Shown: positions 1 to 64,000 of the stretch, piece by piece
Layout of the letters: every line of letters starts with the position of its first letter
How positions within the stretch are numbered: the stretch's first letter is position 1
Assembly: GCF_009674605.1 (NCBI RefSeq)
Contig: NZ_WKJO01000003.1
Span: forward strand, 124,001 to 188,000
DNA from: Haloferax litoreum
GTDB taxonomy: Archaea; Halobacteriota; Halobacteria; Halobacteriales; Haloferacaceae
Length of the DNA: 64,000 nucleotides
Reading direction: 5' to 3'
The notes under the pieces: model-generated
What the model saw: the letters and a program-made list of their open reading frames with translations, nothing else
What the model was told of the DNA's origin: nothing
Database searches by the model: none
Program-made: the position numbers and the translations under genes

Positions 1-592
1 CGACTGAGGTACAATCGAACAACAACAGTTGGTCGCGCGCATTATCATCAGAGGGGGTTCGGCCGAGCCACTCGACGTCCTCGATGAGTGCCCCATCGTC
101 GTTCGCGAGCCAAATGTCGGCACTCGTGGTGTCGTCGTCGGTCTGCTGGATGGAGAAGTTCTTCAGGACGTGGTGGTCCCCACTCGTGATTCGAAGCATC
201 CGGAACTCCTCTCCGGGCCCATTGGGCGGGAAGACAAACTGCACATCCTTGTGAGAGTCGCCGAGCCCCACCAATTGGAAGTTCGAGACGCCACGGTCCC
301 AATCGTGTTTGCGGGTGATGAGGTACTCACCTGGCGGAAACTGGACAATCGTGTCGTCCCCGTAGACGTCGTCCAATAGATCGTCGATGGGGTCTTGCCC
401 GGTTGGGTCCATTCCGATGTCCTCGACCGCATCGTACACCGTTTCCCGCGGTTTTGGTTCGGGAGTTGTCGTCGTTTCTTGGGGTGTCGAGAGTGTCGAC
501 GTCTCTTCTTCCCTCGGTTGTCCACAGCCCGCGAGGGAGGCACCAACACCAACCGAACCAAGTGTTTTGAGGTAGGTTCGTCGATTCACCAC
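1..592 (-). CDS. Tat lipoprotein, pectate-lyase/beta-helix-like (3' end outside window)
   Basis: Reading the minus strand from a GTG at 592 (or the adjacent GTG at 589) gives a protein starting MVNRRTYLKTLGSVG and then GASLAGCGQ, that is, a twin-arginine motif followed by a lipobox, so it should be exported folded and lipid-anchored. A Thr/Pro/Glu-rich linker follows. From about residue 55 the sequence matches the start of the beta-helix domain of the neighbouring 938-residue protein (FPPGEYL, DSHKDVQFVFPP, ITSGDHHVLKNF, DDGALIEDVEWLGR). The frame is open to the left edge, so the C-terminus is unseen. The family (pectate lyase superfamily 3) usually cleaves or binds polysaccharide; the substrate here is unknown. 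Positions 48-191 are identical to 3532-3675 in the paralogue while flanking sequence is diverged. Confidence 0.8.
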   Translation of the reverse strand, partial: MVNRRTYLKTLGSVGVGASLAGCGQPREEETSTLSTPQETTTTPEPKPRETVYDAVEDIGMDPTGQDPIDDLLDDVYGDDTIVQFPPGEYLITRKHDWDRGVSNFQLVGLGDSHKDVQFVFPPNGPGEEFRMLRITSGDHHVLKNFSIQQTDDDTTSADIWLANDDGALIEDVEWLGRTPSDDNARDQLLLFDCTSV

Positions 593-1295
593 TCGGTACC
601 TCGTTTGGTGTGGGCCGAGGATATCGTTTGCCCCTGAATGCGTCGTCGTTCGCGTGAGCAGAACACGTCGCCGTGAGTTCGACTCCGGAACTCACGGGCA
701 CACCGGTCGTCACTACCGCCGGCGTTCACGGCGAGGAGACGACGGCATCGGAGGGGCGATAGACAAGGCCGCATAGACATTTACTCGTGAGATTGTACTC
801 GCGTGGAGTTTAGTAAGTGGTGTGTAACCGTGGAAAGAGCGTTGTAACATCGTGTACAAACGTACAGGGGCCACCCGAGTCACCGGATGGGAAGCCAGTA
901 TGAACCACCACGAGGGACGTTCCCGCGACTATCTTCTCGTGAGTACCGAGAACTCGTACTGGGCACGCAGTCGATGAAACGTGGAGTGAAATCAAACACA
1001 TCGCACGGGGACGAGAGCAATCTGTCGCCGCTCGAATCCCACAGAAGGGCGGTCTACGTGTCGGTCGCTCTCGTTGTTGTAGAATGAGTTCAGATTGATA
1101 CGTCTTGAGTAGTCTATGCTGCCGTCGGTACGTAAGACGTGCTCGACACCAAACTGCCGAAAACCCGTCGAGCAAAGGAGAATCAGCCAGCACAGGTGTG
1201 CGACACCCCCGCTCAACGTGGTGAATTCAAGAATGGTGCTACGAGACTACTTGACGACCGGAGTCGTCACAGTAGCGGTCGAACGGGAATCGATG
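593..1295. other. Gene-poor gap between two beta-helix genes
   Basis: About 700 bases without a convincing gene. The open frames here (for example 810-1193 on the minus strand) are Cys/Arg-rich, lack recognisable motifs and do not show the acidic amino-acid bias of the real genes. Apart from the hairpin at 671-697 I see no repeat or recognisable element. The stretch must hold the promoter for the minus-strand lipoprotein ending the window on the left. Confidence 0.5.
671..697. repeat. 10-bp perfect hairpin in intergenic DNA
   Basis: CCGTGAGTTC at 671-680 pairs perfectly with GAACTCACGG at 688-697 across a 7-base loop. It lies about 80 bases upstream of the lipoprotein start at 592. It has no U-tract on either side, so it is not an obvious terminator. 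It could be an operator or the relic of a mobile-element end. Confidence 0.4.
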
Positions 1296-4112
1296 TTACC
1301 CGTCGTTGTCTTCGAACACGAGCGATGCGTCGCCAGCTAGAGTCAGTTGCGAGATGTCACCCGAGAAGCGGAATGCGTCGCTGTCTTCCGTGACAGTACC
1401 TCTGACTCTGTCGTCGGACACGGTGTCCGCACTCTCGATTGCGCCGACGAGGGGGTCGTTCATGATTTGACCCGACACCTTGAGGTTGTACTTCGTCTCT
1501 GTGCCATCTCCATTGACGACGAGGCGGTTCGGCAGGGAGAAAACTTCGGGGTCCACCTGCGTCCCGTTGACGTAGACATCAGCCTGACCTTCCAGGAACG
1601 AGAACGAGGTGACGTCGCCAGTGAAGTTGTAGACGTCGGCGACGCCGTCGGTGGTGACCCACCCCGTCGCCGAGGTGCTGGAGACGTCGTCCCACGACTC
1701 GATCGTGCTGTCGACCGCCTGCAGCGAATCACTGACCGCAAACTCGTACTGCGCCTGCGTCCCCGTTCCGACGATGCGAAGCTCGTTCGGAAGAGGTTCG
1801 TCAGTCGACGAGTCCGTCGATGAGTCCGTCGCGGAGTCGGTGCTCGAGTCCGTCGATGAGTCCGTCGCGGAGTCGGTGCTCGAGTCCGTCGACGAACTAC
1901 CACTCGTCGCATCCGTGATGGTACTCACCGTGACCTGCTGCCCGTCGACGTAGAGGTCGGCCTCACCACCAAGCCACGAGAACGAGGTGACGTCGCCAGT
2001 GAAGTTGTAGACGTCGGCGACGCCGTCGGTAGTGACCCACCCCGTCGCCGAGGTGCTGGAGACGTCGTCCCACGACTCGATCGTGCTGTCGACCGCTTGC
2101 AGCGAATCGCTGACGGTGAACTCGTACTGCGCCTGCGTCCCTGTTCCGACGATACGGAGTTCGTGCGACGTAGAATCACTCGTCGAGTCCGACGTAGAAT
2201 CACTCGTCGAGTCCGACGTAGAATCACTCGTCGAGTCCGACGTAGAATCACTCGTCGAGTCCGACGTAGAATCACTCGTCGCATCCGTGATGGTACTCGC
2301 CGTGACCTGCTCACCGTTTACGTAGATTTCAGCTTCGCCCTCGAGGAACGAGAACGACGACACGTCACCCGAGAACGTGAACGTGTCCTCGGAACCGGCG
2401 GTCGTGATCCATCCGGTTGCCGACGTACTGGTCACGTCGTCCCACTCTTCGACAGTACCATCTACTGGCTGGAGCGCGTCAGTGACAGTGAATTCGTACT
2501 GCGTCTGCGTCCCCGTCCCGACGATACGGAGGTCGTTCGGAAGCGGCTCCGTGGTGGAGTCCGTCGTCGAGTCTGTCGTCGAGTCCGTCGAGGTGTTATC
2601 GGACGTCGAGCTATCGCTCGTGCTACTGTCCGCGCTCGGCAGAGGACACGAGTCGCTGCTGGTGATGTTGCTCGTATCGACGTCTGCACTGTTGAACACC
2701 GTCGCCTGACCGGTGACGTTGATGTTCGTGTCCACGATCTCACAGTTGGAGGAGTCGTCGATGCGGACACCGCTGACGTCGCCGTTCGGGAGGTGGATAC
2801 AACTGTTCTGAATGGTCGAGCCGTCACGGTTAGCGTCGAGATGGACTGCGGCACCAGCCGGCTGGGAGGTGGCATCCCCCGTGATGGAGACGTTTTCGAG
2901 GTTCACACCCCACGGCGTGTCAGTTTCGCTTGTGTCGACGGAGTATGCCTGAATCGTCTGGAGCGACGTGTCGTTCTGGATGCGACAGTTGCGGAGCGTG
3001 AAGCTGCCGTGGCCACCCCACGAGGGGGGTGACGTCGAGATGACGCCACGCCCCGCAGGACTCGACTTGTAGATGAAGTCACAGTCCTCGATGAGTAGTC
3101 CGGAGTATCCGTTGCCCGTCGAGTCGACCAAGAGACCAGTCGGACTCTCAAGTTGGTCACCGTCGCGCGCGTGTTCGTTGAGGTTGTCGGCGTCGACGAC
3201 CATCGTCGCACCCTTGATCCACGACTGCTTCGACGGGTGGTCACCGCCGGAGATTCGCATGTTGGTGTTGTCGTTGTTTTTGAACAACCCGCCCTCGACG
3301 CGGAGCACACCCCGCGTGTGCGTCGCGCGGAACGACGACGACCCACGCTGTTCGATGTGACAGTCGACGAGTCGAATCTCACCGACAGAGCCACCCTGGA
3401 CACGGATACCCGCGACACCGTCGGGGTACCCCGGTATTACTGCACCTTCGCGCATGTAGATGCGCCGGCCGACGTTGACACCGTCGACCGACGAACAGTC
3501 GTACGCGAGGAGCTGGCGGCGAGCGTAGTTGTCAGAGGGGGTTCGGCCGAGCCACTCGACGTCCTCGATGAGTGCCCCATCGTCGTTCGCGAGCCAAATG
3601 TCGGCACTCGTGGTGTCGTCGTCGGTCTGCTGGATGGAGAAGTTCTTCAGGACGTGGTGGTCCCCACTCGTGATTTGGATGAACCTGAACTTCTCACCGT
3701 TGTTTCCTGGCGGGAAGACAAACTGCACGTCTTTGTGCGAGCCGCCAGTCCCGACCATCCCGAAGCGCGAGACGTTGTCGTTCGCGGACAACGTACTGGT
3801 GACGAGATACTCTCCGGGAGGGAATTCGATGAGCGTCCCGCTGCCGTAGGCAGCGTCGAGTTGATTGTCGATCGGGTCGTTTCCGTTGGGGTCCATTCCA
3901 AGGTCGTCCACCGCGTTGACGACGCGGTCCCATTGGATACCGAAGCGCTCCTCTGGACCAGACGCAGCCGACGCGACGCCGGCAGGGAGGGCGGCTGATG
4001 CTGCTGCTGCAGCACCGATTTTGAGGTAATTCCGTCTGTTGAGTTGCGATTCGAGGATGGAGTCGGAATCTTCGGCAGATTCGTCGTCGCCTCCATCTGT
4101 TAATCGTACCAT
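1296..4112 (-). CDS. Tat-exported beta-helix surface protein with repeated C-terminal modules
   Basis: 938 residues. An acidic n-region is followed by RRNYLK (residues 26-31) and an Ala-rich h-region ending ASAAS, a Tat signal without lipobox. Residues about 60-480 form a right-handed beta-helix domain of the pectate-lyase-3 type, rich in short GxLIEDxxF-like rungs. After this come four copies of an ~80-residue beta-rich module starting LRIVGTGTQ-YEF and containing WDDV-STSATGW and F-G(D)V-SFS, the last copy being more diverged. The modules are joined by Asp/Ser/Thr-only linkers (DST, SDST repeats). Such linkers are typical of extracellular stalks and possible O-glycosylation regions. No PGF-CTERM or LPXTG-type anchor is visible at the C-terminus. 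A role in polysaccharide binding or cleavage at the cell surface is inferred from the family and from the adjacent glycan genes. Confidence 0.85.
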   Translation of the reverse strand: MVRLTDGGDDESAEDSDSILESQLNRRNYLKIGAAAAASAALPAGVASAASGPEERFGIQWDRVVNAVDDLGMDPNGNDPIDNQLDAAYGSGTLIEFPPGEYLVTSTLSANDNVSRFGMVGTGGSHKDVQFVFPPGNNGEKFRFIQITSGDHHVLKNFSIQQTDDDTTSADIWLANDDGALIEDVEWLGRTPSDNYARRQLLAYDCSSVDGVNVGRRIYMREGAVIPGYPDGVAGIRVQGGSVGEIRLVDCHIEQRGSSSFRATHTRGVLRVEGGLFKNNDNTNMRISGGDHPSKQSWIKGATMVVDADNLNEHARDGDQLESPTGLLVDSTGNGYSGLLIEDCDFIYKSSPAGRGVISTSPPSWGGHGSFTLRNCRIQNDTSLQTIQAYSVDTSETDTPWGVNLENVSITGDATSQPAGAAVHLDANRDGSTIQNSCIHLPNGDVSGVRIDDSSNCEIVDTNINVTGQATVFNSADVDTSNITSSDSCPLPSADSSTSDSSTSDNTSTDSTTDSTTDSTTEPLPNDLRIVGTGTQTQYEFTVTDALQPVDGTVEEWDDVTSTSATGWITTAGSEDTFTFSGDVSSFSFLEGEAEIYVNGEQVTASTITDATSDSTSDSTSDSTSDSTSDSTSDSTSDSTSDSTSDSTSHELRIVGTGTQAQYEFTVSDSLQAVDSTIESWDDVSSTSATGWVTTDGVADVYNFTGDVTSFSWLGGEADLYVDGQQVTVSTITDATSGSSSTDSSTDSATDSSTDSSTDSATDSSTDSSTDEPLPNELRIVGTGTQAQYEFAVSDSLQAVDSTIESWDDVSSTSATGWVTTDGVADVYNFTGDVTSFSFLEGQADVYVNGTQVDPEVFSLPNRLVVNGDGTETKYNLKVSGQIMNDPLVGAIESADTVSDDRVRGTVTEDSDAFRFSGDISQLTLAGDASLVFEDNDG
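1600..2153. repeat. Near-identical intragenic module pair (1600-1775 and 1978-2153)
   Basis: The two 176-bp segments differ at only about seven positions by eye, spaced 378 bp apart inside the surface-protein gene. They encode the WDDVSSTSATGWVTTDGV-type module. The very high nucleotide identity implies recent duplication or ongoing homogenisation. Confidence 0.85.
1813..1884. repeat. Two tandem 36-bp repeats encoding Asp/Ser/Thr linker
   Basis: Two identical 36-bp units, 1813-1848 and 1849-1884, coding for (STDS/ATDS)n linker sequence on the minus strand. They are likely to change copy number by slippage. Confidence 0.85.
2167..2286. repeat. Five tandem 24-bp repeats encoding SDST linker
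   Basis: Four exact 24-bp units (2167-2262) and a fifth that differs in its last six bases (2263-2286). On the minus strand they code for TSDSTSDS linker. This is coding low-complexity sequence, not a CRISPR: there are no spacers. Confidence 0.9.
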
Positions 4113-4568
4113 ACACGAGGAAAGCCCTCGTTAACACGATAATCATTATTACGAGGTAGAAATGGATTCGCTGCATTTGTGTACAGAACCGGTCCAGATG
4201 TCCATCAGTTGTATATCAGTTGCTCATTAGTCTCACACATTGGATTCGGCAGATTAATTGTTTGAAGAATGAGATAGGACGACCGTCTTACGAGCAAAAT
4301 AACATTCTCTTAATCATAATTATCCCGGTTAATCAAGGTACACCATTTCCATCCATATTCAAAGTCTGTTCTCTCCCATCCCAAGATAATATATACAGAA
4401 ACTGGTAATTATTCTCCCTGTGAGTCTTGCGGCGGCACTCATTCTGTCGAGGCGACACGTTCTGGACAGACACAACGATTCAATTCACATTTGACGTTCA
4501 GGTACCAATGAAAGTCAGCCGAATCGAGTGAGGAACTCGGCGATGAATCAATTTGGGAGGCCCCAGGT
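4113..4568. other. AT-rich intergenic region
   Basis: About 455 bases, clearly more AT-rich than the flanking genes (for example around 4285-4330 and 4380-4410). No open frame with haloarchaeal character is present. It should contain the minus-strand promoter of the 938-residue surface protein near 4130-4160 (AATCATTATT-type A/T runs). Otherwise nothing recognisable. Confidence 0.5.
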
Positions 4569-6086
4569 CTACTTCGACACGATAGAGGCCAGATCTTTCA
4601 GATTCTGCTTGACTCGCCAGTCGAAGACGCTCATGATGGACACTGCACTGACCACGTACGCGAGGATTCCAGTCAGAACCAACACGAAGAATTCCAAGAG
4701 CGGAGACCCAACCTGGTTCTGGACTGCAAGCACCGCGATGGCCATCAGACCGGTTGCCAGTAGCGGAAACGACATCTCACGAAGGAAGCGGCGGTAGGTA
4801 GTCCCGAGCGTCTTCTTCATCTCGCGTGCGTACAACGGGACCATCGGGAACGCGAGGATGCCGGTGACAGCCAAGGCAGTCCCCTCGATACCGAATGAAC
4901 TCGTCATCGGAACGACGATGATGGCGAGGAGCACCACGCGAAGGACACCAAGTTTTGTCTGGATATCCGGACGACCGACCGCTCGCCAGACAGGATTGAA
5001 CGTCGCAAAGAGGGTCCGAAAGAGCCCGTAGGCGACGAGAATCTGCATGGTCGTGACCATCGGGAGCCAATCGGGACCGAGGAACGTCCCGACGAACGAC
5101 GGCGCGACGAGGAGGATCCCGATAGACATCGGCAGTGCCACGAACGCGGTTAACCTGAACGTGCTGAAGAACGCCTCTCTGAGGGCGAGTTGTTCCTCTT
5201 GGAGTTTCGAGTACGTTGAGAACATCACGCTCGAGACGACGACTGCAATCTCAGTAGCCGGCGCGTTAGATATTCGGTAGGCCAGCTGGTAGTACCCAAG
5301 CGAAGTCGCCGTGAGAATCCACCCGACGATGGCGTCGTCTCCCTGACCGTAGAGGAACTCGACGATAGACGACCCAGTTACCCACTTCCCATAGCCGATG
5401 AGTTCGGCGGCGTGGCTCCGATTGAGCGCCGGACGCGGACGGTACGGGTGAAGGAAGTACGTACTAAGCGCGCGAACCGACGCGTCGGCGAGGTACCCGA
5501 AGACGAGCGCCCACACGGTCGGGCTGACTGCGGCGTAGCCGAGAGCGACCACGACGTAGGCGGCAGTGCCGCTGACTCGGTAGGTGAACTCCTTGTGGAA
5601 TTGGAGATCCTTCTTGAAGTAGACCATCCCGGGGTTACGCAACCCGAGGAAAATCGGGACGAGCGCAATTGCCCGGATGAGGTCTCTCGCCGCAGGTTCA
5701 CCGAATAGCGACGCGAGAGCCGGTGCTGACAGGTAGAGGATTGCGCTCATCGTGACTCCTCGGAGAATCTCCAGCGTGAACATCGTGTTCAGATACTCGT
5801 CGACGTCGTCTTCGATACGCTGGATGAGCGCCGCATCGATACCGAGGTTCGTGAGGCTCAGCAGTGCCGAAATCGTGAGAAGGGCGATACCCATCAACCC
5901 GATGGCTTGGGGGCCGAGCAGTCGGGCGAGCACGATGAACATGACGACCTTTAGCACACGGTCGAGGATGTTCATCGCCGAGACCCACATTCCGCTCTTC
6001 ACCGTCCGCTCCGCTAGTCCACCACCACCACCAGGAACGAACCGTCGTTGGATGGTCCGAATTGCCGAGCAAATCTTATCAATCAT
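4569..6086 (-). CDS. Polysaccharide/oligosaccharide flippase (MOP superfamily, Wzx/Agl15-like)
   Basis: 505 residues with about 12-14 predicted membrane segments, beginning with a short basic n-region and a Gly-rich stretch (PGGGGGLAERTVKSG), then the typical first helices (GMWVSAMNILDRVLKV, LLGPQAIGLMGIALLT). The length and the pattern match Wzx/RfbX flippases of the MOP exporter superfamily, which move lipid-linked oligosaccharides across the membrane. In Haloferax the Agl15/AglR proteins of this type serve N-glycosylation. Here it is the first minus-strand gene of a large surface-glycan island, which supports the same job: flipping dolichol-linked glycan built by the neighbouring enzymes. 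ATG start at 6086. Confidence 0.88.
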   Translation of the reverse strand: MIDKICSAIRTIQRRFVPGGGGGLAERTVKSGMWVSAMNILDRVLKVVMFIVLARLLGPQAIGLMGIALLTISALLSLTNLGIDAALIQRIEDDVDEYLNTMFTLEILRGVTMSAILYLSAPALASLFGEPAARDLIRAIALVPIFLGLRNPGMVYFKKDLQFHKEFTYRVSGTAAYVVVALGYAAVSPTVWALVFGYLADASVRALSTYFLHPYRPRPALNRSHAAELIGYGKWVTGSSIVEFLYGQGDDAIVGWILTATSLGYYQLAYRISNAPATEIAVVVSSVMFSTYSKLQEEQLALREAFFSTFRLTAFVALPMSIGILLVAPSFVGTFLGPDWLPMVTTMQILVAYGLFRTLFATFNPVWRAVGRPDIQTKLGVLRVVLLAIIVVPMTSSFGIEGTALAVTGILAFPMVPLYAREMKKTLGTTYRRFLREMSFPLLATGLMAIAVLAVQNQVGSPLLEFFVLVLTGILAYVVSAVSIMSVFDWRVKQNLKDLASIVSK

Positions 6087-6391
6087 TTCAAATACATTGT
6101 GTCAAACCGAGTGAGTTCCGCTTTCACTCGCGCTCACGCGATTGTATCCATACGTTCATCCGTCCACGAGGTGATTAATTATTAGCTGGCTACTAGTTCG
6201 AAGACTTCCGGTAGGTGCTGCTTGCACGAATACAAAATGAAGCTACTTCCAGAAGTGGATGGCTTACCTCACACTGTCGGGTCGGGGACCGAACCTGCCC
6301 TACCACGAGTATCAACAGCACGAGAGTCGACAGCACCTGCCCCGACCCACGGGGTGGACGGGGGGTCCTTGCTAAGGAGGGTTGTCTTGCG
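6087..6391. other. Short intergenic gap in glycan island
   Basis: About 300 bases separating two minus-strand membrane-protein genes. An A/T-rich patch near 6170-6185 (GATTAATTATTA) lies about 90 bases upstream of the flippase start and could hold its TATA box. No gene, hairpin with U-tract or repeat is evident. Confidence 0.4.
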
Positions 6392-8179
6392 TCACTCGCT
6401 AATATAGTATAGGTCGGCAGCACCGTTCGAGATGACGCGGTTGACCTTCGGTTGGTTCTCGACCGCAGAGAGGCTCTTCTCGGAGTAACGGAGCTCTCGA
6501 TACGCGATTACTTCTCGGTCGTAGTCCGTTTGAGACACCATCAAGTATCTCGGGCCATCGTAGTACGCGGGTAAGTCAGAGAGCGCTTCCTCTGGAGTCC
6601 TGAACCCAAGAGCCGGGGGTTGGCGTTCAGGGAGCGCGTCAACGAACCGACCGGGGTTGTCTCGGATTCCAACGAACCGAATGTCTTCGTCAGCCACCGT
6701 AAACGCTGAATCGTGTGCCTGGAACTGTTGTTCGGGGACGTGGTTCGACGGGAGGTAAATGTACGGTGACGGGAACACCACTAACAATGCAACCGCGAAA
6801 ACCACGAGTCCCGGCACTGGTGCACCGCTCTTTAGTCGCGTGCCGTACGTGCTTGTCGAGAGCGCTCCAAAGACGTAGTACAGGCCAACGCTTCCCACGA
6901 TCGTCGACAGTGCCATCGCGAATCCCACGTGGCGGAAGAAGAAATTCGTCTCAGAGATGGACCCGAAGAGGTTTGCGAAGAAGTATGGGACTAACACGGC
7001 GAGTCCGAACGTCAGCGTTCGTAAGATGAAGCGGCCACGCTCGTCGACATCGCTGAACCGTCCGAACAAGAGGCCCACGAAGACACCAAGCGTGACGAGC
7101 GCGTACACTGCTTTGAGGAGGAACAGTTTGACGAAGACCTCCAAGAGGCCACCACCAACTGCTGAGACTGATTCGGTCCGCTGGGAAATCGCGGTCCCAG
7201 TTCCCGAGTCGCCCGAAAACACGCCGAGGATGGAATCGATGAAGAGCCCGCCGGTGGAGAACCCGACCGTGTACTGCGCCATCCAGAGAGAGAACACGAG
7301 TGCGAACGCGACCGTCAGCCCGTAAACTGGACGTTGTGTCAACACGTACGTCTCTGTCTTTCGAGAATAGACGAACTGGAGTACCGACGCCACAGCGAAC
7401 AAGACGAGGAAGTTCGCAGCGGCTTGAATATGGTACGTCACCAGAGCGACGCTCCCGATAACGAATAATACGGAGGTTGGCGTGACGTGGCGCTGCCACC
7501 CGACTTCGGCCTCGTCCACCGAAAACTGGTGCTTGAAGAAGAGGTACAGAAGTATCATTCCCAAGAACGTTGCCAGTGAGTACGGGAAGAACATGAGCTT
7601 GAACCCGTTGAGGTTCACCGGGAGGAACAAGAGCGCAGAGAACACACCAATGAGGACGGCTCTCCGGTCAGGGACGATCATGTGGACGATGAGGGGCACG
7701 AAGACGAGGTAGGTGAGCGAGAGGAACAGGACAACGAGCATCATCGTCTGTGTAATCTCGAGTCCGAGGACCGAACTGAACATCCCAGCCGAAATGTGGC
7801 CACTCGGGTAGATGGTTTCGACCGTCGGAATGGTCCCCGCGGACAGTCCCTTCGCCCAACCGAGGTGCGTCAACGAATCGTTGAAACCGTAAAAGTGGTA
7901 CCGCCGGATGAGTGGGAGGGCTGAAACAGCAGTGATTGCCACCCCTGCAAGCGCGACTCCACCGACTGCGTAGCGGCTAGTCGGAGTACTGACAACGACG
8001 ACAAGTGACACCGAGAGTGCGATAGCGACACCCACCCAAAAACCCACTGGCGTCGACTGGTATATCGAAACCTCGTAGCCACGCGCTGGCGACGCGTGAG
8101 CGACGAGAACAGAGATGACTACCGCGAGGAACCCGAATATAAGCAGGATCCTCGGAAGCCGTGAACTACGGTTCTTCAT
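6392..8179 (-). CDS. Polytopic membrane protein with C-terminal outward domain, glycan island
   Basis: 595 residues, roughly 12-14 hydrophobic helices up to residue ~470, then a soluble tail of ~120 residues. The first large loop after helix 3 contains YHFYGFNDSLTHLGWAKGL and IYPSGH, the position where GT-C fold glycosyltransferases carry their catalytic acidic residue(s). It could therefore be a GT-C glycosyltransferase using a polyprenyl-phosphate sugar, or an O-antigen-polymerase/ligase-like protein. I do not recognise a named family and treat both as inference. Context is clear: it lies between the flippase and an AsnB-like gene. ATG start at 8179; an ATAACAAT sequence (minus strand, ~8206-8214) just upstream resembles the leader motif described for the plus-strand genes. 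Confidence 0.75.
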   Translation of the reverse strand: MKNRSSRLPRILLIFGFLAVVISVLVAHASPARGYEVSIYQSTPVGFWVGVAIALSVSLVVVVSTPTSRYAVGGVALAGVAITAVSALPLIRRYHFYGFNDSLTHLGWAKGLSAGTIPTVETIYPSGHISAGMFSSVLGLEITQTMMLVVLFLSLTYLVFVPLIVHMIVPDRRAVLIGVFSALLFLPVNLNGFKLMFFPYSLATFLGMILLYLFFKHQFSVDEAEVGWQRHVTPTSVLFVIGSVALVTYHIQAAANFLVLFAVASVLQFVYSRKTETYVLTQRPVYGLTVAFALVFSLWMAQYTVGFSTGGLFIDSILGVFSGDSGTGTAISQRTESVSAVGGGLLEVFVKLFLLKAVYALVTLGVFVGLLFGRFSDVDERGRFILRTLTFGLAVLVPYFFANLFGSISETNFFFRHVGFAMALSTIVGSVGLYYVFGALSTSTYGTRLKSGAPVPGLVVFAVALLVVFPSPYIYLPSNHVPEQQFQAHDSAFTVADEDIRFVGIRDNPGRFVDALPERQPPALGFRTPEEALSDLPAYYDGPRYLMVSQTDYDREVIAYRELRYSEKSLSAVENQPKVNRVISNGAADLYYISE

Positions 8180-8505
8180 CCTCTGACAGATGGTGAGTAG
8201 CGTAGATTGTTATTGAGAATGTAATCGCAGGTCATCACGAAATCGAACCACGGACGCGAGTCCGCCGACTCCGACATCCCGGAGGCGAACTACATCTCAA
8301 GAATCCCTTGATCCCCAAACGGAGCTGTACGGCGAACAGACGTCCAAGAGTAGGCACAGAACCGACGTATCAGAGTACCTGAATATCACTCGCAACGTAT
8401 AGGTGCGTGATAACAAAACCCGACGCACGCGGATATCTTGGTATCGATGTTATCCACAGCAGTCCCGACCCATGACGGTACACACCCGCACACTGAGGTG
8501 CGACC
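8180..8505. promoter_or_regulatory. Divergent intergenic region with ATAACAAA motif at 8410
   Basis: 326 bases between divergently transcribed glycan genes. The plus-strand motif ATAACAAAACCC begins at 8410, 96 bases before the AsnB-like start. It is one of six copies of the same element in the window. No open frame of note. Confidence 0.5.
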
Positions 8506-10353
8506 ATGACAGGGTTCGTCGGTGGTCACCTCGAAAGCACGTCCCTCGAATCGTGTGCCGCCGAGTTGTACCGCGAAGACTGGTACGAACAAGCGTCGTT
8601 CCACACTGGTGACCTCGGATTGACAGCCCTTCACCACGGCGAGAAAGACCCGAACGGCTTTACCTCCTGGAAAGATGGTTCTCGTTCCGGAGCCATCTAC
8701 GGTGTCGTGACGAACCTCGACGAACTCGGCCTCGACGTCGGGTCGTTGTTCGAACGCGTCCTCGACGAGCCACAGGCGCTGCTCCCAGAACTCGATGGGA
8801 CGTTCCTCATCACGGCCATGGACGACGACACCGACCGCGTGGTCATCGCTAGCGACAAACTCGGGACTCGCCAGTGCTTCTACATCGACGGAGAACCATT
8901 CGCGTTCGGTACCGAAGTCGGCGCGCTGACCATGCTCCTAGACGACCCACAGGTCGACGAACGCGCGATCAGTGACTTGCTCATGATCGGGCACGTGTGG
9001 GGTGAAAAGACGCTCGTTCAAGGAATCAACTTCCTCCCGTCTGGCTCTATCCTTCAGTACGAAGCCGGCGACGGGTGCGAAATCGAGTCCTACTGGCACC
9101 ACTCGTTCGTGCAGAGTCCCGACGACTCGTACCTCGACGACCTCACGGAGGCGTATCAATCGGTCATTGCGGACATGGCGGCGACCATCGACGGCGACAT
9201 CGGTCTTTGGCTCTCTGGCGGGTTGGACAGCCGGTCGATGGCCGGTGAGCTGAGTCGATACCACGACATCACGACGTACACCTACGACTCGAACCCCGCG
9301 AACGGGAGCAATCTCGAACTCGCTGGCCGTATCTCAGATATCCTCGGTCTCGAAAATAAGCGGGTGAAGATAGAATCTGACCGGTTCGTCGATTCCTTCG
9401 AGAAGTCTGTGCAGTTGACGAGTGGGATGGTCGGGCTCTCGACGTTCACCAACCTCTCGACGGTGTTCAACATCCCCGACATGCCAGATATCATTATCGA
9501 AGGGTGCGGGCAAGGCGGAATGATGGGCGATGGAATCGGACAGGCAGCTATTGAACAGAGTAGTTCCCCCGAAGCAGCACTCTACCGCGCAAAGCACCGG
9601 GTCGATGTCGACGACGCACGGCGTCTCCTCCGGACAGACTTCGATCCGATGACCACGTATCGTGAGGAGGTCCGCAAGAGCGACCAGCCAGACCTCTTCA
9701 GTACCGCGCTGGACTGCTACTATCGCAACTACTTCCCACGGTGCGACTTCGCGAGCAACCCCATTGCCGAGAGTCAGGCTGGGACTCGCGTTCCGTTCAG
9801 CGACACGCAGTTCCTCCAAGCGGTCACGAGGATGCCGCTTTCCCACCGCGTCGCATCGATTCCGTTCACGAACGGGAAGATTCCTGCGGGAACCGCGTAT
9901 CCGAAAGTGGAATTGGTCCGCCGACTCGATGAGCGATTGGCGTCGATCCCCTACGAGCGAACAAAAGTCCCCCCGTCCCGACCCATGTGGCAACACGCGG
10001 TTGGATTCGTGGTCGGGACCTCGGTCGACCGACTTCGTGGGCTCATCGACAGCGACATCCATACCTACGGCGGCCGTTCGATGGTCGGCACCTGGTACCG
10101 GGAGAACAGAGATGTCCGCGAACGAATCGACGACCTACTCGCTTCCGCGTGCGACCGCCCGTACTTCGATGCCGAAGAAATTCACCGCCTGCAGCGCGAA
10201 GAGATGACCGGAGAAGCCGAGCACATGAGCACCATCTCCGGTATCATCACTGGCGAACTCTGGGTCCGCAAGTACATCGACCGCGAGGGAGTAGACGAAC
10301 GAGACGGCGAGTCTTCTGTTCGAGCGGCGGAAAATACCGCACAGACTGTCTGA
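8506..10353 (+). CDS. Asparagine-synthetase-like amidotransferase without N-terminal catalytic Cys
   Basis: 615 residues. Residues 1-190 resemble the class-II glutamine amidotransferase (Ntn) fold of AsnB (DKLGTRQCFY, FAFGTEVGAL). Residues ~220-600 are the ATP-pyrophosphatase synthetase domain with the PP-loop LWLSGGLDSRSMAGEL. True glutaminases start Met-Cys; this protein starts MTGFVGG, so the nucleophile is missing and it may use free ammonia or an unknown amine. In bacterial O-antigen loci, AsnB-like proteins (WbpS, WbtH) amidate uronic-acid carboxyls. Because the adjacent operon makes a di-N-acetylated uronate, an analogous amidation of glycan is my best inference. Lone plus-strand gene; ATG at 8506. 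Confidence 0.8.
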   Translation: MTGFVGGHLESTSLESCAAELYREDWYEQASFHTGDLGLTALHHGEKDPNGFTSWKDGSRSGAIYGVVTNLDELGLDVGSLFERVLDEPQALLPELDGTFLITAMDDDTDRVVIASDKLGTRQCFYIDGEPFAFGTEVGALTMLLDDPQVDERAISDLLMIGHVWGEKTLVQGINFLPSGSILQYEAGDGCEIESYWHHSFVQSPDDSYLDDLTEAYQSVIADMAATIDGDIGLWLSGGLDSRSMAGELSRYHDITTYTYDSNPANGSNLELAGRISDILGLENKRVKIESDRFVDSFEKSVQLTSGMVGLSTFTNLSTVFNIPDMPDIIIEGCGQGGMMGDGIGQAAIEQSSSPEAALYRAKHRVDVDDARRLLRTDFDPMTTYREEVRKSDQPDLFSTALDCYYRNYFPRCDFASNPIAESQAGTRVPFSDTQFLQAVTRMPLSHRVASIPFTNGKIPAGTAYPKVELVRRLDERLASIPYERTKVPPSRPMWQHAVGFVVGTSVDRLRGLIDSDIHTYGGRSMVGTWYRENRDVRERIDDLLASACDRPYFDAEEIHRLQREEMTGEAEHMSTISGIITGELWVRKYIDREGVDERDGESSVRAAENTAQTV

Positions 10354-10364
10354 CCGAGACCACC

Positions 10365-10388
10365 GCTCCTCGGAGCCGTCTATTTTTC
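10365..10388 (+). terminator. Hairpin plus T-run after AsnB-like gene
   Basis: GCTCC/GGAGC stem (10365-10369 with 10372-10376) followed by TATTTTTC at 10381-10388. It lies 12 bases after the stop codon at 10353, between convergent genes. Haloarchaeal termination needs mainly the T-run, so this is plausible but weak. Confidence 0.35.
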
Positions 10389-10454
10389 TGAGAACGACCG
10401 TCACTCGACCGATGAGCGTGTGCTGAAGTTGCCAGTCGAGGAGAGAAGAGGAGC

Positions 10455-11513
10455 TTAGTTTGCGTGGGCGTACATCTCCACCAGATCGTTCGCATTCGAT
10501 TCCCACGAGTAGCGTTCTTCGATAAGTCGTCTATTTCTGCGGCCCATCTGAACCGCCTCGTCGGGGGTCGAGACGAGCCAAACGAGTGCCTGCGTGAGTT
10601 CGTCAGCGTCGCCTGGCGTGACCAGGATGCCATGCTCGTCGGTGATGACTTCGGGGATGCTACCCACGGGCGTCGACACAATTGCATTCCCACCGGCCAT
10701 CCCTTCGAGCATCGCGATTGGGAGTCCCTCGGCGTACGTCGGCAACACGAAGACCGTTCCCCTGCTGAGGAGGTTACGTTTCTCTTTCTCAGAGAGGAAC
10801 CCGAGGTATTCCACGTTGTCGTACGCTTCAGCGACTGCTTCGGCCCGTTCCGCGTAGGGGCCACGACCACCGATGCTCACCTTGAACGAGAGGTCTGGCA
10901 TCGCCTCTAAGGCCTCGATGGCGTCGAGTAACTCGCCGATTCCCTTCCGCTCGATGAGGTTCGAGACGAAGACGATGTGGACGGGGTCGGCCCGGAACGT
11001 CGGTTCGTACTCGGCGGGTTCGACAGCATTCGCCATGACGTGAACCTTGTCGTGATTCGCCCGCTGAGAGACGAGACCGCGCCAGTATTCCGAGAGGACG
11101 ACGACGTCGTCGACAGTGTCGAAGACAAGTGACTGAAGTCGACGAATGAGGAGTGAGTCAGTTTCGAGGAACTCGTCGAACGACGACCCGTGGATGTGGA
11201 GGACGACGGGGACCCGCCAGACGTATGCCGAAAAGAGGACGAAAAAGGCCGAGCGATAGAACGAATACGTATGTGACGAGTGGACGTGGACGATATCCGG
11301 ACGACGCTGGAACGGAAACAAGAGAATCGCCAGAATCGACGAGAGAATCATCCGAACTGCGCGTTCGAGACCCTCGCCCTTCGGAGCAGTGTACCGCGTG
11401 TATAGCCGCACGATCATTCGGTCTTCAAGATATCGACGTTGTTCGGTGATGTACTGGTCGATGCCGCCGGTCCCTCGTGGACCGACGATGAGGAGTTTCT
11501 TTTTTTCGTTCAT
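10455..11513 (-). CDS. Glycosyltransferase family 4 (GT-B fold)
   Basis: 352 residues. The N-terminal Rossmann domain starts MNEKKKLLIVGPRGTGGIDQYI with the glycine loop of GT4 enzymes and contains DIVHVHSSHTY. The C-terminal domain has FVSNLIERKGI and the nucleotide-sugar binding motif EGLPIAMLEGMAGG with the conserved E-x7-E pattern. The family transfers a sugar from a nucleotide donor to a lipid-linked or glycan acceptor with retention. No membrane segment is obvious apart from a hydrophobic patch near residues 55-65, so it probably works at the cytoplasmic membrane face. It is the only clear GT4 in the island. Donor and acceptor cannot be read from the sequence. Confidence 0.9.
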   Translation of the reverse strand: MNEKKKLLIVGPRGTGGIDQYITEQRRYLEDRMIVRLYTRYTAPKGEGLERAVRMILSSILAILLFPFQRRPDIVHVHSSHTYSFYRSAFFVLFSAYVWRVPVVLHIHGSSFDEFLETDSLLIRRLQSLVFDTVDDVVVLSEYWRGLVSQRANHDKVHVMANAVEPAEYEPTFRADPVHIVFVSNLIERKGIGELLDAIEALEAMPDLSFKVSIGGRGPYAERAEAVAEAYDNVEYLGFLSEKEKRNLLSRGTVFVLPTYAEGLPIAMLEGMAGGNAIVSTPVGSIPEVITDEHGILVTPGDADELTQALVWLVSTPDEAVQMGRRNRRLIEERYSWESNANDLVEMYAHAN

Positions 11514-11670
11514 AGTGAGGGGTATAGTCGAGACGCATCTCGGTGCGTCAGTCGATACAAAAATTGGGCCGTCGGGTGGTTAGTTATGAGTCGATTGACC
11601 GTGTATTACGCGTGTGCGCCACGGAACCGTCTCCGGGAAACCCATCCCAACCAAAAGAAGGCGTGGCTCG

Positions 11671-12747
11671 TTACACCGGGACGGTGTGCCGCGAGAGTGA
11701 CTCGACAGTCTCGACAGACCCGTAGTTCAACGCGACCTGAACGATGACGTCAGTCAAGTTGACCTTGTCAGCGAGGAACTCGTCTCTGCGGGTTTGATAG
11801 CGCTGCTTCGTCCCCTCTTCGGTGAGCAGCGTCTCCGCCTTCTCTAGTACCTCTTCGAAGGATTCGAGGTTGGAGATGAGTCCCTGACGTTCGAGTTCGA
11901 CGAAGTTTCTCATGTCGTTCTCGCCGACGAACGAGTTCGACCGGATTGCGGGTGTCCCGAGAAGGGCTGCTTCCGTCACCATCGTCTGTGAATCTGCGAC
12001 GAGCAGGTCTGCTTCGGCCAATACGTCGTGAACGAGCGCAGGGTGGAAGTCGACCGAACGGGCCTCACCGTCGTCGCGCCGTTCTTCGCTCTCATCGAGG
12101 ACGAAGACAGTGGCGTGCTCACTCAGCATCTCGAGCAGTTCCCGTCGACGCTCGGGAGTGAACCCCTGGTGACCAACGTCGTGGTGGGACCCAAAGGCGT
12201 TGAACCGGACGACAACGTATCGCTCGTCGGGGCCGAGACCTAGTTCGTCTCGAACGTCGAACGAGGGTTCGTACACGTCGGGATGTAAGTATGCCGTCTC
12301 TTTGAACCCGTGGAACTGGTAGTGGTTCTCCGAGATTTCCTTTCCAAACGTGTGCGGCGTCAGTATCGCCTTCGCGAACGGGCGTGACACGATGTGGTCG
12401 AGCGAATCCGGTTCAGAGTCGACGACGAGGATAACCGGCGTCCTCGACAGTGCGCCAGCGTGGGCGGCGTACCCACCCATCCCGAAGATGAGGTCGGGCT
12501 TGAACCGACGCACTTCTCTGAAGATGTTCACGTAGTGGAACGGCAGTGAGGTGAACACCGAGTACTTGGTCGTCCCACAGGACCCGTAAATTCGGTGTGG
12601 GAGGTCGTAGTACTCGAGGAGGTCTTTGGTACAACCATAATCACGACCAAGGATGAGTACGTCGTGGCCCCGTCGTCGAAGTTCTCTGACGGCATACTTG
12701 TAGAGGTGGACTTGAGCAGGTGTGTTGGTGAAGAACAGGTAGCGCAT
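11671..12747 (-). CDS. DUF354 family GT-B-like protein
   Basis: I start at ATG 12747 (MRYLFFTNTPAQVHLYKYAVRELRRRGHDV), because the upstream in-frame extension is not protein-like; this gives 358 residues. The N-terminal motif N-TPAQVH-YK and the internal FGMGGYAAHAGALSR and ADLLVADSQTMVTEAALLGTPAIR match DUF354 proteins. These have the fold of UDP-GlcNAc 2-epimerase/MurG-type GT-B enzymes and often occur in archaeal polysaccharide loci. No activity has been firmly assigned to them as far as I know. It lies 157 bases upstream (in transcription sense) of the GT4 gene with the same orientation and could be cotranscribed with it. A glycosyltransferase or epimerase role is inference. Confidence 0.82.
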   Translation of the reverse strand: MRYLFFTNTPAQVHLYKYAVRELRRRGHDVLILGRDYGCTKDLLEYYDLPHRIYGSCGTTKYSVFTSLPFHYVNIFREVRRFKPDLIFGMGGYAAHAGALSRTPVILVVDSEPDSLDHIVSRPFAKAILTPHTFGKEISENHYQFHGFKETAYLHPDVYEPSFDVRDELGLGPDERYVVVRFNAFGSHHDVGHQGFTPERRRELLEMLSEHATVFVLDESEERRDDGEARSVDFHPALVHDVLAEADLLVADSQTMVTEAALLGTPAIRSNSFVGENDMRNFVELERQGLISNLESFEEVLEKAETLLTEEGTKQRYQTRRDEFLADKVNLTDVIVQVALNYGSVETVESLSRHTVPV

Positions 12748-13082
12748 ATTCTCTATCGGGAGGGGACGCCACGAGCAAAAGTAGTTATTCGGCATCTACT
12801 AGCCAGTAGTACCCAAGTTAGTACTGTTCCAACGGGTCAGCGTGGGTAACTCGCCCGTTACAGTCGGCATAACAAAACGACCGAGTGGCTTTCTGTCTCA
12901 CGACGCTGCTGCTGTGCACCGAACCGGGATGCTGTCGTCTTTGTCACCGGCGACGCGCAGCAGTTCACAGCAACAACCACATGTCCCCAACAGACACTTC
13001 GCACACCACCCTGCGCGCGTTCACGCTGGGTTCTACCCGTCCTCGAACGAACTCGACGACCGACCGCGGAGGAGACACGTAG
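12748..13082. promoter_or_regulatory. Divergent intergenic region with ATAACAAA motif at 12869
   Basis: 335 bases between divergent genes. The plus-strand element ATAACAAAACGACC begins at 12869, 214 bases before the YdjM-like start. Frames crossing this region are weak. The minus-strand promoter of the DUF354 gene should lie near 12775-12800. Confidence 0.45.
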
Positions 13083-13670
13083 ATGTGGCCGTGGGAGCAC
13101 GTCGCCGTCGGGTACCTCCTCGTCTCGGTGTGGTCGCGCGTGGCGAAGCGCCCCCTCGATAGCCGTGCCGCAATCGCCGTTCTCGTCGGAACGCAGTTTC
13201 CCGACCTCGTAGACAAACCGCTCGCGTGGTCGCTGGACATCCTCCCGAGTGGTATCTCGGTGGCACACTCGATTTTCGTCTCGGTTCCACTCTCGATTCT
13301 CGTCGTCCTCGTCGCTCGGCGGTTTGAGGTGACGACAGTCGGTGTCGCGTTCGCCCTCGGATACCTCTCGCACATCCCCGCAGACCTGTTCTACAGCGGG
13401 TTCTTCTTCGGGAATTACGGTGCCCTCGGGTCGTTCCTGTGGCCCATCTCGCACGGGCCTGACTCGTCGGCAGCGGGATTGTTCACACAGACGTGGTACT
13501 ACTTGAGTCGATTCCTCGTCTACCTCCGCCAACCCGAGGCGTGGGCGTACCTCCTCTTCGAAGGTATCTTGCTCGGGAGTGCCTTCCTCGCGTGGGTCTC
13601 CGACGGACGGCCCGGTTTGAGCCTCGTGAAGCGCTCTATGAACGGAATTCGGCGAAGCGTTACGAGGTGA
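13083..13670 (+). CDS. Membrane-bound metal-dependent hydrolase, YdjM/DUF457-like
   Basis: 195 residues with about five membrane segments. Conserved polar residues sit where the YdjM (PF04307) family keeps its putative metal ligands: WEHVAVGY near the N-terminus, QFPDLVDKP at ~38-46, VAHSIF at ~60 and LSHIPADLF at ~98. Members are thought to be membrane-embedded hydrolases, often linked to envelope stress in bacteria; the substrate is unknown. It is transcribed alone ahead of the nucleotide-sugar operon, separated by 181 bases that contain another ATAACAAA motif. Function in glycan metabolism is only suggested by location. Confidence 0.75.
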   Translation: MWPWEHVAVGYLLVSVWSRVAKRPLDSRAAIAVLVGTQFPDLVDKPLAWSLDILPSGISVAHSIFVSVPLSILVVLVARRFEVTTVGVAFALGYLSHIPADLFYSGFFFGNYGALGSFLWPISHGPDSSAAGLFTQTWYYLSRFLVYLRQPEAWAYLLFEGILLGSAFLAWVSDGRPGLSLVKRSMNGIRRSVTR

Positions 13671-13701
13671 CCACCAGCCCAAACTGGTGAGCAATCACTC
13701 C

Positions 13702-13715
13702 ATAACAAAGCCATT
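13702..13715 (+). promoter_or_regulatory. ATAACAAA leader motif before the nucleotide-sugar operon
   Basis: ATAACAAAGCCATT, 150 bases before the ATG of the first operon gene. The same core with a C-rich tail recurs at 8410, 12869, 19891, 21299 and 37063, always on the strand of the following gene. Confidence 0.5.
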
Positions 13716-13851
13716 ACCGAGACTGATTTTCTGCAAGGCAGGCAGACTCCCCGCCGAGATACCATGAAAACGACAATTTTACCGCCGACTCGGCCCCCGC
13801 CGAGACGACACACTCGTTCACTCACGGCCGACCCACCGGAGGTGTCGGTCG

Positions 13852-14427
13852 ATGAGCGTCGAACTGGGTAGTGAATCGAACGTCGACGACGGCGTCACGA
13901 TTGGCTACGGTGACGGTGAACGCCCCGTAATCGGGGCGCGCGCCCGGATTCGGTCCGGGAGCATCATCTACCACGACGTGACCATCGGCGACGACTTCGT
14001 CACCGGACACAACGTCCTCGTTCGAGAGCAGACGACTATCGGCGACCACGTGCTCCTCGGAACCGAGACTGTCGTCGACGGAACCACGACTATCGGGTCG
14101 CGAGTCAGCATCCAGACCAACGTCTACATTCCCACGCACACCCGCATCGGCGACGATGTCTTCGTCGGTCCGGGCGTCGTGATGACGAACGACCCGTACC
14201 CCATTCGCACCGACGCCGAACTCGTTGGTCCGACCATCGAGAACAACGCCTCCATCGGCGCGAACGCGACACTCTTGCCGGGCGTGACAATCGGCGAGGG
14301 AGCGTTCGTCGCCGCGGGTGCCGTCGTAGTAGACGACGTACCGCCGCGCACACTCGCAGTCGGTGCACCCGCCGTGCATCGCGAGTTGCCAGAACCACTC
14401 ACAGGAGACAACAAGATTGGACGATGA
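13852..14427 (+). CDS. Hexapeptide N-acetyltransferase, WbpD-like
   Basis: 191 residues of imperfect hexapeptide repeats (left-handed parallel beta-helix), for example IGDDFVTGHN, IGDHVLLGTE, VSIQTNVYIP, IGANATLLPGVTIGEGAFVAAGAVV. WbpD/WlbB enzymes acetylate the 3-amino group of UDP-GlcNAc(3NH2)A using acetyl-CoA. The assignment rests on fold plus context: the next four genes are homologues of the aminotransferase, 3-dehydrogenase, 6-dehydrogenase and 2-epimerase of the same pathway. The stop codon overlaps the start of the next gene by four bases (ATGA), so translation is probably coupled. The conserved NDPYP loop (after VGPGVVMT) is typical of this acetyltransferase group. Confidence 0.85.
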   Translation: MSVELGSESNVDDGVTIGYGDGERPVIGARARIRSGSIIYHDVTIGDDFVTGHNVLVREQTTIGDHVLLGTETVVDGTTTIGSRVSIQTNVYIPTHTRIGDDVFVGPGVVMTNDPYPIRTDAELVGPTIENNASIGANATLLPGVTIGEGAFVAAGAVVVDDVPPRTLAVGAPAVHRELPEPLTGDNKIGR

Positions 14428-15527
14428 CTGACGAGCACATTTCCATCGCCGCACCCCAACTCGGTGCGGAAGAGAGAGACCGAATCGAAACCGTCCTCGA
14501 CAGCGGCATCATCGCCGACGGCCCCGAAGTCAGAGGCTTCGAGCGAGAGTTCGCAGGTTACTGTGGGGCCGACCACGGTGTCGCAACGTCGAACGGAACC
14601 ACTGCCCTCCACGCCGCACTCCACGCACTCGGCATCGGCCCGGGAGACCGCGTCCTGACGACGCCCTTCACGTTTATCGCGACGGCCAACGCCGTCACGT
14701 TCACTGGCGCGGACGTGGGGTTCGTCGACATCGACCCCGAGACGTACAACATCGACCCGGACGCACTCGAAGCGCGACTTCGGAGCGGCGAACAGGTCGA
14801 TGCGGTCATCGCAGTCCACCTGTACGGCCTCCCGGCCGACATGACTCGACTCACTGAACTCGCAGAGACCTACGACTTCCTCCTCGTGGAAGACGCCGCG
14901 CAGGCGCACGGGGCCGAAGTCAATGGCCAGCGCGTCGGGTCGTTCGGAGACGCGGCGTGCTTCTCCTTCTACCCGACGAAGAACATGACCACGAGCGAGG
15001 GTGGGATGATTACCACGAACCACGCCGACGTCGCAGAACGCGCCGCTCGGTTCGTTGACCACGGCCGTGTCTCAGGATACGAACACGGGGAGGTTGGTCA
15101 CAACTTCCGGATGACGAGTATCGCCGCCGCCATCGGACGCGCCCAACTCGAAAAGCTCCCTGATTTTACCACTGCTCGGCAGCGGAACGCCGCCGCACTC
15201 ACGGAGTACCTCGAAGATGCTCCGGTCACGACGCCGGTCACTCCACCGGGCAGAACGCACGTCTTCCACCAGTACACCGTCCAGTGCGACGACGTCGGGC
15301 GCGACGCGCTCAAATCGTACCTCGATGCGAACAACATCGGAACGGGCGTGTACTACCCCAAGCCCGTTCACGAGCAAGCACCCTACAAGCACCTCTCGGT
15401 GTCCGCACCGGTCGCCGAGTCGGTCGCAAAACGCGTCCTCTCGCTTCCGGTTCACCCCGGGCTCAGTGCAGAGGACGTCGAACGCGTCGGCAAAACAGTC
15501 ACGAACTACCTAGAGGTGACGACATGA
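14424..15527 (+). CDS. DegT/DnrJ/EryC1 aminotransferase, WbpE-like
   Basis: 367 residues, the normal length for PLP-dependent sugar aminotransferases. Visible motifs: TSNGTTALHAALHALG (phosphate binding), VEDAAQAHGAEV, and FSFYPTKNMTTSEGGMITTN carrying the internal-aldimine lysine in the PTKN motif. The C-terminal part has FHQYTV and TGVYYPKPVHEQ. The proposed reaction is glutamate-dependent amination of UDP-3-keto-GlcNAcA at C3 to the 3-amino sugar, in sequence with the 3-dehydrogenase downstream and the acetyltransferase upstream. It overlaps both neighbours by four bases. Confidence 0.9.
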   Translation: MTDEHISIAAPQLGAEERDRIETVLDSGIIADGPEVRGFEREFAGYCGADHGVATSNGTTALHAALHALGIGPGDRVLTTPFTFIATANAVTFTGADVGFVDIDPETYNIDPDALEARLRSGEQVDAVIAVHLYGLPADMTRLTELAETYDFLLVEDAAQAHGAEVNGQRVGSFGDAACFSFYPTKNMTTSEGGMITTNHADVAERAARFVDHGRVSGYEHGEVGHNFRMTSIAAAIGRAQLEKLPDFTTARQRNAAALTEYLEDAPVTTPVTPPGRTHVFHQYTVQCDDVGRDALKSYLDANNIGTGVYYPKPVHEQAPYKHLSVSAPVAESVAKRVLSLPVHPGLSAEDVERVGKTVTNYLEVTT

Positions 15528-16507
15528 GACGCTCCGTTGCTGCCGGCGTCATCGGGGTCGGTGCCATGGGAACCAATCACGCTCGTGTCTACTCCGAACT
15601 TCGCGGTGTCGAACTTGTCGGCATCGCCGACGCCGACCACGAGCGTGCTACCGCAGTCGCGGCAGACTTCGGCACCGAGGCGTTCACCATCGACGAACTG
15701 CTCGAACGAGTCGACGTCGTCACCGTCGCCGTCCCGACGCCGTACCACGCGTCCATCACGAGACAGTGCATCGAAGCGGGTGTCCACACCCTCGTCGAGA
15801 AACCGTTCGTCGACGACAAACTGGAGGGGGAAGGACTCATAGCCCTCGCCGAGTGGAACGGCGTGACCCTCCAGATTGGTCACATCGAGCGCTTCAACCC
15901 CGCGATTCGCTCACTCGAGAAAATCCTCGACGACGTCGAACCAATCGCCATTACGGCGAATCGACTCGGTCCGCCACTGAACCGTGACGTCGACGACGGG
16001 GTCATCATGGACCTCATGATTCACGACATCGACGTCGTCCTCTCGCTCGTCGATTCAGATATTACGACACTCTCAGCGACGAGTGCGGCAGACGAACAGT
16101 ACGCGACGGCCCAGTTGACCTTCGCGAACGGAGTGGTCAGCACGCTGACCGCGAGTCGAGTGACACAACAGAAGACGCGCACGCTCGACATCACGGCTCC
16201 TGACCGCCTCATTCGGGTCGATTACGTGAACCAGTCGGTCCAAATTTTCCGCCAGTCGCGTCCCGACTACCTCCGCGAGAACGGGAACATCCGCTTCCGC
16301 CACGAGGTAGTCATGGAGCAGCCGATGATAGAAGCAGGCGAACCACTCAAACACGAACTCGAATCGTTCATCGAAGCGGCGATAGAGGGCAGTCCGGTAA
16401 TTGTCTCCGCCGCCGATGGCCTCCGTGCAGTCGAAATTGCACAGCGTATCAAGGCCGCAGCACACGCGAACGAACAGACCGTCGAAGTCTCTGAGGAGGC
16501 ACGATGA
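15524..16507 (+). CDS. Gfo/Idh/MocA oxidoreductase, WbpB-like
   Basis: 327 residues from the ATG at 15524, which overlaps the preceding stop (ATGA); longer in-frame extensions upstream run through the aminotransferase gene and are rejected. The N-terminus GVIGVGAMGTNHARVY is the NAD(P)-binding Rossmann motif; VEKPFVDD carries the EKP signature lysine, and HIERFNPAI and IMDLMIHDIDVV belong to the substrate domain. WbpB oxidises C3 of UDP-GlcNAcA to the 3-keto sugar and works with the WbpE-type aminotransferase. That reaction is inferred from operon context. Confidence 0.88.
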   Translation: MRRSVAAGVIGVGAMGTNHARVYSELRGVELVGIADADHERATAVAADFGTEAFTIDELLERVDVVTVAVPTPYHASITRQCIEAGVHTLVEKPFVDDKLEGEGLIALAEWNGVTLQIGHIERFNPAIRSLEKILDDVEPIAITANRLGPPLNRDVDDGVIMDLMIHDIDVVLSLVDSDITTLSATSAADEQYATAQLTFANGVVSTLTASRVTQQKTRTLDITAPDRLIRVDYVNQSVQIFRQSRPDYLRENGNIRFRHEVVMEQPMIEAGEPLKHELESFIEAAIEGSPVIVSAADGLRAVEIAQRIKAAAHANEQTVEVSEEAR

Positions 16508-17883
16508 CCACCAGCAGTTCTGGCCTCTACAACTCGACGCGGCCCCCAGAGGGACAGCGAACGGCCCTCACGGATGGGGCTGTGCCCGTCGCCGTCTACG
16601 GGCTTGGAAAGATGGGCCTCCCCTTGGCCGCCGTCTACGCACAGGCGACGGGAAACGTCGTCGGCGTGGATATCGACCCGGACGTGGTTCGAACCGTCAA
16701 CGACGGAGAGTGCCACGTGGCGAAAGAACCCGGTCTACCGGAACTCGTCGCAGCACAGGTCGAACGCGGTGCGTTACGGGCCACGACCGATAGCGTCGCC
16801 GCGGCCGAAGAAGCGGCGATTCACGTCATCATCGTTCCGACGCCGTTGACGGACGACCGGGAACCCGACCTCGCGGCGTTCGAGGCGGTTCTAGACAGTA
16901 TCGCTGCGGGACTCGCACCCGGAGATATGGTCGTCGTCGAGTGTACCGTCCCACCGGGAACGAGTCGTGACCTCGTCGTCCCGTACCTCGAATCCGAGAG
17001 CGGTCTCTCACGCACCGAGTTCGGTGTCGCGTTCTGCCCCGAACGAACGTCGTCGGGGCGAGCGTTGCAGGACATCACCGAGTCGCATCCGAAAATCGTC
17101 GGTGGCGTCGACGCGGAAGCGACCCGAGCAGCCTCGCTCATCTACGGCGAGATAACGTCGAACGACGTCATCGCCGTGAGTGACGCCACGACTGCGGAGG
17201 CCGTGAAGTTGTTCGAGGGCGTCTACCGAGACGTCAACATCGCACTCGCGAACGAACTCGCTCGCATCCGCGACGACCTCGGCATCAACGTGACGGAAGC
17301 CATCGACGCCGCCAACACGCAACCGTACTGCAACATCCACGCACCCGGCCCCGGCGTCGGTGGTCACTGCATCCCGTGGTACCCGTACTTCATCACGAGT
17401 CGTGTCTCGACAGAGACGCCGTTGATTCTGACCGCCCGAGAGGTCAACGACAGTATGCCGGCGTTCACTGCGGACACACTCCGTGACGAACTCGCGAACG
17501 CTGGCCGTACCATCGATGGCGCGACTGTCGCAGTCCTCGGGGTGACCTACCGACCCGGTGTCGCCGAGACCCGGGCGACGCCGGCAGCAGGCATCATCGA
17601 CCGCCTGAGCGAGTACGGCGCGACGGTCCTCGCAGTCGACCCGATGGTCGACGACGACGACATCGCCTCGTTCGGAGCGACGCCTGTCGCACTCGGTGAC
17701 CTCCCGAACAAGTCGCTGGACGCCGTCGTCGTCGTCACGCCGCACGAAGAGTTCGGCGACATCGAGTGGGCCGACTTCGACGACCTGGTCGTCATCGACG
17801 GGCGTGGAACACTCGGTGACGTCGGTCACCGCGTGTACACGATTGGAGTCGGTCCCCGAGGAAGCGGAGTCAACCATGAGTGA
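16504..17883 (+). CDS. UDP-N-acetylglucosamine 6-dehydrogenase, WbpA/WecC-like
   Basis: 459 residues. The NAD-binding motif VYGLGKMGLPLA lies near residue 30 after an extra N-terminal leader. CPERTSSGRALQDI and the lysine of TAEAVKLFEGVYRDVNIALANE are present, as is the catalytic cysteine motif GPGVGGHCIPWYPYF. The C-terminal domain contains VLGVTYRPGVAETRATPA. Enzymes of the UDP-Glc/GDP-Man dehydrogenase family oxidise C6 of the nucleotide sugar to a carboxylate; the GGHCIP variant is typical of those acting on UDP-GlcNAc or UDP-ManNAc. It would open the pathway from UDP-GlcNAc. It overlaps its upstream neighbour by four bases and the epimerase downstream by eight. Confidence 0.9.
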   Translation: MTTSSSGLYNSTRPPEGQRTALTDGAVPVAVYGLGKMGLPLAAVYAQATGNVVGVDIDPDVVRTVNDGECHVAKEPGLPELVAAQVERGALRATTDSVAAAEEAAIHVIIVPTPLTDDREPDLAAFEAVLDSIAAGLAPGDMVVVECTVPPGTSRDLVVPYLESESGLSRTEFGVAFCPERTSSGRALQDITESHPKIVGGVDAEATRAASLIYGEITSNDVIAVSDATTAEAVKLFEGVYRDVNIALANELARIRDDLGINVTEAIDAANTQPYCNIHAPGPGVGGHCIPWYPYFITSRVSTETPLILTAREVNDSMPAFTADTLRDELANAGRTIDGATVAVLGVTYRPGVAETRATPAAGIIDRLSEYGATVLAVDPMVDDDDIASFGATPVALGDLPNKSLDAVVVVTPHEEFGDIEWADFDDLVVIDGRGTLGDVGHRVYTIGVGPRGSGVNHE

Positions 17884-18961
17884 CCTGAAGATTCTGTCCG
17901 TCGTCGGTGCACGCCCGCAGTTTATCAAGGCATTCCCCGTCTCGGCCGCCCTGCGACGCGAACACGACGAAGTGCTCGTCCACACTGGCCAACACTACGA
18001 CGAGTCACTCTCGGGCGTGTTCTTCGACGAACTCGACATCCCCAAACCGGACTACAACCTCGGTGTCGGCTCCGGTCCGCACGCCGTCCAGACGGCGGAG
18101 ATGATGCATCGACTCGACGCAGTCGTGGCCGACGAAGACCCAGACGTGGTCCTCGTCTACGGCGACACGAACTCGACGCTCGCGGCGGCACTCGTCGCGT
18201 CGAAGCGCGACCCACTCTTGGCCCACGTAGAAGCGGGACTGCGGAGTCACAACTGGGAAATGCCCGAAGAGGTGAATCGCGTCCTCACCGACCACTGTTC
18301 GGACCTCCTGTTCGCGCCGTCGGAATCGGCCGCTCTGACGCTCGAATCCGAGGGAATTCACGACGGCGTCTACGTGACCGGCGACGTACAGTACGACGCC
18401 ATCTTACAAGTCCGAAGTACCGCACGAGACCGGTCGACGGTGCTCGAAGACATGGGCCTCCGCGACGGAGAGTACGTCCTCGCGACAGTCCACCGCGCCG
18501 CCAACACGGACGACAGGTCGAGACTGGAAGCCATCGTCTCCGGACTCGCGGACGCGGGTCGACCAGTCGTCTTCCCGGTCCACCCACGAACCGAGAACGC
18601 CCTCCACGAGGCAGGCCTCTGGGAGCAAGTCACAACCAACGAGAACATCCTCCTTGTAGACCCGGTGGGCTACCTCGACTTCGTCCGCCTCCTCGACGGC
18701 GCAGAACGCGTCGCGACCGATTCGGGTGGCGTCCAGAAAGAAGCGTTCTACCTCGACAAGCGCTGTGTCACCCTCCGTGGCGAGACGGAGTGGGTCGAGA
18801 CAGTCGACGCGGGGTGGAACACACTCGTCGGTGCCGACGCCGTCGCAATCAGAACGGCACTCCAGACGGACGACCCACTCCCGGAGAAACCCTCTCTCTA
18901 CGGTGACGGGACTGCCGCGGCGCGAATCGAAGACGCACTCTCGTCGTACGACGATGAGTGA
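17876..18961 (+). CDS. UDP-N-acetylglucosamine 2-epimerase family, WbpI-like
   Basis: 361 residues from ATG 17876 (MSDLKILSVVGARPQFIKAFPVSAAL). The family signatures VVGARPQF, VHTGQHYDESLSGVFFDELDIPKPDYNLGVGSG, VHGD-type VYGDTNSTLA, HVEAGLRS, VHRAANTDD and TDSGGVQKEAFYL are all present. Non-hydrolysing epimerases convert UDP-GlcNAc to UDP-ManNAc. In the five-gene context WbpI would be the better model: it epimerises UDP-GlcNAc3NAcA to UDP-ManNAc3NAcA. Which substrate is used cannot be decided from sequence alone. Overlaps the following gene by eight bases. Confidence 0.9.
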   Translation: MSDLKILSVVGARPQFIKAFPVSAALRREHDEVLVHTGQHYDESLSGVFFDELDIPKPDYNLGVGSGPHAVQTAEMMHRLDAVVADEDPDVVLVYGDTNSTLAAALVASKRDPLLAHVEAGLRSHNWEMPEEVNRVLTDHCSDLLFAPSESAALTLESEGIHDGVYVTGDVQYDAILQVRSTARDRSTVLEDMGLRDGEYVLATVHRAANTDDRSRLEAIVSGLADAGRPVVFPVHPRTENALHEAGLWEQVTTNENILLVDPVGYLDFVRLLDGAERVATDSGGVQKEAFYLDKRCVTLRGETEWVETVDAGWNTLVGADAVAIRTALQTDDPLPEKPSLYGDGTAAARIEDALSSYDDE

Positions 18962-19841
18962 CTTCGCCCTCCTGTTGACGCACGACGTCGACCGGCCGTA
19001 CAAGACGTATCAGAGCCTCTTCTACGCGACCAGAGAGCGACCGGCGTATCACCTCCGGACACTCCTCTCCCGCGAGAATCCGTACTGGCAGTTCGAGGAC
19101 ATCGTCGAACTCGAACGCGAACTCGGTGTCCGGTCGTCGTTCTACTTCCTCGACGAACCGAGTCTGCTCCGCACGGGGTCGCTCACAGACTTACTCGACC
19201 CAGCGAACTGGATAGAGCACTTCGGGCGGTACGACATCACGTCTGACGAACTCGTCGACCTCGTCCAGGACCTCGACGCCGGCGGGTGGGAAGTCGGAAT
19301 GCACGGGTCGTTCCGGTCGTGTGAGGACATCGACCGACTTGACACCGAAAAACGCGAGTTGGAATCGATTCTCGGCCACGAGATTCTCGGCGGCCGGCAG
19401 CATCACCTCAAACTCGGTGACAGCACGTGGGAGTTCCACCGTGAGATAGGACTCACGTACGACGCCAGTCCCGGGTCAAGCACTGACGTTGGATTCCAGC
19501 ACGGTTATCAGCCGTTTCGGCCCTTCGACGACGAGTTCGTCGTGTTCCCCCTGACGCTGATGGAAGTCGCACTTCCCGACCCCGGCGTCTCGTTCGACGC
19601 GGCGTGGGCCGAGTGTGAGCGACTCCTCGTCGAGGCCGAAGCGAACGACGCGGTGATGACGGTCCTCTGGCACCCGCGCTACTTCAACGAAGACGAGTTC
19701 CCCGGCTACCGACGACTCTACCGACAGCTCGTGGAGTGGGCGCTCGAACGAGGTGCATGGGTCGGCCCCGTCGCCGACTACTACCGAGCGTTCCTCGAAG
19801 TCGCCGAGCCCACACACGGTAACGTAGTGACGACCGAATGA
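18954..19841 (+). CDS. Polysaccharide-deacetylase-like protein (NodB fold)
   Basis: 295 residues from ATG 18954, overlapping the epimerase stop. LLTHDVDRPYK at the N-terminus resembles the first NodB motif (metal and base aspartates), and VGMHGSFRSCEDIDRL resembles the second (metal His); LWHPRYFNEDEFPGY lies near the C-terminus. Such proteins remove N-acetyl groups from saccharides, or have related functions in capsule loci. It ends the overlapping operon, so it may modify the acetamido sugar made by the preceding enzymes or the polymer. An N-terminal insert of ~50 residues (YATRERPAYHLRTLLS) is characteristic of a subgroup found in polysaccharide clusters. Confidence 0.75.
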   Translation: MSDFALLLTHDVDRPYKTYQSLFYATRERPAYHLRTLLSRENPYWQFEDIVELERELGVRSSFYFLDEPSLLRTGSLTDLLDPANWIEHFGRYDITSDELVDLVQDLDAGGWEVGMHGSFRSCEDIDRLDTEKRELESILGHEILGGRQHHLKLGDSTWEFHREIGLTYDASPGSSTDVGFQHGYQPFRPFDDEFVVFPLTLMEVALPDPGVSFDAAWAECERLLVEAEANDAVMTVLWHPRYFNEDEFPGYRRLYRQLVEWALERGAWVGPVADYYRAFLEVAEPTHGNVVTTE

Positions 19842-19890
19842 TGACGCCCGAACAGGAGCGGCTAGCACTCTGGCACGCGATATTCGCTGT

Positions 19891-19904
19891 ATAACAAAGC
19901 CACC
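19891..19904 (+). promoter_or_regulatory. ATAACAAA leader motif
   Basis: ATAACAAAGCCACC, 68 bases before the preferred ATG (19959) of the alpha/alpha-barrel gene. It is almost the same as the copy at 13702 (ATAACAAAGCCATT). Confidence 0.5.
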
Positions 19905-19958
19905 TGCTTGCCACTTCTCGATAGCGAATACTCACCACGAGCGGTATTTCTCCAACTC

Positions 19959-21260
19959 ATGAACCAGCACTCACCGATACAGTATCACCACGAGACTGCC
20001 GTCGATATCGACCGATTACAGCAGTACGTCGACGTTCTCGACGACGTTCTCGAATACGCACGGGACCGCGACTACTCGGGATGGGACTACGGAGACGGGA
20101 TGAGCAGTCGCGTGCTCCACACGATTCCCTTCGACAACAAGTGGTTCAACCTCGCCGTCCAGGAGTTCATCAAGCGGTCCCCGGTCAACGTTCGACCGCT
20201 GTTTCGCGTCGAACAGCGGCGAAACTTCAAGGGCATCGCACTGTTTGCGATGGCGAACCGAACGCGTGCACAGATAGCACCCTGGTTCGATGGTGCTGGC
20301 GACCCCGAACGCTACCGAAGCGATGCCGCGTCACTGACGGAATGGCTAGTCGACCACCAGGTTACGGGGTACAGCGGGTTCGGCGGCAGTCACCGACACA
20401 GAATCCAGCACCCGTCCGGCCGGAGTGGTCCCCGAGAGACGGTCCCGAATCAACCGAACCTCGTCTCGACCTCCTACGGAGTCAAAGCCCTCCTCGCGGG
20501 TGCTGAGTTCGACTCGCGCTACCCGGGTATTGCGAAGTCAGCGGTCGACCTCGCCGTCGAGGACCTCGACTACCGTCCGACAGACGACGGCGCAGTGATG
20601 GACTACTACCTGACCCACCCGAAGGACAGTTACACGCTCAACGCACTGGCTATCGGTGCCCGGTACTTCATCGAACTCTACGACCACTTCGGCGACGAGG
20701 AGGTACGCGAACGCGCCGAGAGCGTGTTCGATTTCGTCGCGTCGAAACAGACCGAACGCGGCGGATGGTACTACCGCGAACCGCCGACCTCGTCGCACCT
20801 CTCGATGGACAACCACCACAACGGGTTCATCATCGAGAGTCTCCTCCGCTACGAGCACATCGTCGGAAGCGGCCGGTACGACGACGAGATTGCACGCGGA
20901 TTGGACTTTTACGCCCGCGAGTTGTTCGACGAGGACGGCGCTCCGAACTTCGACGAAGAGAACGCGTATCCGAGAGACATCCACGCGACAGCACAGGGGA
21001 TTCTCGTGTTTACCTACGCAGGCCAGCACGAACTCGCTGCGCGCGCCATCGACTGGGCACTCGAAAATATGTACGTACCCGAAGAAGGTCGCTTCTACTT
21101 CCGAAAACATCGGTTCTACACGAAGCGCACGACCCTGATGCGCTGGTGTCAAGCGTGGATGGCCTACGCACTCTCCGAGTTCGTCGCGTCGACGATTGCC
21201 GGCGAACCCTCCCACGGGTACGGTATCGACACCCTTCGTGCAGCGACAGAGACTGCCTGA
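19959..21260 (+). CDS. Predicted (alpha/alpha)-barrel protein of polysaccharide clusters
   Basis: 433 residues from ATG 19959 (MNQHSPIQYHHETAVDIDRLQ); an in-frame start at 19908 would place the ATAACAAA element just before it and is less likely. The sequence is almost all helical hairpins with aromatic/Gly turns (DYSGWDYGDGMSS, QTERGGWYYREPP, MDNHHNGFIIESLLRYE, TAQGILVFTYAG), as in six-hairpin glycosidases, N-acylglucosamine epimerases and terpene-cyclase-type barrels. Homologues in databases often carry misleading names. I cannot name an activity. A glycan-processing role is inferred from the position directly after the nucleotide-sugar operon. Confidence 0.7.
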   Translation: MNQHSPIQYHHETAVDIDRLQQYVDVLDDVLEYARDRDYSGWDYGDGMSSRVLHTIPFDNKWFNLAVQEFIKRSPVNVRPLFRVEQRRNFKGIALFAMANRTRAQIAPWFDGAGDPERYRSDAASLTEWLVDHQVTGYSGFGGSHRHRIQHPSGRSGPRETVPNQPNLVSTSYGVKALLAGAEFDSRYPGIAKSAVDLAVEDLDYRPTDDGAVMDYYLTHPKDSYTLNALAIGARYFIELYDHFGDEEVRERAESVFDFVASKQTERGGWYYREPPTSSHLSMDNHHNGFIIESLLRYEHIVGSGRYDDEIARGLDFYARELFDEDGAPNFDEENAYPRDIHATAQGILVFTYAGQHELAARAIDWALENMYVPEEGRFYFRKHRFYTKRTTLMRWCQAWMAYALSEFVASTIAGEPSHGYGIDTLRAATETA

Positions 21261-21285
21261 ACGTCCCTCGACGTTCCTGTTTTCT
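21260..21285 (+). terminator. Hairpin with T-rich tail after barrel gene
   Basis: AACGTC (21260-21265) pairs with GACGTT (21270-21275) across CCTC, followed by CCTGTTTTCTG. It starts at the last base of the stop codon. Confidence 0.45.
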
Positions 21286-21298
21286 GTATAGTCGCTTC

Positions 21299-21312
21299 AT
21301 AACAAATCTCCA
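21299..21312 (+). promoter_or_regulatory. ATAACAAA leader motif
   Basis: ATAACAAATCTCCA, 205 bases before the ATG of the frameshifted FemAB-like gene at 21504. Confidence 0.45.
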
Positions 21313-21503
21313 CCCTCACGTCAACACGAATCGAGAATGTCTTCTGAGATGATATGCGCGGGGACGCCCCACTCTGGGCACCGTGTCACCGCCGGGGTGA
21401 CCGCAGTCGTCGGAAGGGCGGCGTCTCGGACCCACGATGGCAACGGCCACCGGACGTATCGAGCGACCCCACGCGTCGAAGACATCCATACCTGTTCACA
21501 ACC

Positions 21504-22648
21504 ATGACAATCCAAATCGTAGAGTTCGACGAGAGTCGACGTGACGAGTGGGACCGATACGTCACGCGGTCGGGCGACGCGAGCATCTTCCACCAGTATC
21601 GTGCCCTCGAACTGCAGGCGAAGCACTCGAACTCGACACTCCATCCGCTGGTCGGGTTCAAAAACGAGCAGGCAATCGGACTGTATCCGGTGTTCGAGTT
21701 GCGGAAAGGACCCGTGAAGACCGCGTTTTCACCACCACCAGACCTCGGTGTCCCGTACCTCGGACCCGTCATGCTGGGTGCGGACAACATCAAACAGCGA
21801 AAGCTCGAACGCCGTCGAAATCAGTTCATCGAGGGGTGTACCGGCTGGGTTTCGCGTGAGATTACGCCGATATACACCCACCTTCGGGTCGGGAATTACT
21901 ACACCGACATGCGAATCTTCCAGTGGGGCGGGTCTACGGTGACGCCGAAGTACACCTACAACGTCGACGTGGACCGCAGTGAAGACGACTTACTGCTGTC
22001 GTTCAGTCGGAGTGCCCGCCGGAACATCCGCGACGCGGAAGACATCTCGTCGAACATCTCTGTCGGGGGAGGGCAGACGTGGACGCGATTCTCCAACTCG
22101 TCGAAGACCGATACGACGAGCAGGATTTAGCGTTCGACGTGCCTCCAGCGTTCGTCCGCGACCTGTACGACGACCTGCCGGACGGACAGGTCCAGCCGTA
22201 CGTGTTCAAAAACGACGGTGAGTTCGTCAGTGGCATCATCGTCTTGAACTACGGACAGACGACTTACCGATGGCTCGGTGGTGTCCGTCCCAAAGAGGAC
22301 TACCGAGTCGACGTCAACGACCTCCTCGACTGGCAGATTATGCGCGATGCGAAGCGCGACGGGCGAGTTCGATACGACCTCGTCGGCGCGAACAACCGCA
22401 GACTCAATCGGTACAAGGGGAAGTACAACCCCGAACTGGTCACGTTCTACCAGATAGAACACGGGTCACTCCCCATCCGTGCTGCCGCACACCTCTACAA
22501 GAACGGTGTCGGGTCTGGAATCGCTGCACTCACACAGTCGAAGCGCCCGATTAGTCCGGCACGGTTGGTCTCAGGAATCGCCCCGTCGATGATGACGGCC
22601 CAACAGCGCGAATCAGTCCCCGGAGACACCGTCTCCGGCGAAAAGTAA
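21504..22648 (+). pseudogene. FemAB/GNAT-like acyltransferase, interrupted by a -1 frameshift
   Basis: Two frames together give one protein of ~380 residues colinear with the next gene. The first part (ATG 21504, MTIQIVEFDESRRDEWDRYV ... SRSARRNIRDAEDISS) stops making sense at the GGGGG run at 22065-22069. The second part continues one base back (DVDAILQLVEDRYDEQD ... SGIIVLNY ... YDLVGANNRRLNRYKGKYNPELV) to 22648. Restoring one G in the run fuses them. The family (Acetyltransf_6/FemAB-like) transfers acyl or aminoacyl groups, often to cell-envelope glycans. The break could be a real recent mutation, a phase-variable homopolymer or a sequencing error. Confidence 0.8.
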
Positions 22649-22664
22649 CCCTCTCAACACACAG

Positions 22665-23702
22665 ATGTCACAACTACGACTCGAACAGATGAACCTCGAC
22701 GAATGGGACGACGCACTCCCATCGTCCGGGGTCGAAGTATTCCAAACATCCGCGGTCCTCGACGCAATCGACCAGCACTTCGACGGAGAGATGCGCCTCC
22801 TCGGCGCGTTCAAAGGACAGGAACCTGTCGCGCTCCTCCCAGTGTTCGAGCGCAAGAACCCACTCGGGCGCGTCGTCGTCTCACCTCCACCGTCGATGGC
22901 GATACCCTACATCGGCCCGATACTGATGCCGAACAGTCCGAAACAGAGCGCCTACGAGTCGGTGAACAAGGAGTTCGCCGAACTGGTGATGGACGAACTC
23001 GGTGTCAGGTCGAATCGGGCGTTCGTCCGTATCCTCTGTTCACCCTCGTATCTCGACCCGCGGCCCTTCGAATGGTCTGGGTTCGCAATCAAACCTGCGT
23101 TCACCTACCGCATCGACCAGTCCACGCAGTCGCTCGACGACGTTCAGAGTCAACTTAGCCGGAGCCTCAGGCGCGAAATCCGACAGACGCAAGACCTCGA
23201 CGTCACCGTCAGCAGGGAAGGAATCGACGGTGCAAAACTCGTGTACGAAGACGTGGTCTCCCGATACGACGAACAGGACGAGCCGTTCGGGATGCCGTGG
23301 GAGTTCGTCGAGACACTCGTTCGAAACCTCGACGACCGATGCCGGGTCTACGTTGCACGTGACCCAGACGGGGAGTACCTCAGCGGAATCATCGTCCCGT
23401 ACTCCGAGGAGACTGGCTACTTCTGGCTTGGTGGGGCACGCGGTGTGTACGAGGGGCTGAGTGTCAACAACCTCCTCCACTGGACGATTCTCGAAGACAT
23501 CGCCACCGACGAGGCCCTCGATTCGGTCACGAAATACGACCTCGTCGGCGCGAACACCGAACGACTCTGCAACTACAAATCGAAGTTCGGCGGCGAGTTG
23601 GTCCCGTACTACACCGTCGAGTCGACGGGTGTCGGAATGAACCTTGCAAAACGAACGTACCAACTCCTGAACAAGAGTGGCGAGCGGATTCCCACGAAGT
23701 AA
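22665..23702 (+). CDS. FemAB/GNAT-like acyltransferase
   Basis: 345 residues, intact paralogue of the preceding gene: FQTSAVLDAIDQHF, VSPPPSMAIPYIGPILM, the helix SQLSRSLRREIRQTQ, DEQDEPFGMPWEFVE, YLSGIIVPYSEETGYFWLGGA and KYDLVGANTERLCNYKSKFGGEL. This is the double-GNAT arrangement seen in FemAB and in BioF2-like Acetyltransf_6 proteins. It starts 16 bases after the stop of its neighbour and is presumably in the same transcript. A role in decorating the surface glycan (acylation or attachment of an amino acid) follows from context only. Confidence 0.8.
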   Translation: MSQLRLEQMNLDEWDDALPSSGVEVFQTSAVLDAIDQHFDGEMRLLGAFKGQEPVALLPVFERKNPLGRVVVSPPPSMAIPYIGPILMPNSPKQSAYESVNKEFAELVMDELGVRSNRAFVRILCSPSYLDPRPFEWSGFAIKPAFTYRIDQSTQSLDDVQSQLSRSLRREIRQTQDLDVTVSREGIDGAKLVYEDVVSRYDEQDEPFGMPWEFVETLVRNLDDRCRVYVARDPDGEYLSGIIVPYSEETGYFWLGGARGVYEGLSVNNLLHWTILEDIATDEALDSVTKYDLVGANTERLCNYKSKFGGELVPYYTVESTGVGMNLAKRTYQLLNKSGERIPTK

Positions 23703-23728
23703 CGGACCCTGCACGCTCTCGGCACCTC

Positions 23729-24028
23729 CTACGCCATCTGTTTGCTCTCGATGACCTGCCAGATACCAGTTGCCTCGTTGGTGATTCCGTAGACGCGTCC
23801 TTTTTTCCGGTCTTCGGGGACGAGGAGTTCGACCAGCGAGCGTTCTCTAAGTTCTTGGAGTGCCCGGGAGACGTGCGCAACGGGACGACCAGAGTCTGCT
23901 GCAATCTGCGTCGGTGTCGCGGGACTCTCGTCGAGGCGTTCGAGAACGTCGACCCGATACCGCGAACTGATGACGAACCCGACGTCGTCCCACACAACGT
24001 CCTCGGCCATCGCACTGGCAGAACTCAT
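23729..24028 (-). CDS. Winged helix-turn-helix regulator
   Basis: 99 residues from ATG 24028 (MSSASAMAEDVVWDDVGFVISSRYR); the upstream in-frame stretch is not protein-like. SRYRVDVLERLDESPATPTQIAADSGRPVAHVSRALQELRERSLVELL is a winged-helix fold of the ArsR/MarR type, with the wing at PEDRKKGRVYGITNEAT. Effector and targets are unknown. It is convergent with the FemAB genes and ends 26 bases from them, closing the glycan island. Its own promoter would lie in the AT-rich DNA at ~24180-24290. Confidence 0.85.
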   Translation of the reverse strand: MSSASAMAEDVVWDDVGFVISSRYRVDVLERLDESPATPTQIAADSGRPVAHVSRALQELRERSLVELLVPEDRKKGRVYGITNEATGIWQVIESKQMA

Positions 24029-24504
24029 GCTACACACACCTCCGTCAAGTCGTGGTACATACCCAGACGGCCTGCGGCCGGGTGAGACGGGGGCGGACGA
24101 ACAGGAGAAGATTCCGAGACAGACCCCGAACAGTGCGAGGCCGGTTTGGACACCCATATTCGACCGATTAACGTCATATTAACGACTACAGTACCGGGTA
24201 CCTGAATTGCCGGTCGCACTCGTTTGGAGCTCATTCGTTCGTTACTAAGAACTTAATTACATAAAGTCACCGTTGTAATAATTATCATGAGTTCGTGAAC
24301 GTCAAGAAGAAACGAATAACAGTGCGAACAGAACGTTTGCAGACCCACGAGTGTCCGTGTTTACGTGTCTTTTTTCGTACAACACGGGGTGAGAGACAGT
24401 CCCGACGACTGGGCGACCCTGATGTGTCGAACGTTTCGGCGGCCGATGGTCGTCTGGGGCGTGCCAGATACAGGGCGCGTATCAGTCGCTGTCCCGGTGC
24501 ACTG
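24029..24504. other. Intergenic gap with AT-rich patch
   Basis: About 475 bases. The central part (24235-24295) is AT-rich (GAACTTAATTACATAAAG, AATAATTATCATG) and probably carries the winged-helix gene promoter. Other open frames here are antisense to the toxin-antitoxin genes. No terminator or repeat seen. Confidence 0.45.
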
Positions 24505-24879
24505 TCACTCGTCCTGTGTTTCCTTCAAGTCGAGTCGTGGGGCAAACGATTCGTACGTCTCGTCGCTCGAGACGATGGTGTCGCCGTCGGACTCGACGAG
24601 GTGAAGCGCGTCGAAAGGCGTGAACCCGTGGTCTTCGACGTAGGTTGCGGCGGCGACGACGGTGTCCACGTCACCGCGGACGTCCAGCAATGCAGTCGTG
24701 TTCGAGATGACGCGTTCGGTGTCTCGCCCTTCACGATACGCGACCATGAGGAGTTCGATGAGCGTGAACTGAGAGGTCCACAGGTCGTCGCGGTGCTCAC
24801 GGTACACTGCTTCTGCAGCGTCACCCAGCCAATCTTCGTCCTTGATGAGGGCGAGAATGAAGTCCGTTTCCACGTACAT
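24505..24879 (-). CDS. PIN-domain ribonuclease, VapC-like toxin
   Basis: 124 residues. The acidic metal-binding residues of PIN nucleases are in place: MYVETD (D6), the glutamate of TLIELLMVAYREG (~42), the aspartate of FTPFDALHLVESDGD (~89) and VSSDETYE near 108. PIN toxins cleave RNA and are inhibited by their cognate antitoxin. The gene directly abuts the AbrB-like gene: its start is the base next to that gene's stop codon, the usual antitoxin-then-toxin order of vapBC operons. Confidence 0.88.
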   Translation of the reverse strand: MYVETDFILALIKDEDWLGDAAEAVYREHRDDLWTSQFTLIELLMVAYREGRDTERVISNTTALLDVRGDVDTVVAAATYVEDHGFTPFDALHLVESDGDTIVSSDETYESFAPRLDLKETQDE

Positions 24880-25110
24880 TCAGCGTCCAGCCTCGTCGAG
24901 CGCTGCCTCGCGTGCGTCTCGGCGGAGTTCTTCGGCCGTCTTCTCGACGTCTGTGAACTCCGAGCGCAGGGCATCGAGTGGGTCGTCCTCGATTGGAATC
25001 AACTTGATACCGTCGTGAAGTTGGACGATGTGATAGTGTTCACCGTACCGCTCTCGAATCTCTTTCGGGAGCGTGAGTCGGCCACGACTGTCCAGCGTTG
25101 CCTCGGACAT
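24880..25110 (-). CDS. AbrB/SpoVT-domain antitoxin, VapB-like
   Basis: 76 residues from ATG 25110 (MSEATLDSRGRLTLPKEIRERYGEHYHIVQLHDGIKLIPI). The swapped-hairpin AbrB DNA-binding motif covers residues 4-45. The charged C-terminal helix (DALRSEFTDVEKTAEELRRDAREAAL) is the likely toxin-binding segment. It should bind and neutralise the PIN protein encoded immediately downstream and autoregulate the pair. An A/T-rich sequence (AAATACAATAATTTT) at 25130-25144 probably contains the promoter. Confidence 0.88.
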   Translation of the reverse strand: MSEATLDSRGRLTLPKEIRERYGEHYHIVQLHDGIKLIPIEDDPLDALRSEFTDVEKTAEELRRDAREAALDEAGR

Positions 25111-25311
25111 GTGCTCGTCTACGGTGGGCAAATACAATAATTTTCCCCGAGCTGGCGTTCTCACCCATTCAGTCACTGCGTTCGCTCCCACAGGCCGTTC
25201 CATCGGCATACAGCACACGCGTGTACTCACTCAGTCGACGGGGCGGCCACCCACTACCACGCCCTGAGACTAGAGGCGAGACTCATAACGGCGGTGGTGG
25301 TACTCACACAT

Positions 25312-26160
25312 ATGTCACCCAAGCGTCTGCTCGGCGTCGGTGGGATAGTCCTCCTCGGCGGTGTCGCGTTGGCCCTCGCAAGTCGCGCTCAGCGTGTCGC
25401 ATCGAGTGCCCGTCTCGTCGGTGAACTCCTCGCAGACAGGGCCTCGACGCCAACTCGAACCGTTCGGTTCGAAGATATCGAGGGCCTCCCCAAGCCGATT
25501 CGGCGGTATCTCGAACACGTTCTGACAGAAGGTCGGCCGTACGTCCACACCGCACGACTGCACCAAGACGGTGAGTTCCGCCTCGGCGACGCGTCCGCCC
25601 CGTGGAAACCACTCGAAGCGACGCAACACTACACCGTCGAACCGCCGGGTTTCGTCTGGGACGCCCGCATCGATATCGTACCGTCCGTTCCCATTCGCGT
25701 CGTCGATGCCTTCGTCGGCGGGGAAGGATTGCTCGTCGCGAAACTGTTCTCGCTCGTTCCGGTGGCGGAAGCCGACCCATCGCAGGAACTCGACGAGGGC
25801 GAACTCGCGCGGCACCTCGCCGAGATGGTCTGGTTCCCGACGGCATTCCTTCCCGGGCAAGGCGTCGAGTGGGACGCGGTTGACGCCCACTCGGCCCGGG
25901 CGACTATCGAGTACGACGGGACGAGTGCGTCAGTCGTGTTCCACGTCGACGACGACGAAATCACGCACGTCACCGCGGACCGCTGGTACGAGATGGACGA
26001 CGGGTCCTACGAGTTGCAACCGTGGACCGGATACTTCCACGACTATCACGAAGTCGATGGACTGCGCGTCCCCAGTTCGGGGGAAGTCGAGTGGAACCTC
26101 CCGGACGGCGACCTGTCCTACTGGCGGGCGGACATCGACGGCGTCGAGTACGAACCGTGA
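25312..26160 (+). CDS. Uncharacterised membrane-anchored protein (DUF6544-like)
   Basis: 282 residues from ATG 25312. A single N-terminal hydrophobic segment (LLGVGGIVLLGGVALALASRA) is followed by a soluble domain with FEDIEGLPKPIRRYLEHV, YVHTARLHQDGEFRLG, FVWDARIDIVPSVPIRVVDAFVGGEGLL and DGSYELQPWTGYFHDYHEVDGLRVPSSGEVEWNLPDGDLSYWR. The pattern matches a family I recall as DUF6544; its function is not known to me. It is divergent from the vapBC pair and 103 bases ahead of surE. Confidence 0.75.
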   Translation: MSPKRLLGVGGIVLLGGVALALASRAQRVASSARLVGELLADRASTPTRTVRFEDIEGLPKPIRRYLEHVLTEGRPYVHTARLHQDGEFRLGDASAPWKPLEATQHYTVEPPGFVWDARIDIVPSVPIRVVDAFVGGEGLLVAKLFSLVPVAEADPSQELDEGELARHLAEMVWFPTAFLPGQGVEWDAVDAHSARATIEYDGTSASVVFHVDDDEITHVTADRWYEMDDGSYELQPWTGYFHDYHEVDGLRVPSSGEVEWNLPDGDLSYWRADIDGVEYEP

Positions 26161-26263
26161 GTACGTCGAAATTGTCATCTGCCGGCGGGTTGTGGCCCCT
26201 TCGTTCGGCGCCGAGAAGGAAATCCGGAAACTCTACCACTCGTCACAGTAACCAGCGAGATAG

Positions 26264-27139
26264 ATGAGCGACTCCGCCTCCCCGCTTCGAATTCTGCTCA
26301 CCAACGACGACGGTATCGACGCCCCCGGCCTCGCCGCGATGCGCGAAGAACTCACCGCCATCGGAGAGGTGACCGTCGTCGCACCCGCGGAGAACCAAAG
26401 CGGCGTCGGGCGCGCCCGCAACGAACACGCCATCCGCCGAGACCACCCGTGGGGGTACGCCCTCGAAGGAACGCCCGCAGACTGTGTCGCGTACGGTCTC
26501 CGTGGCCTCGACGCGGACTTCGATATCGTCGTCTCTGGTATCAACGACGGCCCGAACGCCGGTAACTACGTCGTCGGCCGGTCGGGGACGGTCGGCGCAG
26601 GAATCGAATCGGCATTCCTCGGCACGCCGGCACTCGCAATCTCCAGTTACCACGCACGGGACTTCTTCTGCCACCCGCCAGAAGAGTACGACTTCTCTCG
26701 ACCGGCCCGCGTCGCTCGCGCCCTCACCGAACGCGTCTGCGGGGCCGGAATCTTCGACGACGTGGACCTCCTCAACGTGAACGCCCCAATCGACGTTCCG
26801 AACCCTCGCATGCGCGTGACCCGCCCACTCGCAGACTACGACCAACAGGTCGACCACCACGACGATACCACCTTGCTCCCCGACGGTGACCGCGAAGACG
26901 GACTCGGCGACGACGAGGTTCTCGTCCGTCTGCGCGACGTGTCGTGGCCCGATACCGTCGGATACCAAAACCCGTTCCCACCGAACGACGAGTATCGAGC
27001 ACGCTACCCCGTCGGAAGTGACCGCCGCGCGATGGTCGACGGCGAGGTGAGTGTCTCACCCCTCGCGGTTCACCACGGGCACACGGAAGACCCGAAACTC
27101 GCGAGTGTCGTCGAGAGTCTCTCCGAGCACGTCGAGTGA
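26264..27139 (+). CDS. surE: 5'/3'-nucleotidase SurE
   Basis: 291 residues with the full SurE signature: ILLTNDDGIDAPGL (metal-binding Asp-Asp), VVAPAENQSGVGRA, VSGINDGPNAG and YSGTVGAG-type GRSGTVGAGIESAFLGTPALAIS. SurE is a metal-dependent phosphatase that removes phosphate from nucleoside 5'- and 3'-monophosphates and participates in stress survival and nucleotide salvage in bacteria and archaea. The C-terminal third is Asp-rich, as expected for a haloarchaeal form. Monocistronic by spacing: more than 100 bases on both sides. Confidence 0.95.
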   Translation: MSDSASPLRILLTNDDGIDAPGLAAMREELTAIGEVTVVAPAENQSGVGRARNEHAIRRDHPWGYALEGTPADCVAYGLRGLDADFDIVVSGINDGPNAGNYVVGRSGTVGAGIESAFLGTPALAISSYHARDFFCHPPEEYDFSRPARVARALTERVCGAGIFDDVDLLNVNAPIDVPNPRMRVTRPLADYDQQVDHHDDTTLLPDGDREDGLGDDEVLVRLRDVSWPDTVGYQNPFPPNDEYRARYPVGSDRRAMVDGEVSVSPLAVHHGHTEDPKLASVVESLSEHVE

Positions 27140-27295
27140 AGTAGCGACGAGTGCGTTCGGTCACCTGATTCGAGGGCTGGACCTCGCCCGGGAACAGACC
27201 GCACGTGACGACAGTTCCGAATTTCTCCTGATTTCGACTGTGTTAGCAACGCTCGCGTCGGTATCGCTAACCGCTAGGACCGCTAACATCTTCCG

Positions 27296-28936
27296 ATGAG
27301 TCTCCGCGGGTCCACCCTCACCCTCGCCGTCGTCACGATGCTACTCCTCACGAGCGTCGGCCCGGTTACGGCGGTTCCTAACGCCCGAATTACCGTGAGT
27401 GACGCGACGGTCACACCGACCACACCCGTCGTCGGCGAACAGGTCGTCGTCTCAGTCACTATCTCGAACTCGGTCGGCAGTCCCTCTGCCGCCGAAATCG
27501 AGGAGGTCAGACTCACCGACGGTGCGGACGATAAAACCGCCCGTGCTCAGCGACTCGGCACGCTCTCTCCCGGAGATTCGGTGACCGTTCCGCTCGCGCT
27601 GACGTTCGAGACGGCAGGACCACGCAAACTCTCGCTCACCGTCACTGGAACAGACGAAGACGGAGACGACGTGCGAATCGAACGACCGGTCCCGATAGCC
27701 GTCGAAGATGCACCGCCGCTGGTAGACGTCGAAATCGAAGACGCCGTCGTCGACGCCGAAACGCGTGTCGCGGTGTCACTCTCGAATCCAACGACAGCAG
27801 ACATGCGGAACATCGTCGTCTCTGTCGCCGAGTTCGGCGGCACGACACCGGTCAGAACGGCCTCGGTCGCGACCCTTCCAGCGGGTGCGACGGAGGTCCG
27901 AAATCTCACCGTCGTCCCCGCCGAAGTCGGTGAATCGACGCTCGAACTCGGCGTCAACTACACCACTGCGTCCGGGACCGAACGGACACTGAGTGTCGAC
28001 ACTCCCGTTCTGACGGCCGCGTTCGCCGACGACGTACAACTCACACTTAGCCCCGTCCGCGAGGGCGACGACGGTGCCGCCGCACCCGATATCGTGTCAC
28101 TCCTCGCTGGAGGTGGTGGCGCAGGTGCCGCCCTTGGTGGCGGCGTGACGGACGGTGCGGACGACGAATCCACGGAGTCGACCGCCCGTTTCGACGTCGT
28201 CGTCACGAACTTCGGGTCGGCACCGATTTCAGACGTGGTCGTCGAACCCACGACACAGGGTGCAGTGCTCCCGAGACTGTCGATTCCGGGGCCAATTCCC
28301 CCGGGTGAATCGGGAACTGCGACGCTGGACCTCTCGGAAGTGCGTGAGACTGGCCCCCTCACACTCCGGGCCACGTATCGTGTCGGCGTCCAACCCGGAG
28401 AGACCACTCGCACAATCGAGTATCGACCCGCTGTCGCTGACCTCGTGTTTACGGACCTCGACGTATCCGTCGAAGACGGTGACCTCCGAATCCTCGGGAA
28501 CGTCGCCAATCAGGGTCGTGGAGACGCCGAAGGCGTGGTCGTCGAACTCGCCGAATCAGACACCGTCACACCGCGTTACCCACAGCGAGATTACTTCGTC
28601 GGGCGCATCACCCCGAGTGACTTCGCTCCCTTCGAACTCACCGGCAGCGTCGCCGACGACACGACAGACGTGACGGTCACTGTTCGGTACACCGTCGACG
28701 GCGCGGAAGTCGTCCGCGAGACGGTGGTCGACGTACCGAATGAGGACCAGTCCGGTGGGTTCTCCGTGAGTGGACTGGGAGGCGGGGAAGCCGGTGCCGT
28801 ATCAAGTGGTGTCGACCCGACTGGGTTGTTCTCGGGACTCGATCCGACGGCGAGAAGTATCGTCGTCGTCGCACTCGTGGTGCTTCTCGTCCTCCCGGTT
28901 GCAGCAGTGATACGTATTCGGCGTGACGCGAGATGA
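27296..28936 (+). CDS. Secreted CARDB/S-layer-like protein with C-terminal membrane anchor
   Basis: 546 residues. Sec-type signal peptide at residues 1-25 (LTLAVVTMLLLTSVGPVTAVP), then several Ig-like beta domains of the COG1361/CARDB type (ATVTPTTPVVGEQVVVSVTISNSVGSPSAAEI; FDVVVTNFGSAPISDVVVEPT; DLRILGNVANQGRGDAEGVVVELAE). A Gly/Ala-rich loop around 255-275 and a C-terminal helix (IVVVALVVLLVLPVAAVIRIRRDAR) place the bulk outside the cell. Its stop overlaps the start of an FtsX/MacB permease, so the two are probably one unit: an exported domain protein working with the permease. Confidence 0.85.
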   Translation: MSLRGSTLTLAVVTMLLLTSVGPVTAVPNARITVSDATVTPTTPVVGEQVVVSVTISNSVGSPSAAEIEEVRLTDGADDKTARAQRLGTLSPGDSVTVPLALTFETAGPRKLSLTVTGTDEDGDDVRIERPVPIAVEDAPPLVDVEIEDAVVDAETRVAVSLSNPTTADMRNIVVSVAEFGGTTPVRTASVATLPAGATEVRNLTVVPAEVGESTLELGVNYTTASGTERTLSVDTPVLTAAFADDVQLTLSPVREGDDGAAAPDIVSLLAGGGGAGAALGGGVTDGADDESTESTARFDVVVTNFGSAPISDVVVEPTTQGAVLPRLSIPGPIPPGESGTATLDLSEVRETGPLTLRATYRVGVQPGETTRTIEYRPAVADLVFTDLDVSVEDGDLRILGNVANQGRGDAEGVVVELAESDTVTPRYPQRDYFVGRITPSDFAPFELTGSVADDTTDVTVTVRYTVDGAEVVRETVVDVPNEDQSGGFSVSGLGGGEAGAVSSGVDPTGLFSGLDPTARSIVVVALVVLLVLPVAAVIRIRRDAR

Positions 28937-30111
28937 GTCGCCTCACTGACACACTCGTGGGGGTTGGGTCGAACCCCGAGGGAGTCTTAGCGTCGGTGTA
29001 CCTCGCCCGCAGAAACCTCGCACGGAACAGTCTTCGGTCGACACTCGCCATCCTCGGAATCATCATCGGGGTGTTCGCAATCGCCACGCTCGGTATCCTC
29101 GGGAGCGTCATCCAACTCACCGCCGCAGACGCACTCGGTGGACTCGGCGACCAGGTTATTGTCTCACCCAATGCCGACGCCGGAATCGAACGGCTGACCG
29201 ACCGTGACGTGACGACGATAACACGGGCCGTCGGCGAGGATGCGACGGTCATCCCCGTCGTCACTGGAGGCGCCCTCGTCGAGCGCGGAGAAGCCAGAAC
29301 CTTCGCCGCACTCTACGCCGTCGAACGGCCGGGAGACCTCTTCGCCGCGGAATCGGGAGAACTTCCAGAACGACACCGCCGCGGTGCTATCGTCGGGAGC
29401 GGCGTCGCCGACGAACTCGACGTCGAAGTCGGGCGGACGATTACCATCGAGGGCCGCGAGTACCGTGTCGTCGCCGTCCTCGGCGAGTCAGATGGGTTCA
29501 ACCTCCTCCAACCAGACGGTGCTGTCTTGATTCCACGAACGGCGTTCGCAGACGAATCGTACACACAGGTCATCGTCCGCGCCGAGTCGGGGAGTCAAGC
29601 AGCGACGGCAGCGGACGCGATTCGAGCGTCGGTGAACGCCCGCGAAGAGCGTGTCAGCATCCTCGAACTCTCGCGCATCGTCGACCGTATCGACCAGTTC
29701 TTTGGCTTGTTGAACGCCTTTCTCATCGCCATCGGTGCCGTCTCACTCGTCGTCGCCGGCGTGAGCATCCTGAACGTGATGTTGATGAGTGTCTCCGAAC
29801 GACGCGGCGAGATTGGTGTCCTCAGAGCCGTCGGAGTTCAACGGAGAGACGTTCTTCGGACCGTTCTCGTCGAAGCCGGGTTACTCGGGTTCGTCGGCGG
29901 CGTCGTCGGTGCGGTCATCAGCGGCCTCGTGGCGCTGGGGTTGTATCTCGCCGTCCCTGAGGTGACGCTTCCGGTCGTCGTCAACCCCAGAACCGCCGGG
30001 TACCTCGTGTTCGCCGTCCTGTTCGGCATCGTCATCAGTTTGGCGAGTGGCCTCTATCCCGCGTGGCGTGCGGCGAACGAACGTCCGGTAGAAGCACTTC
30101 GCGTCAAGTGA
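28933..30111 (+). CDS. ABC transporter permease, MacB/FtsX type
   Basis: 392 residues: a first membrane segment near residue 40 (STLAILGIIIGVFAIATLGILG), a ~200-residue extracellular MacB periplasmic-core domain, then three C-terminal segments (LLNAFLIAIGAVSLVVAGVSILNVML; GLLGFVGGVVGAVISGLVALGLYLAV; YLVFAVLFGIVISLASGLYPAWRAA) with the FtsX signature SVSERRGEIGVLRAVG. These systems act as mechanotransmitters or lipoprotein/peptide exporters and need a LolD-like ATPase. No ATPase gene lies beside it in this window. Translationally coupled (ATGA) to the CARDB protein upstream. Confidence 0.9.
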   Translation: MSRLTDTLVGVGSNPEGVLASVYLARRNLARNSLRSTLAILGIIIGVFAIATLGILGSVIQLTAADALGGLGDQVIVSPNADAGIERLTDRDVTTITRAVGEDATVIPVVTGGALVERGEARTFAALYAVERPGDLFAAESGELPERHRRGAIVGSGVADELDVEVGRTITIEGREYRVVAVLGESDGFNLLQPDGAVLIPRTAFADESYTQVIVRAESGSQAATAADAIRASVNAREERVSILELSRIVDRIDQFFGLLNAFLIAIGAVSLVVAGVSILNVMLMSVSERRGEIGVLRAVGVQRRDVLRTVLVEAGLLGFVGGVVGAVISGLVALGLYLAVPEVTLPVVVNPRTAGYLVFAVLFGIVISLASGLYPAWRAANERPVEALRVK

Positions 30112-30164
30112 CGCCGAGAGGCGGCGCGCTTTGGAGACTGTGCTGGAGGTCGAGAACGTCGACG

Positions 30165-30569
30165 CTACGTCGTGGTCAAGGTGCCTGCTTGCGAGAGGTA
30201 CGCAGCGAGGTCTGACGTCGTGATGATGCCGATGACGCCCTCGTCGTCGTCGACGACTGGCATGTGGTGGAACCCGTGTTCGGTCATCGACTCGGCGACG
30301 TCGGTGATTGGGTCTTGCGCGTCCGCAGTGATGACGTCGGTGGTCATGTAGCGTTCGACCGTCGTCTGCGCCTTCGGTTGACTCTTGGCGACGATTCTGA
30401 CGAAATCGGTCGTCGTCAGGATACCGTCGAGGTGGTTCGATTCGTCCACGACGACGACCGAACTGATGTTGTTGTCGAGCATCAACTGGGCCGCGTCCTC
30501 CACGAGCGTGTCGGCCGTGACCGTGTGGAGATTCGTGGACATGAGTCTCGCAACAAAGATATCTTCCAT
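30165..30569 (-). CDS. CBS-domain pair protein
   Basis: 134 residues from ATG 30569 (MEDIFVARLMSTNLHTVTADTLVEDAAQLMLDNN). Two consecutive CBS motifs are visible: DNNISSVVVVDESNHLDGILTTTDFVR and EHGFHHMPVVDDDEGVIGIITTSDLAAYL. Stand-alone CBS pairs bind adenosine nucleotides and act as energy or ligand sensors; the partner here is unknown. It is convergent with the permease gene (54-base gap). Confidence 0.9.
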   Translation of the reverse strand: MEDIFVARLMSTNLHTVTADTLVEDAAQLMLDNNISSVVVVDESNHLDGILTTTDFVRIVAKSQPKAQTTVERYMTTDVITADAQDPITDVAESMTEHGFHHMPVVDDDEGVIGIITTSDLAAYLSQAGTLTTT

Positions 30570-30828
30570 AATAATTCCAGACAGAGTCAATGTATAAATG
30601 TTAGCTTCCATCACGTATTTGGTGGGTACTTCTGCAGAGCGGCGAATTCGGTGACGTGAGGTGGGCAGGTACGGTGGTAGTACGCGTCGAGAGCGCGTAG
30701 ATGCGACCCGACCGAACCCGACGTGGTGCGACCTGAGTAACCTCGCCGCCCGCGACATGGCGTGTCTTCGATGCCGACCAGACTGCTCACGTCGCGGGGC
30801 TTAATTTCTTCCCGACGTAACCGTACCT

Positions 30829-31362
30829 ATGGAACCTGCGCAGACGGCCACGTTCGGTGGTGGATGTTTCTGGTGTATCGAAGCAGCGTTCAAAGAACTC
30901 GATGGGATTAGCGACGTTACCTCGGGGTACGCCGGTGGGACCGTCGAAAATCCGACCTACGAGCAGGTCTGTTCCGGTACGACTGGTCACGCGGAAGTCA
31001 TCCAAGTCGAGTACGACCAGAACGTCGTCGACTACGACGAGTTACTCGACGTCTTCTTCGCCGTCCACGACCCGACGCAACTCAACAGACAGGGACCCGA
31101 CGTCGGAACCCAGTATCGATCTATCGTCCTCTATCACGACGACGACCAACGCCGCCTCGCGGACGCATACGTCGAGGCCCTCGACGACTCCTACGACGAC
31201 AACGTCGTGACGGAGGTAGAACCCATCGAGACGTTCTACGAGGCCGAACCGTACCACCAAGACTACTTCGAGAAGAACCCGAACGACGCGTACTGCCAGT
31301 TCCACGCGAGTCCCAAGATAGAGAAGGTGCGCGAGAAGTTCGCCGACAAACTCGCAAACTGA
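30829..31362 (+). CDS. msrA: Peptide methionine-S-oxide reductase MsrA
   Basis: 177 residues, the usual size. The catalytic motif GGGCFWCIEA places the nucleophilic Cys at residue 13. YAGGTVENPTYEQVCSGTTGHAEV, FFAVHDPTQLNRQGPDVGTQYRSIVLY and EPYHQDYFEKNP are the standard MsrA signatures. It reduces methionine-S-sulfoxide in oxidised proteins or free Met, using thioredoxin. A TTAATTTCTTCC stretch at ~30800 lies ahead of the start. Confidence 0.96.
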   Translation: MEPAQTATFGGGCFWCIEAAFKELDGISDVTSGYAGGTVENPTYEQVCSGTTGHAEVIQVEYDQNVVDYDELLDVFFAVHDPTQLNRQGPDVGTQYRSIVLYHDDDQRRLADAYVEALDDSYDDNVVTEVEPIETFYEAEPYHQDYFEKNPNDAYCQFHASPKIEKVREKFADKLAN

Positions 31363-31476
31363 GTATCACCACGCACCACTACGAGGTGCCTGTTCCGCGA
31401 ATTCTGCTGCGTCTTCCGTCTCACCTCAACCGCGATTTCGATACTTGGTGAACAGTTCACGACAGCCAAGCATTGT

Positions 31477-31494
31477 ACAAATTTTAGAATTTGT
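31477..31494. repeat. Near-palindrome ACAAATTTTAGAATTTGT
   Basis: 18-bp near-perfect inverted repeat, 880 bases upstream of parA. Related in sequence to the perfect palindrome at 32307-32326. Confidence 0.6.
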
Positions 31495-31596
31495 AAGAAT
31501 TGGAGTGGTTCAAAAGCGGGTTCACATCCCCGGATTCGTGCTCGATACGAGCCTCGGACTCAGGTTCATCTGTTTCGCTGTCGAGTCCGCGTTCGA

Positions 31597-31615
31597 ACAC
31601 CACTGTGTCCGCAGT
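31597..31615 (-). other. Origin recognition box-like element (ORB 1)
   Basis: On the minus strand ACTGCGGACACAGTGGTGT, a full match to the 19-bp consensus ACWSCGGACAYNGTGGTGT shared with the copies around the orc gene. It is isolated, about 2.4 kb left of the main cluster. Confidence 0.7.
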
Positions 31616-32128
31616 ATCGTCACACTAGACTCCGTGAGAGTCACGAATTCAAGAATATCGCGACGACCAAAGTGGACACACCAGAGAGTGAGAGAACAGT
31701 GAAAAGTTTGTAGAATGTTCAAAATTTGTGAAAGTTGTAGAATGCTCGCGAGGTGGAGATTGTCGACGAGTTATACACGTTGGAGAATGTGTGGTGTGGT
31801 CTGGACGGGCAGTCGAACCCCGGTCAGGGACGAGGACCTTTGACGAAGACATCGAACAGTGTGCCGAATCGTACGCGAAGAAGTGTGGGTCGAAAGGTGG
31901 TAGGACTGAGCAGTGGGTCGACGTAGCGAGTTCGACCAACGTCACGGATACATCCACGAACACGACCCACAGTCTCCAATTTCCTCACAGTGAGCAACGT
32001 GGAGTATGGGGACACTTCCGAGACGGTTCTCGCGGTTCGGACAGCGTCCACTGGGCAGAAGTGGCACACCGTCCACAGAGTGCCCACCGTGTGCCAATTG
32101 AGCACAGCTCAAAATCCGCAAACAGTAC

Positions 32129-32146
32129 ACAAATTTTAAAAATTTT
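32129..32146. repeat. Near-palindrome ACAAATTTTAAAAATTTT
   Basis: AT-only inverted repeat about 210 bases upstream of parA, related to the elements at 31477 and 32307. Confidence 0.55.
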
Positions 32147-32306
32147 GGACATTCTGGAAAGTGCATACATTTCCAACTGTCTTGACAGTCTAAAAGTCGT
32201 GAATAGGATTATGTACGAGTAGGAAGAACGTGATTTCGAGCGCCGAAATGCCCACACAGTCCACAATTCAAACGAAGTTTGGAGTGTCCGCACAGCCAAC
32301 ACAGCT

Positions 32307-32326
32307 CACAAATTGTACAATTTGTG
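32307..32326. promoter_or_regulatory. Perfect 20-bp palindrome directly upstream of parA
   Basis: CACAAATTGTACAATTTGTG is its own reverse complement. It ends 29 bases before the parA ATG, where it would overlap the basal promoter, so it may be an operator or a centromere-like site bound by the ParA partner protein. Confidence 0.65.
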
Positions 32327-32355
32327 GAATGTCTGCGGTTAGAGAGGGCCGGTAG

Positions 32356-33180
32356 ATGTCGAGAGCAGTGAGCGTTTCACTTCAGAAAGGTGGCGTCGGG
32401 AAGACGACGATTGCCATCAACCTCGCAGACGCGTTAGCCGCACGAGACAACGACGTCCTCCTCATCGACCTGGACCAGCAAGGGAACGCAACCGAAGGGG
32501 TCGGAATGAAAGACGCCTACGAGTCGGCAGACCCGAACATCGGCGACGTCCTCACAGACGACGACCCAATCGACGTTCGAGAGACGATTCACACACGCGA
32601 GAGTTTCGACGTGATACCCGCGCACGTCGACCTCGACGACATCGAAGACCGAGTTCGAAACTCCACGTTCGGCGTCCTCTGGGTGCGCCGTCGCATCGTC
32701 GACCCACTACTCGACGACGACTACGACTACATCGTCATCGACTCACCACCGAGTCTCGGACCACTCTCGGATGCAGCGCTCATTGGAACGGGACACGTCG
32801 TCGTTCCCCTCCTCATGAGCGAACCCAGTGTGAGCGGGTTCGAACGGATGTTCGAACAGCAAATCGGGCCGATTCGTCGCGAAGTCGAACTCGAAATTTT
32901 GGCAATCGTCCCGAACGACCTCACAGGGAACAACGAAGAGCGGCGAATCATTCGTGACCTCGAAGAGTCGCCCTTCGAGAAGTTCATTCCCGAGTTCGCT
33001 CGTTCGGACCTCTTCGACGACCCCGAGTCCAAAGGTCCCGGAATCCGTCACCGAATCGCGTTCAGTCGGGCGTGGCGTGACGGAAAGACGCTCCGGGAGT
33101 ACGACCCGTCGAACGACATGCTCGACAGACTCGACGAACTCGCCGCAATCGTCGAGCGAGGAGGACCGGAAGATGCCTAA
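32356..33180 (+). CDS. parA: ParA/Soj-type partition ATPase
   Basis: 274 residues. Deviant Walker A KGGVGKTT at residues 11-18, LLIDLDQQGNATEGVG (A'), and DYIVIDSPPSLGPLSDAAL (Walker B) identify the ParA/MinD superfamily, chromosome/plasmid-partition branch. No membrane-targeting helix of MinD type is seen at the C-terminus. ParA ATPases position DNA together with a DNA-binding partner. The neighbouring acidic protein overlaps its stop codon and is the candidate partner. Placement beside an orc1/cdc6 gene and palindromic DNA fits a role in origin segregation. Confidence 0.93.
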   Translation: MSRAVSVSLQKGGVGKTTIAINLADALAARDNDVLLIDLDQQGNATEGVGMKDAYESADPNIGDVLTDDDPIDVRETIHTRESFDVIPAHVDLDDIEDRVRNSTFGVLWVRRRIVDPLLDDDYDYIVIDSPPSLGPLSDAALIGTGHVVVPLLMSEPSVSGFERMFEQQIGPIRREVELEILAIVPNDLTGNNEERRIIRDLEESPFEKFIPEFARSDLFDDPESKGPGIRHRIAFSRAWRDGKTLREYDPSNDMLDRLDELAAIVERGGPEDA

Positions 33181-33901
33181 AGAAAACCGGTTCGCCGGTC
33201 TCGGAGAAGCGATGGAGTCTACCGCGGACGACGACGAAGACGAGTCCGTGGAGGCCGAGGACACGGAAGAAACCGAAAGCGAGCGTACTGAAGAAGCCGA
33301 AACTGAGCACGGTGCCGAAGGGACGTCCACGGCCGAAGCAGTGTCGGCAACGGAGACGGCGTCGACTTCGGATACTACGTCAAATTCGGGTACTGCGTCG
33401 ACTTCAGACACAGCCTCGGAAGATAGCGATGGAAGTGAAATCGAGACGAACCACAGACCGTCGGAAGCGGCGACGCCTTCAGAGTCGAATGCAGGAGACA
33501 CCGACCCAATACCACCAGCAGATGTCGTCGCGGAATCGACACCGACGACCGACGGCAGAAACACCGGCGACGAGAGCAGTGCCGACGGCGACAACGAGGG
33601 CCACGACGAAGATAGCTCAGCGAGCGAGGGGAGTCAGGCCGAAGAGCAGCAAGTCGCATCGGTAGACGGAGATGGTGGGCCCGCGTTCGAGTTCGAAGCG
33701 ACGACCGCAAAGAGCATCTACGTCCGGACCGAGACACTCGACCGGATGGACGACGCCGAGTTCGAAGTCGAGTCACTACTTCGCCGCGAACACGACATCC
33801 GCGACTTGACCGGACGCGAGTTCCACGATGCCCTCGTGCGAATCGCAGCGACGTATCCCGACGAGATTGCCGACGCAATCGTTCGAACGCGGGACGAGTA
33901 G
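33173..33901 (+). CDS. Acidic ParA-partner protein (unknown family)
   Basis: 242 residues from ATG 33173, overlapping the parA stop by eight bases. Residues 1-15 are MPKENRFAGLGEAME; residues ~20-160 are low-complexity Glu/Asp/Ser/Thr sequence without predicted structure. The last ~85 residues form the only folded part (EFEATTAKSIYVRTETLDRMDDAEFEVESLLRREHDIRDLTGREFHDALVRIAATYPDEI). KSIYVRxET-D might be the strand of a ribbon-helix-helix-like DNA-binding unit. ParB-like function is inferred only from gene order and overlap; no ParB motif is present. Confidence 0.8.
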   Translation: MPKENRFAGLGEAMESTADDDEDESVEAEDTEETESERTEEAETEHGAEGTSTAEAVSATETASTSDTTSNSGTASTSDTASEDSDGSEIETNHRPSEAATPSESNAGDTDPIPPADVVAESTPTTDGRNTGDESSADGDNEGHDEDSSASEGSQAEEQQVASVDGDGGPAFEFEATTAKSIYVRTETLDRMDDAEFEVESLLRREHDIRDLTGREFHDALVRIAATYPDEIADAIVRTRDE

Positions 33902-34016
33902 ACACACACCGTCGTTTTACTCACGTGATTCCCGTCGTCGAGAGACGATGAGTAACTGACGGGGCTTCGGTAGTCGACGGCGTTCCGGTGACCGATGGCA
34001 CCAACGTGTCGTCAAA

Positions 34017-34035
34017 ACAGCGGACATGAAGGTGT
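34017..34035 (+). other. ORB-like element 2
   Basis: ACAGCGGACATGAAGGTGT, plus strand. Matches the consensus except AA before GGTGT. Confidence 0.6.
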
Positions 34036-34170
34036 TCGGGTCTCTTCTGTGTTCCACAGTTGCCCCCTCGGTGTCGTCCAGAACACGTCGGTTTCTGAAT
34101 TGCTCGGAGACGGACCGTCGACGTGTGAGACTCGAAACGGTGGACTTCCCACCGAAGGCGGAGGTTTCGG

Positions 34171-34189
34171 ACCCCATCATGTCCGGAGT
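34171..34189 (-). other. ORB-like element 3
   Basis: Minus strand ACTCCGGACATGATGGGGT. Confidence 0.6.
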
Positions 34190-34358
34190 AATCGAGGAGT
34201 ACCGTGGATGGAAGCCTCGATTGTGTACGGACCCATGGATAAGAGTCGCGAAAGTGCAGGTTGCTTCCGAGACGGGAACTCGAGACTCCAGCGGAGTTCA
34301 GACAGCGAAGTTAACGAGGAGACACGGGGGCTAACCCCCACGAGACGCGGTAACAGAG

Positions 34359-34377
34359 ACACCACGATGTCCGCAGT
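34359..34377 (-). other. ORB-like element 4
   Basis: Minus strand ACTGCGGACATCGTGGTGT, a full consensus match, left side of the A/T-rich block. Confidence 0.75.
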
Positions 34378-34474
34378 TCACGGGAGAGGCGAAGCCACAG
34401 AGTAGAGAAACGTGAGAGAGTTCCGAACACGGTGACTGACCGCCTCACTAACGGGTCGAAGGAGACGAACACTC

Positions 34475-34493
34475 ACACCACTTTGTCCGCTGT
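34475..34493 (-). other. ORB-like element 5
   Basis: Minus strand ACAGCGGACAAAGTGGTGT, immediately left of the A/T-rich block. Confidence 0.75.
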
Positions 34494-34557
34494 TCTCGGG
34501 TGAAAACGGTAGGGGGAGTGAAACGGTGAGAGGTGTTATGTTAGTTGCACGAGTCGG

Positions 34558-34672
34558 CAGGTAATAAATTAATTACAATTGGCTATTCTCAGTTTTAGTC
34601 CTTCTCCACTACGGATTTGGTTTAACATGTACTAATATAAATCTTTCTTAAATTAACTACTCTCAAACTCTG
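34558..34672. other. A/T-rich duplex-unwinding element
   Basis: A/T-dominated stretch including GGTAATAAATTAATTACAAT and AATATAAATCTTTCTTAAAT, flanked by ORB-like element 5 on the left and 6 on the right in inverted orientation. Best candidate for the melting site of the origin. Confidence 0.75.
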
Positions 34673-34696
34673 GCCCTTCCACCTTCGAGTGCTAGA

Positions 34697-34715
34697 ACAG
34701 CGGACACAGTGGAGG
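34697..34715 (+). other. ORB-like element 6
   Basis: ACAGCGGACACAGTGGAGG followed by GGGTG: a long G-run as in known ORB elements. Overlaps the region just upstream of the orc TATA box. Confidence 0.75.
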
Positions 34716-34734
34716 GGGTGTGTTGCACCCTGAG

Positions 34735-34742
34735 TATATAAA
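34735..34742 (+). promoter_or_regulatory. TATA box of orc1/cdc6
   Basis: TATATAAA about 66 bases upstream of the ATG at 34808, lying between ORB-like elements 6 and 7. Orc protein bound to these boxes would cover its own promoter, which suggests autoregulation. Confidence 0.6.
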
Positions 34743-34750
34743 CAACGGGA

Positions 34751-34769
34751 ACAGCGGACACTCCGGACG
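34751..34769 (+). other. ORB-like element 7 (diverged)
   Basis: ACAGCGGACACTCCGGACG followed by CGGTGGT: the CGGACA half is intact and the G-rich half is displaced by about seven bases. Confidence 0.5.
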
Positions 34770-34807
34770 CGGTGGTTTTATCAACGAAGTGGTCGAATTG
34801 TGTGAGT

Positions 34808-36058
34808 ATGCCCCTCTTCGAGCGAGACACCGAGATTTATCGGGACCGGGATGCCCTTCGGGAGGATTACCAACCCGAGGAACTCGTGGGGCGTGACGAG
34901 GAACTCCGGACGTTCCAGGCGGCGCTTCAACCGGTAATCAATGGTGAACAGCCGAACAACATCTTTCTCTACGGAAAGACGGGTGTCGGAAAGACGGCAG
35001 CGTCTCGATACTTACTCAGTCACCTCCGTGAAGACGCGAGTCGGTACGACGACATCCATCTGACCGTTATTTTCTTGAACTGTGATGGGCTGACGAGTTC
35101 GTACCAGATTGCGACCCGTCTCGTCAACGAGTTCAGGACCGAGTCGAACCAGATCAGTACGACTGGATACCCACTCGGGTCTGTCTACGAGATGCTCTGG
35201 CAGGAACTCGACAAGTGCGGCGGGTCGATTATCGTCGTCCTCGACGAGATTGACCACGTCAACGACGACAGTATTCTCTATCAACTTCCTCGCGCACGCG
35301 CGAATGGAAACCTCTCCGAGGCGAAGGTCGGCCTCATCGGCATCTCGAACGACTTCTCGTTCCGAGACGACCTCTCGCCGAAGGTGAAGAGTTCGCTGTG
35401 TGAACAGGAGATTCACTTCCCGGCCTACAACGCGAAGAACCTTCAGGCGATTCTCGAACAACGCGCCGAAGTCGCGTTTCGTGAGGGTGTCCTCTCCGAC
35501 GAGGTGATTCCACTCTGTGCGGCCTACGGGGCGAAGGACGCCGGTGACGCCCGGCAATCTATCGACCTCTTGATGAAGGCCGGTGACTTGGCTCGCGACG
35601 ACGATACCGACTGTATCACGGAAGAGCACGTCAAACGCGGGCGCCGAGCCCTCGAGCGTGGCCGAATCAAGGAAGGTATCAACGGCCTCACCGAACACGG
35701 TCACCTCGTCCTCTACTCGCTTTTGACACTCGAACTCGAGGGGGAGACACCGATTCGCTCTCGCGACGTTCGACCGCGATACACCCGCTTTGCCGAACTC
35801 GCGAACCGCGACCCACTCGTCCCGCGTCGGATGCGAGACCATCTGAGCGAACTCGCGATGCTCGGTATCGTCTCTGTCACCGAACGAAACGAGGGCCGTC
35901 GGGGTGGGACCTACCGCGAGTACGCCCTCGACATGGACGTCGGACTCATCGTCTCGGCGATGCGTGACACGATCGACCTCGTCGGTGTCCACGAGAGCGT
36001 CGAACCGTACCTCGAACCCGAGAAAGAGAGCACACTCGACGACTTCGTAGAACAGTAA
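34808..36058 (+). CDS. cdc6: Orc1/Cdc6 replication initiator
   Basis: 416 residues from ATG 34808 (MPLFERDTEIYRDRDALREDYQPEELVGRDEEL), the typical start of haloarchaeal Orc/Cdc6 proteins. AAA+ motifs: FLYGKTGVGKTAASRY (Walker A), IIVVLDEIDHVNDDSILYQL (Walker B), LIGISNDFSF (sensor 1), YGAKDAGDARQSIDLLMKAGDLA (sensor 2 arginine). The C-terminal third (LVLYSLLTLELEGETPIRSRDVRPRYTRFA ... YREYALDMDVGL) is the winged-helix DNA-binding domain. It should bind the 19-bp boxes on both sides of its gene and recruit MCM at the A/T-rich element. Confidence 0.95.
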   Translation: MPLFERDTEIYRDRDALREDYQPEELVGRDEELRTFQAALQPVINGEQPNNIFLYGKTGVGKTAASRYLLSHLREDASRYDDIHLTVIFLNCDGLTSSYQIATRLVNEFRTESNQISTTGYPLGSVYEMLWQELDKCGGSIIVVLDEIDHVNDDSILYQLPRARANGNLSEAKVGLIGISNDFSFRDDLSPKVKSSLCEQEIHFPAYNAKNLQAILEQRAEVAFREGVLSDEVIPLCAAYGAKDAGDARQSIDLLMKAGDLARDDDTDCITEEHVKRGRRALERGRIKEGINGLTEHGHLVLYSLLTLELEGETPIRSRDVRPRYTRFAELANRDPLVPRRMRDHLSELAMLGIVSVTERNEGRRGGTYREYALDMDVGLIVSAMRDTIDLVGVHESVEPYLEPEKESTLDDFVEQ

Positions 36059-36102
36059 CACCCACGCGAGTGTGTCTCCGAGAGAGCTCACATCGTTCGA
36101 TA

Positions 36103-36121
36103 ACTGCGGACACAATGGTGT
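36103..36121 (+). other. ORB-like element 8
   Basis: ACTGCGGACACAATGGTGT, preceded by GATA as in other copies. Confidence 0.75.
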
Positions 36122-36332
36122 AGGAGTCGAAAGCGACCCGACTCAGTTCTGACGTGAGTGGACAGCGGCGAAAACGGTGAGCGGCAGATGGCGTATCTGC
36201 GTGTACTGAAGACTGTGGCCCAAATCGACGCGACGAATTAAACTATATGATTCAGCGATTCCGACGAGACGCTCACACCATCACGTTCCACTTGGTTCCA
36301 GAACTCCCTCCGTCGGTTCTCCGTCGAAACCA

Positions 36333-36351
36333 ACACCACGATGTCCGGAGT
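36333..36351 (-). other. ORB-like element 9
   Basis: Minus strand ACTCCGGACATCGTGGTGT. Confidence 0.7.
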
Positions 36352-36463
36352 AATCGGGAGAGTCCGTGAGTCGGGTGTCGTACCCCAGAGGGTTCGACGA
36401 GGTGGTGAGTCTTCGAGAGTAAGGACACGATTTGAGTGATTTGAGGGCAGAAAAGCGTCGATA

Positions 36464-36482
36464 ACTGCGGACATGGTGGTGT
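36464..36482 (+). other. ORB-like element 10
   Basis: ACTGCGGACATGGTGGTGT, a full consensus match. Confidence 0.8.
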
Positions 36483-36567
36483 TCTCCTCATCCCGAAACG
36501 GAACGGCCAACTGGATATTATATCGCCACATGAGATTTATTACTACTCCCATCCCTCCCCGTCCATT

Positions 36568-36586
36568 ACAGCGGACACGTCGGTGT
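36568..36586 (+). other. ORB-like element 11
   Basis: ACAGCGGACACGTCGGTGT. Confidence 0.65.
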
Positions 36587-36676
36587 AGACGTGACTTTCC
36601 TGATGCTATCTCTCCACGTGAGGTGTGGTAACTTGTACATCCTATGAGTTATCCGTCTCGGCGTCTGAGTAAACAC

Positions 36677-36961
36677 GTGAGCGAAAATCAAGGGCGTCGA
36701 AATCTCCGAATGCCCAACGATAACGAGCTGTTCGCGGTCGTCACCGAACACAACGGTGGTAACCACGTGCGAATCCGCTGCGAAGACGGCAAGAACCGAA
36801 TGGGCCGCATCCCCGGCCGCATGAAGTACCGCACCTGGATCAACGAGGGCGACGTCGTCCTCGTCGAACCGTGGGACTGGCAGGACGAGAAAGCCAACAT
36901 CGAATGGCGCTACACTGGCGAAGACGCGGACCAACTCCGTCGCGAAGGCCACATCCAGTAG
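36677..36961 (+). CDS. eif1A: Translation initiation factor aIF1A
   Basis: 94 residues from GTG 36677 ([22 protein letters not shown]), chosen because archaeal eIF1A proteins begin with this GRRNLRMP block; a longer frame from 36644 adds an unconserved tail. The OB-fold core has [52 protein letters not shown]. aIF1A binds the 30S subunit A site and promotes initiator tRNA binding and scanning-independent start selection. It sits immediately right of the origin boxes, as single gene. Confidence 0.96.
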
Positions 36962-37397
36962 ACTGGACTCTCCCGAAAGGGATATTGGACACGTGAACTG
37001 GAAGCCGCCGATTTAGTCACGACTCTGTGTAGGACGGCTCCGGTACGACTTCTCTCCCGTACATAACAAATCCACCATCGACGTGCAACTCGAGTGTCGA
37101 CAATCGCGTCGGAATCGACTGAACTATCCGAAAGATGGTCCGGTAGTGACCTCAAAAATACTTGGATTTTGATACTACTACCGTTCCTGACTGGATGCTG
37201 CCATCATGTAGCCTCAATATGTTGGGGGCGGCAATAGGTTTATCAAACTTGTAGGGCAAGTCTACACTAATGAATTACCAGTTTTATATCGGTTTTTTCG
37301 TCTCCTCGGCGCCATCGAAAATTCTGTCTCATTTCGAATACTTCTCGGCGTTGGTCAGGCCCGCGTCTGCGTCGCTTGGGCAACATAGGTGTTCCCG
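36962..37397. promoter_or_regulatory. Long leader region of the kaiC-like gene with ATAACAAA motif at 37063
   Basis: 435 bases with no gene. ATAACAAATCCACC begins at 37063, the same element as in the glycan island. A/T-rich segments (37145-37175, 37230-37250, 37268-37310 including GTTTTATATCGG) are likely promoter DNA for the downstream gene. Confidence 0.5.
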
Positions 37398-38873
37398 ATG
37401 AGTGGGACGTCGAACCCAGAGAGACTTTCGACGGGTGTCGACGGACTCGACTCGATTCTCCACGGCGGACTAATTGCCGGTCGAAGTTACCTGATTCGTG
37501 GTGAGCCGGGCACCGGGAAGACGATTCTCGGCACACAGTTTCTGAAGGCGGGCGTCGACAACGGTGAGACTGCGCTGTTCATCAATCTCGAAGAGTCCGA
37601 AGCGGACATTCGACAGAATGCCGCGTCGCTTGGCATCGACTTAGCAGGCGTGGAGTTTTTGGACCTGAGTCCCAGCGCCAACGTCTTCGTCGAAGACCAA
37701 TCCTACGATATCCTCTCGGCCAGCGATGTCGAGAAGGAACCATTCATCGATGCTGTCACCGAGGCGGTTTCCACGCTCGACCCGGACCGCGTGTTCGTCG
37801 ATCCGATTACCCAGTTGCGTTACTTGACGCCCGACGAACACCAGTTCCGAAAGCAGGCCATCGGATTCATGCAGTATCTCACTGGGCAGGGGGCGACGGT
37901 GATGTTCACCTCGCAGAACACGTCTGAAACGCCTGACGACGACCTGCAGTTCATGAGCGACGGCACGATACAGATGGAGTCACAAGAGATGGGACCGACG
38001 ATTACCGTTCCGAAGTTCCGTGGTTCGGACGCCGACCGAGGAACACACACGGTATCGATTACTGGCGACGGCATCACCGTCTTTCCCCAGATGAAACCAC
38101 TGGAGCATTCTCGTGAGTTCAAAAAAGAGTCGGTCCCCTCCGGTGTCCCCGAAATCGACGAACTCCTCAACGGTGGTCTCGAACGGGGAACTGTTAGTAT
38201 CATTAGTGGCCCAACCGGTGTCGGAAAGACGACACTCGGCACACAATTCATCAAGCAGGCGGCAGGAAGAGGAGAACGGTCGGTTCTCTACCTCTTCGAA
38301 GAGAGTTATTCGACGTTCCGCGAACGGAACGAATCGATAGGCGTTCCCATCTCACAGATGGAAGACCAAGGGTCACTTCACATTCGGGAGATGGAACCGT
38401 TGAACCTCTCCCCACAGGAGTTTGCACACCAAGTCAGAACCGAAGTCGAAGAACACGGGGCAGAAATCGTCATGATCGACGGCATTAACGGGTACCAACT
38501 CTCCGTCCAAGGCGGTCACGATACGCTCATCAGAAAGCTGCATGCCCTCGGGCGGTATCTCAAGAACATGGGGGTCACGGTCATCTTCGTCGACGAACAC
38601 CAACACGTGACAGGCGAGTTCAGTGCGACTAACTCGGGAGTCAGTTACCTCGCTGACAACATCGTGTTCCTCCAACACGTCGAACTCAACGGCGAACTGC
38701 AGAAGGTCATCGGTGTGCTGAAAAAACGGACGACGAAGTTCGAACGAACGCTCCGGCAGTTCGAAATCACCGAACAAGGGGTGACAGTCGGAGAACCGAT
38801 GACAGACCTTCGAGGGATTCTTTCGGGTTCGCCCGAATGGCGCGAGCCGACCAAGCAGACGACCGATGAGTAA
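37398..38873 (+). CDS. KaiC-like double RecA-domain ATPase
   Basis: 491 residues from ATG 37398 (MSGTSNPERLSTGVDGLDSILHGGLIAGRS). Two tandem KaiC domains: the first with Walker A GEPGTGKTILG and LEESEADIRQN, the second (from ~240, SGVPEIDELLNGGLERGT) with GPTGVGKTTLG and LFEESYSTFRER. Each has a glutamate pair after strand 2, as in KaiC. The overall length is near that of cyanobacterial KaiC. There are no kaiA or kaiB genes nearby. Such KaiC2/circadian-clock-like proteins in archaea are often encoded with histidine kinases and are thought to be signal switches; two kinase genes follow here. Confidence 0.9.
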   Translation: MSGTSNPERLSTGVDGLDSILHGGLIAGRSYLIRGEPGTGKTILGTQFLKAGVDNGETALFINLEESEADIRQNAASLGIDLAGVEFLDLSPSANVFVEDQSYDILSASDVEKEPFIDAVTEAVSTLDPDRVFVDPITQLRYLTPDEHQFRKQAIGFMQYLTGQGATVMFTSQNTSETPDDDLQFMSDGTIQMESQEMGPTITVPKFRGSDADRGTHTVSITGDGITVFPQMKPLEHSREFKKESVPSGVPEIDELLNGGLERGTVSIISGPTGVGKTTLGTQFIKQAAGRGERSVLYLFEESYSTFRERNESIGVPISQMEDQGSLHIREMEPLNLSPQEFAHQVRTEVEEHGAEIVMIDGINGYQLSVQGGHDTLIRKLHALGRYLKNMGVTVIFVDEHQHVTGEFSATNSGVSYLADNIVFLQHVELNGELQKVIGVLKKRTTKFERTLRQFEITEQGVTVGEPMTDLRGILSGSPEWREPTKQTTDE

Positions 38874-38905
38874 TCGAACGTGTAGAAAAAGGATTAGACA
38901 CCACG

Positions 38906-39979
38906 ATGCCAAACAATTCATCTAACTCTCCATCGTGGACCGCAGAGCGGCAGAACCGCTCTGCCGACGATATGCGACTGCTCATCTTGTTATCTCACGA
39001 ACGAAACAGTCGCATTCTCGCAGAAAAACTCACGCCGTATTACGATATCTGCACTGAAAATTCTGCCCTGACGAGTGGCGAGTTCGACCTGTGTATCGTG
39101 GACTCGAACACGTTGAGACGATTTCGTTCGGAACTCGAAGCTCACACTCGCGCCGAAGAACCGGTCTTCTTACCGTATCTTCTCGTCGTAAACCGCGACG
39201 TTGACCAAGTCGACACCGCGGCACTCGAACTGGTCGACGAGGTTATTTCGATGCCGATTGTGTTGGAAGAACTCGCCCCCCGTCTCAAGTCACTCCTTCG
39301 GACTCGTCACCTGACATGGGAAATGAGCGAGCGCGATCAAGTCGAAGAGATGGCCGCTACCATCTCACATGACCTTCGGAACCCGCTGAACGTCGCCAGG
39401 GGGAACTTGGAACTGGGGCGTGAGACGAACGAAGACGAATTTTTCGAGACGACGGCAGACGCGCTAGACCGAATGAGTACGCTAATCGACGACCTCCTCT
39501 CGTTTGCCAAACAGGAGTACGCGACTCCTGACTTCGCTCCGGTCTCGATAGCTGACATCGCCACTCGGTCGTGGGACCTCCTCGAAACAGGTGACGCGAC
39601 CTTCCACCTCGAACTTGACGACGATACCGTCATCGTGGCGGATCCGAGTAGGCTACAAGAACTGTTCTCCAACCTCTTTCGAAACGCGTGCGAACACAAC
39701 GACGGACAACTAACCGTGACCGTTGGACCCCTTTCAGACGGGTTCTTCGTCGCGGACGATGGTGCCGGCATCCCCGTCGCGGACAGGGTGTCCGTCTTCG
39801 AGACCGGATACTCGACGAATACTGACGGGACCGGTTTTGGTCTCCCCATCGTCAAACGAATCTGTGATGCGCATTCGTGGACAGTGTCGGTCTCCGATAG
39901 CACGACCGGTGGGGCACAGTTCGACATCACTGGGGTCCAATTCATCGACGGGGTGTCTGCTTCGCCCGGAGGTGAGTAA
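38906..39979 (+). CDS. Histidine kinase with degenerate receiver-like N-terminus
   Basis: 357 residues. Residues ~25-130 look like a receiver fold without the phosphate-accepting pocket (MRLLILLSHERNSRILAEKL ... FDLCIVDSNTLRRF ... PYLLVVNRDVDQVDTAAL ... DEVISMPIVLEELAPRLKSLLR). H-box ATISHDLRNPLNVARGNLEL, N-box NLFRNACEHNDG, G1 DDGAGIP and G2 GTGFGLPIVKRI form the HisKA/HATPase core. No membrane segment, so a cytoplasmic sensor. It starts 32 bases after the kaiC-like gene and is followed 8 bases later by another kinase, suggesting one transcript. Confidence 0.9.
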   Translation: MPNNSSNSPSWTAERQNRSADDMRLLILLSHERNSRILAEKLTPYYDICTENSALTSGEFDLCIVDSNTLRRFRSELEAHTRAEEPVFLPYLLVVNRDVDQVDTAALELVDEVISMPIVLEELAPRLKSLLRTRHLTWEMSERDQVEEMAATISHDLRNPLNVARGNLELGRETNEDEFFETTADALDRMSTLIDDLLSFAKQEYATPDFAPVSIADIATRSWDLLETGDATFHLELDDDTVIVADPSRLQELFSNLFRNACEHNDGQLTVTVGPLSDGFFVADDGAGIPVADRVSVFETGYSTNTDGTGFGLPIVKRICDAHSWTVSVSDSTTGGAQFDITGVQFIDGVSASPGGE

Positions 39980-39987
39980 CAGCACCC

Positions 39988-42351
39988 GTGTCGAGTCGCT
40001 CACCACGTTCGTTCGACGAACGACCGTGCCGAATCGTTCTCCGCCTCGGCCACACCGAAAACAGGAACGTGATGGCGGATTGGATTCGTGAAGAGACGCC
40101 GCACACACCCGTCGTCGAAGGCGACGAGGGGTACCCGACGGGTGACCTCTGTATCGTCGACGCCGAGATGGTCACAGAACACTGGGAGTGGCTCCAGTCG
40201 AAAAAAGAATGCAGCCACCGGGTGTTCTTTCCAATCTTATTCGTCCACTCGGGAGAGAGCCAACGTATCACGGATTCGGTCTGGAACGTCGTAGACGAAG
40301 CAATCTCGACGCCGATTCGATTACCCGTCTTCGAACGCCGATTGAAGAACCTCTTACAGCGACGGATGCTCTCGGAGAATCTCCACCGTGAACTCGCAGT
40401 CACGAAAGACAAGTACAGAGCCGTCTTCGACGCGAGCAATGACGCAATCGTCGTCATCGACCCCGAACGCGACACAATCGATGATTCGAACCGACAGGCG
40501 AGTGAACTGCTCGGTTACTCGCGAGCGGAGTTGGCCGCGCTCTCTCCGAGGAATCGCCTCTTTTCGTCCGATTCCGACAGTTTCGATAGGTTCGTCGATT
40601 CAGTTCTCGGGACTGGCGAAGGCTGGACAGACGAACTCATCGTGACGAAACGAAGTGGCGACACCATCGTCGCCGAAGTCTCCGCAAGTGTCCTCGAAAT
40701 GGACGACGATTCGGGTCGTACCCGACTCGTGGCCAGCATCCGCGACATTACCGAACGACAGCAGCAACAACGCGAACTGGAACACCAACGCGACCAACTG
40801 GACGAACTACACAGAATCAACCGAACGCTCCGAAAGACGACACAGGTCGTCGCCCGTGCGTCGAGTCGTCACGAACTGGAACGCGAAGTGTGTGAGCAAC
40901 TCGCCCGCTCCGACAGGTACGAATTCGCGTGGATAGGAACCGTCGACGAAGCGACCAAAGATATCGTTCCACGACAGACCGCTGGCCCCGCTGGAGAGTA
41001 CCTCGAATCCGTCACGATTCGGGCGGACGACTCACCGACTGGTCGGGGCCCCGCGGGAACTGCGGTGCGCGAATGCTCGGTCAGTATCGTACAAGAGATT
41101 CAATCTGACCCACAGTTCGAACCGTGGCGCGACCGAGCGGCCACGTTCGGTGTCCACGCCGTCGCTGGCGTCCCGATTCACTACGATGGCGAGGTGTACG
41201 GCGTCTTGGCTATCTACGCCAACCTCCCGAACGCGTTCGACCGGGTCGAACAGGCGGTACTCGCGGACCTCGGTGTGACCATCGGTCACGCCATCAACGC
41301 ACTTCAGGCGCACACCGAAGTGAAACTCTTCGAAGAAGCGGTCGAACAGGCCGGGCACGCGATATACATCGCAAACGGGAATGGTATCATCGAGTACGTG
41401 AACTCGGCGTTCGAAGAGAGTACCGGGTACACCCGTGACGAAGTCATTGGCCGGCATCACTCACTTCTCCGCGTGGGTGAGGACGAACAGGCGTTCCCGC
41501 CGGACCTCTGGGAGACTATCTGGGCCGGAGAGACGTGGCAAGATGAGACCACCGGCCGCCGAAAAGACGGCCGACGCCAACACGTCGACCAGACCGTTGC
41601 CCCAATCTCCGGGACCGGTTCCAGTGAGGAGTACTTCGTCGCCGTTCGTATCGACATCACGGACCAGCGACGGAGACGTCAGCAACTCCAGACGCTTCAC
41701 CGCATCTTCCGACACAACATCCGGAACGAACTGAACGTCATTCAGGGCTATCTCGACATCATCGACGAGGTGACGCCACCTGAGACGGCGGAAAGTCCGA
41801 TGTCCAAGATTCGGGCATCGACGGAGGAACTGCTTCAAATCAGTACGCAAGCGCGACGCATCGAGCGGACGTTCGTCGGTGAAGACGACGGCAACACCGT
41901 GAACAAACGGTCGTTCGCCGAAATACTAATCCGACAATGCTCCTCGGCCCGGATGCAGTTCGGAGAGGCGACGGTGGAAATGACCGTTCCCGAAGTCGGC
42001 AACGCGATGGTCGATGCCGAATTCGAAACCGCGCTCGAAGAGATACTCACCAACGCGCTGCGACACAACGACAGCGAGACTCCCCGCGCAGTGTGTGAGG
42101 TGACTGTCGAAGAGACGACACACGATGTCACACAGGCGGTCGTCAGCGTCCGGGACAACGGCCCGGGAATCCCCGAACACGAGCGTCGAGTTCTCAGTGA
42201 GGGTGAAGAGACGCCACTGCTTCACGGGAGCGGACTCGGTCTCTGGTTGGTCAACTGGATCATCAAGGAAATCGGCGGGGAGATACGTATCGACGATATC
42301 GACCCCCGCAGCACCATCGTCACGCTTCGACTGCCGCTGTACCGCCCCTAA
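39988..42351 (+). CDS. Cytoplasmic PAS-GAF-PAS histidine kinase with degenerate receiver
   Basis: 787 residues from GTG 39988. N-terminal receiver-like part (RIVLRLGHTENRNVMADWI ... GDLCIVDAEMVTEH ... VDEAISTPIRLPVFERRLKNLLQ) is a clear paralogue of that in the preceding kinase. Then PAS (~135-255, YRAVFDASNDAIVVIDPERDT), coiled linker, GAF of the bacterio-opsin activator type (~285-440, VVARASSRHELEREVCEQL ... GVPIHYDGEVYGVLAIYA), PAS (~445-565), H-box RIFRHNIRNELNVIQGYLDII, and ATPase motifs ILTNALRHND, DNGPGIP, GSGLGLWLVNWI. Soluble. Likely acts with the KaiC-like ATPase and the smaller kinase; ligand unknown. Confidence 0.9.
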   Translation: MSSRSPRSFDERPCRIVLRLGHTENRNVMADWIREETPHTPVVEGDEGYPTGDLCIVDAEMVTEHWEWLQSKKECSHRVFFPILFVHSGESQRITDSVWNVVDEAISTPIRLPVFERRLKNLLQRRMLSENLHRELAVTKDKYRAVFDASNDAIVVIDPERDTIDDSNRQASELLGYSRAELAALSPRNRLFSSDSDSFDRFVDSVLGTGEGWTDELIVTKRSGDTIVAEVSASVLEMDDDSGRTRLVASIRDITERQQQQRELEHQRDQLDELHRINRTLRKTTQVVARASSRHELEREVCEQLARSDRYEFAWIGTVDEATKDIVPRQTAGPAGEYLESVTIRADDSPTGRGPAGTAVRECSVSIVQEIQSDPQFEPWRDRAATFGVHAVAGVPIHYDGEVYGVLAIYANLPNAFDRVEQAVLADLGVTIGHAINALQAHTEVKLFEEAVEQAGHAIYIANGNGIIEYVNSAFEESTGYTRDEVIGRHHSLLRVGEDEQAFPPDLWETIWAGETWQDETTGRRKDGRRQHVDQTVAPISGTGSSEEYFVAVRIDITDQRRRRQQLQTLHRIFRHNIRNELNVIQGYLDIIDEVTPPETAESPMSKIRASTEELLQISTQARRIERTFVGEDDGNTVNKRSFAEILIRQCSSARMQFGEATVEMTVPEVGNAMVDAEFETALEEILTNALRHNDSETPRAVCEVTVEETTHDVTQAVVSVRDNGPGIPEHERRVLSEGEETPLLHGSGLGLWLVNWIIKEIGGEIRIDDIDPRSTIVTLRLPLYRP

Positions 42352-42403
42352 GTTTCTTCCGAACCGTTTTCGCAGTACCGGCCGTAGCTCGGATACCGTC
42401 CGA

Positions 42404-43612
42404 ATGACTCTCTCACGTGTGTGTTACGACTGCGGTGCGCGAACGAATGCACCGGTCGCGCGATGCGACTGCGGTGAACCGATGTGGCTCGAAACAGACC
42501 CCGAGGGCTTCGACTGGGACGATTGCTCGGACGAACCGGGGATGTGGCGATACGAATCTCTCTTGCCAATCAGTCGACCGGGTGGTATCGCCGACGCAGC
42601 AGGAGGGACACCGCTCGTCACCGATGCCGCAATCGACGCGTTCGCGGGGACGAACGTCCACCTCAAACTCGAAGGCGAACACCCGACAGGAAGTTTCAAA
42701 GACAGAGGGAGTGCCCTCGGAATCGCTGCCGTGGCCGCTGGCTTGGCAGGCGACGGTTCCGCTGTCGGAACCGTCTCGCACGGGAACATGGCGATGAGCA
42801 CTGCTGCGTTCGCCGCCGCCGCAGACCTGCCGTGTGTCGTCTTCGTCCCCGACGACATCCCGTCCGAACGTCTCGCCGTCATCGACCAGTTCGACCCGTC
42901 GCTCGTGACAGTGGCGGGCGAGTACGGCCGTCTCTACGACGAGACACTGCGACTGGGCACAGAACACGGCATCGTCTTTCTCAACTCCGACGTCCCTCTC
43001 CGCGTCGAGGGGCAGAAGACTACCGCACTCGAAATCTGCGAGGCCTTCGCTCCCGACGTTCCGGACGCTATCGTGCTGCCGGTGAGTAGCGGTGGCCACG
43101 CCAGCGGTGTGTGGAAAGCCCTTCGAGAACTCCACGAGGCGGGTGCCATCGCCGACGTTCCGAAACTCTACTTCGTGCAGGCCGCCGCCTGTGCCCCCAT
43201 CGCCGAGGCGTTCGATGCGGGCGCTGACGAGGTGACGAGTGTCGTCGCCGGCGAGACCATCGCCTACTCGATTGCGAACGCGGACCCACCGAGTGGGACC
43301 AGAGCACTCCGCGCCGCACGTGAGACCGGTGGTGCGGTCATCGCCGTCTCCGACGACGAGATTCGCGCCGCGCAGCACGCCTTGGCCGTCGATGCCGGCA
43401 TCACCGTCGAAACCTCTTCGGCCACAGCACTCGCAGGAACCAAACGGGTGGTCGAAGAGGGAACCATCGACCCGTCCGACCACGTCGCCGCCGTGTTGAC
43501 CGGCACGGGTTTGAAAGAGGCGTCTACGGCAGGTTCACCGACGAGCGGAGACCACGTCGAACTGCCCGCTCTCGGCGAGTACCTGACCGAATTCACGGGC
43601 CACGCCGACTGA
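42404..43612 (+). CDS. thrC: Threonine synthase
   Basis: 402 residues from ATG 42404 (MTLSRVCYDCGARTNAPVARCDCGEPMWLE); longer frames run into the kinase gene. An N-terminal Cys cluster (CYDCG, CDCG) is a small zinc ribbon common in archaeal ThrC. The PLP lysine lies in HPTGSFKDRGSA, and SHGNMAMSTAAFAAAADLPCVVFVP and VLPVSSGGHASGVWKAL bind cofactor phosphate. The enzyme converts O-phosphohomoserine to threonine. Alternative fold-II members (threonine dehydratase, cysteine synthase) are less likely given the ribbon and length. A hairpin terminator follows. Confidence 0.88.
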   Translation: MTLSRVCYDCGARTNAPVARCDCGEPMWLETDPEGFDWDDCSDEPGMWRYESLLPISRPGGIADAAGGTPLVTDAAIDAFAGTNVHLKLEGEHPTGSFKDRGSALGIAAVAAGLAGDGSAVGTVSHGNMAMSTAAFAAAADLPCVVFVPDDIPSERLAVIDQFDPSLVTVAGEYGRLYDETLRLGTEHGIVFLNSDVPLRVEGQKTTALEICEAFAPDVPDAIVLPVSSGGHASGVWKALRELHEAGAIADVPKLYFVQAAACAPIAEAFDAGADEVTSVVAGETIAYSIANADPPSGTRALRAARETGGAVIAVSDDEIRAAQHALAVDAGITVETSSATALAGTKRVVEEGTIDPSDHVAAVLTGTGLKEASTAGSPTSGDHVELPALGEYLTEFTGHAD

Positions 43613-43638
43613 ATCGCGACTGTCGGAGAGCGTGTAGA

Positions 43639-43659
43639 CCGACAGACGTGTCGGTTTTT
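43639..43659 (+). terminator. Intrinsic-type terminator after thrC
   Basis: CCGACA (43639-43644) pairs with TGTCGG (43649-43654) across GACG and is followed directly by TTTTTC. It lies 27 bases after the thrC stop. Confidence 0.6.
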
Positions 43660-43670
43660 CTGCGGTGAGA

Positions 43671-43689
43671 ACAGCGGACATGGTGGTGT
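43671..43689 (+). other. Isolated ORB-like element 12
   Basis: ACAGCGGACATGGTGGTGT preceded by GAGA: full consensus match, 7.1 kb from the nearest origin copy, in the 96-base gap between convergent thrC and the YbaK-like gene. Confidence 0.75.
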
Positions 43690-43708
43690 TGATTTCGGTC
43701 CGGTGCGC

Positions 43709-44209
43709 TCACTCGAACACGTCGACGAAACGAGGATTCGACAGTGTTCGTAATCGTTCTGGCGTCAGTCTGAACACCGCCTCTGGAGTTCCTGCGGCGG
43801 CCCAAATCTCCTCGAACGTGTCGAACGTCGGGTCTGCGAGAACCGGACAAACCGTCGTGTGGCATGTCGGTGGCACGCCGCCGATACTCCATCCAGTCGC
43901 CGCTTTGACTTCCGATGCGTTCGCACTCCGGACGGCACTCGGGTCCGCCTCGAATTCGGCCGCTAATTTCGCCTCGTCGACGCGGTTCGCACCGCTCGTG
44001 AGGACGACGACTGTCTCGTCGCCGACGCGCATCACGATGCTCTTGACGATTTGCGCGACGTCGCACCCGATTGCGTCCGCCGCGTCGTCCGCCGTCTTCG
44101 TCCCCTCGGGAAACTCTTCGACGACGGCGTCGAAGCCGTATTCGTCTTTCAGTTGGTCAGCGAACGTCTGCGCCGTGGGATGCATACCCACGGCTTCTGC
44201 GGCTTCCAT
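43709..44209 (-). CDS. YbaK/aminoacyl-tRNA deacylase-domain protein
   Basis: 166 residues with the YbaK/ProX fold: DDAADAIGCDVAQIVKSIVMRVGDETVVVLTSGANRVDEAKLA, ATGWSIGGVPPTCHTTVCPVLADPTF. The invariant lysine in QIVKSIV and the GG(V/I)xP loop belong to this family of trans-editing factors that hydrolyse mischarged tRNA (for example Ala- or Cys-tRNA-Pro). Substrate is not readable. An internal ATG at residue 9 (MHPTAQTFADQL) is an equally good start. 72 bases separate it from the next gene. Confidence 0.88.
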   Translation of the reverse strand: MEAAEAVGMHPTAQTFADQLKDEYGFDAVVEEFPEGTKTADDAADAIGCDVAQIVKSIVMRVGDETVVVLTSGANRVDEAKLAAEFEADPSAVRSANASEVKAATGWSIGGVPPTCHTTVCPVLADPTFDTFEEIWAAAGTPEAVFRLTPERLRTLSNPRFVDVFE

Positions 44210-44281
44210 TATGAACGTTCGCCGACGAGGGGAATCGTGCCGCAGTCACCGAACGAAGTGACGATACTCGACCTGCGAGGA

Positions 44282-45397
44282 TTACCAGTGGTCGTCGAGT
44301 CCAGCGAGCAGTGCCTCTACGTCGGATTCGTCGTTGAACGCGTGGAACGACGCTCGAACAGCGTCGGGTTCCGGAATCGTTCGAACGACGACGCCGTCCG
44401 CCGCGAGTCGTTCGACGGCCAACTCGGAGTCGTCCACGGTGAACGAGACCAACCCAGATTCAGGGTCGGGTGGGCTGACGAGTCTCCCTTCGGGGACGGC
44501 GTCCACGAACTGCGCCGTCAACGTCGAAATCTGTCGTTCGATGCGGTCGAAGCCTATCGCTCGATTGAGGTCCATCGCCTCGCGGAGTGCGACGTGCGGC
44601 GCGGGGTTCGTGGTGCCGATTTCGAAGCGTTTGGCACCGGGTTCGAACTCCATGGTATCACTCGTCGGTTCTTTCACACCGCGATAGCCGACTGCGTGTG
44701 GTTCGAGCGACTCGGCTACCTCTCGCTGGACGTACAGATAGCCGGCACCCCACGGGCCGAGAAGCCACTTGTGGCCGGCGGCGGCGACGACGTCGGCGCC
44801 CCACTCGCGTACGTCGACGGGGAATTGGCCGATTGCCTGCACTGCGTCCACGAGTGAGAGTGCACCGGCGTCGCGGGCGATGTCGGCCATCTCGCGGACG
44901 GGAAGTCGCGTCCCGTAGTTCCAGGTCACGGCGCTGAAACAGACGAGGTCTGCACCCTGGACCGCCTCGGCGTACTGGTCCATATCGAGGCGTCCCCTTT
45001 CGCTCTCGACGACGCGGACTTCGACGCCCTCCTGTTTGAGACGACGCCACGGGAGGATTCCGGCGGGGTGTTCGAGGTCGGTTCTGACGACCACATCACC
45101 GGGTGACCAGTCGAGCGTCGTCGCGAGGCGATTGATTCCGTCGGTCGTACTCTGTGTCAGCGCAATTTCTTCGGTCTCGGCCCCGAGGAACGCGGCGACG
45201 TCCTCTCGAACCTCCTCGTAGGCGTCGAACGCGGTCGGATATGGCCCTTCTTCGGATGGTGAGACGTACTCGTGGTATTCGAGGAACTGGGTCGCCCGGT
45301 CGACGACGCGTCTTGGGCTTGGGCCGTGGGCACCGGTGTTCAGATAGACTGTCTCGTCGAGGGCGGGGATAGACGCACGGAGTTCCGCTGGAGTCAT
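44282..45397 (-). CDS. Class-V PLP aminotransferase (cysteine desulfurase-like)
   Basis: 371 residues. LNTGAHGPSPRRVVDRATQFL near the N-terminus, ALTQSTTDGINRLATTLDW, ALSLVDAVQAIGQFPVDVREWGADVVAAAGHKWLLGPWGAGYLYV with the PLP lysine in AGHKWL, and a C-terminal domain ending VRASFHAFNDESDVEALLAGL. This pattern fits the SufS/CsdA-like subfamily, but no catalytic-Cys loop is evident near residue ~330, so an isopenicillin-epimerase-like or other class-V activity is as likely. Its ATG overlaps the stop of the M20 peptidase gene by four bases, so the two are an operon. Confidence 0.85.
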   Translation of the reverse strand: MTPAELRASIPALDETVYLNTGAHGPSPRRVVDRATQFLEYHEYVSPSEEGPYPTAFDAYEEVREDVAAFLGAETEEIALTQSTTDGINRLATTLDWSPGDVVVRTDLEHPAGILPWRRLKQEGVEVRVVESERGRLDMDQYAEAVQGADLVCFSAVTWNYGTRLPVREMADIARDAGALSLVDAVQAIGQFPVDVREWGADVVAAAGHKWLLGPWGAGYLYVQREVAESLEPHAVGYRGVKEPTSDTMEFEPGAKRFEIGTTNPAPHVALREAMDLNRAIGFDRIERQISTLTAQFVDAVPEGRLVSPPDPESGLVSFTVDDSELAVERLAADGVVVRTIPEPDAVRASFHAFNDESDVEALLAGLDDHW

Positions 45398-46737
45398 GGA
45401 GAATCGTCACCAGATTTGGAACCGCAGGGGATAATAGTGTTTAGCATTCCCACATCTGTGGAATCGAACGTCCCGGTGCCGGTGTCGAGTCGACAGACGA
45501 GTTCGCCCGGTAGTCGGGCGTACACTTCTGCGTTCCCGACGAGTGCATCGACGGTCGTGAACTCGTCGATTGCGTGGACCGTGTTCGTCCCGAGGCCGAA
45601 CTCCACGGTGGGGACCCCGGTGTTTCGCAACCGCTTCGCGTCGCCGCCGCCGGTGGCACTTCGACGGAACACTCGCTCGCCAGTGACGTCGCCGGCGACG
45701 GCCGAGACGGCGTTCGCCAACGGGCCATCGGGGTCTTCGAACGTCCCGATAGACCAACTTACGTCACCAATCTCCACGTCGTCGTGGGTCGAGACGACGT
45801 CACGGACCGTGTCGAGGACGCGAGGCGTATCCACACCCGCCGTCAGGCGAATGTCGAGGTGTGCTTCGGCGACGTCGGGGACCACGTTCACGCTCTCGCC
45901 GCCCGCGACGACGCCGAGGTTCACCGACGGTCGTTCGAACAACGCACGAGATGCCGCCGCACCGAACGTGGGTTCGTAATACTCCACGGACTCGTCGACG
46001 ATGGCTTGGACGACCGGCGGGAGGTCGAACTGCATCTCGTGGAGTGAGGACTCGATGTCGTCGATGGCCCGACAGAGACAGCGAATCGCGTTGGTCCCGA
46101 GCATCGGTCGCGACCCGTGTGCCGACGTTCCGGACGCCTGGAGCGTCAACCAGATGCTGCCACGGTCTGCGACCGTCGTCGAGTACCGACCGTCTTCGCA
46201 CGTCGTTTCACCGATGACACAAGCGTCTGCATCGAGTGGGTTCCGTTCGAGGAGCGTCGGAAGTCCCGCGTCGCCTGCGACTTCTTCGTCGCTCACGAGG
46301 GCGAAGACGACGGTGGATTCGGGGACGGTGTCGGTTTCGACGTAGGCCTTCGCGACGGCGAGCATCGCCGCGACTGCACCTTTCATATCGGTCGCTCCTC
46401 GCCCGTATATTCGGTCGCCTTCGCGCTCACCGAGTGGGTCGTACGTCCACTCGTCGGCGTCGAACGGGACCGTATCGAGGTGTCCCTGAAGGAGGAGTGT
46501 CTGGTCAGTGGAACCGGGGAGTGTTGCGACCAAGTTCGGTTTCTCGGGGTCGGAGACGACTCGTTCCGTCTCGATACCGAGGTTCGAAAAGAACGACTCG
46601 ACCCAGTCGACGACCGCTCGCGTGTCACCCGGCGGGTTCTGCGTATCGTACCCGACGAGTGTGAGCACGAGGTCTGCAATCTCCTCGCGATGCGCACGCA
46701 GATACGTGACCGCCGGCGTGGTGTCGGATGTCGACAT
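45394..46737 (-). CDS. M20 family metallopeptidase (ArgE/DapE-like)
   Basis: 447 residues from ATG 46737 (MSTSDTTPAVTYLRAHREEIADLVLTLVGYDTQNPPGD). Two-zinc motifs: LLQGHLDTVPFDADEW, YGRGATDMKGAVAAMLA, ALVSDEEVAGDAG, and ADRGSIWLTLQASGTSAHGSRP leading to the lid domain; ATGGGDAKRLRNTGVPTVEFGLG near the C-terminus. The family hydrolyses N-acyl amino acids or dipeptides. It is first in a two-gene operon with the class-V aminotransferase. Specific substrate is not determinable. Confidence 0.9.
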   Translation of the reverse strand: MSTSDTTPAVTYLRAHREEIADLVLTLVGYDTQNPPGDTRAVVDWVESFFSNLGIETERVVSDPEKPNLVATLPGSTDQTLLLQGHLDTVPFDADEWTYDPLGEREGDRIYGRGATDMKGAVAAMLAVAKAYVETDTVPESTVVFALVSDEEVAGDAGLPTLLERNPLDADACVIGETTCEDGRYSTTVADRGSIWLTLQASGTSAHGSRPMLGTNAIRCLCRAIDDIESSLHEMQFDLPPVVQAIVDESVEYYEPTFGAAASRALFERPSVNLGVVAGGESVNVVPDVAEAHLDIRLTAGVDTPRVLDTVRDVVSTHDDVEIGDVSWSIGTFEDPDGPLANAVSAVAGDVTGERVFRRSATGGGDAKRLRNTGVPTVEFGLGTNTVHAIDEFTTVDALVGNAEVYARLPGELVCRLDTGTGTFDSTDVGMLNTIIPCGSKSGDDSP

Positions 46738-46888
46738 GGTAGTCTCTGGGTGGATGGTACGAACCGACACTGGATAAGTTTGTTCTCGATGCGCAATACT
46801 GTAGAATGGTGGTGTGTGAGTGTGTCAACCGTCGAAAATGGAGGTGGAAGGGTTCGACCCGTCGGTTCACGGGTCAGTCGTATCGTGG

Positions 46889-47380
46889 TTAGGCGCGTGG
46901 ACCGGTCCACTTCTGGAGGGTCGCAGACGACGACCCAGATTCGGCGGTCCAGACGATACGGAAGGTACCTGCGCCGAGGTCGTCGCTGGTGGAGTTCGCG
47001 AGTGCGGTCACCGTCGTTCCGGCGGCGATGTCGTCACTCGCGCCGACACCTGTGAAGTTGCTGAACGAGTGGGAGTTGAGTGGTGGGTCACCGCCGCCGT
47101 CAGTCGCGTTGAACCCAACCGTACTCGATACAGTGAGTTGACTCGCCGGGATTCCGTCGCCACTCTCGTGGGTAATCTTCAACTCGTCACCGTTGACGCT
47201 GTCGTTCGTGTACTCGAAACTGAAACTCGCCTGTGGTGCCGTCTCACTGACCTGGTCGCCGAGTCCCAGTACGAAGGTGCCGATGACGGCGGCGAGGATG
47301 ACGGTGATAGCGACCATCAGAATGACGCCGATGACCGGTGATACTGCACGTGACTCTGTGAGGAATTTTGTGATTTCCAT
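46889..47380 (-). CDS. pilA: Type IV pilin PilA-like
   Basis: 163 residues. Class III signal: short charged leader [19 protein letters not shown] with prepilin-peptidase (PibD) cleavage expected before AVSPVIG, and the conserved H-domain [27 protein letters not shown], followed by a Ser/Thr/Gly-rich globular domain with N-glycosylation sequons (FNAT, NFTG, ANST). Haloferax PilA proteins share this H-domain and form adhesion pili. The H-domain DNA (47214-47308) is identical to that of the next pilin gene. Confidence 0.93.
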
Positions 47381-47485
47381 TGGTGTTCTCCAAGGTAGAC
47401 CGGCCGACTGCGGGTGATTCGAAAATACTGTTCACCGTTCTGAGCGCTCGTATCCGGTACCTATTGGATATCATGACGTTCTGGA

Positions 47486-47497
47486 ACTATATAAGTT
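47486..47497 (-). promoter_or_regulatory. TATA-like box of first pilin gene
   Basis: ACTTATATAGTT on the minus strand, about 110 bases upstream of the ATG at 47380. A long leader would result. Confidence 0.45.
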
Positions 47498-47634
47498 CAC
47501 ACTGACATTATCGTGCAGTACCGTTGTTTGACCGCTGGTGTGAGGAACTCGACTGTTCCGCCGTGAATGCAAACGAGAGCAGTCGCTCAGCGGTCGAAAA
47601 ACGAGAGATGGGGGGCCAGAAGGTCGTCAGCGGT

Positions 47635-48069
47635 TCAGTTGTTGTAGGTGTACTTCTGGAGGGTCGCAGAGTTAGCACCCGACTCAGAGGTCCAGACGAC
47701 GCGGACGGTGTCGCCTCCTTCGAGGTCACCGTCGAAGTCTACGACGATAGTGTCGCCAGCGTTGAACGTGGAGTCAGCGCCGGTGTTCTTGTCCACTGCG
47801 GAGTAGGTGGTGTCAGAGGTGACCGACACGTTGAGTTGGTCCACCGAGATACCATCGCCACTCTCGTGGGTGATGGTCAGGTTGTCATCGGTCGAGTTGT
47901 AGTCGAAACTGAAACTCGCCTGTGGTGCCGTCTCACTGACCTGGTCGCCGAGTCCCAGTACGAAGGTGCCGATGACGGCGGCGAGGATGACGGTGATGGC
48001 GACCATGAGGATGACGCCGATGACTGGGGAGACTGCACGGGATTCACTGAGGAATGTCTTGATATCCAT
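47635..48069 (-). CDS. pilA: Type IV pilin PilA-like paralogue
   Basis: 144 residues from ATG 48069 ([19 protein letters not shown]); upstream codons in frame are leader DNA. Same PibD-cleavage and H-domain as the paralogue 250 bases away, then a shorter variable domain ([38 protein letters not shown]) with NST and NVS sequons. Expected to assemble into adhesive type IV pili. Each pilin gene has its own A/T-rich promoter, so they can be expressed separately. Confidence 0.93.
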
Positions 48070-48170
48070 TGTTCTATTCAGGACCGGTCTCGACGCCCAC
48101 ATCGTGCCCCCGTATACGGGACTTCGAGCGGCTTCTCAGGCCGATTCCTGTTGGAATACCGTACGTTCTG

Positions 48171-48188
48171 TCTATATTTAATTTCAAG
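48171..48188 (-). promoter_or_regulatory. BRE/TATA of second pilin gene
   Basis: Minus-strand CTTGAAATTAAATATAGA: a GAAA BRE-like stretch followed by an A/T box, about 105 bases upstream of the ATG at 48069. Confidence 0.45.
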
Positions 48189-48340
48189 TAAAATAACCAC
48201 TCCATTTGGCTGGTTTATCGGCGGTTATCTGGCTCCTAACGCCTGAATTCGGGACTTCAGGGGGGCCGAGAAAATTGATTGGGGATTTGTCATTAATAGA
48301 CAAGACCACTTCGCCAACACACAAGCACTCACCGTAGATT

Positions 48341-48359
48341 ACTGCGGACATGGTGGTGT
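48341..48359 (+). other. Isolated ORB-like element 13
   Basis: ACTGCGGACATGGTGGTGT preceded by GATT: identical in the 19 bases to element 10 at the origin, but about 11.9 kb away from it. Confidence 0.75.
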
Positions 48360-48505
48360 CCATGGCACCGATGGACACCGCCTCTCATATCTCTGCTCTG
48401 CGGGCCTTCGGGCCGGTCTGACTCGGCGAAGTTCGGTCTCGTCGCCGGAGAGAAACGCGTGGACTGCTGAGGCGACCGAGTCGGTGTCGGGACGTCGCAG
48501 TCGTG

Positions 48506-48874
48506 TTACTGGGGGGCCTGCCAGAATTCCGGCGTCGCCTCGAAGTCGATTTCGGCGTCGGAAGGTGCGTGTTCGTAGAGTGCGTCGTGGACTGCCTCGT
48601 ACCCTGCGCGTGCCCCCTCTTGTGCGAGTTCGGGGTGGTCGCGCGTGTCGAAGACGATGTTCCACTGCCCGTTCGAGAGGTGCAATCCGAGGATGTACTT
48701 CCCGCGAACGTTCACGAGGAGTTGGTACGCGTGGGGGATGGTCTCGCCGTCGCGTTCGAGGTTGTATCCGCGGACCGCAATCGCTTGCTGGACTGCTTCC
48801 TGTGCTTCGAGTTCCTCCACGAACGACGCGGGAACGGCCGTCGGTGGGAGTGACTCGACGAGTTTCTCGCTCAC
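48506..48874 (-). CDS. Conserved-type hypothetical protein
   Basis: 122 residues, acidic, no membrane segment or signal. Sequence such as EAVQQAIAVRGYNLERDGETIPHAYQLLVNVRGKYILGLHLSNGQWNIVFDTRDHPELAQEG suggests a small alpha/beta domain. I do not recognise a family. It is isolated: VOC gene diverges on the right, pilins on the left. Confidence 0.65.
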   Translation of the reverse strand: MSEKLVESLPPTAVPASFVEELEAQEAVQQAIAVRGYNLERDGETIPHAYQLLVNVRGKYILGLHLSNGQWNIVFDTRDHPELAQEGARAGYEAVHDALYEHAPSDAEIDFEATPEFWQAPQ

Positions 48875-49010
48875 GTTCGTACCTCCGTGTGCCGTAATCC
48901 GCTCGGTTCCATCGTACCGTATATGGTCGGTTCAGACGGTATAGGATACACGGTCTCGTCTCGTCGCCCAGAACGAAGCGCCTTTGCACGTCTGCGTCTG
49001 CACACGAACT

Positions 49011-49430
49011 ATGACGACGCCTACTGCACACCACGTCGGTCTCACCGTCGGTGACCTCGACTCGGCAGTGACGTTCTACCGGGACGTTCTCGGCTTGTCG
49101 GTCCTCGACCGCTTCGAGGTGGGTGGCGAGGCGTTTTCGACTGCCGTCGGCGTCGAGAACGCTACCGGTCGGTTCGCACATCTCGACGGCGGTGACGCCC
49201 GTATCGAACTCGTCGAGTACGACCCGGAGGGTGACTCCCGTGACGACGCGACTCTCGACCAACCCGGTGCGACGCACCTCGGACTCTCTGTCGACGACGT
49301 CGACGCCGTCGTCGAGGGCCTGCCTTCGCACGTCGAGACACTTAGCGACCCCCAGACGACCGAAAGTGGCACGCGAATCGTCTTCCTCCGCGACCCCGAG
49401 GGGAACCTCGTCGAACTGCTCGACGTCTGA
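49011..49430 (+). CDS. VOC (glyoxalase/bleomycin-resistance-like) protein
   Basis: 139 residues from ATG 49011 (MTTPTAHHVGLTVGDLDSAVTFYRDVLGLSVLDRF). Two beta-alpha-beta-beta-beta repeats with metal-ligand positions HHVGLTV, RIELVEYD, THLGLSVDDVD and NLVELLDV (terminal Glu). Family members are lactoylglutathione lyases, dioxygenases or epimerases (methylmalonyl-CoA epimerase has the same layout). Exact activity is open. Monocistronic. Confidence 0.88.
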   Translation: MTTPTAHHVGLTVGDLDSAVTFYRDVLGLSVLDRFEVGGEAFSTAVGVENATGRFAHLDGGDARIELVEYDPEGDSRDDATLDQPGATHLGLSVDDVDAVVEGLPSHVETLSDPQTTESGTRIVFLRDPEGNLVELLDV

Positions 49431-49541
49431 CCCACCGAGACGGCACCCGTCTCGTACGGTCTCCAGAGAGGAAGCCACAAGTCCCCGACAGTCGAACTGT
49501 GACTCAGATGATGGCACGACGACGCGACGGAGGTCCGGTTC

Positions 49542-50146
49542 GTGGGCCGTAGAGACACGCTCGAAGCTGACGTGTTCCAACCGCTGTGGGCCGCCGGGTG
49601 GCAGTGGGTGTGGATTGTCGCCGGTGGTCTGTTCCTCGGTGGGTACCTCATCCTCGAATTCGGTGACGTACTTCAGGGCGGTGGGATTATCGCCGGGGGT
49701 CTGCCCTCGCAGCACTCGGCATCTGGTACGTCAACACCAACGCCGACTCGGTTCTCCAGTCGGGTATCGAGATGGGACAGTCCGCCGTCCTCGACATCGC
49801 CGGTGTGAGCAACGGCGACGCAGTCTCGTCGATACCCACAGAAGGACGCGGACTCGCGTTGGTCGACCCAGCGCGGGAGTATCATCTGACGACGCTCGTC
49901 GTCGGCGACGAAGCGTTCGTCGTCCACGACGACACGACGGTCAGTCTCGCACACCGATACTACGCTGTCGGCGACGACACCCGAGTGTACGAGTACGAGA
50001 CGCTCGACTCGGTCGCGTTCGACGACGGTGAACTCACCCTCGCACTCCGCGACGGTTCGACCGACTCCTACACGCTCGAACGCGAACCAACGGACGTGCT
50101 GTCCGCCCTTCGAACGCGACTACCGGCAGTCGAACACAGAGGTTAA
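49542..50146 (+). pseudogene. Small two-TM membrane protein, interrupted by a -1 frameshift
   Basis: A first frame from GTG 49542 encodes FQPLWAAGWQWVWIVAGGLFLGGYLILEFGDVLQGG-GIIAGGL and then loses sense at CTGCCCTCGC (~49700-49710). The next frame continues as LAALGIWYVNTNADSVLQSGIEMGQSAVLDIAGVS and a soluble C-terminal domain (GRGLALVDPAREYHLTTLVVGDEAFVVHDD ... LEREPTDVLSAL) up to 50146. Adding one base restores an uninterrupted second membrane helix (GGLALAALGIW). So one protein of about 200 residues is split. Real mutation or sequence error. Function unknown. Confidence 0.7.
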
Positions 50147-51159
50147 TCTCGCTGTCTCACTGCGTCGACGACCTGATAGTGCCAGTCGTACATCTCGTCG
50201 GCGGTCAGGTCGGCCAGTGCGTCCGCGTTCAGCGAGACGGCGTCGTCTTCGACCTGAGCGACTGCCGCAAACGGGTCCATCGCGAGTAATCGAGCGCCGA
50301 ACGTCTCGTCCCACTCGTCGTACGGAACACGCTGTTCGTCGACGAGACGAGCGAGTGCCCGATAGAACGTCCGTTGCATCATCCGGACCGGAACGTCTTC
50401 GTCTGCTTTCCCGTGCGCGTACCGGTCGATATCGTCCCACAGCGACTCGATGACGGCACGGCGGTCGGTGACCGCATCCATCGACCCGGTACCGGACGCG
50501 AGCGCCGACTGTAGCCGTGTCTCCCACGCGTCTGGGTGCCACTCGAGCGAGCGACTGAGGTTGACCAGCCACTTGTCGTGCGGGAGGTACGCGTCGTTGA
50601 CCGCGAACAGCGCCTTGATGAGCGGTTCGACTGCGGCGTCGAGAACGTAGTGCGCTTGCACCGCGTCGCCTCGGTGTATCCAACACCCTGCCGTGAGTTC
50701 GAAGTGCCACCAGCAGTCGAAGAGCAGTCCCTCGGCACGGTCTAGACCGGGTGGAGAACCGAGGTGCTGCTCGAAAGCATCGGCCAGTCTCTCGTCGGGG
50801 TCGAAGAGAACCTCCGCGTACGACCGGTCCCACCGTTCTGTCTCTGACCAGTCGCCAGATTCGAACGCTTCGATTCGCTCGATAGCGATGTCGTACAGAT
50901 GTCCGTCGACGACGGTGATGCCGGTGGCGATGGGTGCGCGCCCGGCCATCCACGCATCGTGGTGGTCGTCGGTGAGATAGAGCGTCACGTCGATTTCCGA
51001 CAGGTCGTCACCGTACCCGCGCGCGAGGCCACCGTTGAGCGTCACGCCAACGACGCCCGGTAGTGATTCGAACTGTGGAAGCGTGGTTTCGAGGTGGTCA
51101 CGGAGGGCGTCGACCTGATTCGGACGGTCGATTGTCGGGGTTGGGCGGGCGTTCTTCAC
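50143..51159 (-). CDS. Nucleotidyltransferase-fold protein (DUF4037-like)
   Basis: 338 residues from GTG 51159 (MKNARPTPTIDRPNQVDALRDHL), chosen because it falls six bases after the preceding gene and longer frames lie antisense to or inside the protease gene. The pol-beta-type active site is GVTLNGGLARGYGDDLSEIDVTLYL (GG, then D/E-x-D-like EID). A C-terminal helical domain follows (ELTAGCWIHRGDAVQAHYVLDAAVEPLIKALFAVND). Family members resemble aminoglycoside nucleotidyltransferases but archaeal substrates are unknown. Ends convergently with the frameshifted membrane protein (four-base overlap). Confidence 0.82.
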   Translation of the reverse strand: MKNARPTPTIDRPNQVDALRDHLETTLPQFESLPGVVGVTLNGGLARGYGDDLSEIDVTLYLTDDHHDAWMAGRAPIATGITVVDGHLYDIAIERIEAFESGDWSETERWDRSYAEVLFDPDERLADAFEQHLGSPPGLDRAEGLLFDCWWHFELTAGCWIHRGDAVQAHYVLDAAVEPLIKALFAVNDAYLPHDKWLVNLSRSLEWHPDAWETRLQSALASGTGSMDAVTDRRAVIESLWDDIDRYAHGKADEDVPVRMMQRTFYRALARLVDEQRVPYDEWDETFGARLLAMDPFAAVAQVEDDAVSLNADALADLTADEMYDWHYQVVDAVRQRD

Positions 51160-51164
51160 TGGCG

Positions 51165-52040
51165 TTAGTCCTCGAATTGGCCAGATGTGTGTTTGGGTTC
51201 GACTCGCCCCGAAGAGAGGTGGATTCCGACGACGGCGACGACGATGGCGACGACGGCCCACGTGATGACTGCGTGTGAGACGTACATCGACACGAGTGAC
51301 TCCCAATTGACCACGTCGCCGACGATGACCAGGTCGACGTCGAGGGGAACGCGGCCCTGCGTCGAGTTGTCCGTCCCGTGCATGAGCATCGCGAGGAACG
51401 CACTCCCGCCCGAACCGTTGTATATCCACGCGAGGAGGATGGAGAACGCGACGATACCGACGAAGTACGAGACAGTCAACGCGAGGGGCCAGTCGGCGCG
51501 CATCCCTCCGGGGAAGACGAACTGCGGGAGGTGCCACCCGCCCCACAGGATGCCGAGTACGACCGCTGCTCGGAACGCACCGTAACGTTCCTGTAACTCC
51601 GGTTGTGCGAACCCACGCCACCCGAGTTCTTCTTGTCCGCCGCCGATGAGCGTACCGAGCACGATGCCGATGACGATAGAGATGGGGTCGAACTCGAACG
51701 ACGCCCAGTCGACGGGTCCACCGAGTGCCCACGAGGCGATACCGGAGGCGTAGGTGATGACGAACGGGATGCCGATGGCAAGGGCGTACCACTTCGGATG
51801 GACGCGGAATTTCAGGATATCGCGCAGCCATCCCCGGACAGATTCGCCACTCGCGGAGAGGACGAGTGCGGCGGCGACGACGGGTGACAGCGGACTCAAG
51901 AACCCCTCGAAGAACCACGTCGTCCACGAGGGTTCCATCCCGGCGAGTTTCACTGCACCTTCGATACTCCACGAGATGGCGTAGGCGAGGAGGAAGAACG
52001 CGGCGATGCGGTGTCGCCGAATCCAGTCAGCGGAGACCAT
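51165..52040 (-). CDS. CPBP family intramembrane glutamic protease
   Basis: 291 residues with about eight membrane segments. Catalytic motifs of the CAAX/CPBP (Abi) family: GGGQEELGWRGFAQPEL (EExxxR), ILWGGWHLPQF (second motif His) and the third motif near AFLAMLMHGTDNS. Archaeal members cleave membrane substrates or act in prenyl-protein-like processing and self-immunity. It shares orientation with the nucleotidyltransferase gene six bases downstream, so they are probably cotranscribed from the A/T-rich promoter at ~52060-52110. Confidence 0.9.
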   Translation of the reverse strand: MVSADWIRRHRIAAFFLLAYAISWSIEGAVKLAGMEPSWTTWFFEGFLSPLSPVVAAALVLSASGESVRGWLRDILKFRVHPKWYALAIGIPFVITYASGIASWALGGPVDWASFEFDPISIVIGIVLGTLIGGGQEELGWRGFAQPELQERYGAFRAAVVLGILWGGWHLPQFVFPGGMRADWPLALTVSYFVGIVAFSILLAWIYNGSGGSAFLAMLMHGTDNSTQGRVPLDVDLVIVGDVVNWESLVSMYVSHAVITWAVVAIVVAVVGIHLSSGRVEPKHTSGQFED

Positions 52041-52122
52041 GCACGACGGTTCGCGCCCGGAGGTGAAATAACTTATCTAAATAATTACATTTTGTCAGAG
52101 GTATAACTCAAAATAGTTTGAG

Positions 52123-52998
52123 CTACGTCTCTGTCATCGTCTCGGCGTCGATGGCGAGTGCACCCTCCGTGACGGTCACGGTAAACACGTCGTCTCCCAC
52201 GTCAGTCTCGACGGTGGCCTCGAACGGTTCTTCCGACACCACTTCGAGGTTCCACTCGCGCGTGTGGGTGTACACCTCCCACGGGCGGACCTGCGTCGCA
52301 TCTCGCCCCCGTTCCCAGTACGCCGCGACGAGAGCAGGGTGATAGAACACGCAGAGTTCGACGGGGGCGTACACCTGATTGAAACACCGACGACAGGAGG
52401 CGACGACGGCGTACTCGTCCGAACGCGGTTCGTCTCTTGAGCGTGTCGAGGCGTCCATCACGCCGCCACACGTCGGGCACGTCCCTTCGAGCGCCATCCC
52501 GAGTTCGTGAAAGACGCGGCGGTCACAGGACCGGAGGATTTCGTGTGGCGACCGGTCCGCCGCCTGCGCAGGTGGGAGGTCGTATCGGGCGACGACCCCG
52601 TCGCACGCTCGACACGTGAGGGCCAAGAACGGGTCTTCGAACGCAGCGACCAACTCGGTGTCGTCGCAGTGTGGACACACACCGTCTACCCGCGTTGCCT
52701 CGAACGACGGACGGTCGGTGTACGTCCCTGCGTAGACGGTTCGGACGACACGTTCTCCCGTCTGTGTCAACCTGTAAGACCCGTCGAACTTGCGGACGAA
52801 CGCGCCGTCGAGTTGCCCGAGGTGGTACGACAGTTGCGACGTGCTCTCGACGTCGATACGGTCGTAGAGTTCCGAAAATGTGAGTCCTCGCTCCGCCTCT
52901 CGTGCTTCGAGTTCCAGTGTCTGAAGGATCCTGAGACGGAGTTCACTCCCGAGTGCGCCGAACGCCACTTCGGGTTTTTGGTCCCGATTGCCGGTCAT
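52123..52998 (-). CDS. ArsR-type winged-helix regulator with zinc ribbons
   Basis: 291 residues. Residues ~10-80 form a winged-helix of ArsR/HTH_20 type (GALGSELRLRILQTLELEA ... LSYHLGQLDGAFVRKFDGSYRLTQTGERVVRTV). Two Cys4 zinc ribbons follow: CPHC-CRAC (~110-135) and CPTC-CRRC (~185-215). The C-terminal domain (FYHPALVAAYWERGRDATQVRPWEV) is conserved in a haloarchaeal regulator group, ending in a beta domain. Ligand and targets unknown. Stop lies 82 bases upstream of the protease gene. Confidence 0.88.
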   Translation of the reverse strand: MTGNRDQKPEVAFGALGSELRLRILQTLELEAREAERGLTFSELYDRIDVESTSQLSYHLGQLDGAFVRKFDGSYRLTQTGERVVRTVYAGTYTDRPSFEATRVDGVCPHCDDTELVAAFEDPFLALTCRACDGVVARYDLPPAQAADRSPHEILRSCDRRVFHELGMALEGTCPTCGGVMDASTRSRDEPRSDEYAVVASCRRCFNQVYAPVELCVFYHPALVAAYWERGRDATQVRPWEVYTHTREWNLEVVSEEPFEATVETDVGDDVFTVTVTEGALAIDAETMTET

Positions 52999-53086
52999 TC
53001 GTCTGGGGAATCGTCGGTAGTCACCCTAAGCGTTCGTTCTCGGTCCGCCGGGTGGTCCAGACACGTTCCTCACCCGCTGGTGGGTG

Positions 53087-54739
53087 TCAGGACTCGACGT
53101 GTAGTTCTGTGTCGTCGTCGGACTCCTCGCCTGACCCGTCGTCGATTGGCAGTTTGAGTGTCACTGCCGCACCTCCAAGCGGTGTCGTGTCCAGTTGTGT
53201 ACTTCCACCGGCCTTCGTCACGACCCAGTGGACTAACCACAGTCCCATCCCTGTCCCGTGTTCGAGTGGTGTCTCTCCACCTCGTTCGATTGCGTCCCAC
53301 TCGCCTCGTGGGAGGCCCGGTCCGTCGTCACTCACTCGGATAAGGAGTCTGGCGTCGTCGACGGGACTCCGGTACACGTCGACTTGAACCGTCTCACCAC
53401 CGTGTTCGAGGGCGTTCGTCACGAGTTCGTCGACAGCGACGCCGACACGGTTGTCGACGAGGTGTGCGACGTCCGGTTCGATATCGACTCCGACCGTCGC
53501 CTCCGGGTGACACGAACGAGCGCGGTCGGCCACTTCGTCGACGAGGTCGGTGACGCATCGCGTCTTTCCGTCGGACTCGAGTAGGTCGGCGACCGTCTGT
53601 GCTTTCTCTGCGAGTGCGACGAGTTCGTTCGCGGCCGTGACGATGTTGTTCGCTCTGTGGAAGTTGTCCTCGTCTTCGGCGTCGTTCCGAATCATCTCGG
53701 CGTACCCGTCGATGACGTTCATCCGATTGCGGAGGTTGTGCCGGAACATCCGGTTCAGGACACCGAGTCGCTGTTGCGCCAGTTCGGCATCGGTGATGTC
53801 CGACTGGATGGCGACGTACCCGACGATTTCGTCGTCTCGTTGGATGGGTGCGATGGTCTGGACCGCCGTGTAGAGTTCACCACTCTTTCGTTGGTCGATG
53901 ATGCGTTCTTGCCACGTCTCGCCGGACTCGATGGTGGCCCACAACTCGTCGTAGTACGAGTCGTCCATCTCACCGGATTTCAGGATGTGAGGCGTCTCGC
54001 CGACTGCCTCGCAGCGAGTGAATCCCGTGATGTCTTCGAACGCCGGGTTGACGTAGGTAATCGTCCCATCTGGGTCGGTGAGATATATCGCGTGGCCCGC
54101 CTGTTCGACGGCCATCTCGAACTCTCTCAGCCGACGCTCTCTGTGTTTTTGCTCTGTGGTGTCGACCAGGACGCCGACCAGTTCGACCACGTCCCCGTCC
54201 CGGTTGCGAATCAGTGCCGTCGAGAGCAGGAACTCACCGACCGTCCCATCGCGGCGCTCCAACTCGATTTCGACGTTCGAGAGACCGTCTTCTCGCGTCG
54301 TCTGTTCGAGAATCTCCTCGACGCCCACCTGACGGTCGCTCGCCACACTCGGGAGTTGTGCACCCAGAACCTCGTCTCGCGTCCAGCCGAACGTCTCGGT
54401 GGCCGCCTCGTTCCACCGAGTCACCCGCCTGTCGGGCGTGACCGAGACAATCGGAATCGGCGACGCTGACACGATGTTCTCCAACTTCTCTAACGACGTC
54501 CGGACAGACGCCTGTTGCTGTGCAATCCGCTCGTTCTTCCGGTTCACGAGGAACCCGACGAACAGACTGGAGACGACGACGAACAACAGTCCCTTTCCAA
54601 TCGCCGACGGCGACGCCATCTGTGTCCCGAAGAGCGTCGAGAGGACGAGTTCACCACCCAATATTCCGATTGCACCGAACCCCAAGTACGCGGTTGCAAT
54701 CGCACGCGCGTCGTATGTGTCGAGTGGGGTATCGTCCAT
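53087..54739 (-). CDS. Membrane PAS-PAS sensor histidine kinase
   Basis: 550 residues. Two N-terminal membrane helices (IATAYLGFGAIGILGGELVLSTLFG; GKGLLFVVVSSLFVGFLVNR), then PAS 1 (~85-205, IVSASPIPIVSVTPDRRVTRWN) and PAS 2 (~210-330, VEQAGHAIYLTDPDGTITYVNPAFEDITGFTR), H-box RMFRHNLRNRMNVIDGYAEMI, N-box ELVTNALEHGGE, G1 DDGPGLP and G2 GTGMGLWLVHWV. The second PAS is closely similar to that of the 787-residue kinase. No response regulator is adjacent. Confidence 0.92.
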   Translation of the reverse strand: MDDTPLDTYDARAIATAYLGFGAIGILGGELVLSTLFGTQMASPSAIGKGLLFVVVSSLFVGFLVNRKNERIAQQQASVRTSLEKLENIVSASPIPIVSVTPDRRVTRWNEAATETFGWTRDEVLGAQLPSVASDRQVGVEEILEQTTREDGLSNVEIELERRDGTVGEFLLSTALIRNRDGDVVELVGVLVDTTEQKHRERRLREFEMAVEQAGHAIYLTDPDGTITYVNPAFEDITGFTRCEAVGETPHILKSGEMDDSYYDELWATIESGETWQERIIDQRKSGELYTAVQTIAPIQRDDEIVGYVAIQSDITDAELAQQRLGVLNRMFRHNLRNRMNVIDGYAEMIRNDAEDEDNFHRANNIVTAANELVALAEKAQTVADLLESDGKTRCVTDLVDEVADRARSCHPEATVGVDIEPDVAHLVDNRVGVAVDELVTNALEHGGETVQVDVYRSPVDDARLLIRVSDDGPGLPRGEWDAIERGGETPLEHGTGMGLWLVHWVVTKAGGSTQLDTTPLGGAAVTLKLPIDDGSGEESDDDTELHVES

Positions 54740-54907
54740 TCACTAAGTGGTATACAACTGGATATTTAAAGTGAGGCGTGCGATGCCACCGATTGATAAT
54801 CTGCATTCACGCCTCGAACGTCGGCGCTGAAGCGCAACCGACATTGCTGTCGGACCGTTACGAACGATGAATCGCTTCGTCACGACACCGACGAGGCAGT
54901 ACACTAC

Positions 54908-55972
54908 ATGAGACGACGCGACGCCCTCAAGGCCCTCGGAATCGGTGCACTCACCGCGACGGCAGGTTGTCTCGGCGGGTTCGAACGGCAGTCTGCGTGG
55001 CGTGACCCGCCACTCGTGGAGAACCGCCCTGACGCAGTGTACCTCCCCGCCATCACGGAGGGCATGAAGATGTACGGGATGACGAAGACGGGGCCGTACG
55101 GGGTCGCACTCTCGTACTCCTACCCGCACCGCTTCTGGTCTGTCGCCGGGTCGGAACTACAGAAGACCGTCGTCGAGGCCGACGACTCACTTCACCTCAT
55201 GGCGTCGGTGTGGGACCACGAGACGGGGGCGGTTCTCCCGTTCGACGCCGGCGTCTCGATAGAACTCCTCCGCGACGGAACCCTCGTGAGCGAAGAAGTC
55301 GCCTACCCCATGTTGTCCCAACAGATGGGGATGCACTACGGGTCGAACTACGTTCTCGACGGCGAGGGTGACTACGAGGCGCGCGTGAACGTCGGCGGCA
55401 CGTCGCTCCACCGGACCGGTTCTTTCGCCGGTCGATTCGAGACGGCGGAGACGGCGACGTTCGAGTTCACCTTCGACACGGACGAACTCTACGACGTCGA
55501 ACTCGAACGCCTTGGCGACGAGGCGGGCACTCCCGGTGCCGTCCCAGCGATGAAGATGATGAACATGCCCATGGGTGCCGCGCCCGGAATCGGCTCACTC
55601 CCCGGAACGCACCTCGGCCGACAGACGAGTGGCGACGCGTTCTTCGACGCCTTCGTCGTCGAGGATGGGACACAGTTCGACGCTGACGGGGCGTACCTCT
55701 ACGTCTCCGCGCGGACGCCGTACAACGAGTTTATCCTCCCGATGATGGGCGTCCGTGGAACCGTCGAACGAGACGGGGCGGCCATCGCCGATGGCGAACG
55801 ACTCCGCCGCACGCTCGACCCCGAACTTGGCTATCACTACGGCCTCCCAGTCGATTCGGTCGAGTCCGGCGACACGGTGACGCTCACCGTCGACGTTCCA
55901 CCGCAAGTCGCCCGCCACGACGGATACGAGACGGCGTTCCTCTCGTTCGACTCGATGCAGTTCGAGGCGTGA
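54908..55972 (+). CDS. Met-rich Tat lipoprotein, P19/Tp34-like metal-binding
   Basis: 354 residues. MRRRDALKALGIGALTATAGCLGG is a Tat lipoprotein signal with Cys lipid site. The mature part has Met/His clusters (EGMKMYGMTKTGPYG, LSQQMGMHYGSNYVLDGEGDYEARV, AMKMMNMPMGAAPG, ILPMMGVRG). GMHYGSNY-L resembles the GPHYGANV signature of P19/Tp34 iron/copper-transport proteins (PF10634), whose metal site is built from Met, His and acidic residues. I infer surface binding of a soft metal such as copper. It starts a plus-strand run of four genes ending in a heavy-metal ATPase. Confidence 0.78.
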   Translation: MRRRDALKALGIGALTATAGCLGGFERQSAWRDPPLVENRPDAVYLPAITEGMKMYGMTKTGPYGVALSYSYPHRFWSVAGSELQKTVVEADDSLHLMASVWDHETGAVLPFDAGVSIELLRDGTLVSEEVAYPMLSQQMGMHYGSNYVLDGEGDYEARVNVGGTSLHRTGSFAGRFETAETATFEFTFDTDELYDVELERLGDEAGTPGAVPAMKMMNMPMGAAPGIGSLPGTHLGRQTSGDAFFDAFVVEDGTQFDADGAYLYVSARTPYNEFILPMMGVRGTVERDGAAIADGERLRRTLDPELGYHYGLPVDSVESGDTVTLTVDVPPQVARHDGYETAFLSFDSMQFEA

Positions 55973-56057
55973 CACGTCGGTTCGAGAGGCCCGCATCCCC
56001 GACGCGTCCAACAGAAACGTTCAGAACCCGCCACCCCGACCTTCGAGTGACCAACGG

Positions 56058-56315
56058 ATGACCACGGACATCGACGCGACACGTGACCGCCACGTCTGCG
56101 AGACGTGCGGTGAGGCGTATCCGGCCGAGCGACTGCTGGTCCTCCACCGAGGTGCGCGGCATCCCGATATCCTCGATGCCAGCGAAGTCGAAGCGTACCG
56201 TGAGGCGTACTACGAGGAAGAACGGCAACTGAAGTCGTTCCGTATTCGAGCCCTCGGCGTCCTCGTCGCACTGTACTTCGGATTCCTCATTCTCTTCATC
56301 CTCTTCGCGTCATGA
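56058..56315 (+). CDS. Small zinc-finger protein with C-terminal membrane helix
   Basis: 85 residues. RHVCETCGEAYPAERLLVLHRGARHPD is a C2H2-type zinc finger (C-x2-C-x12-H-x4-H) and IRALGVLVALYFGFLILFILFAS a terminal membrane helix. The finger should face the cytoplasm. Its stop overlaps the start of the next membrane protein by four bases (ATGA), so the two proteins are probably made together and may form a complex; it might sense or chaperone metal. Confidence 0.85.
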   Translation: MTTDIDATRDRHVCETCGEAYPAERLLVLHRGARHPDILDASEVEAYREAYYEEERQLKSFRIRALGVLVALYFGFLILFILFAS

Positions 56316-57709
56316 TACGACCGACACGCTTCAGGCGGATTGGCCTCGGCATCTTCCTCACGAGTCTCGCTGCGCTCCTTTCAGACCCAGTCGCCGCGAG
56401 CAACGCCGCCGTCGGCCTCGCGGGTGCGTCACAGGACAACCTCGCCGTTCCCCGATGGCTCTACCTCGCCACCGGCGGTGCGACAGTCGGCGCCTCCGCA
56501 CTCCTCGCGAGTTTCGTGACCGACCGCCGATTCATCGAACAGGTCCATCGGTGGCGGCGGTCGGTCGCCGTGACCGATGGTCTTCGTCGTGGACTCGGTG
56601 TGCTTGGTCGCCTCCTCGGACTCGCACTCCTCGCGTTGCTCGTCTCTCTCGGTTACACGGGTCCGCAGGTTCCGACCGTCAGTTTCGCCGTCATCGTCGT
56701 CTTCGCTGGCCTCCGCGCGGGATACACGATGTTCACCTACCTCGTCACGGACACGTGGCGAGTGCTCAACCCGTGGCGTACGCTCTCGAGTGTGCTTCCC
56801 AGTGGCTTCGTCGAGTATCCCGACCGACTCGGCCGGTGGCCTGCGGTCGCCGGAATTCTCGCCCTCGTCTGGATAGAGACGGCCGCGGGTGTCACGCGTG
56901 ACCCAGCACTCCTCGCTACCGCACTCGTCGGGTACTCGGTCGTCACGCTCGTCGGTGCATTCGCAGTCGGAACAGACACGTGGTTCGACCGGGCGGACCC
57001 CGTCTCTGTGTTCCTCCACTTCTACGGTCGGGTCGCCCCGATTCGCGTCGACGACGACGGCATCTCGCTTCGCCTTCCGGGCATGCGCCTCGTCACAGAC
57101 GACGAGGTAACCGATATCGCCGCCGTCGCCGTCGCCGTCGTCCTCGTCTGGGAACTCACCTTCAGCGGGTTCGTCACGACGGAACAGGGTGCGTCGGTTA
57201 TCCGTGCCATCGTCGACGTGGGGGTACCACCACTCCTCGTCTACGCACTCGTCTACCTCGGTGGGTATGCCGTCTTCCTCGGCCTCTACCTGCTCGCGGC
57301 GCGGGCGACAGTCCGCCGAATCGAGACGTTCGAGACGCCGCGAGCACTGGCCGTCAGATTCGCGCCTTCACTGCTCGCTATCGCCGCAGGGTACCACCTC
57401 GCGCACTACTTCGGGTTCTTCGTGTCGCTGTCGCCGATGCTCGTCGGCGCGCTCTCGTCACCGTTGTCGCCACCAGCGAACCCGGTCGTTCTCACGCTTC
57501 CTGCGTGGTTTGGCGGACTGAACGTCGCGTTCGTCCTGCTCGGGCACTTGCTCGCCGTCTGGGTGGCACACTCACAGGCGTACCGGACGTTCCCGAGTCG
57601 GATGCAAGCGGTCCGAAGTCAGTTCCCCTTCGTCGCCGTGATGATTCTCTACACGATACTCAGTTTGTGGCTCATCTCGTTGCCGACGGAAGCACCGCCG
57701 TTCCTCTGA
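56312..57709 (+). CDS. Polytopic membrane protein in metal-handling group
   Basis: 465 residues with roughly ten to twelve hydrophobic helices, many small residues, and few soluble loops. Conserved-looking features are FLHFYGRVAPIRVDDDGISLRLPG in a cytoplasmic loop, WELTFSGFVTTEQG, and two His-containing segments (AAGYHLAHYFGFF; VLLGHLLAVWVAHSQAYRTFP), which could be metal or heme ligands. Homologues in haloarchaea carry inconsistent names and I know no function. Coupling to the zinc-finger gene and closeness to the P19-like lipoprotein suggest metal transport or a membrane redox role. Confidence 0.75.
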   Translation: MIRPTRFRRIGLGIFLTSLAALLSDPVAASNAAVGLAGASQDNLAVPRWLYLATGGATVGASALLASFVTDRRFIEQVHRWRRSVAVTDGLRRGLGVLGRLLGLALLALLVSLGYTGPQVPTVSFAVIVVFAGLRAGYTMFTYLVTDTWRVLNPWRTLSSVLPSGFVEYPDRLGRWPAVAGILALVWIETAAGVTRDPALLATALVGYSVVTLVGAFAVGTDTWFDRADPVSVFLHFYGRVAPIRVDDDGISLRLPGMRLVTDDEVTDIAAVAVAVVLVWELTFSGFVTTEQGASVIRAIVDVGVPPLLVYALVYLGGYAVFLGLYLLAARATVRRIETFETPRALAVRFAPSLLAIAAGYHLAHYFGFFVSLSPMLVGALSSPLSPPANPVVLTLPAWFGGLNVAFVLLGHLLAVWVAHSQAYRTFPSRMQAVRSQFPFVAVMILYTILSLWLISLPTEAPPFL

Positions 57710-57807
57710 GTGTTAATAACCACTCTCGATTTTATTGTTAAGATAGATTATTTTTGGGGCGTTTGATAACAGGTGGATTATTAACTGGTGGCTGGCTAGT
57801 GGCGGAT

Positions 57808-60489
57808 ATGAGCGAACACGACGGACGTGTCACGGACGACTCGGGCACGTCCACGAACCCACCGGACGACTGCGGGTGTGACGACGCCTGCGACGTCGAC
57901 ATCGAGGAGGGTCCGCAGTCGGTGGGTGCGACAGACCCAGACGCCGCTCGAAGTCGGGCGGAGTTCGGCGTCCCCGACATGGACTGTCCCTCCTGTGCCG
58001 GCAAAGTCGAGTCGAGCGTCCGTCGACTCGACGGTATCGGAGACATCGACCCGCAGGTGACGACGGGCCGACTCGTCGTGGATTACGACCCCGACCGGAC
58101 GAGCATCGGCGACATCCGAACCAGCATCGAGGGCGCGGGGTACGCCGTCGAAGACGAACCAGCGGTACGAACGGTCACTCTCACGATTCCGGATATGGAT
58201 TGTCCGTCCTGTGCGGGAAAAGTCAGAAACGCCCTCGGAACTGTCTCTGGCGTCCTCGAATACGACACACGCCCGACGACGGGCACCGCAATCGTCACCA
58301 TCTCGGCCGACACGGACCCTGCAGACGTCGTCGAAGCGGTCGAAAACGCCGGGTACGAGGTCACCGGAACCGACGCCGACGAACTCGAAGACGCAGAGAC
58401 AAACGCCGGGCCGCAGAGCGTCTGGCGGAGTACGCGCGCGGTGAAAACGTGGATTAGCGGCGGGTTCCTCGCGGCGGGTATCGCCGTGGAGTACCTCCTC
58501 GGCTTGGAACTCGTCGTGGCGTCGCTCCTCGGTGTCTCGTTCACGCTCGCAGAAGTCCTCTACATCGTCGGTGCCGGTGTCGGTGGGCAGGCTATCCTCC
58601 GAAACGGCTACTACTCCGCTCGGAACCGCAGTCTCGACATCGACTTCCTGATGTCGGCGGCGATTATCAGCGCCGTGACGGCGAGTCTCATCTCGCCGCC
58701 CACGAGTCTCTACTTCGAAGCGGCGACGCTCGCGTTCCTCTTTAGCGTCTCGGAACTCCTCGAACGGTACTCGATGGACCAAACGCGGAACTCGCTGCGC
58801 GAACTGATGGACCTCTCGCCGGACGAGGCGACAGTTCGACGCGACGGCGTCGAGACAGTCGTCCCAGTCGAAGACGTCGTCGTCGGTGACACCGTCGTCG
58901 TCAAACCCGGCGAGAAGATACCAGTCGATGGAACCGTCCTCGCTGGCGACACTGCCGTCAACCAAGCGCCAATCACCGGGGAATCGGTCCCCGTCGACAA
59001 GACCAGCGGCGACGAGGTGTACGCCGGCACCGTCAACGAGACGGGGTATCTGGAGGTCCGCGTCGACTCTGCCGCCGGCGACGACACACTCTCGCGTATC
59101 GTCTCGATGGTGGAAGACGCACAGGCGAACAAGACCGAACGCGAGCAGTTCGTCGAGCGTTTCTCGTCGTACTACACGCCGTTCATGGTCGTCGTCGCAC
59201 TCTCTGTCGCCGCGATTCCACCGCTCGTGTTCGGCCTCGACTGGGTGACGTGGTTCGTCTACGGTATCACGATGCTCGTCCTCGCGTGCCCGTGTGCGTT
59301 CGTCATCTCGACGCCCGTCTCGGTCGTCTCCGGCATCACCTCGGCGGCACGAAACGGCGTCCTCATCAAAGGCGGGACGCACCTCGAAGCGATGGGGGCA
59401 GTCGAAGCCATCGCCATCGACAAGACGGGAACACTCACCAAGGGTGAACTCACCGTCACCGACGTGGTGCCGCTGAATGGGAACACCGAATCTGACGTGC
59501 TTCGGTGCGCCCGCGGCCTCGAATCGCGGAGCGAACACCCCATCGGTCAGGCAATCGTCTCGCACGCAGACGGGAACGACATCGACGGCAGGGACGTCTC
59601 CGGATTCGAGAGCATTACCGGGAAAGGCGTCCGCGCCGAACTCGACGGGGTCCCGCACTTCGCCGGCAAACCCGGTCTCTTCGAGGAACTCGACTTCCAC
59701 CTCGACCACGTCCACGTCACCGACCCGGACGACACGCTCTCGGACGACGTTCGCGCACTCTGCGACAGACAGGGATGTCTCAACCTCGTCGAAGATACGA
59801 TTCCCCGTCTGCAGGCGCAAGGGAAGACTGTCGTCCTCGTCGGCAGAGTCGGGCAAAGCCCGACAGGCAGCCGGACGCAGTCCGGCGATACCGAATACGA
59901 ACTCGAAGGTATCGTCGCCGTCGCCGACGAAGTCCGCCCGGACGCGAAAGCGACTGTCGCCAAACTCCGCGAGTTCGGTCTCTCCGTGATTATGCTCACC
60001 GGTGACAACGAGGGGACGGCACGCGCCATCGCAGAACAGGTGGGCGTCGACGACTTCCGCGCTGGCCTCCTTCCGGAGGACAAGGTTGCCGCCGTAGAAG
60101 GACTCCTCGACGAGTACGACTCGGTTGCCATGGTCGGTGACGGCATCAACGACGCCCCCGCGTTGGCAACGTCGACGGTCGGTATCGCGATGGGTGCTGC
60201 GGGGACTGACACTGCACTGGAGACGGCAGATATCGCGCTCATGGCCGACGACCTGTCCAAACTCCCGTACCTCTACGAACTGTCGCATCAGGCGAACCAC
60301 GTCATCCGCCAGAACATCTGGGCGTCGCTGGCTATCAAGGCCGTCCTCGCCGTCGGCGTTCCGTTCGGGTACGTCAGCGTCGCTCTCGCCGTCCTCGCCG
60401 GCGACGCCGGGATGACGCTCGGTGTGACGGGCAACGCGATGCGACTGGCGCGGATTCGTCCGGCCGACGGCAGCGAATCGGTCGAATAG
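57808..60489 (+). CDS. zntA: P1B-2-type heavy-metal ATPase (Zn/Cd/Pb efflux)
   Basis: 893 residues from ATG 57808 (MSEHDGRVTDDSG). A Cys/Asp-rich tail (DDCGCDDACDVD) precedes two heavy-metal-associated domains, each with MDCPSCAGKV (C60/C63 and again near 133). Then the transport motif LACPCAF (C494, C496), phosphorylation site DKTGTLTKGE (D538), SEHP loop, TGDNEGTARAIA and VGDGINDAPAL. The last helices keep the lysine and the DAGMTLGVTGNAMRL aspartate that mark the P1B-2 (ZntA/CadA) group, so divalent Zn/Cd/Pb export is predicted, not Cu(I). Residues ~680-694 are an unusual insertion built from two DNA mini-hairpins. A/T-rich promoter DNA lies at 57715-57790. Confidence 0.92.
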   Translation: MSEHDGRVTDDSGTSTNPPDDCGCDDACDVDIEEGPQSVGATDPDAARSRAEFGVPDMDCPSCAGKVESSVRRLDGIGDIDPQVTTGRLVVDYDPDRTSIGDIRTSIEGAGYAVEDEPAVRTVTLTIPDMDCPSCAGKVRNALGTVSGVLEYDTRPTTGTAIVTISADTDPADVVEAVENAGYEVTGTDADELEDAETNAGPQSVWRSTRAVKTWISGGFLAAGIAVEYLLGLELVVASLLGVSFTLAEVLYIVGAGVGGQAILRNGYYSARNRSLDIDFLMSAAIISAVTASLISPPTSLYFEAATLAFLFSVSELLERYSMDQTRNSLRELMDLSPDEATVRRDGVETVVPVEDVVVGDTVVVKPGEKIPVDGTVLAGDTAVNQAPITGESVPVDKTSGDEVYAGTVNETGYLEVRVDSAAGDDTLSRIVSMVEDAQANKTEREQFVERFSSYYTPFMVVVALSVAAIPPLVFGLDWVTWFVYGITMLVLACPCAFVISTPVSVVSGITSAARNGVLIKGGTHLEAMGAVEAIAIDKTGTLTKGELTVTDVVPLNGNTESDVLRCARGLESRSEHPIGQAIVSHADGNDIDGRDVSGFESITGKGVRAELDGVPHFAGKPGLFEELDFHLDHVHVTDPDDTLSDDVRALCDRQGCLNLVEDTIPRLQAQGKTVVLVGRVGQSPTGSRTQSGDTEYELEGIVAVADEVRPDAKATVAKLREFGLSVIMLTGDNEGTARAIAEQVGVDDFRAGLLPEDKVAAVEGLLDEYDSVAMVGDGINDAPALATSTVGIAMGAAGTDTALETADIALMADDLSKLPYLYELSHQANHVIRQNIWASLAIKAVLAVGVPFGYVSVALAVLAGDAGMTLGVTGNAMRLARIRPADGSESVE
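59848..59886. repeat. Two tandem mini-hairpins inside the ATPase gene
   Basis: GTCGGGC-AAA-GCCCGAC (59848-59864) and GCCGGAC-GCA-GTCCGGC (59870-59886), each a perfect 7-bp stem with a 3-base loop, five bases apart, in frame, encoding VGQSPTGSRTQSG between VVLVGR and YELEGIVAV. Confidence 0.8.
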
Positions 60490-60574
60490 CTGAGAGACTC
60501 GTCCACTCTCGGTCTGAACCGTGGGCGCTGTTTTGGGTATCAAACTACGTGTTCGCGTCGCGTGAGGTCTTCAC

Positions 60575-61237
60575 ATGGGACGGACAGACGAGACGAACTC
60601 GCTGGAGGTTCGATGGTTCGGCACTGGGTCACCACCGCAGGCCCTCAGTGAGTGGGTTTCTGGATTCGGGGACGTAGAACCGTCACAGCGGACTGACGTG
60701 TACCTCTCGCCACTCGACTCGGGGTTGAACCTCAAACTGCGCGGAGGGGGTGCCGACGCTGTCGAACTGAAGTATCGACTCGGAAGTGGGACGCACCACG
60801 TGTTCTCTCCCGAGGTGACAGGAACCGTCGAACAGTGGTACAAGTGGAGTTTCCCGCTGGAGTACACGCCGAGTCTCTGGAGTGCCGACCCGACTGGGTT
60901 GTGGGTGTCGGTGGAGAAGACACGGATGCTCTCCGCGTTCGAGACGGCTGAACTCCGGTCGTTCGACGACAGCATCTCGGCTACCGATGCGACTGCACAC
61001 GTCGAGGTGACGGAGGTGACGGCACTGTCGAATACGGGGTGGACCTGTGGTGTCGAGGCCACTGGACCGCCTGACGCCCTCGAAGACGTACTCGTTGCGG
61101 TCGGAGCGCGGGTATTCGGTGAGTCGTTCCCAGTCGAACTCACCGCGACGCAGTCTCTCGGATACGCAGCGTGGTTACGAGGGGTTTCGGCTGACTCCAC
61201 TCCGACCTCGTCGGTTCTCGTCCCTTCGAACCGATGA
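60575..61237 (+). CDS. Hypothetical protein
   Basis: 220 residues, acidic, no signal or membrane segment. Motifs such as EVRWFGTGSPPQALSEWV, RTDVYLSPLDSGLNLKLRGGGADAVELKYRLG and VEQWYKWSFPLEY suggest a beta-barrel; RTDVYL...LKLR...ELKYR is faintly like a CYTH/triphosphatase tunnel fold, but I cannot confirm the catalytic ExExK pattern. Monocistronic between the ATPase and a HiPIP-like gene. Confidence 0.7.
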   Translation: MGRTDETNSLEVRWFGTGSPPQALSEWVSGFGDVEPSQRTDVYLSPLDSGLNLKLRGGGADAVELKYRLGSGTHHVFSPEVTGTVEQWYKWSFPLEYTPSLWSADPTGLWVSVEKTRMLSAFETAELRSFDDSISATDATAHVEVTEVTALSNTGWTCGVEATGPPDALEDVLVAVGARVFGESFPVELTATQSLGYAAWLRGVSADSTPTSSVLVPSNR

Positions 61238-61373
61238 GGTGGTCTCGTCGTGCCAGTGCCTCTCACTCCGCGAAGTCAGAGACTAAGGTTCCGAGACAAT
61301 ATCAAACGAGTGGCAATTCTTGCCTCACGAGAAACGGCAACTTTCACTTATCTTTTCCCGACCCAGTCCGAGT

Positions 61374-61766
61374 ATGGCAGACGGACAGCAGACGCGACGG
61401 CGATTCATCTGGCTGACCGGGACGGCGACCATGGCCGGCCTCGCCGGGTGTTCCGGCGGTAACGGGGGTAATGGCGGGGCAGAGACCGAGACGACGACTG
61501 AGAGCGGCGGGTCCGGTTCGACAGGTGGCGTCCCCGAAGAGTACGCGACTGCGACGTCCATCGGCGGGACGCAACGGAACCCGGACAGTCTCTCTTCGCA
61601 GGAGGCAGTGTCGTATCAAGAGGAACCGCGGGAAGGACAGCAGTGCTCGAACTGCCAGTTTTACATCGAAGACATAAACGGCGACGGCATCGGGGCGTGT
61701 GCAATCGTCGAAGGTGAAATCGCTCCTGAAGCATACTGCGTCTCGTACGTCGAGTACGAAGGATAG
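61374..61766 (+). CDS. Tat lipoprotein with HiPIP-type iron-sulfur domain
   Basis: 130 residues from ATG 61374 (MADGQQTRRRFIWLTGTATMAGLAGCSGG): twin-arginine motif and lipobox, then Gly/Glu/Thr-rich linker. The last ~40 residues have C-x2-C-x14-C-x12-C (QCSNCQFY ... GIGACAIVEGEIAPEAYCVSY), the arrangement of high-potential iron-sulfur proteins, which bind one 4Fe-4S cluster and carry electrons outside the membrane. Assembled folded before Tat export, as expected for a cluster protein. The redox partner is unknown. Confidence 0.85.
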   Translation: MADGQQTRRRFIWLTGTATMAGLAGCSGGNGGNGGAETETTTESGGSGSTGGVPEEYATATSIGGTQRNPDSLSSQEAVSYQEEPREGQQCSNCQFYIEDINGDGIGACAIVEGEIAPEAYCVSYVEYEG

Positions 61767-61799
61767 CGGGGCCGGTGGGACTCGGATTGGTGGCCGCGT

Positions 61800-62258
61800 T
61801 CAGGTGTCTGTCGCGGTTGGTTCGATGGCGCTTTGAATCCGACACCGGACCTTCTCTTCTTGCCCGTCTCGTTCGACCGGAATCACCCACTGTTCTCCGC
61901 ACCCGAGGACGGTCACCATCTCACCGTCCTGTCGGTGTTTCACGGAGACGAACACTTCGGCACGGTCTCTGTCGTAGTCTACGAGTTCGACGAGAACGTC
62001 CTCGCCGGCGATGAGGAGGTTCTTCGAACCGTCTAGCTCGGTGACGTACGACTCCGTGTTTCCATCCGGGTCGGTGACGAACAGTTCGACGACAGGGATG
62101 CTCTCACCGTCCGGGTAACTCGCGTCGACTTCCAGTGCACCGTCTTCGATTCGTATCCCCTCGATGTCGACGAGTGACGCCGCCACACCGAGGGAGTCAG
62201 CGACCTGTTGTCGGAGGTCTCCGAGCGGGATTCGAACCGACTTCCGAGTCGTTCCCAT
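61800..62258 (-). CDS. Hypothetical beta-rich protein
   Basis: 152 residues from ATG 62258 (MGTTRKSVRIPLGDLRQQVADSLGV); two GTG codons just upstream are alternative starts. No recognised family; strand-rich sequence (GIRIEDGALEVDASYPDGESIPVVELFVTDPDGN, AEVFVSVKHRQDGEMVTVLGCGEQWVIPVERDGQ). Convergent with the HiPIP-like gene and 39 bases upstream (in transcription) of the nuclease-like gene. Confidence 0.7.
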   Translation of the reverse strand: MGTTRKSVRIPLGDLRQQVADSLGVAASLVDIEGIRIEDGALEVDASYPDGESIPVVELFVTDPDGNTESYVTELDGSKNLLIAGEDVLVELVDYDRDRAEVFVSVKHRQDGEMVTVLGCGEQWVIPVERDGQEEKVRCRIQSAIEPTATDT

Positions 62259-62296
62259 GGGCACCACTAGGACCGGGGGGTGTATGAGCGTGTCCG

Positions 62297-62872
62297 CTAG
62301 ATGGACGCTTTGTCCAGTGCGGCGGCGAGGCGAGAGTCCTCGGGGACAGCGTCGTCGAAATCCGCAGAACCGAGGGGAACCTTGCCGTTCACAGAGAGGA
62401 AGCCGAGTTCACCGTACTCCGCGTCTTCGAGGTTGGTCAGGAAGGCGACTTTCCGTGACGCGGGAACGTCCTCGACGACAGCGTCGGGGGCTACCGACTC
62501 GTAGAGCGCGTGGTGTTCGTGGACGTGTTCGACACATCGCTGTGTCGGTGCGAACAGTAACAGGACGTGGACGCCGGGGCCGTCACGGGCGAGTTTCGGC
62601 CGGATGTCGTGTTCGTCGTCTTTGTAGAAGTAGCGCTCCATGCGGCGGTACTGACGCAGAATCTCGTTCGCCCCTGTGGCGTGCCGAATCGCCGCGTCGG
62701 CTTTGAGTTCGATGAGGTAATCGACCGGTTCGGGCGTTCGAACGCGAACGTACACGTCGGCGACGCCACGGTTCCCGTAGTGGTCGTACGGTTCTTCGAG
62801 GTGGATGTCCACGTCGTCGAAAGCCTCCCGGAAGTGTTCGACGACCCGGGTCGCCAACTCGTCCTCACGCAT
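62297..62872 (-). CDS. Predicted PD-(D/E)XK-like nuclease-fold protein
   Basis: 191 residues from ATG 62872 (MREDELATRVVEHFREAFDDVDIHLEEPYDHYGNRGVADVYVRV). D of GVADVYV followed by VDYLIELKADAAIRHATGANEILRQYRRMERYFY resembles the D...(E)LK core plus the QxxxY helix of PD-(D/E)XK enzymes. The C-terminal half (AFLTNLEDAEYGELGFLSVNGKVPLG) is not recognised. Could be a DNA-repair or restriction-like nuclease; no methyltransferase or other defence gene lies nearby. Confidence 0.7.
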   Translation of the reverse strand: MREDELATRVVEHFREAFDDVDIHLEEPYDHYGNRGVADVYVRVRTPEPVDYLIELKADAAIRHATGANEILRQYRRMERYFYKDDEHDIRPKLARDGPGVHVLLLFAPTQRCVEHVHEHHALYESVAPDAVVEDVPASRKVAFLTNLEDAEYGELGFLSVNGKVPLGSADFDDAVPEDSRLAAALDKASI

Positions 62873-62981
62873 TCGTTGGCCGAACTGACGTGACCATCGG
62901 GGAAAGGTTGCGCGATTCGACCGGCACACACCGACCGACCACAAGGGACTTCACCTCCCGAAAAAGTTGGTCGAACGACAC

Positions 62982-63599
62982 ATGTCTCCGCGAACCCGCA
63001 GACGGTTCCTCCACGGGTGCGGCGCGGCCCTCCTCATCGGTCTCGCCGGGTGTACTGGCAGCGACTCCAGCACTCGAGGGTCGCCGACGGCACACGGTCC
63101 CCGACGAGAGGACCTTGTCACCGACTACGACTACCTCGAACTCAGACACGAGTCTCCCGAGGCAATCTTCGGGGATGCAGACCGAGAGGACGAGTCGGCG
63201 CTCCCGTCCTTCCTCCTCGGGTCAGAAGACGAGCTACGGGACGTCGAATTCACAGCGATACCGGACGGAATCGAAGACGCTCGACGGTTCATCGACTCGA
63301 CGAACTTCGACGAACAAGCACTCGTCATCATCCAGCATCGAACCGACGCATGTCACGGCGTCGACCTGTTGTACGTCGCGTCGCCCCCCGACCACTCCGT
63401 CGACGTGGATTTCTGTCGGACGCTCCGCGACGCCGACGTTGAATGTTCGACCGACGAGCGTCACGTCCTCGCCTCTCTCATCCGACTGCCGTACGCGTTG
63501 TCGGACCGGTCTGAGCACGGGTGGAGTCACGGCGGCGGGACGAGTTGCCGCCTTCCACCGTCGCTTCGAACCGAGACGATGGACGAGGAGGACGCGTGA
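62982..63599 (+). CDS. Tat lipoprotein of unknown function
   Basis: 205 residues from ATG 62982 (MSPRTRRRFLHGCGAALLIGLAGCTG): Tat motif RRRFL and lipobox LAGC. The mature protein is acidic with four Cys (DACHGVDLLY, DFCRTL, VECSTD, TSCRLPP) and no family I recognise. It is followed two bases later by a second, similarly built lipoprotein gene, suggesting one transcript. Confidence 0.8.
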   Translation: MSPRTRRRFLHGCGAALLIGLAGCTGSDSSTRGSPTAHGPRREDLVTDYDYLELRHESPEAIFGDADREDESALPSFLLGSEDELRDVEFTAIPDGIEDARRFIDSTNFDEQALVIIQHRTDACHGVDLLYVASPPDHSVDVDFCRTLRDADVECSTDERHVLASLIRLPYALSDRSEHGWSHGGGTSCRLPPSLRTETMDEEDA

Positions 63600-63601
63600 C
63601 G

Positions 63602-64000
63602 ATGCGCGAGACGCGGCGGAGGTTCCTCGCGGCACTCGGTGTCGTGGGAGCGACGAGTCTCACGGGGTGTCTCGGCGAACTCGACCTGCAGAACGACGAA
63701 CGGCCGGCCCTCGACGTGGCGACGCTCCGCGAAGTCGAAGCACTCGGGTCGCCGACGTTTCCAGCCACGACGCCCGCACCAATCGCTCCGACGTTCCTCG
63801 AAGAGAGTGAGGCGCGCGCGAGAGAACTACTCGACTCGGTCCCGGCGACGATGGACAGTTCAGCGGTCCCGAACGAGGCGGTTCGCCACATCTACGCGGA
63901 GGCGTACGAGGATGCGACCCGCAGACTCGACCGGCCGTCGTCGGAGACCACACCCTTCGAGACGCTTCGTTCACTTCGCTCCGCGCGTGGCCGTGCGGCG
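63602..64000 (+). CDS. Tat lipoprotein, unknown function (3' end outside window)
   Basis: ATG 63602 (GTG 63596 is an in-frame alternative) encodes MRETRRRFLAALGVVGATSLTGCLGE, a Tat lipoprotein signal, then an acidic helix-rich domain (VEALGSPTFPATTPAPIAPTFLEESEARARELL). Frame is open to the right edge, so length and family are undetermined. Same orientation as the preceding lipoprotein gene. Confidence 0.8.
   Translation, partial: MRETRRRFLAALGVVGATSLTGCLGELDLQNDERPALDVATLREVEALGSPTFPATTPAPIAPTFLEESEARARELLDSVPATMDSSAVPNEAVRHIYAEAYEDATRRLDRPSSETTPFETLRSLRSARGRAA

Follow-up and report, generated by a model that had tools for sequence, protein, structure and literature searches.

The two ORB-like boxes that stand alone several kilobases from a megaplasmid origin of Haloferax litoreum belong to a small set of sites that were found at their own places in every Haloferax sequence compared. 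The reading that we favour, to which we give about an even chance of being right, is that these boxes are ORBs of the Orc3-type initiator kept as satellites of the origin, where they would most likely lower initiation.

The window analysed here is a stretch of 64,000 nt (C3:124001-188000) on a 256,967-bp replicon of a 3.56-Mb Haloferax genome. Its origin (34.0-36.6 kb) comprises an orc1/cdc6 gene, an AT-rich stretch and ten boxes, and is flanked by a parA-family ATPase gene of the replicon upstream (32356-33180, + strand) and by the gene of translation initiation factor eIF1A downstream (36677-36961, +; a landmark taken from the annotation of relatives, with an approximate start). AT-rich palindromes of the form ACAAATT-n-AATTTGT, which are candidate centromere sites, lie upstream of parA at 31478 and 32309, and similar motifs precede parA in several, though not all, relatives. 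The orc1/cdc6 gene (34808-36058, +), one of eight orc-type genes in the genome, encodes a 416-aa protein of the orc3/ori-pHV4 type with Pfam Cdc6 lid and winged-helix domains. In H. volcanii, ori-pHV4/orc3 is a mapped and active origin. Primers for the deletion of H. volcanii orc3 have been published (PMC6063281); the downstream ones match the H. alexandrinus copy of the locus, with mismatches only as many as the engineered bases predict. This match, made through H. alexandrinus, identifies the window locus by its sequence as the Haloferax orc3/ori-pHV4-type origin of the ~257-kb megaplasmid replicon.

Four of the ten boxes form a left cluster at 34013-34497 (cores 34020 (+), 34171 (-), 34359 (-) and 34475 (-)) and four a right cluster at 36099-36589 (cores 36106 (+), 36333 (-), 36467 (+) and 36571 (+)), both recognised by core match and matrix. 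The remaining two, detected with the matrix, directly precede orc at 34693-34772 (+) with a fixed spacing of 54 nt (cores 34700 and 34754). The inverted boxes 34475 (-) and 34700 (+) bracket a putative unwinding element at 34535-34665, defined by its base composition (61-70% AT versus 40% in the window), which is the usual ORB layout. A G-string is the published standard of haloarchaeal ORBs; here a short one is found at the 3' side of the 34700 box only (GGAGGGGG, 3' half GTGGAGG), while the satellites and most cluster boxes end GTGGTGT. Nearly all Haloferax, and several Halobellus too, have a 54-nt-spaced pair with distinctive 3' halves 5' of orc (34693-34808 in the window). The second box of the pair stands just past a TATA-like sequence near 34733, which suggests that Orc may repress its own promoter.

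A block comprising a KaiC-type ATPase gene, two sensor kinase genes and thrC (37389-43612, +) separates the origin from the first isolated box, ORB1 (GAGAACAGCGGACATGGTGGTGTTGA; 43667-43692, +; core 43674-43689), which lies between the 3' end of thrC and the 3' end of a convergent YbaK/aminoacyl-tRNA editing-domain gene (43709-44209, -) that ends 19 nt from the core. The second, ORB2 (GATTACTGCGGACATGGTGGTGTCCA; 48337-48362, +; core 48344-48359), lies between a type IV pilin gene (47635-48066, -) and the facing 3' end of a conserved 122-aa hypothetical gene (48506-48874, -). The intergenic contexts given in the first-pass annotation, after thrC and between pilin and hypothetical genes, were confirmed, and so were the distances of 7 and 12 kb given there, which measure 7.2 and 11.9 kb when counted from the 36467 box. 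The same annotation had described both copies as exact 19-bp matches including the flank. This holds for the letters at 48341-48359 (ACTGCGGACATGGTGGTGT), while those at 43671-43689 (ACAGCGGACATGGTGGTGT) are one base off (A for T at the third base), at a position where A and T alternate among the origin boxes; the likeness of the flank reaches ~5-7 nt upstream of the core, with none downstream. The 16-nt core itself, GCGGACATGGTGGTGT, has three copies in the whole 3.56-Mb genome, at 36467-36482 in the origin, at 43674 and at 48344. The adjacent pilin genes share 174 nt at 91% identity in their N-terminal region (47209-47382 and 47898-48071), the rest being diverged; this may reflect recent conversion or strong constraint.

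When up to three mismatches were allowed, the core matched 14 times in the window, where 0.92 matches were expected, and none of the shuffles gave as many. A 26-nt matrix was trained on the 11 boxes at 31.6-36.6 kb, the two boxes under study being left out. ORB1 and ORB2 scored 35.4 and 34.5 with this matrix, level with the best origin boxes (training range 19.5-37.6), and no match of 30 or above was obtained in 10.3 Mb of sequence simulated under a Markov null. All genome-wide matches to AACNGCGGACANNNNGGTGT with at most one mismatch fall on the origin-bearing replicon, most of them near orc. The shuffles, the held-out matrix scores and the Markov null rule out chance matches, and both boxes are, judged by their sequence, genuine ORBs.

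They are not the sole isolated copies: the same replicon has a third at 31597 and a fourth at C3:209125. The third (31594-31619, -; core 31597-31612) is located between msrA and parA, 2.4 kb from the cluster, and scored 32.7 as a member of the training set. The fourth (C3:209125-209140, L062:9125, -) lies outside the window, 32 nt past the glmS stop and ~49 kb from the last origin box; its matrix match (C3:209122) is the one further match above 17 on all of C3. This glmS box is present in this genome, H. profundi, G006 and H. marinum and is missing in the other Haloferax genomes. Two pattern matches on C2 contigs (G002/G009) were under the matrix threshold and were left out. The H. elongans/H. 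larsenii clade carries another distant single box a few hundred nucleotides upstream of a PAS-kinase gene and ~100 kb away from the origin (L070:7899 and L071:7552, GATTACTGCGGACATRGTGGTGTCGG in both; NZ_CP078065.1:253006). Halobellus species have a single satellite of their own ~2 kb downstream of orc (L088:21562, L150:13487, L152:13273, L153:4122, L154:13192 and L155:13170), which in Halobellus limi follows the phosphoglucosamine mutase gene.

The orc locus was compared with 14 further Haloferax genomes and with plasmids of H. mediterranei, H. alexandrinus and H. larsenii. Conservation in sister species, which had been set as a check on the two boxes, proved complete: ORB1 (by YbaK), ORB2 (by the 122-aa gene) and the msrA box are each found at the orthologous place and in the same orientation in 17 of 17 Haloferax sequences. 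The cores of these three satellites are 92-97% identical in pairwise comparisons, whereas the ungapped 60-nt flanks are 30-41% identical, near the level of unrelated sequence; in gapped 316-nt alignments the box is the best-conserved 16-nt window out of 301 for each of the three. Between 14 and 15 of the 16 core columns are invariant for ORB1 and ORB2. Moreover, ORB1 always keeps GAACA, followed by T at core position 8, and ORB2 always keeps CT before the core and G at position 9. Because the bases at variable positions are characteristic for each site, we regard the satellites as the same inherited sites and not as boxes regained repeatedly. The pattern ACNGCGGACANNNNGGTGT gave 8-12 matches in each of 15 Haloferax genomes and none in its reversed control.

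The surroundings of the boxes are far less constant. Across Haloferax, the distance to orc ranges from 1.4 to 13.8 kb for ORB1 (tenfold) and from 5.0 to 19.8 kb for ORB2 (fourfold). The gene preceding ORB1 is eIF1A in members of the H. volcanii clade and thrC both in the window and in H. larsenii; in H. mediterranei it is an alcohol dehydrogenase gene, and the box occupies a 57-nt gap between convergent genes there. YbaK lies at 19-180 nt from ORB1 in most species, but ~1.1 kb separates the two in H. elongans and H. larsenii. In most Haloferax the pilin gene and the 122-aa gene both adjoin ORB2; the 122-aa gene is 3.2 kb from it in H. profundi, and the pilin gene more than 2 kb in H. mediterranei and H. 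larsenii. ORB2 of H. larsenii (L065:26404-26419) falls within the 3' coding region annotated for an alkaline-phosphatase-family gene and is still intact. Gene neighbours were assigned by tblastn in some genomes. Since the boxes stay while neighbours and orc distance change, the satellites are under selection, as working parts and not debris or relics, and a promoter role is hard to sustain for them.

Outside Haloferax, boxes of this family flank every orc with an identity of 76% or more (18 of 18 loci, from Halobellus, Halogeometricum, Halegenticoccus, Halobium, Halolamina, Halobonum, Halobaculum, Halorubellus, Halostagnicola, Halohasta and two further lineages), mostly with no parA homologue nearby. 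No boxes were found at four full-length orc genes of 60-61% identity among the non-Haloferax loci. A stricter pattern, ACNGCGGACANNGTGGTGT, matched in 28 of 79 Haloferacaceae genomes, and its reversed control in 0 of 79. From this co-occurrence of the box family with the orc subtype across genera, and mostly not with parA, we infer that the binder of the boxes is the Orc3 encoded at 34808-36058.

If Orc3 is the binder, each satellite would hold one molecule of it away from the origin. The satellites may lower initiation by titration, removing free initiator in the way that datA removes DnaA and oriC2D removes Cdc6E. Alternatively, they may pair with the origin cluster through Orc-Orc contacts, the handcuffing seen with iterons in bacterial plasmids. 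The effect on initiation is inferred, as is the binding, and titration or handcuffing is the mechanism that we prefer. At the inc/control loci of iteron plasmids (P1 incA, F incC), initiator-binding repeats off the minimal origin restrain copy number by titration or handcuffing. The satellites would likewise be initiator-binding repeats away from the minimal origin, but they are single ORBs of an Orc/Cdc6 initiator, whereas iteron loci are tandem arrays near the origin bound by Rep initiators. In E. coli, datA holds several boxes and works with IHF to promote DnaA-ATP hydrolysis, and DnaA boxes number in the hundreds. As with datA and the origin-proximal DnaA boxes, the initiator boxes described here are outside the origin yet enriched near it; unlike the E. 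coli boxes, they are three or four high-quality sites that are individually conserved. The enrichment of DnaA boxes near oriC favours titration in E. coli (PMC12371093).

Titration of Orc by the satellites is plausible, with Haloarcula oriC2D as a precedent. In Har. hispanica, oriC2 is repressed, probably through titration, by 11 ORBs that lie within 722 bp downstream of cdc6E (Wu et al. 2014, PMC3936714), and the same paper points out that many haloarchaeal orc genes have ORBs downstream. As in oriC2D, the initiator's own ORB is present here in extra copies outside the origin proper, by a haloarchaeal orc/cdc6 gene, and sequestration is proposed; unlike oriC2D, which is one dense cluster adjoining cdc6E, the boxes are single, 1.4-20 kb off, beside unrelated genes and on a megaplasmid. 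The window satellites do not form the several clustered boxes outside the origin that mark oriC2D and datA, and the matrix detected no second box within 1 kb of any of them, each being single. Other observations speak against titration: with ~10 boxes already in the cluster, three or four single satellites raise the binding capacity little, and sites so near the origin are duplicated almost immediately. If titration were the whole explanation, the sites should also be interchangeable and turn over, whereas each site is fixed in place, which counts against it.

That each site keeps its position so strictly would also suit an architectural or segregation role, in which Orc3 or a partner would bridge the satellites to the cluster, fold or tether the origin and aid partition of the megaplasmid. 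We consider such a role rather unlikely, although several features agree with it. Archaeal SegB has scattered sites near segAB and acts by bridging (PMC12284271), and the few dispersed, individually conserved single sites around the origin resemble such parS/SegB layouts around an origin or partition locus (PMC12284271); their distance is flexible while position along the replicon is kept; parA adjoins the origin in Haloferax; and the three genus-wide satellites (msrA box, ORB1 and ORB2) all read away from the origin. Against it, the glmS box reads inward, which also contradicts a fork-polarity arrangement with all boxes reading outward. Furthermore, parS sites are palindromic and ParB-bound and SegB sites mostly intragenic, whereas the satellites are copies of the origin's own ORB and mostly intergenic. 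The box is not the palindromic or par/seg-linked motif of a parS/SegB-type centromere: it is non-palindromic and common to the origin core, and most other genera have boxes with orc and no parA homologue nearby. The AT-rich palindromes upstream of parA (31478 and 32309) are better centromere candidates.

Regulation of neighbouring genes, which the first-pass annotation had offered as another explanation, is weakened by the comparison. Here Orc3 at the boxes would control transcription or termination of YbaK/thrC and of the pilin/122-aa gene, and we hold this to be unlikely. In this genome all four satellites lie just past a gene 3' end and read towards it (msrA, YbaK, 122-aa gene and glmS), and in the window the pilin gene starts 278 nt downstream of ORB2, both of which would suit local control. 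However, ORB1 lies between convergent gene 3' ends in most Haloferax species, so that it has no promoter to control, and the boxes stay where neighbours were swapped or moved 1-3 kb (122-aa gene, pilin and YbaK displaced by 1.1-3.2 kb). A fixed position relative to one gene's promoter, as expected of a promoter or operator, was not found across species, neighbours and distances both varying; a promoter element is disfavoured by the changing neighbours. A roadblock that shields the origin from transcription running towards it would account for the boxes at msrA, YbaK and the 122-aa gene but fails for glmS and the Halobellus glmM.

Binding by a protein other than Orc3, be it a further Orc paralog or a par-locus DNA-binding protein, appears improbable to us: eight orc-type genes offer candidates, but box presence tracks orc3-type identity across genera and mostly not parA, and different repeats are carried by the one other megaplasmid origin examined, that of C2, and by the chromosomal origin at C1:2265k. 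That the boxes now lack a function, being either relics of an origin once larger or rearranged or else chance matches, is scarcely credible, for although ORB1 lies ~1.4 kb from orc in the H. volcanii clade, where the KaiC-kinase-kinase-thrC block is absent, and its 7-kb isolation in this genome coincides with that intervening block, the 17/17 conservation with diverged flanks and a chance expectation near zero contradict origin rearrangement as the reason for their persistence.

The chromosomal origin at C1:2265.5 kb, beside its own orc, has 8 perfect copies of a different repeat, CACCNNNTTTCCGGTGAA, in ~1.2 kb. Exactly one perfect isolated copy of CACCNNNTTTCCGGTGAA was found ~230 kb off at C1:2035967-2035984 (L128:2968-2985), between convergent bcp and VAT/Cdc48 genes, and a matching single copy occurs in the bcp-VAT intergenic region of 13 of the 14 Haloferax genomes scanned. 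The surrounding stretch of ~100 nt (L128:2930-3050) is strongly conserved overall and also holds TTTACAAACG and ACAAACGCGAAG, which resemble halves of the C2-replicon origin repeat. As these ~100 nt are conserved too, the bcp-VAT element is possibly more than a lone box, either a composite Orc site or an orc-less origin. For the C2-replicon origin repeat (CCTCGCGWTTGTAACC type), no clean distant copy was found. Rfam searches returned no structured RNA around ORB1, ORB2 or the chromosomal satellite.

The satellites are not reported in the open-access literature searched. We tentatively suggest, as a generalisation that is more doubtful than not, that haloarchaeal plasmid and chromosomal origins carry a few individually conserved single ORBs at fixed places, a dispersed Orc system counting, restraining or organising origins that has no described archaeal counterpart; the satellites would then lie 1.4-20 kb from the origin here and ~220-260 kb from the chromosomal one. 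Among negative elements that restrain archaeal Orc initiators, oriC2D was the one found in the open-access literature read. The satellites are precise single sites, conserved genus-wide, at an origin of the type mapped in H. volcanii (ori-pHV4/orc3), and strains of that species with ori or orc deleted exist.
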